From Liolophura sinensis (Eukaryota; Mollusca; Polyplacophora; Chitonida; Chitonidae), in the NCBI RefSeq assembly GCF_032854445.1, contig NC_088295.1, forward strand, positions 60,493,249-60,557,248: a stretch of 64,000 nt of DNA. Reading direction: 5' to 3'. Each line of letters starts with the position of its first letter. Position 1 is the first letter of the stretch. The notes under the pieces are model-generated. The model did not search any database, was not told the DNA's origin, and saw only the letters and a list, made by a program, of their open reading frames with translations. Shown here in pieces: positions 1-64,000 of the stretch. Position numbers and translations under genes: made by a program.

Positions 1-760
1 TCCATTATTTTATATGAGCTGGTGATGCCGTTTCATTTGGGAGGACAGATTTTTATGCCGGCACCGTTTGTGTACCACAGTAGTACTGATGTCTGGTTTA
101 TGTGAATTTCTGCGGAAGTCCACGTTTATTGGTGTTCGGATCTTTATTATGATTTACAGTGTGGACTGTGTAATTTGTTTAACACGCTGACCTCACCTGA
201 CGACAAGGTCGTCAAGGACTCTAAACTGAAATTTTCAGTTTTGCAAAGGACGTTCGTTCTGCCACAAGGTGACATAACTCTACGTCTCTGAACGGCTCGT
301 TTGTGAGCTTTCTGCGGGAGCTGTGACTGATCTGAAGTGGATTATACCTCCATGCCTGTATTTACCCTGTGTTGTGCTCTGCGGGTGTGACGTCATTCAA
401 AGGCTTGACTGTTCCAGTTCTGTGTAACCTGTGTACTGTGTTCGTGTTCGCTAATCTGGCGAAGTACCTGTCTAGGACAATTTGTGACTTTTGTGAATTG
501 TGTGTTTATTCCATGGTCTTTACGTTGGATTTCCTGGAATACATTCCTTGGGATGCAAAGGTGAACTGGAAACTTGTAAAGACCGGTAATACTGATGTGT
601 ATGTTGTTGTTGTAAGTTGTTGTTGTTTAACTGTCTGTAAAACTGTACGTCTCATTTTATATATATAAAGCATTGTTTACATTGTATATTGAGTCACTGA
701 GTCTGTTTTCTGTTGCTGTTTTCAATACCGTAACAACACGGCTTTAATCGACTCTAAACT
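1..760 (+). mobile_element. LTR-like sequence, no coding domains
   Basis: T-rich block that resembles the end of an LTR retroelement: a TATATATAAA box near 658-668, then a T-rich stretch ending with CCGTAACAACA near 731-741. The 99-residue open frame at 369-668 is hydrophobic, matches nothing I know and looks like chance reading of T-rich DNA. No pol or gag sequence follows, so a solo LTR is the best guess. No target-site duplication could be identified because the left edge may lie outside the window. Confidence 0.25.
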
Positions 761-2886
761 GATTTCTTTCAGCGGACTAGGAGAACATGTAAGCTTCTAA
801 CAAACTGAGCCTGCGAATGGTTTTCATAGCTCGACGTTACACAGTAACACTAGATATTGTCATGATATGAACAAAATGGCGGTGTGTATGCTGGTGTAGG
901 TTTACGTGCTGGTGGCCTGATTGGGCCTGATTCTGGGACTTTGCAAAGATGAGGGCGTGTTCACTGAACTCCTCATAAAGCTTTCAGTATAAGTTATATA
1001 AAATGTTTCTAAATGTAGTTCTTTAAAGTGGCAATCTGAAAATGTGCATGTTTGAAGTTGGTTTAATTAAGTCGTACAGCATAGAGATAAAAGCCAGAGC
1101 ACCGACCACAGTGTGACAATGGGCAAATGTTCACACGTCACCAGTGAAATACGGCCTCTTTACAGTTTACCTCAGTTAGGGTTTTATTCTAACTGTTCAT
1201 ATAAATAGCAGTAGCAAATTACACTCACCCTAGTACCGTGACTGAAACAGAATTAGGTACAAAAATGCAGTGATGTTAACTGCGATTTATTAAACGTCAC
1301 TTGTCGAGAATTACTTAAAATGCTGTGTTGTCGTCACATTTAACTTACAATACCATTAAAACAATGGAAGGGGACGATTCCACCACGACCATCTTCACGT
1401 TGCTGGCAGACCTTCCCACGTACGACCGGAGACATAGACATATACTAGTATAAGAAATGCCCACCATCGAGTCATTTCGATTCAGTCCATGGCACATGCA
1501 ATAACAGGGGAAGGTTTTATCCCATCTCATAGAGGTACGCCGAGTTCTGTTAATGATGAGCGGGTAAAACTAATGAGGAAATCGGAAAGATGGGGAAATC
1601 TACATTTTTCATGAATTTTTAGATGACCCGATGATTTCCCCCAATCCTCAAAGAAATCATATATTACGTGTGAAAGGCTGTTCTTATCTAATGATGGACT
1701 CCATGACACCGCTAGAACATCTTCAAACTCGTAATCTTCAGGAAGAAACAAACTGCTTCAGGTGATGCAGATATTTCTGTAGATCCCCCTGTGCTGAACA
1801 GTGGTGGATGGGCAGCGAGGGAGAGAGAGTTGTAGACACTGGGCAGGTCTAGTAAACTCTTAATACAGTCTGCAGTATGGCATTTAGAGTTAGAGAGGAA
1901 GTGTATGTGTGTGTGGTGGTGGTGGTGGGGAGAGGGGGGGGGGGATGCAGAAATAGTAGCAAAATATGTAAGCTACGATGAAAGTGCCGTGCAATGTTAA
2001 AATGTTGTGCAAGGTGTAGCTTTGAAAATATATATACATGTACGCGCTTGTCTTTCTTTATTCAGCGTCGTATTTGATTTCCATGACGACAGGCAATGCT
2101 GTCATGAATAGAACTGTGTATAATTTACGGGGCTACATCTTAACAAAGAGAAAATCACAGCCAGGGCTCATCACACATGGTGTTCGTAGCTATCAAGAAA
2201 ACGCAATGCTATATTAACAGTAAATGCGCATGGCAATGATAACTATATCAAATACTTAAATTAACTACAAGAAAACATTTAGAAGAAAATTAAATTTTCC
2301 GATTCTGTAAATGTTGTCTACTTTGTGGAGAGTTTGGCTTCTTTCGACCTCCAAGGGTGAAGAGGCATTGGAAACAAAGTTCTAAAAAAGTATTTACTAT
2401 GTTTAAATGTGAAAGATTTCAAGGCCGTTGTAAAAATATATAGTAACTATATAATACATAGTAAAGTACAAACGTATTCAATCACATTCTGGAGTCCTCT
2501 GTCATTGAGTGCAGAGTATTTTTTTTACTGAAAAAGCCACGGGCAGCTTTCAAATTCGTATGTAGAAACCGGGAAGTAAATATCAGACACTCTCTCACGA
2601 TTTGACAAAACTACACACAAAGCCCATTACATCTGTCCATTGTTAACCATATAAGGTTACTTCCCTGTAGTTGAAAACTGTATAGGGATTTACACTAATA
2701 AACATTGTCAGTGTATAAAATATAGGTCATTTTGCTAGATAATTTTCGTAACATGGGAGGGATATGCCTATTTAGAAATACTTATCACCCTTACAGTCAG
2801 CTACTGCTCTTGTCCTCCTGTAGAAGTATATTCCTGCTGTGCATGCTTCTATGATGGTTTAACAAGTTTTGTGGTAGTTATACAAC
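761..2886. other. Upstream flank of receptor gene 1
   Basis: No convincing gene. It contains a short inverse fragment of the common SINE (about 1398-1432), a G-run/GT-rich stretch (1910-1945), and a minus-strand frame at 1527-1751 (74 residues, acidic start FLPEDYEFEDVL) that could be a lone exon but has no clear splice partners. The promoter of receptor gene 1 should lie near the 3' end; no TATA box close to the start codon stands out. Confidence 0.5.
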
Positions 2887-2926
2887 ATGAACGATTTGAT
2901 AATACTAATCATCTGCGCTTGGACAG
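2887..2926 (+). CDS. Receptor gene 1, exon 1: signal peptide
   Basis: Forty-base exon starting with ATG, coding MNDLIILIICAWT plus one base, then a GTAAGT donor. A short hydrophobic leader ending in small residues is a typical secretion signal. The start is chosen because the gene 2 leader exon has exactly the same length (40 bases) and phase. Confidence 0.8.
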
Positions 2927-5900
2927 GTAAGTCCTATCTTCAGCAAATTCATGTATGTATTTTGCAGCATGTAAGCAGATTTTCATGTCGGAACCTCAGT
3001 GGCTCAGTGGTTAGAGCACTACCGCAAAACAACTATACTCACAACTATATTGTCATGTGTAATATACACCAGAAGTAATGATTGTCTATGGCAAAACACT
3101 TGTGTTTCAGGATTATCTGTGTCCAGTGTGTCCAGCGTGTCCATTACGCCATCAGGGGATGCTATCGCCGGACGCGCACTTACTCTAGAGTGTAGGGTAA
3201 ACAGAACTCAGAGTAACAATGACACGGTCTATTGGAGGTATGGTTCTAGGAAAGACTCTTACATATACAGAAGCAATGAATGTACATCGTCCATATCAGT
3301 ATCACATGGTGATTCATACATCTTTCGATATCCTGGAGTTGGAATAACAGGGGGATGCCAACACGTCAACGGCGAAGAGGTCTACGCACTGACGATCAAT
3401 CCTGTAACAGAACGCATGACAAAGTCTTGGTTTTGGGAAATGCGCATGGACAAACTGACGTGTCAGTTTGGCTCAGAAAGGGACGTCATTAATCTAAACG
3501 TCAAAGGTAAAGATATCACCATAACTGAGATCAAACTTGATGTGTACATGTACTCCTATTGGTATCAAATGTTTTATATTAGGTTTAAATCAATTAACCA
3601 TGCATGTGGTAAAATTGCTCATTTTGTTTACCACAATAACATTTTTCTTGAGATCCCTGACTGAAGATCATTTATTTGCACTAGCGCAGTGCTTGTTGAA
3701 GATAATTCAGAGCTGTCAGAGAGTGTAAATGGCATGCCGCTACATAGGATATTATGTAAAACATAGATAAAGAAAACTTGCCGGTAAAAGCAAAATTTTC
3801 GGGACAACTAATTTCCATACACAAAACACAATTTTACACACAAAACTCGATATTTCACTTTCTCGACTTCTCAGCGATATACCAGATGTCACCATGCAGG
3901 GTCTAGGAGGTGGAGAGAAGCAATAAAGTGAATTAAGTGCAATACAGGTATTAACAGTGTACATGAAAGGTGAAATGAAACGATGGAAAGGTAAAACGCG
4001 CTGACCTGGTAAAGGCCACGTCCTTGGGTGGACGGATAACCGGCCACACACTCCCTCCGGTTCCGCGGTCCCCGGCCTGGCCACGGCCCCTCGGCGTAAC
4101 GGTCCTTGAGTATCGCGGCCCAGCTGGTCGTAGCCTACTAAGGTCGTTAGACAGTCGCGGCCCTCAGGCGGTCTCCGGTCGCCTCGCAGCCCTCGCGACC
4201 ACGTACCGGTCTCGTCGCGGTCTCCGGCCCTCTCGGTCGGTCCAATATTCCAGAGAAAATGCTGCTCAGCGCCACCGCCAACTTACACAAGATTGACAGG
4301 CCGCTGGCTCCAAGCCCTTCATTTGCCCCGACTTGCGGTTCAGTCCGTGGCTATATGCGGCCTTCTCGTTAAGTTCTACGGCGCGTGCGGCCTCGGCTCC
4401 ATACCTCAATGAAACAGTCAAAATAGCAGCCACGCCGTTGGCGCTATGTTCACGGCCATAGAGGTGCTTCTCACACATACCCAGTGGTATGACGCAAACG
4501 TCCTACCGGCCCCAAGCGTGGGATGGCCGCTACCAGCCGACTGCGTCTTGGTTCGCTTGGGCTCGTCTGGCCCGGCATGGCAGCACAGTCTAGTGAAGCA
4601 AACTTACCTGACATAGTGGAGTTAAGCAAACTTACCTCACATAGTGGGCTCCTCTTGCCGTCAGGTTCGATGAACAAGCTAAAAATAGATACTCTGGCTC
4701 AGCCAGTGTATAGCGTATAGTAGATGCACGTCGATTTCGTAACACTGCTTTTGTTTCAGTCTCCATCTTGTAGCGCGTGTACGTGTACCTTTATAAACCA
4801 GGATTCTGATGCCGGACTAAGCATAAACGAGGCCTAGTCCTTTTGCTTTGTAAATGTTCATGTAAATGTTTAATAAATGTGATGACAACGCAGCGCTTTG
4901 AGTAGTTCTAGACCACTGGGGGCTGTTTCTCTAAGAGGTCGTAACGTTAGGCCGACTTTATCACCATGACGATGCATACTGATGGCATACGTCGCCTTTA
5001 ATTGCGACCGTCGTAACTTTACGACCGCCTTGAGGTCAGCCCTCTGATTTGTAATAAACTGCGATTTAAATCACTTCATTTTTGTTGACGTAATTCCGCA
5101 TATTCCAAGGAATCAATGTGGGGATACTACTATAGAATCCTTGAAAATTAGAATGTTCCCAATGTAGCACACAATGAAACTTGTCTCAACACAATTACTT
5201 AAATACACAGGTAACCATGTATCGGGATGATGACCAGAATGCAGTGTAGCGAAAATAGACTCATATAATTCAAGCAGTTTACATGTATCATGAAATAATG
5301 TTTAAAGACTAGTTCATCTGGCTTGCGGCCGATACACTGTTTACAAACACACATATATATTTATTTATTTGTTTATTTGCATTCCACTCCCGCCAGCAAA
5401 ATGGTGGGAGAAAACTTCTGAAAACTACGACTAGCCGCAGATTGCGGTAGTCCTTCCCACGTACAAGTTTACACTTCATGACTGATGTATATTGCTACTG
5501 AAATATTCCAACTTCTAATGTAGGTTTATGTAATAAATTAAATTTAACGGTAAGTGAAACCATTTTTTTCAGTAATGGTAGCACGGGTCAACATGACAAA
5601 GCTCCCAGATGGAATGTTAGCCGGCCTCCCAAGCAACTTTACCTGTGTGACCTCGGCCAGTAAACCTACGGCCTGTGTGAGGTGGTACATACGGAGTTCC
5701 GGAAACATTCGAGAGCTAGACCCGCCTCAACGGAGTGACTGCAACCAGAACTCCCGCTGGCCAAAGATCACACACCGGACACTGAACTTTACCCCTAGCG
5801 CCGAAGAAAACGGAGCTGAGCTGTACTGTAACGCCTCTAACGATGTCACGGATCCTCCTGTACGATCACTAGTCTACACACTCAATGTACAGTGTGAGTA

Positions 5901-8900
5901 GGGCCTCTGACATTCTACGATTGTAGATAAACATGAGCCTAAGATATTCTATGATTGTAGATACACAAGAGCCTAAGATATTCTATGATTGTAGATAAAC
6001 AATCATGGGCACATATAATAAGAGGCTACAGCAATTTGTTCATTTTAAGTATTAGGCTTGCTATGATCGGGAAGTGTCACAGGTACGTCAGAAAATGCAA
6101 TTTTATTTAAGTTTTAGACATTTTTATTGACATCTATTTTCTTTACTTGCACGTAATTTTTAGTAACCATTAGTCAGATGCCGATCTGCTTTAGCGGGAA
6201 CAACGTTTTCCCTCAACATACTCTTTGCTACTAAATCAGGGGTACCGGGTTTTTGATGGGGAGTTTGTAAACTCCCCCGCCGCACAGTGGGAGACTTTGT
6301 GGGGCCTCTGGGACAATAAGCGCTTGGATAGCCTTAATATTTGTTTTAATATTATTTTTCTTCTACCATTATGATATGTAAAGTTCATTAGTATCTTGCC
6401 TTATTTTGGTGATTTACCCAGGGCACTCAGCGTTAGCCTACCTCACATTCTGTTTCACCCTTTTCATTCGTGTACATCGTTACAACATTTGAGACACATT
6501 TGAAAGATTTGAGACACTTAAACGTCCATCTCTGAAATACCATCACGGATTATATTAGGGCACAATGGTTTGGGGGAGATCTAAAGCGTTTTAAATCATT
6601 TTATAACTTGTACTTGTAACTTGTTGATAAATCGTGCCACCTTTTCAATTATGTTTAAATTTTGAATTATAAATGGACTCTACCGTTCTATAAACTGACC
6701 AGATACCTTAGAAAGCAAAATTAGCATTTGAACATCTTGTTCGTCGTTGTTGATCCTTCCGTTTCTTGGCCGTTTTTTATTTTGTTGAGACTTATTTATC
6801 CGTGTGTATTTTTCATCAGATCCACCAAATATTACCTGTAACCAAATCAAAATGACTTCCTTTGAGGGCCAAAGGGTGCACATATCCTGTCATGTCATGG
6901 CCAACCCGGAAGCCAACATCGTGTGGGTAAAGGATAAACGACGGAGAGCTTCCAGAGCCGTCCGTGATCCTTCGAGAGATGACGTCACCATATCGACACT
7001 GGAGTTTGAAACAATTACGAAGATGTCTGCCGGAATGTATGTAATTGAGGCCAGGAACAGCGCTGGGTCTTCCAACACGGAAGTGGAAATTAGTGTGATA
7101 GGTATTTGTTTTGTTTTTCTTAGTCACCAATGAAAAAAACATGGTCATGTGTTTCAATTCACGGTTAATTTCGCTGCATCTGAATTATGCAGACAATGTA
7201 AGGTTTTAAGTTCCTATACTTTATTATGTGATGTAAAATACTAATCTTTGACCACACATTATCACTTCACAACACCTGCATACTTCTAATTTTAGAAGGC
7301 CAATATATACCGAAAAAGCTGATGATAACATCGTGCACCAATAACCAAGCTTCTCTTGTCTGGTCGTCTGGAATTGACGACTCTCTGGTGGAATACTACA
7401 AACTGGAATACAAAGGAACAGGGGAGGAGTGGACCGCAGAACTCATTAAAAACCCAGGCAGAATGGAGCTTGTGGTGACCAGTGTGAAAAATCTACAGTC
7501 CGGCGTGTTATACCAGTTCAGACTTCAGCCAAACTCGGACATTGCCTTATCCGAATATGCCGAGGCTGACTGCAAAACCGAAAGTGAGAATGCTCTTTGT
7601 TTTCTCAAGTAACCTGTTCTATTCTGTTTTACAAGATCAGTGTACTGACAGCGCATGATGAATATAAGTCGACGAAAGCTGATTTAAAATGAATAAATCC
7701 AGACTAAAACGCAAAACGCGCACGTCTTGTATTTTACGGTCTTAAAAGGAAAATGAAAAGGGGTTACAACTGCATCTATTTTAGGAATACCCGTAAGGCT
7801 GGTCGATGGGAGCAGTGGTAATCGTCTACTCGAGATCTTGATGGCGTGTCTTATCTGTTGTGATGATTAGGGTGTTTAACGATTCATATTCATACAGAGG
7901 TTACCCCTGTAGCCACATAACATGTTTTCTTTCTCTGCAGAACCGAACGACGCCTTACCTGAGGACGGCCTCGGTAAAGAAGGTATGTTTGCTGTGGGGT
8001 TTGTGAGTGGTGGTGCCTTGGTCGGCGTCATTGGTGTGGCCTTGGGCTGTTGGTTCCGCCGAAAAGAAGCATTAGGCATGCAGAACAAGGGTAAGTAAAA
8101 TTCTTTAGATCCGAATTAGATATTCGGTGTAGTGTAAAACATGCCTAACCTTCTAATTAGTTTACGTATGCTAAAATAACTTTGGTTTACTCTGGGGCTC
8201 ACTTACAAGAAGCCCTCGTAACGTTGAGAGCACCATGGCAACGTAATGCCTACAGTGTTGGTTGGCATGTTAGTTACGAGCTCAACTTTCAGGAGACTTC
8301 GTGCATTTGGGCCCGGGCTGTCCTCGATTCCTCGATCAGTAAACCTGACCGCCACAATATAAAAACGTTGTGAGTAAAAGTAAATAAATACATTCAAACA
8401 TAACTAATTACTCAAACAAGCCACAATCGTAAAACATACATAGATGCATAAGGAACTTGCCACGCCGTCTATCTTACTTTTGCTTTATCGGTTTCAGAGC
8501 AACATGTGTCCAAAAGACAAGATACGGAACACGCCATGAGGTATCTATGTAAATGGGACTTAAATATAAATGTTCTTGACTGTGCCACTTTTAAACAATA
8601 CCATTTTAAAGCACCTTAAATGGTAATGTTCACGAAGTTTCGAGTGGTTTAGGTACAAACCAAAATTAAAAGTCGTTTGACATGTGACTCGCTTTCCTAC
8701 AAACCCAGCTATGTCTTTTATGTGCCATTTGTGTGTCTGTTGTGTGACCATGGTGTGTCTAAATATGTTTGTGGTGTGTCTGCAGTGAGTTATTTGTGTT
8801 CGTGGTGGGTCTGTGATATGTTTTTTTTTTGTGCGTCTGTTGCATGCCAATGACGTGTCCATGGCGTATTCTTCACTTGTCTGTTCTGGTCCCATGATAT

Positions 8901-11900
8901 ATCCTCAGTGTGTGTTGTGTGTCTGTTGTGTGCCTGTGATGTGTGCATGGTGTGCCCTTGACGTGCCCATGATGTGCTCATGATGTGCCCTTGACGTGTC
9001 TGTCGTGTGTTTTTGGTATGTCTGTAGTAATTCTTTTGTTTGTCCTCGATGTGTCTGTGATATGCCATTTGTGCATTTTTGTGTGGCCACGGTATTTCTG
9101 TGGTATGTCCATAGTGTATCCTTTGTCTGGTCAGGATGTGTCCTTAGTGCGTCTTGGATATGTCTGTGGTATGTCCATAGTGTATCCTTTGTCTGGTCAG
9201 GATGTGTCCTTAGTGCGTCTTGGATATGTCTGTGGTATGTCCATAGTGTATCCTTTGTCTGCTCACGTTTTGTCCGTGGTGTGTCTGGAATTGTCTGTGG
9301 CATGTCTGTGATGTATTCTTTGTCTGTCCTCGGTGTTTCCGTGGTGTGTTTTGGATATGTCTGTGGTATGTCCGAGATGTATCCTTTGTCTGTCCTCGGT
9401 GTGCCCAGGGTGTGTCTTGGATATGTCTGTGGTATGTTTGTGATGTATCCTTTGTCTGCCCTCGGTGTTTTCATGGTGTGTCTTGGATATGTCTGTGGTA
9501 TGTCTTTGATGGATCCTTTGTCTGTCCTCGGTGTGATCGTGGTGTGTCTTGGATATGTCGGTTGTGTCTTTATAATGCTGCCATGTGTCAGTGAAGTGAA
9601 CATAATGTGTCTTTCTTATGTCTCTGCATATCTGTTATGTGTCTATTGTGCGCCAGTTATGTGTCCATACACGGTGTGTCCTCGGTGTGTCCGTGGGATG
9701 TCCGTGGTGAGTCGGTTGTATACTAGTATGTATATCTGTAAGATGTCTGTTGTGTGTCCTTTGTGTGTCTGTGGACCGGTTGTGGTGTATCTGTGGTGTG
9801 GGTTTGGACAGGCAGTAGTTTGGCTGGAGTTTTCATGCTGTGTGTCAGTGGACTGCTTGTAGAACACTCAGAGGATGTCCTAATTATTTCTGTACAGTTT
9901 CTACAGACTACAGCGTTATAAGCCCTATAAGCCCTATCATGAATGCTATAAGCCCTATCATGAATGCTAGGTTATTTTCTGTGAAAAGATAGAAGCCTGT
10001 CACAAGTGTCATATTGCAGAGCTTCAGTCAAGTCATTAAGGCCTTTCGCATGCTTGGTGTATTATGTGTAAACGACAGACGTATAGTATATCTGAATTCA
10101 GTTTTGTTTCATTAAACGTGCTTGCATTGACAGGGCCATTGAAAAAACGACAGGTCCTGAAGATACCACATCAGGTAAACCAAATTATTCTTCCATTTGC
10201 ATTAAAATAAAAGACAGCACATAATTCGGGCGAGGAGTGCAAAAACATTTAAACTGCCGATTTCATTTTATTCTGGCTGTATTGGGTATAGATTGTTAAT
10301 ATTGGTCCTGTTTTAAGATTTAATACCAAAACAAACTCTTCAATTTTGTACTTAGCCCAAAAATAATTGCGTCACAGTATATTAATAGTTTAACTAAATC
10401 TACTAATGTGATACTTAGACATTGAACAAATGCATTGGCTGCTTGATTTGGCTTAGATCGCATATATAAAATACATGTATGACTTAATACCAGTATTAGC
10501 TAATACACTTTCGAACAACAGGGCGTGGGAGTTCTTGGAAGGCCATGCGTTATGCCATATTAAAGTCACCAAAAACACGACGTTGCCTCACTCGTATGTT
10601 TCGTTCTCTATCCTGTATGAAATAAAAGCTAACAGAAACCGTGTGACGTCACAGCTGAACAAGCCAATTCTCCGGTTATATAAAAGTCTGCCGCTAATTG
10701 GCTAGGATTAACATCATGGAGACATCTTTGATTTTCTCAATGTGCGCGGTTTGTTTAGGCATCCCGATAAGCCATTCTTTTCTAAATACTTCCAAATGGG
10801 GCCACCATAAAGCTGCAAAGCAATGTGTTTCAAGCTCCCCACCTCTCAAAGAAATAAAACATTTCTTATTTATCAAGAATTTTTTTCATTATATCAGTGT
10901 TCTTTTCTCGTTTGGTGTAGGTGCCTACGAAGACATGGACATTACACGCAATGCAGGTATGATTCTTTAGTGTGTAAAGTCAGAATTTAAAATTTCCTGG
11001 GGCCTCTGTGACCTGGTGACTAGCGTATCAGCGCGGCAGATATACACATACAAAGGACTCATCACAGACATATCACGGACACACCGAGGACACACTATTT
11101 ACACGCAATGACATATAACTGGCGCACAACAGACACATAAGGGGTACGCATAGACACAAGAAAAAACTCACTGTGTGCACATCACTGACACACAACAAAC
11201 ACACTATGTGCACATCACTGACACACAACAAACACACTATGTGCACATCACTGACACACAACAAACACACTATGTGCACATCACTGACACACAGGTTGCT
11301 ATGAGTTAATGAGTCCAGCATGTACTGGCTTCCTCTCCGGTCTTATGTGGGACGGTTTGCCAGCAACATGCAGTTAATGCAAGCTTAATGGAAGTTTACC
11401 ATTCGTTAATTATAATTGCAGGATCACAGTTCGAGACTGTTTCAAGAAAAATGTCGCCATCAAGTGCCTCTGGCAACAGGGATTACGAGAACACTAGTGT
11501 GCTGTGAGAAGAGTTCTGAACAGTGTGCTCAGAAGATTCGGGTTGGCCGCATGAGTTTAATTCTAACCTTACCTGATTCTCTTTTAGGAGAATATATATT
11601 CCACCAGTAATTTTGTCAATTTTGTAAGTCTATGTCTAAAATAGGTATGCACGTGTGATTAGGAAACCATGGAACATTGGAGACTGCAACCATAAATAGC
11701 TACTTGTGTGTAACTACAGCTCAACCACCTTTTCGATCATTGCATAAAGACAACTGTCTATTAACAACATAAACGACTTTGTTTCGCTACATGTACATAA
11801 GCAAACTTACCTCACATAGTGGAGTGAAGCAAACTTACCTCACATAGTGGACCGGTATGGCAACCAGAATGCAGTGCAGCGAAGACAGACTCATATAATT

Positions 11901-14900
11901 CAAGCAGTTTACATGTACCATGAAATAATGTTTAAAGACTAGTTCATCTGGCTTGCGGCCGATACACTGTTTACAAGCACACATATATATTTATTTATTT
12001 GTTTATTTGCATTCCACTCCCGCCAGGAAAATGGTGGGAGAAAACTTCTGAAAACTACGACTAGCCGCAGATTGCGGTAGTCCTTCCCACGTACAAGTTT
12101 ACACTTCATGACTGATGTATATTGCTACTGAAATATTCCAACTTCTAATGTAGGTTTATGTAATAAATTAAATTTAACGGTAACGGACTTACACGAAACC
12201 CTCGTAACGTTGAGAGCACCATGGCAACGTAATGCCTACAGTGCTGGTTGCCATGTTAGTTACGAGCTCAACTTTCAGGAGACTTCGTGCATTTGGGCCC
12301 GGGCTGTCCTCGATTCCTCGATCAGTAAACCTGACCGCCACAATATAAAAACGTTGTGAGTAAAAGTAAATAAATACATTTAAACATAACTAAATACTCA
12401 AACAAGCCACAATCGTAAAACATACATAGATACATAAGGAACTTGCCACGCCCTCTATCTTACTTTTGCTTTATCGGTTTCAGAGCAGCATGTGCCCAAA
12501 AGACAAGATACGGAACACGCCATGAGGTATCTATGTAAATGGGACTTAAATATAAACGTTCTTGACTGTGCCACTTTTAAACAATACCATTTTAAAGCAC
12601 CTTAAATGGTAATGTTCACGAAGTTTCGAGTGGTTTAGGTACAAACCAAAATTAAAAGTCGTTTTACATGTGACTCGCTTTCCTACAAACCCAGCTATGT
12701 CTTTGATGTGCCATTTGTATGTCTGTTGTGTGACCATGGTGTGTCTAAATATGTTTGTGGTGTGTCTGCAGTGAGTTATTTGTGTTCGTGGTGGGTCTGT
12801 GATATGTTTTTTTTTGTGCGTCTGTTGCATGCTATTGACGTGTCCATGGCGTATTCTTCACTTGTCTGTTCTGGTCCCATGATATATCCTCAGTGTGTGT
12901 TGTGTGTCTGTTGTGTGCCTGTGATGTGTGCATGGTGTGCCCTTGACGTGCCCATGATGTGCTCATGATGTGCCCTTGACGTGTCTGTCGTGTGTTTTTG
13001 GTATGTCTGTAGTAATTCTTTTGTTTGTCCTCGATGTGTCTGTGATATGCCATTTTGTGCATTTTTGTGTGGCCACGGTATTTCTGTGGTATGTCTGTGG
13101 TATGTCCATAGTGTATCCTTTGTCTGGTCAGGATGTGTCCTTAGTGCGTCTTGGATATGTCTGTGGTATGTCCATAGTGTATCCTTTGTCTGCTCACGTT
13201 TTGTCCGTGGTGTGTCTGGAATTGTCTGTGGCATGTCTGTGATGTATTCTTTGTCTGTCCTCGGTGTTTCCGTGGTGTGTTTTGGATATGTCTGTGGTAT
13301 GTCCGAGATGTATCCTTTGTCTGTCCTCGGTGTGCCCAGGGTGTGTCTTGGATATGTCTGTGGCATGTCTGTGATATATTCTTTTTCTGTCCTCGGTGTT
13401 TCCGTGGTGCGTTTTGGATATGTCTGTGGTATGTCCGAGATGTATCCTTTGTCTGTCCTCGGTGTGCCCAGGGTGTGTCTTGGATATGTCTGTGGTATGT
13501 TTGTGATGTATCCTTTGTCTGTCCTCGGTGTTTTCATGGTGTGTCTTGGATATGTCTGTGGTATGTCTTTGATGGATCCTTTGTCTGTCCTCGGTGTGAT
13601 CGTGGTGTGTCTTGGATTTGTCGGTTGTGTCTTTATAATGCTGCCATGTGTCAGTGAAGTGAACATAATGTGTCTTTCTTATGTCTCTGCATATCTGTTA
13701 TGTGTCTATTGTGCGCCAGTTATGTGTCCATACACGGTGTGTCCTCGGTGTGTCCGTGGGATGTCCGTGGTGAGTCGGTTGTATACTAGTATGTATATCT
13801 GTAAGATGTCTGTTGTGTGTCCTTTGTGTGTCTGTGGACAGGTTGTGGTGTATCTGTGGTGTGGGTTTGGACAGGCAGTAGTTTGGCTGGAGTTTTCATG
13901 CTGTGTGTCAGTGGACTGCTTGTAGAACACTCAGAGGATGTCCTAATTATTTCTGTACAGTTTCTACAGACTACAGCGTTATAAGCCCTATAAGCCCTAT
14001 CATGAATGCTATAAGCCCTATCATGAATGCTAGGTTATTTTCTGTGAAAAGATAGAAGCCTGTCACAGGTGTCATATTGCAGAGCTTCAGTCAAGTCATT
14101 AAGGCCTTTCGCATGCTTGGTGTATTATGTGTAAACGACAGACGTATAGTATATCTGAATTTAGTTTTGTTTCATTAATCGTGCTTGCATTGACAGGGCC
14201 ATTGAAAAAACGACAGGTCCTGAAGATCCCACATCAGGTAAACCAAATTATTCTTCCATTTGCATTAAAATAAAAGACAGCACATAATTCGGGCGATGAG
14301 TGCAAAAACATTTAAACGGCCGATTTCATTTTATTCTGGCTGTATTGGGTATAGATTGTTAATATTGGTCCTGTTTTAAGATTTAATACCAAAACAAACT
14401 CTTCAATTTTGTACTTAGCCCAGAAATTATTGCGTCACAGTATATTAATAGTTTAACTAAACCTACTAATGTAATACTTAGACATTGAACAAATGCATTG
14501 GCTGCTGGATTTGGCTTAGATCGCATATATAAAATACATGTATGACTTAATACCAGTATTAACTAATACACTTTCGAACAACAGGGCGTGGGAATTCTTG
14601 GAAGGCCATGCGTTATGCCATATTAAAGGCACCAAAAACACGACGTTGCCTCACTCGTATGTTTCGTTCTCTATCCTGTATGAAATAAAGGCTAACAGAA
14701 ACCGTGTGACGTCACAGCTGAACAAGCGAATTCTCCGGTTATATAAAAGTCTGCCGCTAATTGGCTAAGATTAACATCATGGAGACATCTTTGATTTTCT
14801 CAATGTGCGCGGTTTGTTTAGGCATCCCGATAAGCCATTCTTTTCTAAATACTTTCAAATGGGGCCACCATAAAGCTGCAAAGCAATGTGTTTTAAGCCC

Positions 14901-16609
14901 CCCCCCCCCCAAAAAAAAGAAATAAAACATTTCTTCTTTATCAAGAATTTTTTTTTCATTATATCAGTGTTCTTTTCTCGTTTGGTGTAGGTGCCTACGA
15001 AGACCTGGACATTACACGCAATGCAGGTATGATTCTTTAGTATGTAAAGTCAGAATTTAAAACTTCCTGGGGCCTCTGTGACCTGGTGACTGGCGTATCA
15101 GCGCGGCAGATATACACATACAAAGGACTCATCACAGACATATCACGGACACACCGAGGACACACTGTTTACACGCAATGACATATAACTGGCGCACAGC
15201 AGACACATAACAGGTACGCATAGACACAAGAAAAAACTCCCTGTGTGCACAACACTGACACACAACAAACACATTATGTGCACATCACTGACACACAGGT
15301 TGCTATGAGTTTATGAGTCCAGCATGCACTGGCTTCCTCTCCGGTCTTATGTGGGACGGTTTGCCAGCAACATGCAGTTAATGCAAGTTTAATGGAAGTT
15401 TACCATTCGTTAATTATAATTGCAGGATCACAGTACGAGACTCTTTCAAGAAAAACGTCACCATCAAGGGCCTCCGGCAACAGGGATTACGAGAACACTA
15501 GTGCGCTGTGAGAAGAGTTCTGAACAATGTGCTGAGAAGACTCGGGTTGGCCGCATGAGTTTAATTCTAACCTTACCTAATTTTTTTTCAGGAGAATATA
15601 TATTCCTCCAGTAATTTTGTCAATGTTGTAAGTCTATGTCTAGAATAGGTATGCACGTGTGATTAGGAAACCATGGAACATTGGAGACTGCAACCACAAA
15701 TAGCTACTTGTGTGTAACTACAGCTCAACCACCTTTTCGATCAGTGCATAAAGACAACTGTCTATTAACAACATAAACGGCTTTGTTTCGCTACATGTAC
15801 ATAGAGATTATTACATACCCGCTTTGATATCAGTCTTTTTGTCAGGTCTCGACTGCGGTATCAGCCCGAGGCTGTAATTCATTTATCACATATCGTCATG
15901 GATTCGCAACTCGATCTATTCTGACATCGGTTAGCCATGTTTCCACTTCAGCTTCCACAAAAAATCTCTCCCATACCATGGGATATGTGATATGTACATC
16001 TGGGAATTGTTCGGCGTTAAATTTGAAGAAAAATACCGATAACAAAGCTAAGACAATAAACTTACTAAGAATAAACTATCGACAATACAAATTTATCAGG
16101 AAACAAATGCTGCCAACCAGCTTGTAAATAAAATATGGCTTTATGTGTAGTTATTTAATTAAACCATGTAAATATATTTCAAAATGAAGTGTTGTTTGCC
16201 ATGGTTGACAAATCGGAGATAAAGATATCGAACCGAACATTAAGGAATGAACTTTTAAAACTCTGATATAAACATATAGATATTAAACGTGATTATTATG
16301 TTTCTGTCGTCGGATACTACTTTATTTTGTCTTCTTTTAACGTCTGAGTCTACATGCATCTCAATCTTACTGGATATTTTATCTGTCGAGTGTTTAGCTT
16401 TATTCGTTGCTTTAAGTTTAAGTTTTGCTTTTAGCTTAAATTTTGCTTTTAGTTTAAGTTTTGTATGAAATGTTTACCTATAAACAATAATTATATGTGG
16501 CCTTGTGTGCAGTTTTTAAACCCACCAATCAAGCTACATAGATCGCATCTAGGAATGTTACGAAGCCTTAATATGTTTTTGCTTATTCTTCTCAATATGA
16601 CTGAATAAA
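2887..16609 (+). CDS. Receptor gene 1: Ig-Ig-Ig-FN3 one-pass receptor with duplicated tail exons
   Basis: Type I membrane receptor of the Ig superfamily. Exons read from splice signals: 2887-2926, 3111-3506, 5573-5893, 6820-7101, 7296-7583, 7941-8090, then tail set A (8498-8540, 10134-10174, 10921-10956, 11422-11507) or tail set B (12484-12526, 14197-14237, 14991-15026, 15426-15511). Either route gives 560 residues: signal peptide, Ig1 14-145, Ig2 146-252, Ig3 253-346, FN3 347-442, membrane segment about 458-481, tail 482-560. All ectodomain exons are phase 1-1. Poly(A) signals AATAAA occur only after tail B (16055, 16070, 16604). The exact ligand and function are unknown; the tail motifs suggest tyrosine-kinase signalling. 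Transcript evidence is lacking, so the choice between tails is inferred. Confidence 0.85.
3111..3506 (+). CDS. Receptor gene 1, exon 2: V-like Ig domain 1
   Basis: Phase 1-1 exon after TTTCAG, ending before GTAAAG. It codes an Ig-like domain with B-strand cysteine (LTLEC), a W in VYWRY, and an F-strand cysteine (KLTC). Two more cysteines (NEC and GGC) probably form a second bridge; the block GGCQHVNGEEVY is shared almost unchanged with gene 2. The domain begins with a serine/valine repeat (SVSSVSSVS) next to the signal peptide. Confidence 0.8.
3507..5572 (+). other. Intron 2 of receptor gene 1
   Basis: Contains a GC- and CpG-rich block (about 4000-4580) unlike the AT-rich surroundings, a 24-26 bp direct repeat with AGCAAACTTACCTCACATAG (4598-4650), and an inverse diverged SINE piece (about 5380-5480). 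The part 5230-5546 was copied to 11865-12182. No coding exon recognised here. Confidence 0.6.
5573..5893 (+). CDS. Receptor gene 1, exon 3: Ig domain 2 (C2-set/CD80-like type)
   Basis: Phase 1-1 exon. Shows FTCVTSASKP, the core tryptophan in VRWYIRSSG, and ENGAELYCNASN with the F-strand cysteine, a pattern typical of the CD80-like C2-set domains of nephrin/nectin-type adhesion proteins. Ends TLNVQ before a GTGAGT donor. The closest relatives here are the gene 2 exons at 26024 and 29114 and the pseudo-exon at 40211. Confidence 0.85.
5894..6819 (+). other. Intron 3 of receptor gene 1, with short tandem repeat
   Basis: Directly after the exon, about 5905-6005 holds three copies of a 34-base unit containing GATTGTAGATA. 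The rest is AT-rich without recognisable features. Confidence 0.6.
6820..7101 (+). CDS. Receptor gene 1, exon 4: Ig domain 3 (I-set type)
   Basis: Phase 1-1 exon after TTTTTCATCAG. Codes a domain starting YPPNITC, with VHISCHV (B strand), NIVWVKD (core W) and AGMYVIEARNSAGSS, the usual I-set F-G turn except that the F-strand cysteine position holds isoleucine or glutamate (YVIEA rather than YxCxA). This atypical domain may therefore lack the canonical disulphide. The pseudogene copy is at 41085-41366. Confidence 0.8.
7296..7583 (+). CDS. Receptor gene 1, exon 5: fibronectin type III domain
   Basis: Phase 1-1 exon of 96 codons. FN3-like features: TNNQASLVWSSGID (B strand with W), YYKLEYKGTGEEW (C strand), VKNLQSGVLYQFRLQPNS (the L-x-P/G-x-x-Y-x-F-x-V pattern). 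Membrane-proximal FN3 after Ig domains is standard in adhesion receptors. Donor is GTGAGA. Confidence 0.8.
7941..8090 (+). CDS. Receptor gene 1, exon 6: membrane segment
   Basis: Phase 1-1 exon of 50 codons after TTTCTCTGCAG. A short acidic linker (PEDGLGKEG) is followed by about 24 hydrophobic and glycine-rich residues (MFAVGFVSGG to GCWF) with no charge, then the stop-transfer RRKEA. The topology is therefore outside-in with the C-terminus in the cytoplasm. No basic or acidic residue inside the membrane that would suggest pairing with an adaptor. Confidence 0.85.
8498..11507 (+). CDS. Receptor gene 1, tail set A (altered signalling motif)
   Basis: Four exons 8498-8540 (phase 1 to 2), 10134-10174 (2 to 1), 10921-10956 (1 to 1) and 11422-11507 ending in TGA. 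Motifs: YEDM (YxxM, the class bound by PI3K SH2 domains), then SQFETV where tail B has SQYETL, and DYENTSVL at the C-terminus. YEN fits GRB2-type YxN; SVL fits a class I PDZ ligand. All splice sites are intact and the frame is open, so it is usable. No AATAAA is seen within 290 bases after the stop. Confidence 0.75.
8700..9860. repeat. 66-bp minisatellite, copy 1
   Basis: GT-rich array; best units between 9110 and 9560 have a 66-base period containing TCTTGGATATGTCTGTGG and ATCCTTTGTCTG. The period is a multiple of three, which keeps both strands open for 230-290 codons; the predicted proteins are only repeat translations rich in cysteine/valine (plus) or threonine/histidine (minus). It lies in the intron between tail exons 8498-8540 and 10134-10174. 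Confidence 0.9.
10998..11385 (+). repeat. SINE split by a 33-bp tandem repeat
   Basis: The SINE head (GGGGCCTCTGTGACCTGG) is at 10998-11050 and the middle (TCCAGCATGTACTGGCTTCC to GCCAGCAACATGCAG) at 11309-11372. Between them lies an ACACAC-rich stretch and about four 33-base units (11170-11293) containing TATGTGCACATCACTGACAC. The copy at 15069-15390 has only about two units. Confidence 0.75.
11800..12185 (+). repeat. Copied fragment of intron 2 between the two tail segments
   Basis: Begins with two copies of AGCAAACTTACCTCACATAG as at 4598-4650, then matches 5230-5546 nearly base for base up to AAATTTAACGGTAA. The internal part 4651-5214 is missing. It could be a mobile element with an internal deletion or a fill-in fragment from the duplication event. 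Confidence 0.8.
12484..15511 (+). CDS. Receptor gene 1, tail set B (ITAM-like motif)
   Basis: Second copy of the four tail exons: 12484-12526, 14197-14237, 14991-15026, 15426-15511, same lengths and phases as set A. It codes YEDLDITRNAGSQYETL: two YxxL units with nine residues between, close to the ITAM pattern (usually 6-8, up to 12 accepted). SQYETL alone also fits the ITIM pattern (S-x-Y-x-x-L). The end reads DYENTSAL then TGA. The two YxxL halves lie on different exons. To be used, exon 6 must splice past all of set A, or set A exons must be skipped in part. Confidence 0.75.
12690..13925. repeat. 66-bp minisatellite, copy 2
   Basis: Same array within the second tail segment. It differs in unit number: a 132-base block (two units, about 13350-13480) has been gained, while one upstream unit has been lost relative to copy 1. 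Open frames on both strands are artefacts of the period. Confidence 0.9.
15069..15390 (+). repeat. SINE split by a 33-bp tandem repeat, second copy
   Basis: Counterpart of 10998-11385 in the second tail segment. The 33-base units are fewer (15239-15297), so the array has expanded or contracted since the segment duplicated. Confidence 0.75.
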
Positions 16610-17924
16610 GAAATGGTTATAATGGCTTTATTTTCTCATTTAACAATTTATTCCCTTAGCCTAATATAACGGTAACTTTTCATAAAGACAGCCCCTGATA
16701 TCACAGTTGGTAGAGCGTCCGCTTCGGGAGCGGTAGATCCAGGGTCAATCCTAGATCGCTTCACACTCACTCACCTGTCATAAAGAAAGTTTTCCATGAC
16801 ACCCTGTTTGGATTTGAGGTTTGGGTTTTTGTTCGGGGAAATTGCGCATTGGAATAAAAAGTGTGGGTAGGTTTAAGCGACGCCTGAGCAATTTTACAAT
16901 TATCATGCCTTCTTTGGTGGAGCTATTCAAGTGTGTTCATAAGGTACATGAATAACCACATGCAAAGCACTCTTGTATATAGAACAATATTTTTTGCTGT
17001 CATAAAAGTTTTTGTTTTAAAATATATTCTTGTCTGCTTTTTTCATTACGTTATTGTTATTTTCCTTTTAAATGACGTCTTTTCTAAAAAAAATGTTAAT
17101 TCAATTAACTATTTTATTATTTGCCTACCGATACACCCGACTAAAGGTTTATATCTTATCCGTCATTCCGTTCGTCAGTCATTCTGTTAGTCCGTTTAGA
17201 AGCCTTTTTCTGGACTTCTTTTCACAAACAGTACATCATATTCATTGGAATGACTCATAGAAAAAATACTTTACTGTATACTCCCAGTATTTTAATGATA
17301 CACCTGTAATTTTATAAAACGAGTAAAAATATTAATCCTTTCATAAAATGTCGCTACATTATAATATGCACACAATCAAAAATATAAGTCTGAGTTATGC
17401 TAGAGTGTGTTCTTTTATTTTAACATAATACTGGGTCATATTCAACATAATGTTCTGTTGGTCTAATACGATGTTTATGTCGAATTAATAGAATATACGT
17501 GCTATATTTAACAGAATAATCTGTTCCAATAAAACAAAACATTCTAGCATCACTCAGACAACAGGCTTTCTATTAAATTTGACAGAAGTTTTTAGAGTAC
17601 CGACTTTGACTCACATTGACATAAAATACCACGGTATATTGTGTGAATGGAATTCATATTACTGAAATATAGATAAAACCCCCAACACAAATGGGACACT
17701 CACCTTCGGGCCAATGATAGCCCTGCATAACAGATACCATGCAGACTGGAGTTACCACTGACCTGATTTAGATCGAAACATTTTACTTCCGGGATAATCG
17801 AGTGTGCTTTAAAGTTGGGAGCTGCAAACGAGAAGCGAGTAGAGCTGTGTTGGTTATCGTTTTCATGCGTGGTAAAGGTAAACAAGTCACTAAAAACTAG
17901 GTGTTGATGGTGTAATCTGCACAG
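15512..17924 (+). other. 3' UTR of receptor gene 1 and spacer
   Basis: Poly(A) signals AATAAA at 16055, 16070 and 16604 follow tail B. A second kind of tRNA-derived SINE lies at about 16690-16870. The remaining spacer to 17924 is AT-rich with no supported gene; the 60-85 codon frames at 16933-17260 look like chance. Confidence 0.6.
16690..16870 (+). repeat. tRNA-derived SINE, second type
   Basis: Head reads TTGGTAGAGCGTCCGCTTCG, GGAGCGGTAGATCCAGGGTC, the A- and B-box-like part of a tRNA gene, followed by an unrelated body with ATGACACCCTGTTTGG. It does not fold as an intact tRNA (no proper acceptor stem), so a SINE is the better call. Confidence 0.55.
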
Positions 17925-20900
17925 TACAGGTGAGAGGGTCACTAACTGAACGTAGGCAGACCAAGTGTAATACGGGACTGTTGGCTGGCGGGGGTGGGGG
18001 GTGGGGTGGGGTGGGGGGTGTCTTGAGTGCTATGTTCATGGTTCAATCCGCACAGTACAGGTGAGCGGTTGACTAACTGAATGTAGGCAGACCAAGTGTA
18101 ATACAGGGCTGTTGGGGGAGGAACTTGAGTGCTATGTTCATGGTTTAATCTGCATAGTACAGGTGAGCAGTTCACTAAATGAACGTAGGCAGACCAGGTG
18201 TATTACATGGCCAAGAAGGCATACTCTTGGATGTTATATTCCTCGTGTAATCTGTACAGTACCAGCAAGCGATTTACTAACTGAACGTAGGCAGACCAGG
18301 TGTATTACAGGGGTAAGAATTCATGCTCTTGGATGTGATGTTCATGGTGAAATCTGTTCAGCGGGGCCTCTGTGGCTCAGTTGGTTAACGTGCTAGTGCA
18401 GCTTATTGACCCACAACCTTCTCAGCCATGCGGTCGCTGTGAGTTCAAGTCCAGCACATACTGACTTCCTCTCAGGCCGTACGTGGGAAGGTCTTGCAGC
18501 AGCCTGCGGATGGTGGTGGGTTTCCCCTGGGCTTTTCTCGGATGCCTCCCACCATAATGCTGGCCGCCGTCGTATAAGTGAAGTATTGTTGAAATATTCC
18601 TTGACTGGTGTAAAACACCAATCGAAGAATAAATGTAATCTATACAGAACAGGTGAGTGATTTACTAACCGAACGTAGGCTGACCAGGCGTAATACAGGG
18701 CTATGAGAGCATGATCTTGGATGTTATGTTCATGGTGTAATCTGTACAGTACAGGGGAGCGGTTGACAAACTGAGCATTGGCAGATCAGGTGTAATACAG
18801 AGCTATGAGGGTATGCTCTTGGATGTGATGTTCATGGTGTGATCTGTACTGTACAGGTGAGCGGTTTACTAACTGAACATTGGCAGACCAGGTGTAATAC
18901 AGGGCTGTGAGGGTATGCTCTTGCATGTTATGTTGATGGTGTAATCTGTACAGTACAGGTGAGCGATTTACTAACTGAACATTGGCAGACCAGGTGTAAT
19001 ACAGGGCTATGAGGGCATGCTCTTGGATGTTACGTTCATGGTGTAATCTGTGCAGTACAGGTAAACTTTTCATTGTGTGGATGTAGACAGACCAGGTGTA
19101 ATACAGGGCCATGAGGACATGGTCTTGCATGTTATGTTGATGGTGTAATCTGTACTGTACAGGTGATCGAGTCTCTAACTGCACCAGGTGTAATACAGGG
19201 CTGTGAGGACATGGTCTTACATGTTATGTTTATGGTATAATCTGTAAAGTACAGGTGTGTGGTTCACTAACTGAACGTATGCAGAGCAGGTGTAATATAG
19301 GGCTGTTGGTGGTGCTGGTGGTGGAGGGGGGGGGGGTCTTGAGTGCTATGTTCATGGTGTAATGTGTACAGTACGGGTGAGCGGTTCACTATCAGAACGT
19401 TGACAGACCAGGTGTATTACTTGGCCAAGAAGGCATGTTCTTGGATGTTATGTTTATGTTGTAATCTGTACAGTACAGGTGAGTGGTTGACTAACTGAAC
19501 GTGGGCAAACCAGGTGTAATACAGGGCTATGAGTGTGTGGTCCTGAATATTATGTCCATGGTTTATTCCGCACAGTACAGGTGAGCGGTTCACTAACTGA
19601 ACGTAGGCAGACCATGTGTAATACAGGGCTTTGAGGGCATGATCTTGGTGTTATGTTAATGGTGTAATCTGTACAGTACAGGTGAACTGAACGTAGACAG
19701 ACCAGGTGTAATACAGGGCTATGACGGCATGCTCTTGGATGTTATGTTCATGGTGTAATCTGTACAGTACAGGTGAACGGATCACTAACTGAAGGTAGGC
19801 AGACCAGGTGTAATACAGGGCTATCAGTGTGTGGTTTTGAGTGTTAGTCCATGGTTTATTCCGCATAGTACAGGTGAGCGGTTCACTAAATGAATGTATG
19901 CAGACCATGTGTAATAATGGGTTATGAGGGAGTGCTCTTGTATGTTATGTTCATGGTGTAATCTGTACAGTACAGGTGAGCGGTTCACTAACTGAACGTA
20001 GGCTAACCATGTGTAATACAGGGCTATGAGGGCATGCTCTTTGATGTTATGTTTATGGTGTAATCTGTCCAGTACAGGCGAACTGGTTGAGTGGATGTAG
20101 ACAGACCAGGGGTAATACAGGGTTGCCAGGACATGATCTTACATGTTATGTTAATGGTATAATCTGTATAGTACAGGTGGACGAAGTCAGACGAAGTGAA
20201 CAGAGGGCTGTAAGTGCGTGGGCATGAATGCTATGGTAATGGTGTAATCTGTACTGTACAGGTGAACGAGTCACTAACTGGACGAAGTCAGACGAAGTGA
20301 ACAGAGGGCTGTAAGGGCGTGGGCATGAATGCTATGGTAATGGTGTAATCTGTACTGTACAGGTGAACGAGTCACTAACTGGACGAAGTCAGACGAAGTG
20401 AACAGAGGGCTGTAAGGGCGTGGGCATGGATGCTATGCTAATGGTGTAATCTGTATTGTACAGGTGAACGAGTCACTAACTGGACGAAGTCAGACGAAGT
20501 GAACAGAGGGCTGTAAGTGCGTGGGCATGGATGCGATGCTAATGGTGTAATCTGTACTGTACAGGTGAACGAGTCACTAACTGGACGAAGTCAGACGAAG
20601 TGAACAGAGGGCTGTAAGGGCGTGGGCATGAATGCTATGGTAATGGTGCAATCTGTACTGTACAGGTGAACGAGTCACTAACTGGACGAAGTCAGACGAA
20701 GTGAACAGAGGGCTGTAAGTGCGTGGGCATGAATGCTATGGTAATGGTGTAATCTGTACTGTACAGGTGAACGAGTCACTAACTGGACGAAGTCAGACGA
20801 AGTGAACAGAGGGCTGTAAGGGCGTGGGCATGAATGCTATGGTAATGGTGTAATCTGTACTGTACAGGTGAACGAGTCACTAACTGGACGAAGTCAGACG

Positions 20901-21109
20901 AAGTGAACAGAGGGCTGTAAGGGCGTGGGCATGGAGGCTATGCTAATGGTGTAATCTGTATTGTACAGGTGAACGAGTCACTAACTGGACGAAGTCAGAC
21001 GAAGTGAACAGAGGGCTGTAAGTGCGTGGGCATGGATGCGATGCTAATGGTGTAATCTGTACTCTACAGGTGAACGAGTCACTAACTGGACATAGACGGA
21101 CCAGGTGTA
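17925..21109. repeat. 102-bp satellite array upstream of receptor gene 2
   Basis: About 28 units with a 102-base period (for example GTACAGGTGA at 18851 and 18953, and 20255 and 20357). Two subfamilies: a diverged one (17925-20160, AACTGAACGTAGGCAGACCA) and a nearly uniform one (20160-21090, ACTGGACGAAGTCAGACGAA). A SINE sits inside at 18363-18634. The minus strand is open over long parts (34-residue repeats with LIALYYTWSA) because the period is a multiple of three. The last unit ends at the ATG of receptor gene 2. Confidence 0.95.
18363..18634 (+). mobile_element. Full-length tRNA-derived SINE
   Basis: Starts GGGGCCTCTGTGGCTCAGTT, body with CCATAATGCTGGCCGCCGTC and tail ACACCAATCGAAGAATAAAT. 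Flanked by imperfect 10-base repeats (AATCTGTTCA at 18351, AATCTATACA at 18637) that fit a target-site duplication in the satellite unit. Confidence 0.85.
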
Positions 21110-21149
21110 ATGGAAAGCTTTTATACTTTTCTCGTCTGCCTTTGCCAAG
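21110..21149 (+). CDS. Receptor gene 2, exon 1: signal peptide
   Basis: ATG followed by ESFYTFLVCLCQ and one base, then GTAAGT. Forty bases long in phase 1, exactly as gene 1 exon 1. The A of the ATG belongs to the last satellite unit (GTGTAATGG against the unit GTGTAATAC). Confidence 0.8.
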
Positions 21150-24100
21150 GTAAGTATAGGTCTAATGTATACCTACATCAAGCGACATGTTCAGTTAAAG
21201 GAAAAAGGCTAGAAAAAAGGTAAAAGATTTACAATGACAGTAGCAATCGTTGTAAAATTATGCATTTCATAAACGGCCTATATATTACTTCAAGGCGCGT
21301 TTCAACGGTTTCCTTTATTGTAGATTTTACGGCAGAAAGAAGTGCTTTAATTTGGAATTGTTAAGTATTTTTAGTTTCATGGCTATGCACTGAAAAGTCC
21401 TGTAAGTTTCGTGTACATACTTCGCCTTGTGGCCCGTAGTGGGGACCATTGTGTCTTGTGTAGTGATTTCAGTCAACGTCACAAATTTTCATAACCAAAA
21501 CTAACGTGATATTCCATTCTTAAATTTCTTCCGTCTTTCTGCATCGTATGTGTTGTGAACTTTCTGTTCATCGTGTTCAATAAAGTCGCCATGTTAGATA
21601 TATAAATAGGTACAATCAAATTCCAGATGAGATACATATATTCACTGGTGACGAGTGAACCTCACTCGACTTGGATCTTGATTAATTCAGCGTGAAAACA
21701 GAATGGTCGGGTAATCACACTTCACAGCAGTCAGTATCGAATGTATGCCCCATTAGCATAACGAAGAGCGTGAACTGTGATATTCCATTCTTAAATTCCT
21801 TCCGTCTTTCTGCATCATTTATGTTTTAAATTTTCTGTTCATCGTGTTCAATAAAATCGCCATGTTGGACATATAAATAGGTACAATCAAATTCCAGATG
21901 AGATACATATATTCACGGGTGAATATAAATGATAACGTAGTAAGGCACACGACTTGGATCCTGATTAATTCTTGCGCATATAACATGACAGGAGTATGAC
22001 ATTGGGCACAAAGTATACTCAACAAAAATATAAAGGCCCGAAGAGATTTGATATTGTTTTCTCTCAGTAATAAATAATGTGTTCACTCAACAATTAAAGT
22101 AGGTATTCATTATCAATTGTGGCTTCAGTTTTCACCAAAATTTCATATTTTAGGGCAATAATTCAGGAGCTACGACAGCGTGAAAACAGAGTGGTCGGTA
22201 ATCACAGTTCACAGCAGTCACTATCGAATGTGCCCACCATTAGCATAACGAAGAACGTGAACTGTGATTGTCGACGCGATTCACACTGCCATTATTTAGG
22301 AAAACATGATCAAATTTATCATGTATAGTTTCTCCAGGTTTATCTCCACCATCTAGTGATTATTTTGGGAAACATTATCAGTATGCATGTTTAGACAAAC
22401 ATTGTGCAAATATAAATCTATAGCTCACTAAAATATAGGGCCAACTGTATTGTAGTTGAAGGGACATTACTCGTTTTTCGCTGTAGTATTCTTGTATGTA
22501 TGGTTAAATTTGCTAACCTGGCGTGCACCTCGCGCCTTTACTTAGGCTACTTATATAAAATCAATGTAATTTTGTCATGAAAAGCTTCAGAATGTTTTTA
22601 ATTCATGGCGCAATGCTGTTTAATTGGTACATGTTAAATTCACATACATATAATACTTATTTCATCCAAATAATCCAAATTTAATAACAATAATTAGGGT
22701 AATAATCATTGCATTATCAAAGCATCAAAAATAAGAATCAGTTATGCTGACATGTTAGGAGAGCACCATTGAACCCAAATCTAGGGTACATGTGTAACTT
22801 TTTTGCATAATGCAAAATGCATGCATGGTTTCTTGTATATACATGTACATTTACACGTGTTTTACATAATGATCGCTCTTTAACACTGTCTAGAAACCAG
22901 TAAGAATAAATAATTTTGTACATGTTCGTTGTTTCCATTTTAGTAGTATCCGTGTCCAGTCTGTCAATCACAACACCAGGAGATGTCTTAGCCGGTCGTC
23001 CGTTTACCCTGGAGTGTAAGATAACCAGATCAGCGGGTGACAGGAATAGAACGGCCTGGTATAAGAACAACTCCGTAATATACCTATCCCGTGATTGTAA
23101 CACGTCAATACCAGTATTATCAGCCGGGTTATCAGGGGGATGCCAACACGTCAACGGTGAAGAAGTTTACACAGTGACAATACAGAACGTCACAGAAGAC
23201 ACGGGCCGGGTTACATGGATATGTCTGTACAAAGGACAGAACATCAACGTTACCCTGGATGTTAAAGGTGATTTGTGAGGAGTCAGCTTAATTATAGAGG
23301 GACACATAGCTTAGCACAGTATGTTTTTCACAATGGCAATTTTTTCCGACCGGTAACAGTTATTCTAGGTCAATGCAACATGAATAACTGATATCCTCCA
23401 TCTATTGTGAGGTGAATAATGTCGCCTGAGACGTTCAAAGTATTCTTACAACGTGTTCAACATTTAATCGCTTTTCAAATCAAGACAGAATTCAAATGTG
23501 TTCCATGTTTGAGCCATATATTTCATGTTTGAGACGTGTGCTCCATGTTTAAGACATGTGCTCCATGTTTGAGACATGTGCTCCATGTTTAAGACATTTA
23601 AAATTTAAAAACGTGAAGTGCGTTATGCCGCACACCTACATGAATATGTCTTATTACATACATCGCACACTTTAATGTGTATCGTCTTTTTAATACTTCG
23701 CACACTTACATAACTATCATCTTATGACATACATCCAGCTTGTCTGTTGATACACTTTTGTTATTCATACATGTATATAGTTTACGTACACGGGTATGCA
23801 CCATAATAGTCTACCTTACATATACAAGCCACACCCGTTACACCTACATGTCGCTGTGTACATCAGAAAATCCCCTTGATAACCATTTGCTTAAAAAGGA
23901 ACATTATACAGACTTGTGTTTGTTTAAAGCGGACATTTCCGTCGTTTAAAATTATTTTCATCAAAGAAAAAGTAGCTCTTCCATTTAACCAAACTATACA
24001 TTTTTGTCAAAATGTTTCTGAAAATAATTGAAATAAAAATCGTTGGTCTTTATGTTATTAGGCAAACTATTGTTTCTAAGACAAAGATTTTTTAAAAAAA

Positions 24101-27100
24101 TGTAATGCCCGATTAGGGGCTCCTTAGTCTACAGTTAAAGATGCAAATATTTAAGCCTGTTAAAACCTTGTTCAGTCTGACGGACCATATAAGCACAAAC
24201 CTTTATTAAGTAACATTTATTGGTCTCGATCTCCGCCTTTATTTTGTGACATTCTGCATGTCGTCAAATGTGTTTTACAGGGGTTGTTGTGGTGTCTTGA
24301 GTGAGTTCCAGGACATTCAGATGTTAACCAGAGTGGACTGGCTGACAGCTATGCCAAGTAGTCGTTCTCGTCATATGTAATGTCCATGTACAGCTTTCTC
24401 ATGACAAGGCTAATAAGGATTACTTTATCTACAAATGGCAAGAGAAATGGAACAGATGTCAAATAAAGGGAAACTTCTGTTTCTTGTCCAGCCATCCGTA
24501 ATGATCTCCAACTTTAATCCACTGTCCAGGGAGACCGATGTTTTAATTTGTCACGTGATTTTACACCACTTTCCTGTAAACATGCATCGTGTCCGTTTAG
24601 GTCGCTACCCCAATAGAAACTGTCAGAATTGTCTATAGTCCAAGACACAATTCTTTATTTATTGCACTGCGCAAGTCCCACTATTGCTCGCAACAGGCTT
24701 TCCTGACTTGCAGCCTCTACCTGTATGTCAGCTCTCACTTACAGCAGGAAAAAGATATTTGAGGCGGTTGTCAGATTTGCCATGCAAAGAATTACATATG
24801 TTCTTTCTGAAGTGACTGGTGCATGCGATATACTAGAAATGGGTATCTGTTTTTTTGTATTTTGTCAAGTTTAATTCATTATTTATTTTAGGTTGATTCT
24901 GACGCCCAGATGTTGTGTGAATAGTGTAAAAATTTCCATGCACCAATAAATTCAAGAGACCGACCAACCAGCCAGTCAGTCGGATAGTACAGGGAGATTT
25001 TTTTTCCACAAATGATATTATAACCATTTTTTCCAGTGGAGGAGGGCTTAAAACTTAACAATAGTTTTAAAATAGCATTCACCGGATGTCGGCATGACAT
25101 GAACAGTTGTTATATAGAAACAACTACACATTTTCCCAAAAATTGAATGCTCACAAAATCAAGGAAAGTAATTTTGATAAGAACACTGACGAAAGTTGAA
25201 AACCAATAATGTTTCTGCCTCTTATGGAACACAGGGTGCTCAAAGGGGATAACTTAATACGCTATAGCCCTGCTGTTGATCTGTTGCGTTTTTTGTATGA
25301 TATAGAGTGCTTATAAAGGATTCGTGGAGTGTAGCAGGAAATGAAGTAATAAACGTTAATGACAAGTTGATTCTCCAGAATGACGAGGTTTTCGTTTCAT
25401 TTATGTTAAACATTTCTTATTATCGGTTGTAGAGGATTTGTTGATTATTGATGAAGCACGTATACTGGGTGTGGAAGTTAGATCACATATAAAGTGAAAA
25501 GTCTTTGCGTGTACTCTTGTTCAGAATTACGTTTTAAGCGAATAAGAATGTAGATAAAGGTTAAGGAAATAATTGTATTAATCGGTTTGATGCTTTTGTT
25601 TGCTTTCATTTTTCGAGTGAGGACTGCATACTTGAATTCAACCTATCGTCACGTTTTCTAGTGTTTTGAAACTTCAGGTACTGCAGGCATAACTGTCTCA
25701 CCGGAAGTATGCTCAAATGGTAATTTCAACCATGCATTTTTTTCCATCTTTGTTTTTCGCAAAAAAGCAGAGGCCGATAGGTTCATTGCAATTTGGCCCC
25801 AAGTAAAGTTGTGCTTTTTGAATCTGTGGATGGTATTTTCCTCTTTGTCTAGACGCCCACATCTTATTAAAGATATGTAGTTTTGTTCTAGAGAAATAAA
25901 AAGATGACAAACTTTGACTTAGTCCAAACTTTCTGAATTTGACAATTTGCCTCAGTAAATATTTTCCGATTGTCATCAGTCAATTCAATAATCAACAAAA
26001 TGTGTAATATTTCATCTTCTCAGTACCGGTGAATCGGGTGACCCTGACGAACACCTCAGATACAGTACTAGCTGGTAAACCCACCAACGTAACCTGTGTG
26101 ACCTCGGCCAGTAAGCCCCAGGCCTGCATAAGGGCGTACATACGGAGTTCCGGTAATGTCCGGGAGCTAGAACCGCGTGCCTGTAACCACGACTCCAGCT
26201 CGGTACAGGCCACAACACAACGTGTAATTTACACGCATTTTACATAATAAACACTCTTTTAACACTGTCTAGTAACCAGTAAGAATAAATCATTTTGTAC
26301 ATGTCCGTTGTTTCCATTTTAGTAGTATCCGTATCCAGTCTGTCAGTCACAACAATGGGAGATGTCATAGCCGGTCGTCCGTTTACTCTGGAGTGTAAGA
26401 TAACCAGACCGGCAGGTGACAGGAATATTATGTCCTGGTATTACAGCTATAATCAGAACATATCCCATATATACTCCACCCGTGTGTGTACACCGTCAAT
26501 ACCGGTATCATCAGAATCACCAGCAGGGTTATCAGGGGGATGTCAACACGTCAACGGTGAAGAGGTTTACACATTGACGATAGAGAACGTCACACAAGAC
26601 ACAGCCCAAGTCACATGGACATCTCAGTATAAAGGGCAGGACATCGACGTTACCCTGGATGTTAAAGGTGATTTGTGAGAAGCCAGTTTTATTATAGAGA
26701 AACACATAGCTTAACACAGTATGTTTTTCACAATGACATTTTCTTCCGACGGGTAGCTGTTATTCAAGGTCAATGCAACATGAATGACTGATCTCCTCCA
26801 TTTATTTTTATGAACATGGACTACATGTCATAAACATGGAGCACATGTCTCAAACATGGAGCACACATAGAACACGTTTGAAGCCTGTCTCGAAAGTGGA
26901 AGATTAAATGTTAAAGACATTGCAAGAAGACTTTGAACATCTCAGGTGATATTATTCATTTAAAATTTAGAAACATGTGAAGTGGGTCATGGTGCACACT
27001 TACATAACTATCGTTTTCATACATACATCAAGCATGTCTGTTGATGAATTTTTGGTGTTCATATATAGTTTACATACACGCGTATGCACCATAATAGCCT

Positions 27101-30100
27101 ACCTCACATCCCGTACACCCGCTGAGGAATCCGAAAAACCAGTGGATAATATTTTCCTTGTCTGAATGTCTGAATAAAAACAGAACATTATACATGCTTA
27201 GGCGTGTTCTAGACCGTCATTTCCATCGTTTGAAAATATTTTAATCAAAGAAAAAGTAGGTCGTCTATTTAAACCAAACTATATATTTTTGTCAAAATGT
27301 TTCTGATAATAATTGAAATAAAAATCGTCAGTCTTTATGTTAATAGGCAAACTACTGGTTTTCCCACATAAAAAATGTAATGCCCGATTATGGGCCATTC
27401 AGTCTACAGTCAAAGGTGCAAATATTTAAGTCTGCTCAGTCTGGCGGACCATTTAACTTCATTAAGTAACTTACATTAGTCTCGATCTCCGCCTTATTTT
27501 ATGGCATTCTGCATATCGTCAAAAGGGTGTTTTATGGTGTTGTTGTTGTGTCTTTGGGGTGAGTTCCTGATGATTCAAGTGTTGGCCAGAATGGATTGTC
27601 TGACAGCTATGCCAAGCAGTCGTTGTCCTCATATGTAATGTCGATGCTAATAAGGAGTATTTTATCTACAGACGGCAAGAGAAATCGAACAAATGTCAGA
27701 TAAATTTCTTGTCCAGCCTTCTGTAATGCTCTCCAACTTTAATCTGCTGTGGAAGAAGATGCATTAATTTGTGGCGTGATTTTACACCACTTTCCTGTAA
27801 TCATTCATCTTTTCCGATTAGGTCACTACCCCAATAGGAACTGTCAAAATTGTCTATAGTCCGAGACACAATAATTCTTTATTTATTGCTCTGTGCGAGT
27901 CCTACTATTGCTCGCAACAGACTTTCCTGACTTGCAGCCTTTACCTGTATGTCAGCTCTCACTTACAGCAAGAAAAGCATATTTCAGGCGGTTGCCAGAT
28001 TTGCCATGCAAACAATTAAATATGACCTCGTTTTGAAGTGACTAGTGCATACTATGTACTAGAGAAGGGTATCTGGTTTTTGTGCGTGTGTTTTGTTAAG
28101 CTTACTTTGTTATTTATTTTAGGTTGATTCTGACGCCCAGATGTGGTGTGAATTGTGTAATAAGTTTTATAAATAAGAAGAATATTCTTAAAGGTTGAGG
28201 AAATAATTGTATTCATTGGTTTGATGCCTTTGTTTGCTTTCATTTTTTCGAGTAAGAAATGTATGCTCAAATTAAACCTATCGTCACGTTTTCTAGTGTT
28301 TTGGTGGGCGTGTTGATCCTTATTGGTGCTCAGAAATGTATTGTGTGTGAAGGCCATATTTAAATGAGAGATTATGCCGCCAGCTGTGTAGTTGTCCGCA
28401 CCACAACACATTTGTACATCAAAACCCATGGTGAACATCCACAGTATGTAGACGTGGTCATGAGATCTGGTCACACTGAATGTATCTTTCAATCGGTTTT
28501 TCATGACGGATATCGGATATCGAAATATGCTGCCAAACTATTTTGTTGCCAAGTATAGCGTTCTAAGAATTGTCTTTTAGAATATAACAGCTGGGTTAGT
28601 GTAAAGTTTTCCGTATACCATACAAACAATTTCAGTATACATTGTATCATATATTACAGATATTTTTTGTATCACAGGTATTTACAGAGAGGTCATCGTC
28701 CATGTGCAAATCATTTATGCCCATTATGGCTAGAGTACACACAAAATCCAAAGCTTCTTGAGATTGTGTTTTGGAACTAAAGGTGCTGCAGGCATAGCTG
28801 TCTCACACTAAGCATGCTCAAGCGGTCAATTCACCCAGGCGTCGTTTTTCGCAACAGAGCTGACGGCGATAGGTTTATTGCAATTTAACCGCAAGTAAGG
28901 TTATGCTTTTTGAATCTGCGGAATGGTATTTTCCTCTTTGTCTAGACGTCCACCTCTTATTAAAGATATGTGATTTTGTTCTAGAGAAATAAAAAGATGA
29001 CAAACTTTGACTTAGTTCAAACTGAATTTGACAATTTGCCTAAGTAAATATTTTCCGATTGTCATCAGTCAATTCAAAAATCAAGAAAAATGTGTAATAT
29101 TTCATCTTCTCAGTACCGGTGACTCGGGTGACCCTGACGAACCCTCCATATACAGTACTAGCTGGTAAACCCACCAACGTAACCTGTGTGACCTCGGCCA
29201 GTAAGCCCCAGGCCTGCATAAGGGCGTACATACGGAGTTCCGGTAATGTCCGGGAGCTAGACCCGCATGCCTGTAACCAAGACTCCATCTTGGTACAGAC
29301 CACAACACGGACACTGACGTTTACAGCTAGTGCCGAGGAGAACGGAGCTGAGCTGTACTGTATCGCCTCCAACCGTGTGACGGATCCTCCTGTACGCTCA
29401 CAAGTCTACACACTCAATGTACAGTGTGAGTATTCACTTGAATAGAATCATATTGTACATATTATGTTAGTAGTCATATAAATATAGAGAACCAGGTCTT
29501 CAATGCATCGATGCAATTTCGATGTATAGCTAATATGTGTGATGTCTGCTGAGTAAAAATATTTGAGACCAAGCTTTGCTGATCTCAAATACATCATCAT
29601 ACCCAGGTGAGCTGGATCAAACCATGTGAGGACATTGCTCAAGTATGATTACCTTTCTGGTGAATACATAAGAACAGTTGCAGCGGAACCATTTCCGAAG
29701 TCGGGGGCTAAGCATCAATTTAAGCCAGGGTCCAGGGATCCGTCCTGTGGAAAATGACTGCGTTGTAGTAAAACGAGTGTCGTGATATGTGCTAATGTAG
29801 CTACACGTATTAGGCACCGAGGGAAAATTTCTTTTTCCTTCTGTTTGTTGGAGAACTTTGCTATGTTTAACAATGATGTTCGAGTATTAAAAATTATCTG
29901 TCTACTAATATTATAGTGTTTATCTAGAACAAACGCGGGCCACTTTTGCTGATATCAGTCATGTATTTCATATATACTAATATACATGTATTATATACGT
30001 GTTAAGCAGGTTCTCTTAACGTTGGAATGGGAATTCCTTGGAACTTGTACATTTTCCTTACTTTCCATGTTTATATGGCAGCAGAATTACACGATTGATC

Positions 30101-33100
30101 CCGATGTTGTGCAGTGTAACAACACAACATGCATATCAAAGACTTCTGAACAACAACCAGAAACACGTGATGTTAGAAGCAACTAGTATGTTTCGGTTTT
30201 CGTTCAACCTCTAACGATATTACAATCCATCTTACTCGATATACAAACTGTGTCTTCTGTAACTCAAGGGACAAGCGTAATACTAACCGTGCACAGTTTA
30301 CAACAGATGACTTTCGGTATTATCAACACCTTCTCAGCAGATAGTAACCTTTCTAATTCAGCTCATACCATTAATCCATCGGGACAAGTAATGAATTTCT
30401 ATGTATGTAAAATATACAATAGTGTATATTTCGCATAGATCCTCCACAGAGTGGCGTCCGCCTGTCAGGTTATGCTAACAACACAGCGGTGGAATCTGGA
30501 CAAAAACTGACCTTGACCTGTCAGGTGGGAAAGGGGAATCCCAAACCAGCGCTCTCCTGGTCATCAGAGTGTGGCCAGACAAACACAATCCCTGGAAACG
30601 ATGGAAGTCAGCAGATCAGTATCACTATAACTGTCAGTCCGTCCCTGAACCAGAAGACGTGTGTGTGTAGAGGGAGTCAGGATGGGGCTATGACAAGATG
30701 GATAGAGCAGAAGAGCAGAACATTTAATGTGTTGTGTGGGTTTGAACATTTTTACCTTTTAGTTTTTTTGTGTATTGAGCAGTTGTATACTCGTTTGAAT
30801 CTATAGCACTATGTAAAGCTCAACAAATACAGCAGATGTATGTATGTATATATGCGTGCAACGAAAACACTGAATATCGCAACAGGTGTTTTTGATTTAA
30901 TGCCTTTTTGCTTTGGCAGAATGACTCTATAGAATGGACAGTAATTACCAATTACCAGATCTCTTTAGAAAAGTTTAGATATTCCTAGGCCATGATAAAT
31001 ACAAAGCTTGAGTGACTTTATTTGTTTAATTATTAGACTGGTGTTTTACGCTACACTCAAGAATATTTTATTTATATGACGGTGGCTAGCATTACAGTGG
31101 GAGGAACCGGACAGACCCCGGGGGAAACCCACGACAATCCACAGGTCACTGGCTGACCTCCGCAGAGGTTGAGTTACATTATTGTTTTAGAATAGCAAAA
31201 CTATCAAATCACATCTCCTTTATAACTGATTTCCCTTTGACATACACCTGGTACGAGTGTGTGTGTGCATTTGTATTGCTTTTGGACACGATAAAGGCTT
31301 CCCATGCTGGTACATGTCTTTTCTGCTACACAATTTTTTTCTCAACGTGCAAATGACCTCGTTAAATTCTGAACTCAGAAGCAGTAGGTTTTTCTACTTT
31401 TTTTTCTAAATTTTATAGGTTTTAGACTTGGCAATTTTTTTTCAGGAAATGTTTTATCTTATTAGCACGATTTCTAAAAAGATAAACATTTCCGATTAGA
31501 GCTTCCAAACTTAATACTCGCTTTCTCCCTACTGATTAAACGTTGGAGATCATGTTTTTCGTCGTTTTCCTTCAGTCTGCAGAATTGGTATTTAGTCTTT
31601 CTGCTTTACCAAAAATGGTGTATAAATGTGTTATAAGCTCGGATACCGTTCTGATTTCTCTTTCTTTCTGCCAGGCAATAAATTAGGCGTGAAAGGAATT
31701 CTGCACTGTATACTGACTATATAGGGGCTAAGACTTTTTTGTTTGGCTGACTGTAAAGTTCATTCTGGAGTACAGGCAGGGAAGTCCACAATAAAATATA
31801 TAGGCTTAATTTCTGTCCACAATATTTTATTACACATAAAGACATTTCACACGTACATGTAGACCGTTACAATCATGGCATAACATTTATATCGTATAAT
31901 GTCCAAATTTCGAATAATTGTGTCAAGGTGACTATTTTATTCAAAACCTTTTCTGGAAAATGATGCATATAGGCACCATGTTTTATGTATTTGTGTTTCT
32001 ATTTACCGTAATGTATGTCATGTTTGTTGATGTATGTAGTCGGACCTGACAGTATACAGCTCCGGGCAGATTTCGGACAATCGGGAAACACAGTCACCGT
32101 CACTGAAAACAGCAACGTGACATTTACATGTAACACCAGTGAATCCAATCCTGCTGCCGTCCTTTTTTGGAACATCAACAGCAGGCCTATAGCAGCAGCA
32201 GAGATATCACAGGTCAGCTCACCGCCAGGGCGCAATCACGGTTACCTGACAACACAAAGGTACAAAGTGAGAGTTGATCGATATCAGGATGGTGACGTCA
32301 TCAGATGTGGAGCTCGGAGATCTGGTATTCGAAGCAGTAAACGTGTATCTTCCAACCTAACATTGGATGTCAGGTGTAAGTCTTTCTTCATTATGAATGC
32401 AGCTTTAATATGAACATCTTTACAATTTGTTGATTGGTCTTAATATCCATGTATGTTTTTTTTAATTTCTGATGTTTCAGCCTACATATTACAGCATAGT
32501 CCAAGCCGTATACCATTAAGTGAGGCTACACTAAACATTCTCCCACTGCAAAGTACACTGAATCGGCAATGACGGAAGGTAAAACGACGAGGGACGAGCC
32601 CAGGCCAAATATGTAGCAGTTTTCACCCTAAGACGACATATCTAAAATGCTTCTTATCATATAACGACAATATTCTGATATTTTATATTGTTGACCTAGA
32701 AACAGCCTCAGCACAGAAGACCTTAAACATGATGACTTCGGGCAATACAAATTTGTTGCTGAAAATGGCGTTAGATCTTCTGAGTTCATCATGTCTTTTA
32801 ACTTCATAGGTAATGTAGTATTCTCACTTACAATGGGATATATGCTCATTACCCAGCATGTATCATACATCCGATCGTTAACCCACAAAGCTGACCTCCT
32901 AATAAGTGAAGCAGTCTTGAATACGTCATTAAACATGGATCAAATTATTAAATAGATATGGTATATAAAATGCATGGCCAAGTTCAACGTTTATATAAAC
33001 TTCCTTTATTCAGATAAGAAGTTTTGAATGGAATCAGGTCATGTCTGCACTGTAAATCAGATTGAGTGAGTGAGTGCTTGGGCTTTAACGTCGTACTCAA

Positions 33101-36100
33101 CAATTTTTCAGTCATATGACGACGAAGGAATCCTTAGAGTGTACGTAATGTGCCTCCTTGTTGCGGGGCGGATTTCCACCGCTTCTTTATCTAGTGCTCC
33201 CTCACTGAGGCGCCTTACCGAAGGCAAGAAAGTCGCCCCAACCGAGCCACTAAACACATACGGGTCAACCAGTCGTTGCACTATCTCTTTCATGCTGAAC
33301 GAAATCAGATTGAACTTAATGTATTACGAGAATAATATACAGTTGACAGGCCCTTGTAAACCCGCTATGTGCTTGTCGTTAGGAGACAAAATAGCTTCGA
33401 CTTAATTACTTGAGAATGCTATGTATACATGTAAAAATAAAATATACATGTATTTTTAATACAAGGTACAAGACACTGTTAATTCATTTTCTGTCCCAAG
33501 TGTACCATACACTCTTCCCTTATGCATGTCAGAGCTGCTATAAATTTATTAAAGTTTTGCGTCATCTATCATAAAGTCCTCTTGTTTATTTTAAATGTGT
33601 TCCCGAATTTGTTAAAACCCTGCTAGCTCCCCTGGTACTTCTGCCCGAGGACGATGTTTTCATATGAAACTAACTTGAAATGGAACTGCAAATTCTCCAT
33701 TGACAAACTTGCGATGAGCTTAAAATAATATAATTTAGTTTTAAGTATACACATGCAGCCAACACTTAATTTATATGATTAAAGATAATAAGATCAGGAA
33801 TATATGTTTTTATTCATTGCCTTGTTTTCCAGATCGTCCATGTCCTCCCAATTTAACAAGCGTCCTTTGTGAAAATCATATGGCCAATGTGACGTGGGTT
33901 TCGTGTTTCAATGGCGGCTCCACTCAGACTTTTAAGCTCCAGTACAAAAAGAAGGGGGGTAATTGGGTTGAATTACTCAAGGATATAACAGACCCGGGTG
34001 AAGACTTGACAGTGAGCGAGGTTGTAGGGGGTCTAGAGGAGGGGGTACAATACAGCTTCAGGGTGTACGGCGTCAACAGGTTGAACAAAAGTGACACGGC
34101 AGATATGAGTTGTACAGTTGCAGGCAAGTCTGAGATATATGTAACATGTTATGTTTTAAGTACAAGAGAACAATTGGTATAACAGGTGAACAAGACAGAT
34201 GAACAGGTATATTGTGCCGTTAAGTAATACCATAGTGGCATAGACTAGCTGTACAGTCTCCGGTGAATGTGATCATTGTGTTGTGGATGTCCAGAACAGT
34301 GGAACTAGAAGGCTGTGAAAGGGCAAATACGAATTACTTTGCTCTAGTCACTGGTAAATTTGAGAAAAAAGAGTTCAGTTTAACAAAACTGACACGGTAT
34401 GGACCAGCTTTACCATCACAAATATTTGTTAAAAATCAAGGCTTTGTTCAGGTAACAGAAAATTTTTACTTGCTAAACAGGCCTTTGACGAGGGAGTTTC
34501 TGCATGTACTTAAAATGTTCAGCCATTCTCCGTGTTTACAAGTATTAAGCTCTGCAAGACCAACGTGCTGACTGATCATGGATAACAGTTAATAGTTCAA
34601 GCACTGATTCCGAGTTCTGCTAATGTGACTAATCTGTTTGTGGCGTTCAGTGGTTTCTTTCCATCATAGTGCTGACCGCCGTCGTATAAGTGAAATATTT
34701 TTTTAATTACCGCGCAAACGCTAATTCTACAAATAAACTATGAAGTTCAACGGTAATTTATTAACAGTTTCAGCTATTGCCACAGTATCTTCACCCTCAT
34801 CCCTGGTGGGAGTTATAGCTGGCGTGAGTACAACAGCCGGGCTTTTGGTAATAACTGTGATCGTCATAACAATCCTTCTGATAACGAAACGACGGAAAAA
34901 AATCAGGTTAGTTTTCACATTTCGTCGTCAAATTGAAGGCCTTCTTACTGACTTTTTCTTTTGTTTTCTGTACATAAAAGGAGATCTGATAGAGTACAAT
35001 GTTTTTACAAATGGTGTTTGTGTGGAGATGGAGTGTTGATTTGTTTTCTATGTGGAGAGGGATGTGTAATTAGAACTTCATGTGTTTTCCATCTGCAGGT
35101 GGAAGTGTAGGCGTTTGTGAAGATAACTGTGTGCGTGGAAGTGCATGTCTTTATTGTGAGGAGAGGGAAGTGTATGCGTTTGTGAAGATAACTGTGTGCG
35201 TGGAAGTGCATGTCTTTGTTGGTAGCGGATGGAGGTGTATGCGTTTGTGAATATAAATGTGTGTGTGGAAGTGCATGCCTTTATTGTGAGGAGATGGAAG
35301 TGTATGCGTTTGTGAAGATAAATGTGTGCGTGGAAGTGCATGTCTTTATTGTGAGCAGATGGAAGTGTATGAGTTTGTGAAGATAACTGTGTACGTGGAA
35401 GTGCATGTCTTTATTGTGAGCAGATGAAAGTGTATGCGTTTGTGAAAATAACTGTGTGCGTGGGAATGCATGTCTTTATTGTGAGCAGATGGAAGTGTAT
35501 GCGTTTGTGCAGATAAATGTGTGCGTGGAAGTGCATGTCTTTATTGTGAGCAGATGGAAGTGTATGAGTTTGTGAAGATAACTGTGTACGTGGAAGTGCA
35601 TGTCTTTATTGTGAGCAGATGAAAGTGTATGCGTTTGTGAAAATAACTGTGTGCGTGGGAATGCATGTCTTTATTGTTAGCAGAAGGAACTGTATGCGTT
35701 TGTGCAAATAAATGTGTACGTGGAAGTGCATGCCTTTTATTCGACCAGGTGGATGTTCATGCGTTTGTGCAGATGGATGTGTTAAGATTGACATTCAAGA
35801 CATTTCATTCTAGTTCACACAAAAATTGTATGAACAATTGATGCTACCCTTGATCAGAGCAGTATGTAATCTTTTTTATTAATAGAAAGATTCCCACCTA
35901 TAACTTAAATACGTTTAGTCTACTCTGCCTTTATAATGTTTATGATTAATCCGACTCTTTTCCAGGCACAGACACAACACAGTCCCAAGGTCAAAGGTAG
36001 GGTGTAACACAAAACATGACGTGTTGCGATGTAAGTAGAACAAAACACGGTCAAAAGAAACCTACAATAAAGCGTAATGGTGCCATAAGATAATGTTTTT

Positions 36101-38435
36101 GCTTTTTTTAAAAGGAAAATTGAATTTTTATTTGTAGTCTGAAGGGAGAGAATAACAGCTGAAATACTCTATTACTCTTTAAAGCCGGGCGATACAATTA
36201 AGTGTTCCATCTCCAGGAAGTAGACGGTCCGATTTCCTCCACCTGTAATAAATGACGGACATCGTATATGTGAAATATTCTTGAACAGTGTGGCAAACAC
36301 TAACCCAAAAAAATAATAAGCCAAATAATACTTGTATGGCATCATTGTATTAATGACGCTTGTATTATAACAAAGATATGTCTTTCTTGCTTAGTAAAAT
36401 ATTTTTTCATATTCATTTAGTGAGTTGCAGGCCAGAATTATATTGCATATATTACACCAACATTCCATAAGACACCAATATTTTAGTACAGCTTTACTTT
36501 GTTTTATTGACCACCTACATGTAGTAATTATAGAATCTATTCTTAGAAGAACTTTCACTTAATTACTTTGGTATCTGATGTCTCTTCAGAACACTGCCCA
36601 ATCACCAGGAAATGACGGAGGTTCGCACCAATCGTAAGATTACAAACATAACTATAATTCTGATTTTTTTTGTATATGTTTAAAAATATCACGTTTTCAA
36701 CGTGCATTTTTGATATACCACAGCGGGAGCCCGTTGTATCTGTCGATGCCGTCATTTTTACATTTTACCCATGTTTCAGCTTTGGGAGAATGGCACCAAA
36801 CATGACATTCTTCATTGAAAGTCAGCAAGCCATATAGTAAATAGACTATCCTCATTTCATGAATCAAAAACCAGGAGACACAAAAAACTGTTGATATTGA
36901 AGTCTTGCACAACAATCGCTTTATGATATAACGACTGCGGCAAATGTGTATTACCATCCTTATTTGGCACCTATCCCATTGGTTTATATTTCAGCGCGTG
37001 TCTATCAAACCTTAAACCTGCCATCATCTTCCCCAGAGATTCCCATCTACGTCAATTCGTGAGTAACCTCATTTCAACAAACAACAGCAAAGACATGTTA
37101 ATGGGATGTATTTTAGTTAGAAAATTGGTAATAATCAAAACCGTACACTTTCCTATTATTACTCATTTTTGTTTCCTTGTGACATATCAGGCTTTTCGTC
37201 TTCACATGTGTGGAGCTCAACACGTATAATTATAACCATGGAAACCATTCACACATTGGTTACTCGAACCATGGAAAAAATTCACACATGGGTTACGTGG
37301 ACCATGGAAAAAATTCACACATGGGTTACGTAGACCGAGGAGAAAGCGTGCTACAGTTTAATTTTTTTTACTATGAATTGAATTTCAATTTGATTTTACT
37401 ACCCGTAAATGACGTTAACATTCTATGTGCCAATGTTACTTTTCCAGTGTTCCGAGTCCCGAGTATGAGAATACTTTCACACTGACAACGGAAAATGACT
37501 CCACAGGTATTAGACATTTGGTGATAAAATGTGATTGTTACACATGGCTAAAGCAAATTAAATTATTCTTAAACAATTAGCAAATAGCTATTGCTACCAA
37601 TGGTTAGGGGATCTATTTATTCGAAAATGGACAGAAAATATCATCACTTCCTACTACAGGAAATCATGGTCAAACTGGAGTTGGAAAAAATACCTTTACG
37701 ACTTACCTGAACAACTCTCACTTTCTTTACTGCGCTTTCGAACGTCAAACCTATCACTACCTGTGAAAGTTGTCAAATAGAAGTAGGCTTTTATCAACAA
37801 ATTAGTGATAAGTGCCAAAACTGTGTAGATGAAAATGATGGAAAGCATTATATTTTTGAACTGCTTAAGTGACGAAAGGAACGAAAAAGTCTGGCAACAA
37901 ATGATTAAATAGCTTGTCCGTAAATAAAAGCAATGAGGTTATGAGAAGGCTAGCACAATATGCTAATCACGTCTTGTCTAGTTTTTAACTTTGTCTTCTT
38001 CTTGTGTTGTTGAATCGTAGTTGATCTCCTTTTCGCCAACTTTTGTATCCCCACTATGTAATTATCTCAATACCCAGGTAAGGGCCTGAGAGAAATAACG
38101 AAAACTGAAAAAGTGAAAAGTTGGCAAATCTGAATAAGTTTGTGAAATGTCTACGTTAGCTGAAACTACGTTATTTGATACTATAAGATGCTCCAAATAA
38201 TGTGACACTGATAGCGTCTTGGGGAAATTTGATAAGTTTAGCTTGTTGACTATACTTGAGCGTATTGAGAAAATGTCTTAATTCGGTTCTGGGTTGGCTA
38301 TGGTACTAGTTTTGGACATTAGAGCTGACCACTTCATTGCTCCTATTCGCAGACCCAGCCTATGAGAGACTGCAGACGAATCCAGCACCCATAGTTGACA
38401 CCAATCGTCTGTATGAAAACACCAGATTGACCTAA
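21110..38435 (+). CDS. Receptor gene 2: multi-Ig, FN3 one-pass receptor with five tyrosine motifs
   Basis: Larger relative of gene 1. Usable exons: 21110-21149 signal peptide, 22944-23267 Ig1a, 26323-26667 Ig1b, 29114-29425 Ig2b, 30439-30735 Ig3, 32040-32375 Ig4, 33833-34123 FN3, 34774-34906 membrane, tail exons 35966-35996, 36590-36633, 36995-37058, 37448-37506 and 38353-38435 (TAA). A truncated Ig2a (26024-26247) and a degraded half Ig (32481-32809) must be skipped; phase 1-1 exons allow that. AATAAA at 38699. One open point: exon 34774-34906 ends in phase 2 but the tail reads well only if 35966 is entered in phase 1, so a small exon of 3n+2 bases is missing from this model, or the gene is broken there. 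Tail motifs: YQTL, YVNS, YENT, YERL, YENT. Confidence 0.75.
21150..22943 (+). other. Intron 1 of receptor gene 2, with local tandem duplication
   Basis: Sequence 21507-21777 (GTGATATTCCATTCTTAAAT onward, with AATCAAATTCCAGATGAGAT) recurs at 21776-21990, and the block CAGCGTGAAAACAGA at 21690 recurs at 22178. No exon recognised. Confidence 0.65.
22944..23267 (+). CDS. Receptor gene 2, exon 2: Ig1a
   Basis: Phase 1-1, 108 codons. Has FTLECKITR, TAWYKN (core W), the extra cysteines RDC and GGC in GGCQHVNGEEVY, and the F-strand cysteine in VTWICLYKG. Splice sites CCATTTTAG and GTGATT. Paralogue of gene 1 exon 2. Confidence 0.8.
23268..26023 (+). other. Intron between Ig1a and Ig2a, paralogous to 26668-29113
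   Basis: Most of this 2.7 kb intron aligns in order with the later intron. Segment 23410-23590, with 22-base repeats of CATGTTTGAGACATGTGCTC, is present there in the opposite direction. No exon recognised inside. Confidence 0.75.
26024..26247 (+). pseudogene. Truncated Ig2a exon of receptor gene 2
   Basis: Acceptor and first part match Ig2b (29114) nearly exactly (VNRVTLTNTSDTVLAG on). After ACAACAC near 26218 the sequence switches to that found upstream of Ig1a (22848 onward) and soon hits TAA. The second half of the domain, including the F-strand cysteine and the donor site, is gone. Marks the joint of the 3.4 kb duplication. Confidence 0.8.
26323..26667 (+). CDS. Receptor gene 2, exon 3: Ig1b
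   Basis: Phase 1-1, 115 codons, duplicate of Ig1a. Keeps FTLECKITR, the RVC and GGC cysteines and GGCQHVNGEEVY, but the F-strand cysteine is replaced (VTWTSQYKG instead of VTWICLYKG), so the canonical bridge is lost. Splice sites intact. Confidence 0.75.
26668..29113 (+). other. Intron between Ig1b and Ig2b
   Basis: Second copy of the Ig1-Ig2 intron. Region 26815-26955 is inverted relative to the first copy. The frame at 28052-28504 (minus, 150 codons) does not align with any domain I know and is treated as chance. Confidence 0.7.
29114..29425 (+). CDS. Receptor gene 2, exon 4: Ig2b (C2-set/CD80-like type)
   Basis: Phase 1-1, 104 codons. TNVTCVTSASKP, ENGAELYCIASN and ending TLNVQ before GTGAGT, as in gene 1. 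The core tryptophan of gene 1 (VRWYI) is alanine (IRAYI) here and in Ig2a, so the change predates the block duplication. Confidence 0.85.
29990..30438 (+). pseudogene. Degenerate coding-like stretch before Ig3
   Basis: One reading frame is open from about 29986 to 30438 except for a single TAG at 30184-30186. It codes a threonine/serine-rich sequence with TQGTSVILTVHS and asparagine-linked sugar sites (NYT, NTT). No domain recognised with confidence; it may be the remains of another ectodomain exon. Not included in the gene model. Confidence 0.3.
30439..30735 (+). CDS. Receptor gene 2, exon 5: Ig domain 3
   Basis: Phase 1-1, 99 codons, after CGCATAG. Begins YPPQSGVRLSG, then LTLTCQVGKGNPKP and LSWSSE (core W); QKTCVCRGSQ gives the F-strand cysteine. 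An I-set/C2-like domain; not a close copy of gene 1 Ig3. Confidence 0.75.
30736..32039 (+). other. Intron after Ig3, with inverse SINE
   Basis: A 5'-truncated SINE in inverse direction lies at 31030-31165 (TTTAATTATTAGACTGGTGT, then CCCCGGGGGAAACCCACGAC). Otherwise AT-rich with no recognised feature. Confidence 0.65.
32040..32375 (+). CDS. Receptor gene 2, exon 6: Ig domain 4
   Basis: Phase 1-1, 112 codons. VTFTCNTSESNP (B strand), VLFWNINS (core W), DGDVIRCGARRSG (F strand with cysteine), ends LTLDV before GTAAGT. Probably an I-set/C2-like domain with several N-glycosylation sites. Confidence 0.75.
32481..32809 (+). pseudogene. Decayed two-exon Ig domain
   Basis: First half from 32481 (after TGATGTTTCAG) reads PSRIPLSEATLNILPLQS then meets TGA. 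Second half 32700-32809 reads LKHDDFGQYKFVAENGVRSS, a typical I-set F-G strand pattern but without the cysteine, and ends at a GTAATG donor. The stop in the first half and mismatched phases suggest a lost domain; skipping it keeps the frame. Confidence 0.5.
33062..33310 (+). repeat. Interspersed repeat starting GAGTGAGTGAGTGCTTGG
   Basis: About 250 bases with TTTAACGTCGTACTCAACAA, TCATATGACGACGAAGGAAT and CCAGTCGTTGCACTATCTCT. From memory this resembles a dispersed repeat of bivalves; ORFs at 33070-33405 and 33108-33293 are artefacts of it. Confidence 0.55.
33833..34123 (+). CDS. Receptor gene 2, exon 7: fibronectin type III domain
   Basis: Phase 1-1, 97 codons, after TTTTCCAG. Starts DRPCPPNLTSV, with NVTWVSCFNGG, FKLQYKKKGGNWVEL and LEEGVQYSFRVYGVN (FN3 hallmarks). 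The donor is AG|GCAAGT, a GC-AG intron with otherwise ideal consensus. Confidence 0.8.
34645..34735 (+). repeat. SINE 3' remnant
   Basis: GACCGCCGTCGTATAAGTGA, AATATTTTTTTAATTACC and truncated tail. Diverged. Confidence 0.6.
34774..34906 (+). CDS. Receptor gene 2, exon 8: membrane segment
   Basis: Enters in phase 1 and leaves in phase 2 (donor GTTAGT). Hydrophobic stretch from SLVGVIAGVSTTAG to TILLIT, then the stop-transfer KRRKK. Confirms type I topology. Confidence 0.8.
35040..35800. repeat. 65-bp minisatellite in the intron before the tail
   Basis: About eleven units of roughly 65 bases with GTGTATGCGTTTGTGAAGAT and GTGCATGTCTTTATTGTGAG. Frames on the minus strand (histidine/threonine repeats) are artefacts. 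A missing small tail exon, if real, should lie in 34907-35965. Confidence 0.9.
35966..38435 (+). CDS. Receptor gene 2, tail exons with five tyrosine motifs
   Basis: Exons 35966-35996, 36590-36633, 36995-37058, 37448-37506, 38353-38435. Read in one consistent frame they give TDTTQSQGQ, then RVYQTLNLP, IPIYVNS, SPEYENTFTL, DPAYERLQTN and RLYENTRLT followed by TAA. YQTL and YERL are YxxL sites; YVN and the two YEN are YxN sites as preferred by GRB2-type SH2 domains. The -2 residues (R and P) do not fit a strict ITIM. Phases of the first two exons equal those of gene 1 tail exons. Confidence 0.7.
36205..36310 (+). repeat. SINE 3' remnant
   Basis: Diverged piece with CGATTTCCTCCACC and TATGTGAAATATTCTTGAAC, in the intron between tail exons. 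Confidence 0.55.
37214..37345 (+). repeat. 33-bp tandem repeat between tail exons
   Basis: Three to four units with ACCATGGAAAAAATTCACAC and GGGTTACGT. The plus frame reads HGKNSHMGYVD repeats, each with a tyrosine. No good acceptor precedes it and its frame differs from the tail exon at 37448, so it is treated as intronic. Confidence 0.75.
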
Positions 38436-40097
38436 AAGCCCTGCATCAGTGAGTGTCGGGATCAAACCAAGTACTGTTGGTTTGCAATCAAGTCATTGTA
38501 TTTCAAACTGCGAAAGATGCATATATATTCGGATCATACACGATGCTAATCCCATGTAACATCACACGCTGCGAGTTATTTGTAACATTACATGTTATAT
38601 GTTACAGTTGAAGTGTTAGTTTTGAGGAGCTGTCTCTTTTCAAATTCTCAAAACCCCCTTTTTCCTGTATCTATATATTAATTTAATTTTTAATATGGAA
38701 TAAAGCATGTTTATTTTACAAATAGAAAAAAAACTTGTATAGTATATTAGAGGGTATGAAGTTAACACAAAAGAGATTTGTTTCTAATTTATGTGAAATG
38801 TGTGCAGAGACTGATGTACTTTTTATAGCTCAGTGTGGCGGGGAGAAGTAAAATCCATGTGGCGGGGAGAAGTAAAATCCGTGTGGCGAGGAGAAGTAAA
38901 ATCCGTGTGGCGGGGAGAAGTTAAATCCGTGTGGCGGGGAGAATTTAAATCCGTGTTGCGGGGAGAAGTAAAATGCATGTGGCGGGGAGAAGTAAAATCC
39001 GACGTGCTATTTGTGAGATATTTTTCAGGCTGTTGTGTAAAAAAGGAGAACGTGTCTTGATCTTTGTATCAAGCTGACGTAAATGATATTTATGTCTTTG
39101 AATCAAGAACACTGCGTTACATACACAGTAGGGGAAGAGAGGTAGTCTTCAGCGATTACACTGCTGCGCAAACGGTCACAACAGCATCATTGACCGCTTA
39201 TTGCCATCTAGGCCTGCTTCAACATTGAAAACCGGAAAATCCAAAAATTCCTTGTGCAAAGATACAATACATTACAATACAACGGCAATGAGTACGTTTC
39301 ACAGTCAAGTCAAGGAAGTCAAGTATATTTATAGAGAAATTTCTAATAAAATCGTGGCGCGACGTTTAGAATGCAATCTTTGTCATGTCATTCAACAATG
39401 ACTACGCGTTACACCATGTTGAGCTGAAATGCCCTTATTTTGTATATGACTCCGGAAGACAATAAATGCTGTGGTCTTTGTACAGTGTTTAGAAATTAAT
39501 TTTTTAGAATGTCGAAAGAACACGACCATGTACGATTTTACTCTGGTATGGGGCTGCAGTTTAACAGCGATTGTGGCGCCCGTGGGCATTCAAACAGTTA
39601 AGATTTAATGAGTTCCTTCACTCTTGAGGCTTCTAGTTTCCTTTCCCTTTTTTGAGCGAGTGGGGTGGAGGTTCAGATTCAAATATAACCAGTACCCACT
39701 AAGGCATTTGAGCATGTATCAAATTATGTGCGCACAAAAATGGTAAAAATGAGGCGTATGTTGATAGAATTGTAAAGTCGATCTGCATGCCATACTGTTA
39801 AAGGACAATTGATCTTCAACAAACTTTATACTCCGCAAACGACCTGATCGAACGCATATTGTTAACAAGGTCTCACTAACTGTGAAAACGGGAATTCAGA
39901 AATTCCGTGTCAAAGACCAGGATTAAACCCGTTCAGTGTGTGTCCCAATGCTTAAAGGAACGCTCGACCACGGCCCGCCCTCAATAATTATCAGTTGTTT
40001 GCTTATCTGATAGTTCAATAACGCCACCCTTAAGAAAATTTCACTTTTTCCATGATAATCAGGTTTGTGGGCAGAGGAAAGCACCGTTTGAATGATT
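38436..40097 (+). other. 3' end of receptor gene 2 and spacer
   Basis: AATAAA at 38699-38704, 264 bases after the stop, is the likely poly(A) signal. The 24-bp array follows. The remaining spacer has no supported gene. Confidence 0.6.
38832..39001. repeat. 24-bp tandem repeat, seven units
   Basis: Unit GTGTGGCGGGGAGAAGTAAA plus ATCC. The plus frame reads WRGEVKS repeats followed by a short non-repeat tail to 39060. Lies 130 bases after the gene 2 poly(A) signal; considered non-coding. Confidence 0.9.
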
Positions 40098-40210
40098 GGT
40101 GTTTTAAGCCGTACTCAAGAATATTTCACTTATACGACGGTAGCCAGCATTATGGTGGGAGAAACCGGGCAAAACCCGGGGGAAACCCACGGCCATCCGC
40201 AGGTAGGAAA
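40098..40210 (-). mobile_element. 5'-truncated SINE abutting a pseudo-exon
   Basis: Inverse SINE: GGTGTTTTAAGCCGTACTCA, TTATGGTGGGAGAAACCGGG, GGGGAAACCCACGGCCATCC. It takes the place of the acceptor site and start of the Ig2 exon of receptor pseudogene 3. Confidence 0.8.
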
Positions 40211-42760
40211 GCAGCTTGCCAGGAGGTAAATCAGCGGCACCCCAGCCACTTTACCTGTGTGACATCGGACAGTAATCCCCAACCCTGTATTATGTGGTAC
40301 ATACGGAGTTCCGGTAAGGCCCGAGAGCTAGATCCGGGTAACTGTAACCAGGACTCCAGCTCGATACAGGCCACAACCCGGACAGTGACGTTTACAGCTA
40401 GTGGCGAGGAGAACGGAGCTGAGCTGTACTGTAACGCCTCCAACAGTGTGACAGATATCCCTGTACGGTCACAAATCTACACCCTCAATATACAATGTGA
40501 GTAGTGAGTCAGTTATTTTCTAACATAAAACTAGATGAATGTTGATCGATTTGTAGACGTGATACTGATGTATAAATATGCCTGATAAATAAATCAGACC
40601 TGTTACCGTCAAGAATGTTTAGCTCGGAAAATTTAGATTTTTGAAAGCAAAATTTTTTTTACAGAAATCTTAGTATTTAGAAAGTTTTTGCAGTCAGTAA
40701 TCATATATCAAAATCAGGTTTTTTTTGTTCATTGTTTGTTTTCATATGGCGATTTAGGACTGCACGCAAGTATTTATGACTGATACCGGTCACCGACATC
40801 CATTGTTATGTACTTGGCAGGCTTTAAGGTCGCAACCGACCTACCTTTGAGCCTTCCACATTATTACAAAGGTTTTGTCATTCCATCATGATGTTGTTTG
40901 GTACAAAATTAACACTTTACTTAATCTCCCACTCATCTGAACTTTCATCCGAAAACACACGTGAGATAACTGAAAGATTTTTGCTTTATACCGTTATCTT
41001 TTTGATTTATAACTGCAAATAAATTCACATGGGGATCGCCTGAGGGACAAGTACTCTCTATTTCCCGTACATATTTTTCATCAGATCCACCCAAGATGTC
41101 TTGTAACCAAATGCACGTGGCAACATTAGAGGACCTACGGATGAAAATAACATGTGAAATCATAGCAAACCCGGATGCCAATATGCTGTCGGTTAAAGAT
41201 GGTCAAATGTTTGAGGGAGCTATAAGAATTTCTCCACACTGTCCAGAACATGACGTCAGCATAGTGACATGGGAATTTGAAACACCCGGAAATACATCAT
41301 CCGGAATATATCAGATCGAGGCTACGAGCAGCGCAGGGTCCTAAAAAATGGAAATAACTGTGCCAGGTATTTGTTTTTTGATTCGTTATGCTAGGTAAAA
41401 TAAAATGTTTCTATGTGATTCTGTTTCTGCTAAATTTAGATGCATCTGAAAGGTTCGTGCAATGTTTTGAAGTTCTTGTATATTACATGTACTTTATAGC
41501 GTTGATCGTTTTCAGGTAGACATTATCAATTTGTAAATCCATATGATTATTAATGCAGAATACCACGACATTCCGAAAAAAGTTAATGGTGACGTCATGC
41601 GCCAACAACCAGGCTTCTCTTTTCTGGGTCTCTGGGATTGACAACTCTCTGGTGGGATACTATAATCTACAATACAAAGGCACAGAGGCTGTGTGGACGA
41701 AAGAACCCGTTAGGAACCTGGGTGTGGATGAACTTGTGTGAACAATCTACAACTTGGGGTGTTATATCAGTTTAGACTTCAGCCCGACTGGTACATTGCC
41801 TTGTCCGAATATGCTCAAGCTACGTGCACTGTTCAAAGTGAGTAGGCTCAGTTCGCATGGTTCGCACGGTTCGCACTTCAAAAAGCGAAACTGACTATAG
41901 CTGAGAGTGGCATAATCATCAAATTTTCGTTGTTTCACTGTACTAAGAGGAAACCTCACGGAGTAATGCAGATATATGGATTATAATCTTGCCAAAATAT
42001 CACTGATCACTTCATAAAGTTTATTTTTTTAAAAATGAAGACAAACGTTAATCTAAACAGAGCTTTGACAGCACGTAGAAACACGCACATGAAAGCTTTA
42101 ATAAAGATAGTTTTCGGTTAACGCTGATCCTCATACTGTGAAGTAAGGACACAGTGCTCCGTTTAAATCCAAACTTTGCGATTTTGATCGAGAGTTCACT
42201 TTTGGCAATCAACTCTTTTATGGTCTTAGAACTTTTATGGGTGATTCGACCAAGTTTTATCCTTCTCATTTGGAAATTTACAGAATTGTGCCGGGGGTCT
42301 AGAATGCACTTTTTTATCGTTCCTCTCTTGTGCCAGTTCTCCGCCTAACCGTACCAGGCCCTTTGAATATGATTTCCCAGCTTTGTCAAAGTTATCTTGT
42401 TTACACTCACTTTCATATTTCTGCATTCCTAAAACACGAGGTAAATACAAACAAATTGATCAAAATCAAAATAAAAAAATGAAATGAATTTGTCTGTTTC
42501 TGTGCGAGAAGCACTTCACTTTTTCTGTATACTTTAAATAGGAACCTTATTGGTATTCTACGCCTTACAGGTCCACAAAAGTGATCATAATCTCTTTCCC
42601 GTCATTTCAGGACTTTGGCTGAGGTCGGTCTCAGTAAGGGAAGCATAATTATTTGCCGTGGGGTGTGGTTCTGGTGCTGCTCTGGTCACCATCATCGCTA
42701 CTGTACTCCTATGCCGGTTCCGGCGAAATGCAGCATTAAATCTACAAAAGCGGAAAAAAT
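40211..42760 (+). pseudogene. Receptor pseudogene 3 (Ig2-Ig3-FN3-membrane)
   Basis: Decayed copy of gene 1. Ig2 (to 40496, GTGAGT donor) lacks its start and acceptor. Ig3 41085-41366 keeps splice sites but has an in-frame TAA after SSAGS and has lost the core tryptophan (MLSVKD against IVWVKD). FN3 41558-41837 has a one-base A insertion in the AAAAAA run at its start and a further deletion near 41738 that changes frame. Membrane exon from 42611 is frameshifted and lacks a donor, though GSGAALVTIIATVLLC is still readable. No signal peptide, Ig1 or tail exons were found. Confidence 0.85.
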
Positions 42761-42999
42761 AAAATTCCTTTCATCCGAAGTTGTTATTGCGACTAGTGCA
42801 TAAATGGCCCAGTGCTGCCAGTGCTTTACATGTAATGACTATAAAATACCCTAAAAGCGCGACAGCCGTTTTGTAAGTCATGGTAGATGTACATGCGCAG
42901 AAACAGGTTTTTAGCTGGAATATGCTCTGAAGAGAATGTGAGCTGGCTATAAGCTGTAAAGAGTCTCTTACCTGAATGTTTTAAAGGAAATGTGAGCAG

Positions 43000-43570
43000 G
43001 ATAAGAGATGGAATCTTAACTAAAGCGTGTTATGGAGAGAGTGAGAACTGGGTGTGTCATGGGAAGGATGAGCTGGGTGTATTATGGAGAGAGCGTGAGC
43101 TGGGTGTGTTAAGGAGAGAGCGTGAACTGAAGTCTATGAAGGGAGTGACAGCTGGGTGTGTCATGGACGAGTGTGAGCTGGGTGTGTTATGGAGAGAGTG
43201 TGAGCTGAGTGAGTTATGGAGAGAGTGTGACCTGAGTGAGCTATGGGGAGTGTGGGCAGGTCTGTTATGGAGAGAGTGTGAGATGGGTGTGTTCTGGAGA
43301 GGGTGAGAAAGCTGAGTCTGATCGGGTGAGAGTGAGAGCTGTGTGTGTTATGAAGAGAGTGTGAGCTGGGTGTGTTATGGAGAGAGTGTGACATGAGTGA
43401 GCTAAGGATAGTGTTGGCAGGTGGGTTATGAAAAGAGTGTGAGCTCGGTGTGTTATGGAGAGAGTGTGAGCTGGGTGTGCTATGGAGAGAATGTGACCTG
43501 AGTGAGCTATGGAGAGTGTGGGCAGGTGTGTTATTAAGAGAATGTGAGCAAAGTAAGAGAACATGAGTTG
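43000..43570. repeat. 27-bp minisatellite
   Basis: Units such as TGTGAGCTGGGTGTGTTATG plus GAGAGAG. Minus frames read HSLHNTPSS repeats and the plus frame RECELGVLW; both are repeat translations. Lies just after the pseudogene. Confidence 0.9.
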
Positions 43571-45600
43571 GGTGTGGAGAGCATGTATTTTGTAAGTTTG
43601 TAAAACCCAAGTCTACACCACTTTCTTGCTTTCAAATGAACTTTGATATGGATTTGCATATCTAATATGTGTTAATTTCTTCAATGTTTGCTTTATTGAT
43701 TAATGAAGTCATGTTTAGTATCGCTGCTAAGTCTGTTAACACACGTGCATCATGCTACCTATCTATAAGTTGGTTGCACATACAAATAAATGGTACATAT
43801 CGTAGAGGTGACAGAACTCTGTCTTTCCATCTTAACATTAACGAGACCAATCTCCAGATGTCAGCCTGTTTACATGTCTACACTTTCTCAAGTGTGACAT
43901 ACATGTAGATACTAGTAAGGCATGATGGATGGCACATGATCTTCAACGAACGCCAGACAGCGTAAAGAACCCGTGAGAGACTGGCCGCTTATTAGCGTGA
44001 ACTAATGTAAATTAAGGCCTTCCGAAACAATGAGGGCGGGGAAATGTAGGAATTCCCTGTTCAGGTACCGCTGGGCCAAGTCAAGCTATCCTAATTGTCA
44101 GTTAGAAGAGTCGTTGATAATCCCCATACGGCTCATTAACATACATATACATTGGAAATCAATAAAGTAGTAATTATATATCAGATTGTTTAATCCTTGT
44201 ATATTTACAAATCGACCTGACGAATTAGGATGATATAATTACGCCACGGTGAATCTTTGATAATAAAGTTTTTTACATGAAAAATTACATACATTACCTC
44301 ACACATACGTCACAGTACAAAATGAAATATATTTTGTTTACCAAAGGAACAGAGTTGTAGTGTAGAAAAAGAAATTTCGATACTATACTAAAATATTTCA
44401 GTCTTTAAAAGTAGTCAGTATGTCAATATATCAAGCATGATATAAGTGTTTGGAGTGAAAATACCACTGATCATATCACTGTTGGTATTGATGCAAGGAT
44501 TATGGATTGAATTCTGTTAAAAAGATTCGAATTAATATAATTCTTTCCGCCAGTTCCGAAGACCCGTCAATCGCGGCAATACAGTAAACACAAAACCTTG
44601 TGAGCAGTAAATCAAAACATTGCGGCGCGAAATGCAGGTATATATGGAACTCTTGTTCCAGCCACCAGCATGTAAAAATGCATTAAAACAAAATCAGACG
44701 AGGCAGGAGTAGTAATCTCTAGGAAAATGTCTCCGGAAATATCACGTAAAAAAATCTTCACGAACCCGACGACCAGTTTATCACTGTGGCAAAAAAACTT
44801 TGTTATACATAATGGTAACTGGTTGTTGTTGCACAAAAGCTAACTGCGATGCGGCTTATCTTCAAAATAAGTTGACACCGAAAGAGGCTGTCAACGAAAT
44901 CGGATTAAAAAGAAAACGTCCCTAGTATACATGCATGCTATACATGTTGCAGAGTGCTCTTGACTTGCTATTTTCGACAATGAAGGGGTTGTTTACTGAT
45001 GCTGTTTTGGGCTATTACCTTGGCAAATTGAAGAAAGCAAATTCACTAAATAACCATCTGTCTGGAAATAAATATTTCGCAAAGATTGTCAGATAGAAAA
45101 AGAACAGCTTACACCGCTACTAACTGTGGCGGCTACATAGACAACTGGAATGAATTCATAACAACATAATACAATTCTGTTTATTTAATGTTTATTTATT
45201 TAATTATTTTATTGGTTTAATACGTCGTACAGCATTATGAGGGGAGGAAAACGGAGGAAATCCACGACCATCCTAAGCTGGACTTGACTTCACATGGACT
45301 ATTTTGGTGAGACTCTCCTGGGCCATTTGGCTGCACGCACAATCATTAGGTCACGGAGGCCGCTAATTGTGTTAATGAGTTGAGTTAATGATAATACTGG
45401 CCTGAATGAAATTATAGCAGAAAATCTTATTCACACTAAAGGTACCATCGAACGACATAGTAAAAGAAGTGCAAACGTCAAGGGACGGCTCTTATATGTA
45501 TGACTTTTTAACATCCGTTATGTGAACAACTGCCGTTAGCTTCTAAATTTAGCTTGCCACTGTTTACATATGCTGAGTTCAGGACCTGCTGTCTGCCTCT
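43571..45600. other. Spacer without recognised gene
   Basis: AT-rich. Contains a truncated inverse SINE at about 45195-45300 (TTTAATACGTCGTACAGCAT). Open frames at 43669-43908 and 44612-44836 show no domain features. Confidence 0.55.
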
Positions 45601-46242
45601 GCCTTAGAATGTTCCAGAATTCTTTCCAGAATGTTCCAGAATACGCTCTGTTTGTTTACAAGTGTTCAAGAATTTTCCTATTCTAGAAAATTCCACCAGT
45701 CTATATAAGACCTATGAAAGCAGGTCAAAGGAAGGGAAAGGAGAATTATTGAGAGTTTGGGATGCTTTCGCTATGTGTTACTATAGTAGGCCGTTTGTGC
45801 TGTCTTTTGGTGTCTTTATAGCCTCTGGCTTTGTTATATCCTATCCCCACCGAGCACTTGTTCAGTCTGAACTTGTATATTTAATTTGTGCTCTTCTGTA
45901 CACAGTGCTTATTAGTACACGGACCCTGTCTGTGGAATTTTGTGTATATTTCGTCATACACTCTGTTATACTGTGGATTTTCCCTCTTGTGAATATTGCC
46001 TCTGTGCATTTTTTAAGAATTGTGGAGTATATGCGTCCGTTTGGACTTGACACCATCGTACATGTAAGTACTTTAGTATTTGTATAGATACCTCTATCCT
46101 TTCTTGTTAAACTTAAGTACTTTAGTATTTGTATAAGTCTTTTTATCTGTTCTTGTTAAACCTAATAAATTGTTGAAAAATAAAATCTGCTGGTTTTGAA
46201 CAAGCCATCTCTTTATAATACAGACAGTTTGTGTTGTAACAC
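45480..46242 (+). mobile_element. Candidate solo LTR
   Basis: The heat-shock elements and TATA box are followed by a T-rich stretch, poly(A) signal AATAAA at about 46164 and a terminal GTGTTGTAACA at 46231-46241, an order typical of U3-R-U5. The 141-codon frame at 45662-46087 is hydrophobic and starts upstream of the TATA box, so it is probably not a protein gene. The left edge and target-site duplication are not certain. Alternative: a short unknown heat-inducible transcript. Confidence 0.35.
45601..45720 (+). promoter_or_regulatory. Heat-shock-element cluster with TATA box
   Basis: Alternating GAA and TTC pentamers: AGAATGTTCCAGAATTC, TTTCCAGAATGTTCCAGAAT at 45606-45643 and a weaker set at 45668-45692, followed by CTATATAAG at 45700-45708. 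This is the arrangement bound by heat shock factor trimers, placed right upstream of a TATA box. No known heat-shock protein follows. Confidence 0.65.
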
Positions 46243-46369
46243 ATGAGTAGCTGATAAATCACCAGTGAAAGAGACTCAATCGGTAAACATCAAATCAAAA
46301 TGCTTGGATTCTACCGGTAGATGTTAGAAAGTGATACAACAGCACTGGTTTGTTAAGTAGATTTAGTAA

Positions 46370-47640
46370 TATCAGTACCAGGCAAATCATTTTAAATATG
46401 ACTTTGCTAAGTAGTACAAAAGAAATTCATAGACAGGCTTCTGTGTGAGTATGGAGAAGTTCGCTGGGTTTAAATTTTAAACATTGTATTAGAAATTACA
46501 GTTTGTCTTTGAAGCAAAATTTCAACCAACAAGTTTTCAGCAAGCTGATGTTCATTTAAAATAAGCAATAGTCTTGTCCTAGTTTTATAGTCGAGATGTC
46601 AATATCAAAAATTATAATTACACACATTTTCATGTTCTCTCGAGGTAGCTTTAGAGATTTGTTATGTAAAGTGATGTGTCCTCTGGAAAAGTAATCTACA
46701 TCAGCTAATTGCGTAAACTGATAAGTCACAGGATTATATGTAGCTACGAATAACAGACTGGCTAACTTGGTGACCTGACAGTATTTTCGAAAACCAGATT
46801 ACAAACGTTTCTGATGAGCGTTTAATGTGGGAGTAGAAAAAGGCAAAATGTAACTTGTACAACTTTTCTTTTTACCTGCCGTGGTAATGTTAGCACAATA
46901 TTCAAATACAACACACCACTAGACAACAAATTGTGTCATATGTATTGCATTGTCCAGTGAACGACATTCACTGTTATTTCAGCTAAATACCCTCTTCATG
47001 CACATTCTCATCATCTACCAACTATTAAATAAGCCTTCTAAAAATGGGTAATGTTTAAAAGATAACAAACACTTATGGTACATTGGTCGGATCAAACATC
47101 ATCTACTGCAAGTGGCAATGGGGAATAATCGACAGTATTGTGTGTGTCCCATCTTCAGATTTGACAGATATAACAATACCAGTACCAGGTAAATCATTTC
47201 AAATGTGACTTTGCTAAACATAACAAAAGAAATTCATAGATGGGCTTCTGTGTGGGTATGGAGAAGTTCGCATGCTTGTCGATGGGTTTTAATTTTAAAC
47301 ATTGTATTAGAAATTACAGTTTCTCTCTGAAGTAAAATTTCACCCAACAAGCTTTCAGCAAACAGAAGCTCTACAAAAACAAACCAAAAAACAACAACAA
47401 CCATGAAAATTATAATCACACACACGTCCATGTTTTTTCCGTGTAGCTTCAGAGATTTGTAAAATGTAATGTGTTCTCTGGCAATGTCATCTACATAAGC
47501 TAATTGCGTAACATGATAAGTCACAGGATCATATGTAGCACCGAATAACGGATTGGCTATCTTGGTAACCTGATAGCATTTTCGAAAACCAGATTACAAA
47601 CCTTTCCGATGAGCGTTTAATGTAGAAGTAGAAGCATCAA
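46370..47640. repeat. Roughly 810-bp tandem duplication
   Basis: Block 46376-46840 recurs at 47186-47640 (for example AAAGAAATTCATAGA, TAAACATTGTATTAGAAATT, TTTTCGAAAACCAGATTACA). Minus-strand frames of about 70-96 codons exist in both copies but share many amino-acid changes, so coding function is doubtful. Confidence 0.75.
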
Positions 47641-47869
47641 TTTTCAAAAGAAAAAACAAAACGCTCCACGGAAAAGGGAAGACAAGACTATCACGTGAGC
47701 CGACCATGAGAAGTGCCTTAAAGTCATCAGAAGAGCGTGAGATCAGTATCGACAGATGAGATTGATGCAGGGCATCAGTCAAAAAAATTTACCACTGAAG
47801 CCATTGGCTAGAAAACGACAGACCAACACTCAATGACAGAAAACCGTCTGGTATGGGTATTAATCGTAC

Positions 47870-48250
47870 CTTGTCCCATCTTTATATTTAGTGCCATTCT
47901 AGACCGTCTGCTACTTGCCACGGTGTCAAAAGTGCCTTCTGAAAAAAATGGGTATTCTTAGGAAGATAACCACTTATACGGTTACATTTGAGCGGTCAGA
48001 AAACATGTACTGCAAGTCGAAGCCGCTGTGGAATCTAGAGTAATCGACAGTACTGTTTCCCATCTTTATATTTAGTGCCATTCTAGACCGTTTCCAACTT
48101 GCCACGGAGTCCAATTTGCCTTTTGAACATTTGCACAATTGAACACATAACCGCTTAAATAGGCACTATCGAGGAGTGGCAAAGCATATTCAGCAAGTCG
48201 CAGCCGCTGTGGATGTGGATTAATCGACAGTACTGTATTCCATTTTTATA
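47870..48250. repeat. 185-bp tandem repeat
   Basis: Two and a half units each with CATCTTTATATTTAGTGCCA, TTCTAGACCGT and TAATCGACAGTACTGT. Related pieces occur at 47030-47165, so this is part of the same repeat family as 46370-47640. Confidence 0.7.
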
Positions 48251-48356
48251 TTTAGAGGATAGATCTGTCCATTATTATGATGTAGAAGGCAGAACAAGTA
48301 TGAAGTACAGAAGAATATAAAGGTAACATACAGATGTGTACAATTACAAAGCGGAA

Positions 48357-48617
48357 TCAAGCATAGGTGGCAAGAGACGGTTCTAGTGTGGCAGGAGATA
48401 ACACAGTCTGTCCAGTGGAAGATAGAGCTGAGAGCATCACCGAGTAAACTGGTCTGTATCGTTGAGGGTCTCGAGGTGGGCGCTCGGTCCGGAAGGATGT
48501 GTCTGGTTTCCCCAGGAAATCAACAAGGCCCATGTCCAAACTCTCATTAAAATCACGGACACTCTTAAGTCGCCTTAGGCAGACAGGGTCAGCATCCTTG
48601 CGGGATCGGACATGCAC
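48357..48617 (-). CDS. Unassigned open frame, 86 codons
   Basis: Minus-strand frame with normal-looking composition (KDADPVCLRRLKSVRDFNES, DFLGKPDTSFRTERPPRDPQ) and a stop just upstream of its first methionine. No domain recognised, no partner exons found. Could be a terminal exon, a transposon fragment or chance. Confidence 0.2.
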   Translation of the reverse strand: MHVRSRKDADPVCLRRLKSVRDFNESLDMGLVDFLGKPDTSFRTERPPRDPQRYRPVYSVMLSALSSTGQTVLSPATLEPSLATYA

Positions 48618-49373
48618 TTATTCACCCCAGGTGCTCTCTCACTGATTCTTTTCTCGCAGGGTTTCTCTGCAAGCGACAAAAGAATGCATAAATTTCTTTT
48701 AAAAAATCCATAGAAGCTCTTGGTATGTCAGTACTTTATATTTCGAGAATACCTTCTTAACTATTGTTAAAAGAAATATAAGACACAACAAACTGGGGTG
48801 AATAACACCATCCTTTGTGGAGCACAAACCTAAAGTGTATATTGATTTAGGTGGCAAGCTCCGATGATGGCTGTTTCCAGAGCTGTAAGCATTGTTTTGT
48901 GCAAGTAAATTCTTATGCTAATGACCTTGCACCATGGTAACATTTCAGCCTATACAGATATTTGTAGATAATATGACTCCACTCCACGAGGGGGTTATGT
49001 TGGTGTTACACTATATGAGACAATGCGATATATATTTTAAGTAGAGGGGCACTTATATACAATATAAGTGCATATACTTGTGTTGTCGCTTTCGTAGAAG
49101 ATCTACATAGATTGCCGTACTACATTGTAGCTCCACAAAAAGGTATCGATTGTAAGTAAAATTCCGCCGGATTTTGTTTGCCGATATTGGTACAAAAGGT
49201 TCTGTCACTGTGGAGAAGAAACGGATTGCTGCTAATCTGCAGTAAAGCGGCAGCAATCTCTGGCAAGCTTCACACAGCGTTGCTGAATTGATAACAGGCT
49301 TCTCTTCGTACTGGTTGTTACGTTAAGCAGATATAATCGGAGATTTGTAAACATCGCATTTTATACAGATAAT

Positions 49374-49662
49374 ATGTTGCTGTTGCTGATACTGGTGATG
49401 AAGTGTTTATCCGTTTGTGAACTGAAAGAAACTGGAGACGTGCGGAGTTTCCATTTTTCAAGCAGTTTTAACGGGAAAAACGATAACACAAACAACAAGG
49501 AGCCGTACAAAACAATAACTGGTAAAAATTTTAAAGATTCACGAAAATATTTGATGGATGGAGCCTTGGCTTGTATTTCTGACCTCAACTGCCTATCCTT
49601 TAACACAGATGGTAATGGTCTTCGATTATATAAATGCAACGAAGAAGCCTTCAGCCTCAAAA
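49374..49662 (+). CDS. Lectin exon 1: signal peptide and apple/PAN-like module
   Basis: ATG at 49374, donor GTAAGT at 49663, phase 1. The start is the first methionine in frame and gives a clear secretion signal. Cysteines at CISDLNC and LYKC could form apple-like bridges. A related, broken exon lies on the minus strand at 63543-63760. Confidence 0.8.
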
Positions 49663-52600
49663 GTAAGTACATGTATGTAATAATAGATAAATCATGACTT
49701 GTATTTGCCAAGTTTGACAGTGTAACGTCACCATTAAGGAAAAAAACAGAATAAAAACTGAGTTTTGCTTTTTGTCTTTTATTTCCTTTCATGGGCGTAC
49801 ATTGTCAACTATATATGATTTTATGCAAACATGCAACATGTGGATAATCGTGTGTTTCGACCGGACTCTGACCGGTCTCCTCGCAACATATTCCAAGCAG
49901 TATAACCATAATGAAACCCAGTGAAATATTTTGGAGTGCGGCGTAAAACACCTGTCCAATAAAAGAAATATAATTCGCTGGAAACCGGGCATTCAACTGT
50001 ATTCATATACTTTCATCATACATACCCTATAGTGTTAATCTTCATTTTCTTTTTTTTTTTTTTTAATTTTGTGTTATTCACCGTATAGTTTAGTACATGA
50101 GTAGGCAAGTGTCTTTCGAAGTTGGAGGGCGTGAATGAAGTCCTATGGACTTGTTCTATCCCAATAGTTATACAAAATTGATTGTTCCGTGCAGGTAATC
50201 ATATATTAACAATAAGAGATGTGAGATTTTGCACATGTTAAATAAGGGTTAATCAGGGAATAGTGTAAGCAAGGCATTTTTTGTTGAGTGAACATTTAAT
50301 GTGACTTAGGATTTCTGTCTATCTGAATATTTTTTTGCAGATGTGCGTTATATGAGAGACACATGAAAGTTTTTCATTAAAGACAATTCCAAGGAATTTA
50401 AATTCTGAAAAAGGGATAATTTCACCGTTTTTTATTAAATGGGTGGGCGGGGGGGGGGTTCATTTGTGTGTTCCCTTCTGATAGGTTTCATTAGGATATA
50501 CTTAGTTTTGGCCATATAAGGGGATAGGCGGTTGAATAAAAGCCACTGTTTAACTTTATTAATCTCCATTTCCATTATGTTTGTTGCGCTTTTTTGACTC
50601 TTAGAAGAGGTATGGTTACTAGTATCGTCGGCAAATAAGATAAATTTGGCTAAGCTGGTTGCAGCAAAGATGTCATTAATGTAGATCAAAAATAGTAATG
50701 GGCCCAAAATAGAGCCTTGGGGGACGCCGTGCGAAAACATCATCGTATTGTACAAATTGATAACGATTAGAAAAATAACTTTCAAGCCATTTCTTGCATG
50801 TTTCACGGAATCGATAATGCTTCACTTTGTCGAGTAAAATGCTGTCATTTAAGGTGTCGAATATCTTCGATAGTCACGGAACGTTGGTACGTTAAATTCT
50901 TTATTTTCTTTGGCAGCAACAACTGTGTCATAGGGATCACATGCGGAATTAAATGTAGAACGATTTGATCGAAACCCACACCAATGATGAGTTATACTAT
51001 TGTTACTTTCAAAAAAGTCTAGAAAGTTTGTGATCATATTTGCTGTGACTTTTTCAAAAAATTTTACAGATATTGGATAGAACTGAAATTGGCCGATAAT
51101 TTTTTTATTTATTTATTTTTTGGCAACTTCCTTATTTATAAACTGGTGGAATTTGGCTATTTTTAACGAATTAAGAAACTGATCAATTAACATTGACAAA
51201 TTAATAATATGCGCTCGGGAATCAGCGATGGCGTTTGAAGCTATTTTCAATACAGACCTCGGAATCCAATCTGTTCCCAGAGGAGATGATTTACTGTTGA
51301 GTATAACCGAGGTGACCATTTCCTTAGATACTAGATCAAACTTGCATTGGCTTAGTGAGATACTTGTGAAAAGAAGTGTGGGAAGACGGTATAATCGGTA
51401 TAATCTGCTCGAGGTTGAAAGCTACGGATATAAAATAGTTGTTAAAATTGACAGCAAAAGACTGCTTATCGCATATGTCTATGTTATTTATTTCAAAAAC
51501 GTCAGGACGAGGTTTTCTGCTTTTTTACCAAGCAGTTGGTTTAGTACCATCCATGTTCCTTTAAACATGAATTTGTTTTTGAAGTTTTCCTTGAAAAGCT
51601 ACTTAGGTTGTTAAGTTTATATGAAAAACGGGAAAATGATCAGAGATATACGTGAGCAAAATTCCGGATAATACGTTTTGTTCATGGAAATTAAGGAAGA
51701 TATTGTCCATGAAGGTAACCGAATTGTTGCTAACACGGGTTGATTTGGTGATCGATTGGAAACTTCCAAAAATCGAAGTAGGCGTAAATAGGCAAATCAC
51801 CTAAAACTATACATGAATATACGTTCTTTTGTTTTTTAGATTTTGTGAAAGGAATTAAAGGTGCTGAAAACTTCGAATTTTAAGGTGGGCTTTCCGCACA
51901 CGCTTTCACCACATGTATATAGTTAAATGTAAATTCCTTATAGCCCGGAGGTAGATATCGCTGATATATCACCTCGTTACATTCTGTCTCCACCCCGTCT
52001 TCCTTCTCACTTTCTCGTAACTACTCATGCCAAAAAAAGAATGTCGAACACAAACACAAAGTCCACGAAGGCTTCACAACCCTACTCTCAGTGCCACGTG
52101 TGGCGACATTTTGGATTTTAGACAAACGATCTCTTGGTTTGTAGTCAACGGTTGACTAGTTGACCATTTTCTTGAGCAAGGAGAAGGAGGCTTATGTCTC
52201 ACCTGGTGGGCCTCCGTGGCTCTCAGTTGGTTAGCGCGCAAGCGCAGCGTAATGACCAATGCGGTCGCGGTGAGTCCAAGTCCAGCTCATGCTGGCTTCC
52301 TCTCGGGCTGTACGTGGGAAGGTTTGTCAGCAGCCTGCAGATGGCCGTGGGTTTCCCCGGGCTCTGCCCGGTTTCCACCCACCATAATGCTGGCCGCCGT
52401 CGTATAAGTGAAATATTCTTGAGTACGGCGTAAAACACCAATCAAATAAATAAATAAGTATATCACCTGTTACATATGTGGAAAAATATGACCTATCAAA
52501 CGACTAAGCTACTGCATTTTAACACTGTATATAGTCACAGTTAGTATTTGGCAGCGCTGATCGCACGGGCATCCAGTACGGGGAACTAACAAGCCATAAA

Positions 52601-55600
52601 TGGTTGCAGTTGTCTGATTCGTTTCCTTGGACACCCCTCACAGCGCATCTCCTCTTTTCTACGCTCCTTTCGGATTACTGCCACCTGGACTGCTAGGATG
52701 TCTTTGCATAAATCTATAATCAGCATGCAACAATAAAATTGTTTCAGGCGTCCAATAAAATAATGTTTGTACATAGTGTATGTGAAAAGAATGCATGTTT
52801 ATCGGGTATTAATGTGAACAGAGACTTATCTTTTATTTCTGGCGTCATATCATGCCTCATTATCGTGACAACAATGGCTTTAGCGTTGTTGAAGACATAG
52901 ATATAAAACTTGACAGTAGTGGAAGTTATGTAAAGCGAATGTAGAGAGCGGGGCATGCGCTGTAGTAAATATGGTTTCTATATTTCTACACAAGTATTGA
53001 AATGTTAAATAGCTTCCTACATCAGTGACATGTAATCAATTGCTATTAACGTAACAAGATTGATTTTATATGATTGTGCTTAAGCCATGTTATAAGAGGG
53101 CGTGTGCGTGCCTACTTCTTAATCATATACATAAACAGTTAAATTAAAACCCTAACAGAGGAAAACTGACAAGAGGCCGAATTTCATCGGTTACATGTGG
53201 ATATTTGCAAATCTTTCTCACTGTACTTACTGCTCGGGATTAACTTTCTATGCCGTGGTCTTTTATATTGTCAGATTCGATCGACTGGTGCCTGTTCTGC
53301 AAAGTAATTGCACCTAACGTAGTATCTATCCATTGCAACACATGGTGAAGAGACGCCACCATGCCCCAAGGACAACTTTGGAACAGCTTTTTTTAACAGA
53401 TCAGGGGGCTGTTAGTATGATTAAAGCTTGTTAGCAGCACTGTTATCATGAAAGGTGGTTATAAAATGACATTGATGTGTAGAGACAAGAGTGATATGTT
53501 CGGGAAATGTATCCGTGTCGCATGGGTCATTCCTGTAGAACAACTTGATCGTTTAGTCCGAAATAATATTTAAGTTATCCACTTTCCGAATGGTGGTGTA
53601 CTTCACAGTCCCATCAGTGGTGTTTGCTATCACATGGACTCTTGTACAAAACTTACAGCAGCGGTGTTCTCAGAGAGAGTGTAGTTTACATTGTGTACAT
53701 TCCAAGACGACATAATATTTCACGATTTTTCATGATTTCATCCTTTGCAACGCGTGCTTATAATGTATGCCGATGTATGTTATCAGATGTGTTCAGACAA
53801 AACAAAGAGGTGTTTTCTTTATCATAATACTCAAGGGTACAATATCAGCACTTGACAGTTTAGCTTTACGTTACATTAGGCAGTAGGGCTCCTTGCAGTA
53901 TGAAAGGGTTATGTCAGATACAATACCTCCCTTCAGGGGATGTCGAGGTACTCCACTAAAAAGTGAAACATAAAAGAAGGAAGCATCACAGAAAAGATAT
54001 TTTTGAAAGTACATTTTGTTAATTTTATTTACCAACAACCGATCAGTTTAAGTTCTTCCTCCGATCCATCAATGCATTAATCCATCAACCAATATATCAT
54101 ACGATCAGTCAAACAACCAATCAATCAATGAATCAGTCGATCATCTTACCAACCAATTAAGAATCAACCAAACATTTAGTCAATTACTTTCCCAATTAAT
54201 ACATTTTAAATCATTCAATCTATCAATCGTTTGTTCTCTCATTATATCTCTATAAATCACTCAGTGTCAATCAATCAATCAATCACTTAGTGTCAATCAC
54301 TCAATCTCGATTAATCGTTCTAGTCAGTGAGTTTCAATCGATCAATCAGTCAATAAATCAATAAATCAGTCAATAAATCAATAAATCAGTCATATATTCT
54401 TCTTCTAGCCCGGTGCCCGTGTGAAAGCGGAAGAACGTACCTGCGACACCTGGATCTGTGCTATGAGGTGATCTCCAAGAAAGTGTCGTGGGAAGTCGCC
54501 AGAGACAAATGTGCCATCAATGGCGGATCCCTGCTGGTTCTCAATACTGCGGAGAAATACCACGGCTTTCTTCAAGCGTTTGACGACCCCGTGATAAGTG
54601 AGCTAATCTTGTGGCTCTCGGAGCCTCCATCTCTGAAGTAAACATGAAGTATTGAAACTCTGTGTGAGATAAAATTCCGACATTATTATTTTCCTCTGGC
54701 CAAATTAATATTTGTTGCAAATGTACTTGTGTCTGATGCCGAGCTGAATTGGTACGTTTGCGGGCAGCATTATGGCGATTTGGTGCCTGACTCTGAGCGC
54801 GCTAGTTGGAAGCCTGACACCAGTTTCACAAACAAAAGTTAAAGGCTAAGCTTAGATGGATAATATTTGGATATCGACTAGAGCTTTTTGTGTTAGATTT
54901 TGATTGATACCCAAAAACCCTTAGTAACGAGGGAATGTGGCTAGGAGGAAACAGATTTGAAGTTTGAGGTGTCCCATTTTATAATGTTCATATTGGGGGC
55001 AAGTGGAAATAAATTTGCTGTTTTCTTGTTTGGCTCACAAACCACCAAAACGCATCCACTGTTCTTGCTTCGCTCCGACTGTCTTGTGAGAGTTACCGCC
55101 CTTTGGTTTCAAGTGTTGATGAAAACAAAAACGAAGAAGAAACTGTCACCATTCGGTGTTATTTGCACATGGTGAAAATTTATTTATACATATTGAAGCC
55201 AATTTAACAATCATCAACATGGATTCTACCAATCAAATTGCTGCATCCAGACTTCATATCCGGCTATGGTTAGCCGACGTAGCTTTAGACAGTTTTAATT
55301 TTGGGAGATTAGGCTAGTCAGTCTTTATCGTAGTTATTGTTTGATAGTGCGGGTATACCGAGAAGATGGAGGACCAACTGATTACTTTTCCAAGTAAAAG
55401 AAGGTAGAACATCATTTTGAAATGTCCGGAACTTGCGTTTTTGACTCTATTTTTATCCCATGAACAGAAATCTTAAAGGATTTAATTGAAATTTGGTCTG
55501 TATGCTTAGGACATAATGGCTTTGAGTGTGTAAATTTTTAGAAGCTGGCATAAGCGGGTATCGGAGATCGTGAGTGTCAAAGTACAGCCCGTTTTTATGC

Positions 55601-56590
55601 CCACCCGATATACATAAAGCAACATATGTGAGACTGCCCGTTTAAGGTGCTAATGGGACGTTAACCTGTAGAAGAATAAATGATATCGGAATTTTTACAT
55701 TTTAGTTCTCAAATAAAAATGTGTACTTGTACGCCTTTCTGTTCTAAGCATGCATATAACTGATTTCACAGTAAAAACTTAAATGCAGTTTAGATGGCAG
55801 TTTTTCGTTTTCAAAGGAAGACACGGAAAATGAAGTGAACCAGGAAAAAGACCGTGTCTTAAAGTACATTTACTTATAATTTTGTTGTTTACTTTTGTTT
55901 TTTGTTTTTTTGCTTTCCCCAAATTAATTGCAGTCAGCTAGCACCATATTAAATGTAGTCGGCTAGCAGCTGTATGAATCACGAGGTAAACTTTATGGGC
56001 TATACTGCATGTAAATGGCAGTTTACTCACCATTTTGTCTTGATATTCGTTGACAGGCGATAGTTTGATGAATATCATTCAGTGATCAAATTCTGGTATG
56101 GAACGTGAGAAGGTTTGTTAGCAACCTGCGGATGGTCGTGAGTTTTCCCTCCCACCATCATGCTGCCCGCCGTCGTACTAGTGAAGTTTTATTTCGGAAG
56201 AGATTTCGTCAAATACCAATCAGATAAATACTAGTATATAAACTACTGCTGCGTAACAAAAGCTATTCAAATATGGCGGGAAACCTTTCATTTAACAAGT
56301 TCCAATGTATCTTAAAATATAATTTTTAAAAGGTTTGAGTATATAATTCGTCTCTAAAACACCGACATTTTCCTTCCTCAGGTTGGCAGCTTTGGGTAGG
56401 AGCTCGTTGGGTGACGAACGCGTTCTTCTGGTTGAATGGCGACGAACTGCCGATAGACAGTCCTAACTGGCATAAGGGCGAACCACTTTCCCCCGAGAAC
56501 GGCTTGGTGCTTCTTGGTCACTATACGGGGAAATGGGCGTTAGATGATCACCTCTCTTATTCACGCTTTGGGTTTATTTGTGAATATTAA
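49374..56590 (+). CDS. Secreted C-type lectin with N-terminal apple/PAN-like module
   Basis: Three exons, all joined in phase 1: 49374-49662, 54409-54597, 56382-56590 (TAA); 228 residues. A signal peptide ([14 protein letters not shown]) leads to a short module with [15 protein letters not shown] that resembles the core of apple/PAN domains. The C-type lectin domain has [56 protein letters not shown] and GFICEY. It lacks both cysteines of the inner disulphide and a clear QPD/EPN motif, and has WALDD in place of WND, so calcium-dependent sugar binding is uncertain. AATAAA at 56948. No membrane segment: secreted protein. Confidence 0.85.
50040..51840 (-). mobile_element. Dead non-LTR retrotransposon (endonuclease end plus reverse transcriptase)
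   Basis: Read on the minus strand: end of an apurinic-type endonuclease ([16 protein letters not shown], 51603-51800), reverse transcriptase start (51113-51319), middle (50849-51037), and the catalytic part 50435-50806 with [20 protein letters not shown] and FADDT, then [13 protein letters not shown] and a thumb-like LINPYLT near 50270. Frames are broken several times and the 5' part is missing. Family: jockey/CR1-like superfamily in the broad sense; not resolved further. Confidence 0.85.
52206..52462 (+). mobile_element. Full-length tRNA-derived SINE
   Basis: Starts GTGGGCCTCCGTGGCTCTCA, ends ACACCAATCAAATAAATAAA. Flanked by TCACCTG on both sides (52199 and 52463), a possible target-site duplication. 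The cleanest copy of the family in this window. Confidence 0.9.
54060..54400. repeat. AATC-rich degenerate tandem repeat
   Basis: Runs of AATCAATCAATCA, AATCACTCAGTGTC and CAATAAATCAATAAATCAGT up to the acceptor of lectin exon 2. Confidence 0.8.
54409..54597 (+). CDS. Lectin exon 2: first half of the lectin domain
   Basis: After CTTCTTCTAG, 63 codons, phase 1-1, donor GTGAGC. Codes the long-form N-terminal cysteine pair (CPC and LCYEV), the alpha-1 helix (WEVARDKCA) and GGSLLVLN. The preceding intron ends in an AATC/CAAT-rich stretch. Confidence 0.85.
54598..56381 (+). other. Intron 2 of the lectin gene
   Basis: A stretch at 55027-55170 (CACAAACCACCAAAACGCAT) has a relative at 58267-58340, so it is a dispersed repeat. 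A diverged SINE 3' part lies at 56100-56235. No other feature seen. Confidence 0.65.
56382..56590 (+). CDS. Lectin exon 3: second half of the lectin domain
   Basis: After TTCCTTCCTCAG. WVGAR gives the WIGL-like core; [13 protein letters not shown] corresponds to the ligand-loop region; [20 protein letters not shown] ends the domain. The stop follows immediately after the fold. Confidence 0.85.
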
Positions 56591-58600
56591 TCAAATCAGC
56601 ACACGTTAGCTTTGTTTTAATATTTGTGAATAATCCAAGTACCGGTAATACTGGAACAGTGCGTTCACGTACACTGCCATCGTCAGCACCAAATACATCC
56701 ATATATATTGATATTCCATTCATGAGACCCCTGAAAATAGCGGTTCCAGTGAGGCTTTAAGTCAGGAGTTGAGCTCAGGGTGTCTGAGTTTTCACAGTAT
56801 GAAGGTCAAACAATGACCACCAAGGCCCCACATGCTGAGGGATTATATACTAAAATGAATTTTGTCATTTCTGAAGGAGGTTCTGTTTGTCTAAATTACA
56901 GCATTTTAAATTAAATGTTTAATTAATTTCACTTCACCTAAATCATTAATAAACCTTTTCTTTCATGGGTACCATGTAAAGGTTTATCTTTGAAATATAC
57001 GTACTGCTAGCCAGATAAATATATATCAACACGTCATAGTTTTTTGCGAATAATTCTAGATCGGGCTAATTTGGACAATAATAGTTACATTTTTTGGGAA
57101 AATTTACGATGAAAGTTGTTTTGGCCTTAAGAAAATAGATCTGAAAATTAGGTGTTGACAGTTTGAATATATATCTTTGATACTCGCCTAAAATAAATAA
57201 TTTAATGTGATAACCAAATGATTCGGGTTTGGTTTTCCTTTGTTAGCCCTTTGGTAATTTATTCTTGTCAAGTGGTCAAGCCCTTTGAGGAGTTTTAATT
57301 CCACATTGTTTAACATCAGCTTTGTTCAAAACGCCTTTTCATAGCTGATTAATCAAATGCAGTGGCTTATACTGTGCCGCAGGGGACCTCCATGCTAGGG
57401 CAGCGTAATGACTTGTGGTGAGTTCGAGTCAAGCTCATGCCGGCTTCCTCCCCGGCTGTACGTGGGAAGGTTTTCAGCAATCAGCGGATGGTCGTGGGTC
57501 GCCCCCCATCCCACCCACCGGCTGTGCCCGCCGTCGTACAAGTGAAATATTCTTGAATACGGCGTAAAACACCAATCAAATAAATAAATAAGATATACTG
57601 TGCCATCCTGCTTACTGGCATGGTTTTCCGAGCGCGATATACTGGTCTCGACAATGTACTCAATGTGCACAATGAAGAATTTCGTGAACTGTTATACATT
57701 GGTCATAACCTGGTAACCCCCGTTAGCATCCAGTGCGCTCTTACGGTGTGTGATCATGGCTGATAAGACATGACTCCCCGCCCAGTCACATTATACTGAC
57801 ATCGCGTCAAAACCAGTTATGCTTCTTTGCTCTGGCCTCTTTAGGGCTGAGAACAAGAAGTACCATTTTTTCGTTTTATCTCAGGTTTTAGAGACGACTT
57901 CAAGGCAGACGCTCTATAAATTAAGATATGAAGTGGCCCCGAAAATAAAAGCAAACATGATTTTCCGTCTCGTTTAACTTGTCAAATGCTTTCGACCTTC
58001 TTTACCATGCTATAACAGGATTGAAGGCTAGTCTCTATGACACGTTTAGAAATGGCATAATTTAGGCTAATGGCATGCCCTATATGTGGTAATACAGCAC
58101 ATACACTGTTGTTTTACATGCTGAGTTATTACATCCCAAATGCCACTTCCAGTAAATCTCAAATCCTCTGGGTTAGTGACAAAAAGAGGAACAAAATAAA
58201 GCTAGTTTTCTTACTGACTGGAGAAAAGGGGGCGGATTTTGTCAGCACAAGAAACACTTTTTAAACCTCACAAACCACCGAAACGCATCCGTAGATGTGA
58301 ATTCGCCATGACTTTCGGTTGTGAGAGTTGTCCCCGGTCCGATCTCCGGTATAACAAGCATCTTTTATCTGTGAACAATACCGTGTTAACATCGACTAAT
58401 ATGTGTAAGACTGTGTTGCCGTTAGCGATTAATTCAACATTTTGTTAAGCAAAACTTCTTTAGTATGACCTTAAATTGTGGGTTTTCGAGCGATGACCCT
58501 GAAAACTTTGCTGTAAAAATCAGTGATTAGGACATCACATTCAAGAGCTTGACAAGAGATGAGCATGTTCCTTTCATTAATGTGGAAGGAAACCGCACAA
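56591..58600 (+). other. Lectin 3' UTR and spacer
   Basis: AATAAA at 56948 is the likely poly(A) signal. A truncated SINE follows at 57379-57593. The 91-72 codon minus frames at 57395-57699 are SINE artefacts. No gene in the remainder. Confidence 0.6.
57379..57593 (+). mobile_element. Internally shortened SINE with perfect target-site duplication
   Basis: TATACTGTGCC occurs at 57368-57378 and at 57594-57604 directly on both sides. The head is shortened (GACCTCCATGCTAGGGCAGC) but the 3' end is intact. Confidence 0.9.
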
Positions 58601-58990
58601 AGCCTGGTGGAAACCCATGACCATCCGCAGTTTGCTGCTGCATGACCATCCGCAGTTTGCTGCTGCATGACCATCCGCAGTTTGCTGCTGCATGGCCATC
58701 CGTAGTTTACTGCTGCATGACCATCCGCAATTTGCCGCTGCATCACCATCCACAGTTTGCTGCTGCATGACCATCCGCAGTTTGCTGCTGCATGACCATC
58801 CGCAGTTTGCTGCTGCATGGCCATCCGTAGTTTACTGCTGCATGACCATCCGCAATTTGCTGCTGCATCACCATCCACAGTTTGCTGCTGCATGACCATC
58901 CGTAGTTTACTGCTGCATGACCATCCGCAGGTTGCTGCTGCATGACCACCCGTAGTTTGCTGCGGCATAACCATCCGCAGGTTGTATACA
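58600..58990. repeat. 25-bp minisatellite grown from a SINE segment
   Basis: About 15 units of CATGACCATCCGCAGTTTGC plus TGCTG. The first and last units grade into GGAAACCCATGACCATCCGC and CCATCCGCAGGTTG, which is the inverse SINE sequence. Variant units recur every 125 bases (58691 and 58816), a five-unit higher-order repeat. Frames on both strands (SSKLRMVMQQQTADG and the reverse) are artefacts. Confidence 0.9.
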
Positions 58991-59809
58991 CAAGTACGAC
59001 GTTGATAGAAAAGAGCAATCTATAGCCAGGTTGTTTGTGGCTATGGGCCCGCTGCCTCTGGGTTAGTTATGAATAATGATTACACAGACAAAAGAAATTT
59101 ATACTCTTTTGGAAAGTCTTTTCTTACGCTTTCCCATTGTTTCCCCAATTACATTGCTTTGTTTGGACAAAAATGATTAGGCCACTGTCTGACTGTGTCA
59201 GACAGGCCATGGTACCCGAAGAAGCAGGGATTGAAATGTAAGTACCACAACCACACGATCACGACCCGCTCTCACTTGGAAAGAAACTAAAAGTAAAATT
59301 GTTAGTCAGGTAAGTGTGTATTAACACGCTGTGTCTCAACTAGAGAGACTAGTGTCTAATGATTCTGGGAACGAAGTCATTGGACTCGATAGCTTGGCAG
59401 ATGCCAGAAAAGATCAGCCTAGATAACAAACGAAGAATGACATTAACTTGGTGTACAAATATAATAATAATGTGAGTCTGCAAACAAACGTGATTAATTA
59501 ATTAGTTTTATTCCCGGCTAATTACAACATGATTCAGAAATGGTTGCGCAATTAAAGGCTTTTAAAGGTTTTATATTACAGTTAAGTCTAAAGAAATTAT
59601 ACTGAGTATTTTGATCAAAATAATCCGTGTTCGCTAATTAACCGAATTTTCTGTATTTTCCAAGAATGGCGCAACTGATCGACTCCTATACCAGTACTAT
59701 TTACAGTTTTGAAATTATTATCTACAGCTTGAAAAATAATACTCACGGATAAGCCGCTAAGGTGCACTGGTCTCACCAGTATGGATTGGTTACTGATCAT
59801 AGTGGTATT

Positions 59810-60240
59810 GAGAAATAAAGCCATAACGTGTTCATGGATACTGATCTCACAGGTGTTCACAATAAACCCATACCGGGTTAAAGGGTACTGATCAAAGTGA
59901 TTTCACAAATAAACCCATAACGTGTTTATGGATACTGATCAAAGTGATTTCACAAATAAACTGATCAAAGTGATTTCACAAATAAACTGATCAAAGTGAT
60001 TTCACAAATAAACCCATAACGTGTTCATGGATACTGATCTCACAGGTGTTCACAATAAACCCATACCGGGTTAAAGGGTACTGATCAAAGTGATTTCACA
60101 AATAAACCCATAACGTGTTTATGGATACTGATCAAAGTGATTTCACAAATAAACTGATCAAAGTGATTTCACAAATAAACCCATAACGTGTTTATGGATA
60201 CTGATCTCACAGGTGTTCACAAATAAACCCATAACGTGTT
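59810..60240. repeat. Minisatellite grown from the end of a lectin exon
   Basis: Mixed units containing ACAAATAAACCCATAACGTG, ATACTGATCTCACAGGTGTT and CTGATCAAAGTGATTTCAC. The first of these is the reverse complement of the codons for TRYGFIC at the end of the minus-strand lectin relic 60207-60457, which sits at its edge. Confidence 0.85.
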
Positions 60241-60457
60241 GATTTGTACTGATCATCCAACGCCCACATCTCGTTCCAGTAGCTGAGGTCGACAAAGCTG
60301 TTCACGGTTGTAAGGTTCATAAGTATGCCAGTAAGGATTGTATTGACCAACACTGACCAGTAAGCTCTTCACCGTTCATCCACAGAATCCTATCTGTCAC
60401 CCAGTGAGCACCCACCCAAAAGTTTCGTTTGTCATCCGACGCATGGAAAACATTCGC
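60207..60457 (-). pseudogene. Second C-type lectin, last exon (broken)
   Basis: On the minus strand: ANVFHASDDKRNFWVGAHWV, TDRILWMNGEEL, then a frame change to PYWHTYEPYN, and a second change to VNSFVDLSYWNEMWALDD and STRYGFICEHL with stop TGA. It aligns throughout with lectin exon 3 and likewise lacks the inner cysteine pair. Two frameshifts make it a pseudogene unless the assembly has errors. No clean acceptor seen. Confidence 0.75.
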
Positions 60458-60519
60458 AACTTAGTCACTTTACATTTTTGCAGCTTTGAGTACACTTTTA
60501 GTTTCTGTATTCGGCTAGG

Positions 60520-60655
60520 TCTACTTCCTCTCCGGTCGTACGTGGGAGGGTCTGCGGCAACCTGTGGATGGTCGAGGTTTTCTCAGGGCTCTGTCCGGTT
60601 TCCTCCCACTATAATGCTGCCCACAGCCGTATAAGTGAAATATTCTTGAAAAGTT
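60520..60655 (+). repeat. SINE 3' half
   Basis: CTTCCTCTCCGGTCGTACGT to GTATAAGTGAAATATTCTTG; diverged and truncated. Confidence 0.75.
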
Positions 60656-63300
60656 TCATGAAATTTTGCCCTCCAGGATGAAAGGTATTTGGAATTGTCA
60701 TTCCTTAAATTAAAAACATATTAAAATTATCGTCTTCCGAATTTTTGATGAATTTCTGAAACATCGTGCTGTGTCAACTTTTGTAAGTTTACCTGGATCC
60801 CTGAATGCTTGGATAAACCGTAGAATCTAACGTCAGTGTGAAGGCCTGCCGTTGAGGACGCACGTATCGTTGGCCTATATCCACGTGAGCTCAGTTGAAA
60901 ATGCCGTATAAGATATATCTAAGTGTTCGCCCACAGAAGACGTTCTTGTTTCCTCTATCGATAAACTGACTTGTCGACGAGTAGGGCGTGACATTCCAAT
61001 CAAATACATAAATGGATATCTTAAACTAAGAAATAGGTAAATGAGGAAATTTACCGACTTATATCGCTGACGATCAGGTTGATCTCTACAGAAAAAGTAC
61101 GTCAAACAGTATGTGGAGCGATATTACATGTCTCGAGTTGATTAACTGACATGTGAATGTAAACGTCCGTATAGTCGGTTGTCATGTCGCCATAATGCAA
61201 TATAGTGACCTTCTTGACACTGTTAACCAGCCTTGCTGTGGAGTAAATTCTGCGTTGCCGTAATTAAGACAACAAAACGTGGACAACACCCCGTCAACAT
61301 GATACTTGGAGAAGCTTTTCTATTGGATTCAAACAGCTACGGCTATTTAATCAGCAAACTGCTTATACTTATCGTTTAATGCATATTGATTTTGTCGTCC
61401 CAAAGCTTTCAAAACTCGACATCATTGACAATGTTATGTTTTCTAAAGTGCCATCTTTCGGTCGCAAACTTCGAGGAAAATAATCCTGTTAATGGGGAAA
61501 TCATGCGTCTTAGCAAGAACGGATGTCACTCCAGTTCTTTATCACAAATAGTTCTAATTGTCCAACGGGGTATGAAGCTAAAGTGTTAAAACGTCCTATT
61601 CCTATGAAAGAAGTGATTTGATTGTCCCGACCGTTTTGAATCAATGAAGTGTTAAATGAGTTATTTGTACCAGTATATAATCAGTGCCTATTATTTTTGT
61701 TATTAAAGAAAATGAAAACGTGAATCTTTTGCTCGATATAATGGTTACGAGATTCCCATTGCTTTCTTCCTTTGTTCAGAGTGTATGGTTGTAAAATAAG
61801 TTCTTAATCTCGGATACTACGTCCAGAGTACACAAAAAACTACAGTAGATACATCTCTTTTCTCACGACCAGAAATCAGTTGTGCATTATTCACAGTAAA
61901 CAATTTACTATACCATTATCATCGTATTACCTACCCAGTCTTGACAGTGAAGTGATAAAATCATCTACCTGTGGTGAGTTGCTACGGATCTTCCCACGCG
62001 TGGCACAATATACGCCTGCATAGTCTGACTATTATGTTGGAATATTGGCGTGTCTCTTCTAAAGACATTGATTCATACCACATCTATTGGGTATCTAGAA
62101 AAATACCAAATTAATTCATGATAATTTTCAGGATCTTTTCAGGAACGTGCAATCTAGAGGTCAAAACATATACTCAAATACGATCTCCGAACCAAAAAGG
62201 ACGGTTCAGGTCAATCGCAAGGCCAAACAGCATTCAAAACAAAACATAAAAAACTATGAAAGTGTTTTTTTGTAAGAATCAAAGTATGAAATTAAAATGG
62301 TTTCCTGTAGAGAGAAGTAGTCAACAATTTTAAATGATGTAGAAAAGACCCAGGGCAAAAAATGCAAAGCCTTTGGCTGATATGCATGTAAAAGCCCCAG
62401 GGTATATGCTCGGTGTTGTCGCACATGTGTGTGTACATGTATTATGTCTTCTCCTTGGACTGAGAGTTATCCAGTACCAAATAGGCTACTTGCTGCTGCA
62501 GCTTAAAACAGGATTGTCTGAATTTATTACATGTATACGTAAAAAGTGGTCAATAGATTATTCTTCCTTGTGTTGACTACATAGTCCTGCGGGTGAAAAT
62601 TGTGACAAGATGCTCATGTATAGGACATATTCCAGAAAGAATTCTCAAAAGCATCACATTTGCCTTACGATTTACTAACTAAACAAATGCACCACGGATA
62701 GAATGTAAGCATTAAAGAAAGAGGGTAGACCCCGCTTACGTCATGAAATCAGCAAGCATTACCGTGTATACGTACACTGGAAATTTGCCTAGAAATAAAA
62801 TAAACCTGCAGATTTTTTACGGGTTGTGGGTTTATGCGACAGTGATCTCGGAATGATTCGAGCGGTTTCTACGGCTGTTTGACGTCAGTTTCTGAGGTGT
62901 GTCAAACGAAAGCCCCGATCTTGCGCAGGCATGAACGTCTAGAGCGTTGACCATCCCTTAATACGTCCTGAAACAATTTTCTGGCGAGTGCTGCTACGCT
63001 GTTTCTGTGACAAAGCGACCTGTCGTCGCGTTAATCCTGCGCCAAGCATGCCAACCGCCTGCATGAATACATCCCTTTAACGAAAGTCTTGGCATGACGT
63101 CATAATGCCTTTAAAACTGAATGGGTGAACGTTTGCAGTGGCTTAAGTGTGATTATCCAATGACACATAAACTGGCAAATCAGAGCATGCAGATTTGTTT
63201 GGCAAAAACGTCACGTGGTCCATGTGCTTCATCCATACTTCGAGGTGCCTATATTGAATATTATTGTATCATGTATTGTATAAACGTATTCGTACATTTA
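60656..63300. other. Spacer without recognised gene
   Basis: Contains a possible SINE tail at 60980-61012. Short open frames (60875-61105 minus, 61386-61589, 62373-62576) show no domain features. This is where the middle exon of the antisense lectin relic would be expected. Confidence 0.5.
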
Positions 63301-63301
63301 A

Positions 63302-63380
63302 TTAATTTATTTGATTGGTGCTTTAAACTGTGCTCAAGGATATTTCATTTATACGACTGCGGCCAGCATTATTGTGCCAG
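63302..63380 (-). repeat. SINE fragment, inverse
   Basis: TTTGATTGGTGCTTTAAACT and CATTTATACGACTGCGGCCA: the 3' end of the common SINE in inverse direction. Confidence 0.7.
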
Positions 63381-63542
63381 AAAACGTCGCCGAATACATG
63401 TACATATAGTGGAGGTCACAGCTGTTTCCAGTGATCAAACTTTTATACACGGTAAGCCTCCAGCAGAGGTGTACAGCATATAGAGAAAAACTAGAGTGTC
63501 GACGTAAGTGTGGTAACTGGCAACATGGTAACCTTTACCTAC

Positions 63543-63760
63543 CATTCAGTACAAAGTCTCCTTTAGCCCCTTTGTATAAATGTAGATGCTGGCCGTTTGT
63601 GTCAAATGAGAGGGAGTGGCGATCAGAAATACAAGCCAAAGCTCAAACATTTTGCGGACTTTCCAGTACGCGCGGTCCTATTGCAACGCTCTTGTTGTTG
63701 CTACAACTTCGTGAAAATTGAAACTTCCGCACGTTAGGGGCAACAGTTCAGTTATACTGA
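63543..63760 (-). pseudogene. Second C-type lectin, first exon (broken)
   Basis: On the minus strand the sequence aligns with lectin exon 1: NVRKFQFSRS matches [10 protein letters not shown], and after a frame break ALACISDRHSLSFDTNG matches [17 protein letters not shown]. It ends with a GTAGGT donor in phase 1, as in the intact gene. One cysteine is serine and there is an internal stop in frame, so it is probably dead. Together with 60207-60457 it outlines an antisense lectin relic; the middle exon was not found. Confidence 0.65.
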
Positions 63761-64000
63761 CAGATAATCGATGGCATTACCCTCCTTATCTTTCTGTTTT
63801 GTTACAAATTGATTAACACTTGTGCAATTGTTGTATTCTGGGCAGAATATAGAACAGAGAACGGCCTAATGAGTTATTTATACAGCTCACGACTTCTTAG
63901 CACGCACAGTATCAAAGGCGAACTGGTTTTGTAACAAACTCTATACTTTTATGGGACTACCATTGATTTGCTCTGACATTTGAGGAGGTATTACCCTATG

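Follow-up and report, generated by a model that had tools for sequence, protein, structure and literature searches.

RESULTS

A receptor core followed by two sets of tail exons

We analyzed 64,000 nucleotides of Liolophura sinensis DNA (contig NC_088295.1, positions 60,493,249 to 60,557,248), and this whole stretch is called the window below. The assembly was published as Liolophura japonica; its report describes HiFi sequencing at 14x, a mean read length of 8,347 bases, purging of haplotigs and a heterozygosity of 1.24%, and lists RNA-seq of digestive gland, foot, gill, gonad and heart (PMC11068029). A correction gives the species as Liolophura sinensis (PMC12441733).

An exon model built on AG/GT splice sites and an open frame places a gene of the immunoglobulin superfamily (IgSF) in the window, with a six-exon core and then two sets of four tail exons, all on the + strand. 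The shared core (2887..8090) opens with exon 1 (2887-2926), which holds the start of the signal peptide. Exons 2 (3111-3506), 3 (5573-5893) and 4 (6820-7101) each encode an Ig-type domain, exon 5 (7296-7583) is FN3-like, and exon 6 (7941-8090) encodes the transmembrane segment and the first cytoplasmic residues. Pfam matches were above cut-off for the third Ig domain (Ig_3, 66.4 bits) and the second (C2-set_2, 27 bits, cut-off 21). They fell below it for the first (V-set, a weak 17.1 bits, cut-off 26) and for the exon 5 domain (fn3, 21.8 bits, cut-off 25). Among the best 60 of 130 solved chains matched to the core by sequence, titin and cell adhesion molecules came out on top.

Tail set A consists of exons 7A (8498-8540), 8A (10134-10174), 9A (10921-10956) and 10A (11422-11507). 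Tail set B consists of exons 7B (12484-12526), 8B (14197-14237), 9B (14991-15026) and 10B (15426-15511). Exons 10A and 10B each end the frame, and the core joined to either set gives one open frame of 560 residues with a stop at its end. A first-pass annotation of this DNA had proposed two tail sets with intact splice dinucleotides, equal phases and stops of their own, and the exon model bears this out.

Translation of the exons likewise confirmed the motifs that the annotation had assigned to each tail. The ITAM consensus is Yxx[L/I]-x(6-12)-Yxx[L/I]. Tail B conforms to it: exon 9B codes YEDL and exon 10B codes YETL, giving YEDL-DITRNAGSQ-YETL with a spacing of x9. Tail A departs from it, since exon 9A codes YEDM and exon 10A codes FETV, so that three of the four anchor residues are lost. 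YENT is encoded by both last exons. In an extended form of the consensus, each tyrosine is preceded by an acidic residue at position -3, where tail B carries S and G.

The remainder of the window holds other repeats and a relative of this gene. At 18020-21110, self-alignment revealed about 3 kb of tandem repeats with a unit of roughly 100 bases, many of them carrying, by eye, a CAG/GTGAG-like donor word; they stop just before the apparent first exon of a second family gene (ATG at about 21111). In this second gene (22946-42762), the Ig1 and Ig2 exons are repeated; a stop interrupts the third Ig exon (at about 41343), and the frames of the FN3 and transmembrane exons are broken. No tail exon matches were found for it within 22946-42762, and its downstream part looks decayed. 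Further tandem arrays lie at 35095-35782, 58616-58984 and 59788-60255 (self-alignment). Elsewhere in the genome, C8 has eight consecutive matches to the molluscan haemocyanin beta-sandwich model.

Tail B follows the family and tail A departs from it

A genome search with the core returned at least 90 exon matches, the window's own included, with 71 on C1; 87 of 199 candidates were scored. Searches with the tail exons added further places. From DNA downstream of FN3 exons or around tail-exon matches, exons 9 and 10 could be read for 16 sister genes. Three of 19 loci (L007, L018 and L019) were left out, having a transmembrane match and no tail exon in the stretch examined.

The first motif, YE[DE]L, and the YEN are present in 16/16 sister tails, as is the second leucine; the second tyrosine and the full ITAM-type pattern with x9 are each present in 15/16, all counts to be read with the sisters being partly recent copies of each other and not 16 independent witnesses. 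Tail B agrees with the family at all four anchors. Its own departure is an alanine before the last residue, where 15/16 sisters have valine. The anchor residues of tail A, namely M, F and V, each occur in 0/16 sisters, and hence tail A is derived. We conclude from this alignment that tail B represents the ancestral type, with A a derived, ITAM-broken copy. Gene conversion from a sister is not supported as the source of the anchor changes, because none of the 16 sisters has M, F or V at these positions.

The tail is also constrained within the family, judging from its codons. Sister tails and B gave a median dN/dS of 0.30 (range, 0.13-0.65; 67 of 78 pairs, which are not independent of one another). 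The pairs were formed among B and the 12 sisters (of 16) whose exon 10 is of equal length, and the 67 were those with usable pS; L009, L013, L015 and L020 were left out because their exon 10 differs in length. A second exon 10 was found in none of the 16 sisters in the stretches read, which are mostly shorter than the 8-kb double set.

One sister shows a further loss of the motif. In L022 (C1:58283600-58287300, exon 10 at 3035) cysteine replaces the second ITAM tyrosine (HCEEL). The sisters L003-L017 and L020-L025 form a dense IgSF cluster at C1:58.26-58.60 Mb, on both strands, with a conserved YExL-x9-YExL...YEN tail. Further family exon matches lie on C1 near 60.5-60.8 and 62.8 Mb and on C18.

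The second tail set as a probable remnant of a larger duplication

Self-alignment pairs a duplicated unit A (8201..11799) with a unit B (12187..15803) that is without exons 3-6, and the two can be aligned over their entire length. Outside the minisatellite, 52/1888 aligned intron bases differ (2.75%). The differences number 32/1160 in the minisatellite stretch, 13/288 in the 3'UTR and 11/206 in the exons; there are 10 gaps besides, two of them at the alignment ends.

The 387 bases between the units derive almost entirely from the gene's own intron 2. This spacer (11799..12183) is left over from a second intron 2 copy; its source is 4596..5553, of which about 4596-4651 and 5233-5553 were copied. 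A 24-base word that stands paired 28 bases apart at 4596/4624 does so again at 11799/11827; allowing up to 3 substitutions, no other occurrence was found in the window. After this pair, 11863-12183 equals 5233-5553 at 98.1% (6 differences in 321). Unit A ends at 11799, the very position at which the second intron-2 piece starts, and the copied stretch, 4596-11799, does not include exons 1 and 2. Spacer (6/321) and introns (52/1888) have diverged about equally, as expected from one event.

The first-pass annotation had described a tandem cassette duplication. Its two copies are real, and it overlooked the larger event, 4596-11799, and the origin of the spacer. A simple 3.6-kb duplication unit was accordingly set aside for a 4596-11799 event with later deletions, the spacer being intron 2. 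On this account, 4596-11799 (part of intron 2 through the 3'UTR) would have been duplicated head to tail within the gene. The second copy would then have lost about 4652-5232 and 5554-8197, the latter deletion taking exons 3-6, and a bare second tail set (B) without ectodomain exons of its own would have resulted. A head-to-tail duplication with two deletions is the simplest history for these alignments, in the order of events that we infer.

We also considered that the spacer might be a dispersed repeat. Among the 9 genome matches listed for the 5233-5553 block, long ones occur at two places alone, and the 7 others cover just 71-120 bases of its inner part; hence we rejected this idea. Two long copies of the exon 7 neighborhood are present in the assembly, and the 41 other matches listed are short repeat pieces. 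A dispersed repeat does lie at about 8195-8320, at the left edge of unit A/B (41 further matches listed, of 38-151 bases), so that the inferred deletion end, 8198, falls on a repeat edge.

Either tail is in frame with the transmembrane exon

Exon 6 ends in phase 1 and can be joined to 7A or to 7B. The gene thus has the layout of an alternative tail: two in-frame sets of tail exons behind one transmembrane exon. Comparing the splice flanks of the four exons (30 bases before and 20 after), we found 3 differences in total between A and B, one before exon 8, one after exon 9 and one after exon 10. Splice sites this similar give no exclusivity by themselves, and a choice would need poly(A) use, timing or distant elements. 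Splicing and polyadenylation would together make the choice, with a transcript either ending in exon 10A or skipping onward to the B exons.

In a hexamer scan, the first AATAAA after stop A lies at 12162 (+655), inside the intron-2 remnant, and the first after stop B lies at +544, beyond the duplicated unit. A cluster of AATAAA hexamers at 16055, 16070 and 16127 (16055..16132), outside the duplicated unit, is likely the gene's original polyadenylation region, a function read from the hexamers. Since the cluster is outside the unit, a hexamer that came from an intron would have to serve tail A. We did not accept a missing poly(A) signal as disproof of tail A use. The first AATAAA/ATTAAA lies 6 to 791 bases past the stop in the 12/16 sisters in which one was found in the stretch read, and both +655 and +544 fall within this range.

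Introns 7 and 9 of both sets contain complementary minisatellites (78.6% over 145 bases). They pair in inverted orientation, 9584-9721 with 11048-11192 and 13647-13784 with 15118-15262, with exons 8 and 9 between them. For the four intron 7-intron 9 pairings, strong duplexes are predicted: -177.5 to -180.1 kcal/mol, compared to about -60 for mononucleotide shuffles (30 each). Perhaps these inverted repeats act as a splicing switch? We did not adopt this idea: the joins that they would favor (7 to 10 and 9A to 8B) are out of frame.

Taking layout and motifs together, our tentative reading, somewhat short of an even bet, is that the locus is one chiton IgSF receptor gene with two alternative terminal-exon tail sets, which would place either an ITAM-type or an ITAM-disabled tail on a common ectodomain. 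A regulated switch between the tails would be a reasonable extension of this.

Is tail A kept or drifting?

The strongest competitor, possible and in our judgment rather doubtful, holds that tail A is relaxed, little used or dying. The gene would then work via B, with A skipped and its changes due to drift. Several comparisons fit this idea. The 11 exon differences between A and B comprise 8 nonsynonymous and 3 synonymous changes, and pN (0.051) is close to pS (0.065), for a pN/pS of about 0.78. Exons have not diverged less than introns; the direction is an exon excess, both for all four exons (Fisher P = 0.05) and for exon 10 alone, where 7/86 bases differ (Fisher P = 0.013). Hence, no purifying selection is visible on tail A. 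At least 8 residue differences arose in 4.3% of neutral simulations at the intron rate and in 17% at 3.75%; the number of residue changes in tail A is at or slightly above the neutral level. A premature stop or a stop loss occurred in 23% of the runs at the intron rate. Because about 77% of neutral runs keep the frame intact, the open frame of A is weak evidence, and we rejected it as proof of function. The AATAAA cluster past unit B, finally, has no counterpart after A.

Drift fares less well with where the changes fell. Three of the four anchors are among the 8 changed codons of 68 (P = 0.0042). In neutral simulation starting from B, the share of runs that lost at least 3 anchors was 0.05% at the intron rate, 0.16% at 3.75% divergence and 0.34% at 5%. 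This test was chosen after the motif difference had been noticed, with anchors defined by the family alignment and not by A. Hitting three of four anchors by drift alone is unlikely. In addition, A adjoins exon 6 and its splice sites are no worse than those of B, and so a steady skipping of A needs an explanation of its own.

The opposite arrangement, in which tail A alone is used and B is a relic of a copy stripped of its ectodomain exons and no longer spliced to, we consider improbable. B does lack exons 3-6 of its own behind a spacer of intron 2 sequence, and A is the first set met by the spliceosome, with near-identical sites. However, B has kept its splice sites and the family motif, all four anchors included, which is suggestive only and weak evidence at 2.75% divergence.

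Could mixed tails be the point, A and B exons combining to vary the number of tyrosine motifs? There are 22 in-frame exon paths from exon 6, for example, 7A-8A-9A-10B or 7A-8A-9A-7B-8B-9B-10B. An ITAM-type pair is present in 9 of them and in none of the 4 that end in 10A. However, compatible phases are an automatic result of the duplication and therefore no evidence of mixed-tail use; we regard this explanation as very unlikely.

Least probable of all is an assembly artefact, the second unit being the other haplotype wrongly kept in tandem: the copies are about 97% alike in a genome with the published heterozygosity given above (PMC11068029), but their introns have diverged 2.2 times as much, the spacer consists of intron 2 sequence with two deletions, unlike a simple haplotype join, no further long copy of either tested block is among the assembly matches listed, and the HiFi reads averaged over 8 kb, with haplotigs purged.

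Motif classes and candidate signaling partners

We return to the reading in which both tails are available to one ectodomain. Tail B would signal via a tandem-SH2 kinase of the Syk/Shark type. At C7:10.461 Mb, the genome contains an SH2 exon that matches SYK best among PDB entries, followed by ZAP-70. Tail A, with one YxxM plus YENT and no second YxxL, could not hold such a kinase by both SH2 domains. The ectodomain would thus stay the same on a receptor that is weakened, acts as a decoy or is wired differently.

YxxM is the motif of PI3K-binding tails such as DAP10 or CD28, and YxN is a Grb2-type site. YEDM in exon 9A has the YxxM form; by sequence pattern it fits the PI3K type, and the YENT of tail A fits the Grb2 type. 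A single match above cut-off to the p85 inter-SH2 model was present at C7:13.156 Mb (36.3 bits, cut-off 31.5, over 44/161 model positions), and an SH2 match lies about 2 kb before it. The same model also matched, below cut-off, in 1/14 control genomes.

These motifs allow a bolder version of the history, in which selection would have changed the anchors alone and so made a YxxM/YxN (PI3K/Grb2-type, co-stimulatory) tail out of the proximal ITAM (Syk-type) one. We think this version unlikely.

Other SH2 regions were met in the same genome. Those of L026 (C9) and L031 (C7) resemble SHP2 by eye, which suggests two such genes. By eye we also take SH2 exon L027 to resemble PLC-gamma and SH2 exon L030 to resemble CSK.

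DISCUSSION

Removal or exchange of a tyrosine-motif tail, by splicing or between paralogues, has precedents in the long and short tails of CEACAM1 and in its ITAM-bearing CEACAM relatives. These are vertebrate proteins, however, and are not known to use a duplicated four-exon tail set; CEACAM1 is ITIM-based.

Splice-chosen ITAM-bearing IgSF tails are already known from arthropod Dscam (PMC6851185). In the account given there, Penaeus monodon Dscam has mutually exclusive last exons, 44.1/44.2, with stops and with an ITAM-like element in another exon; the Penaeus paper also relates that Daphnia Dscam tails include or exclude an ITIM or ITAM (PMC6851185). As proposed here for the chiton gene, a single IgSF gene has cytoplasmic exons chosen by splicing. 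The first-pass annotation had suggested an undescribed way of diversifying receptor output. Part of this interpretation stands: the ITAM-type spacing of B is real and a rule of the family (15/16 sisters), and the layout permits either tail. With tail choice published for Penaeus and Daphnia Dscam (PMC6851185), "undescribed" was too strong.

The chiton gene nevertheless differs from Dscam in several respects. Dscam has 10 Ig and 6 FN3 domains (PMC6851185), whereas the chiton gene has 3 Ig-type exons and one FN3-like exon and so is not in Dscam order. The Dscam choice, as described in the Penaeus paper, concerns single exons; here, a whole four-exon set is doubled at about 97% identity. That paper's ITAM consensus is a single YXXL, and its isoforms were seen in RNA (PMC6851185), while the chiton tails are predicted here from genomic sequence.

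Two further systems share features with the chiton gene. Mouse NKG2D-short and NKG2D-long have one ectodomain, and splicing decides whether there is ITAM-Syk output besides the PI3K/Grb2-type output (PMC5924773). Those motifs sit on separate adaptors, DAP12 and DAP10 (PMC5924773), whereas in the chiton they would sit on the receptor itself. If the bolder, selection-driven version of tail A were true, one gene would supply activating and co-stimulatory forms, for which mouse NKG2D needs two adaptors. A molluscan parallel comes from the oyster, where CgIgIT2 and related IgSF receptors combine Ig domains and a transmembrane segment with an immunoreceptor tyrosine motif (PMC11999971). CgIgIT2 differs in its five Ig domains, and the review's passage on it describes no second tail (PMC11999971). 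That review calls CgIgIT2 ITAM-bearing, and the title that it cites says inhibitory receptor (PMC11999971).

Among the open-licence titles and abstract openings listed, none described this gene or a duplication of ITAM tail sets. The novelty seems to lie in the mode of origin, together with the loss of three of the four anchors by one tail of an ITAM-type family.

Should both tails be made, the locus would show a two-output receptor early in its making, at an intron divergence of 2.75%. The route to it would be clear: duplicate, delete the ectodomain, and change the motif. The chiton IgSF family, clustered on one chromosome and with its ITAM-type tail conserved, also bears on the age of ITAM-type signaling by Ig receptors.
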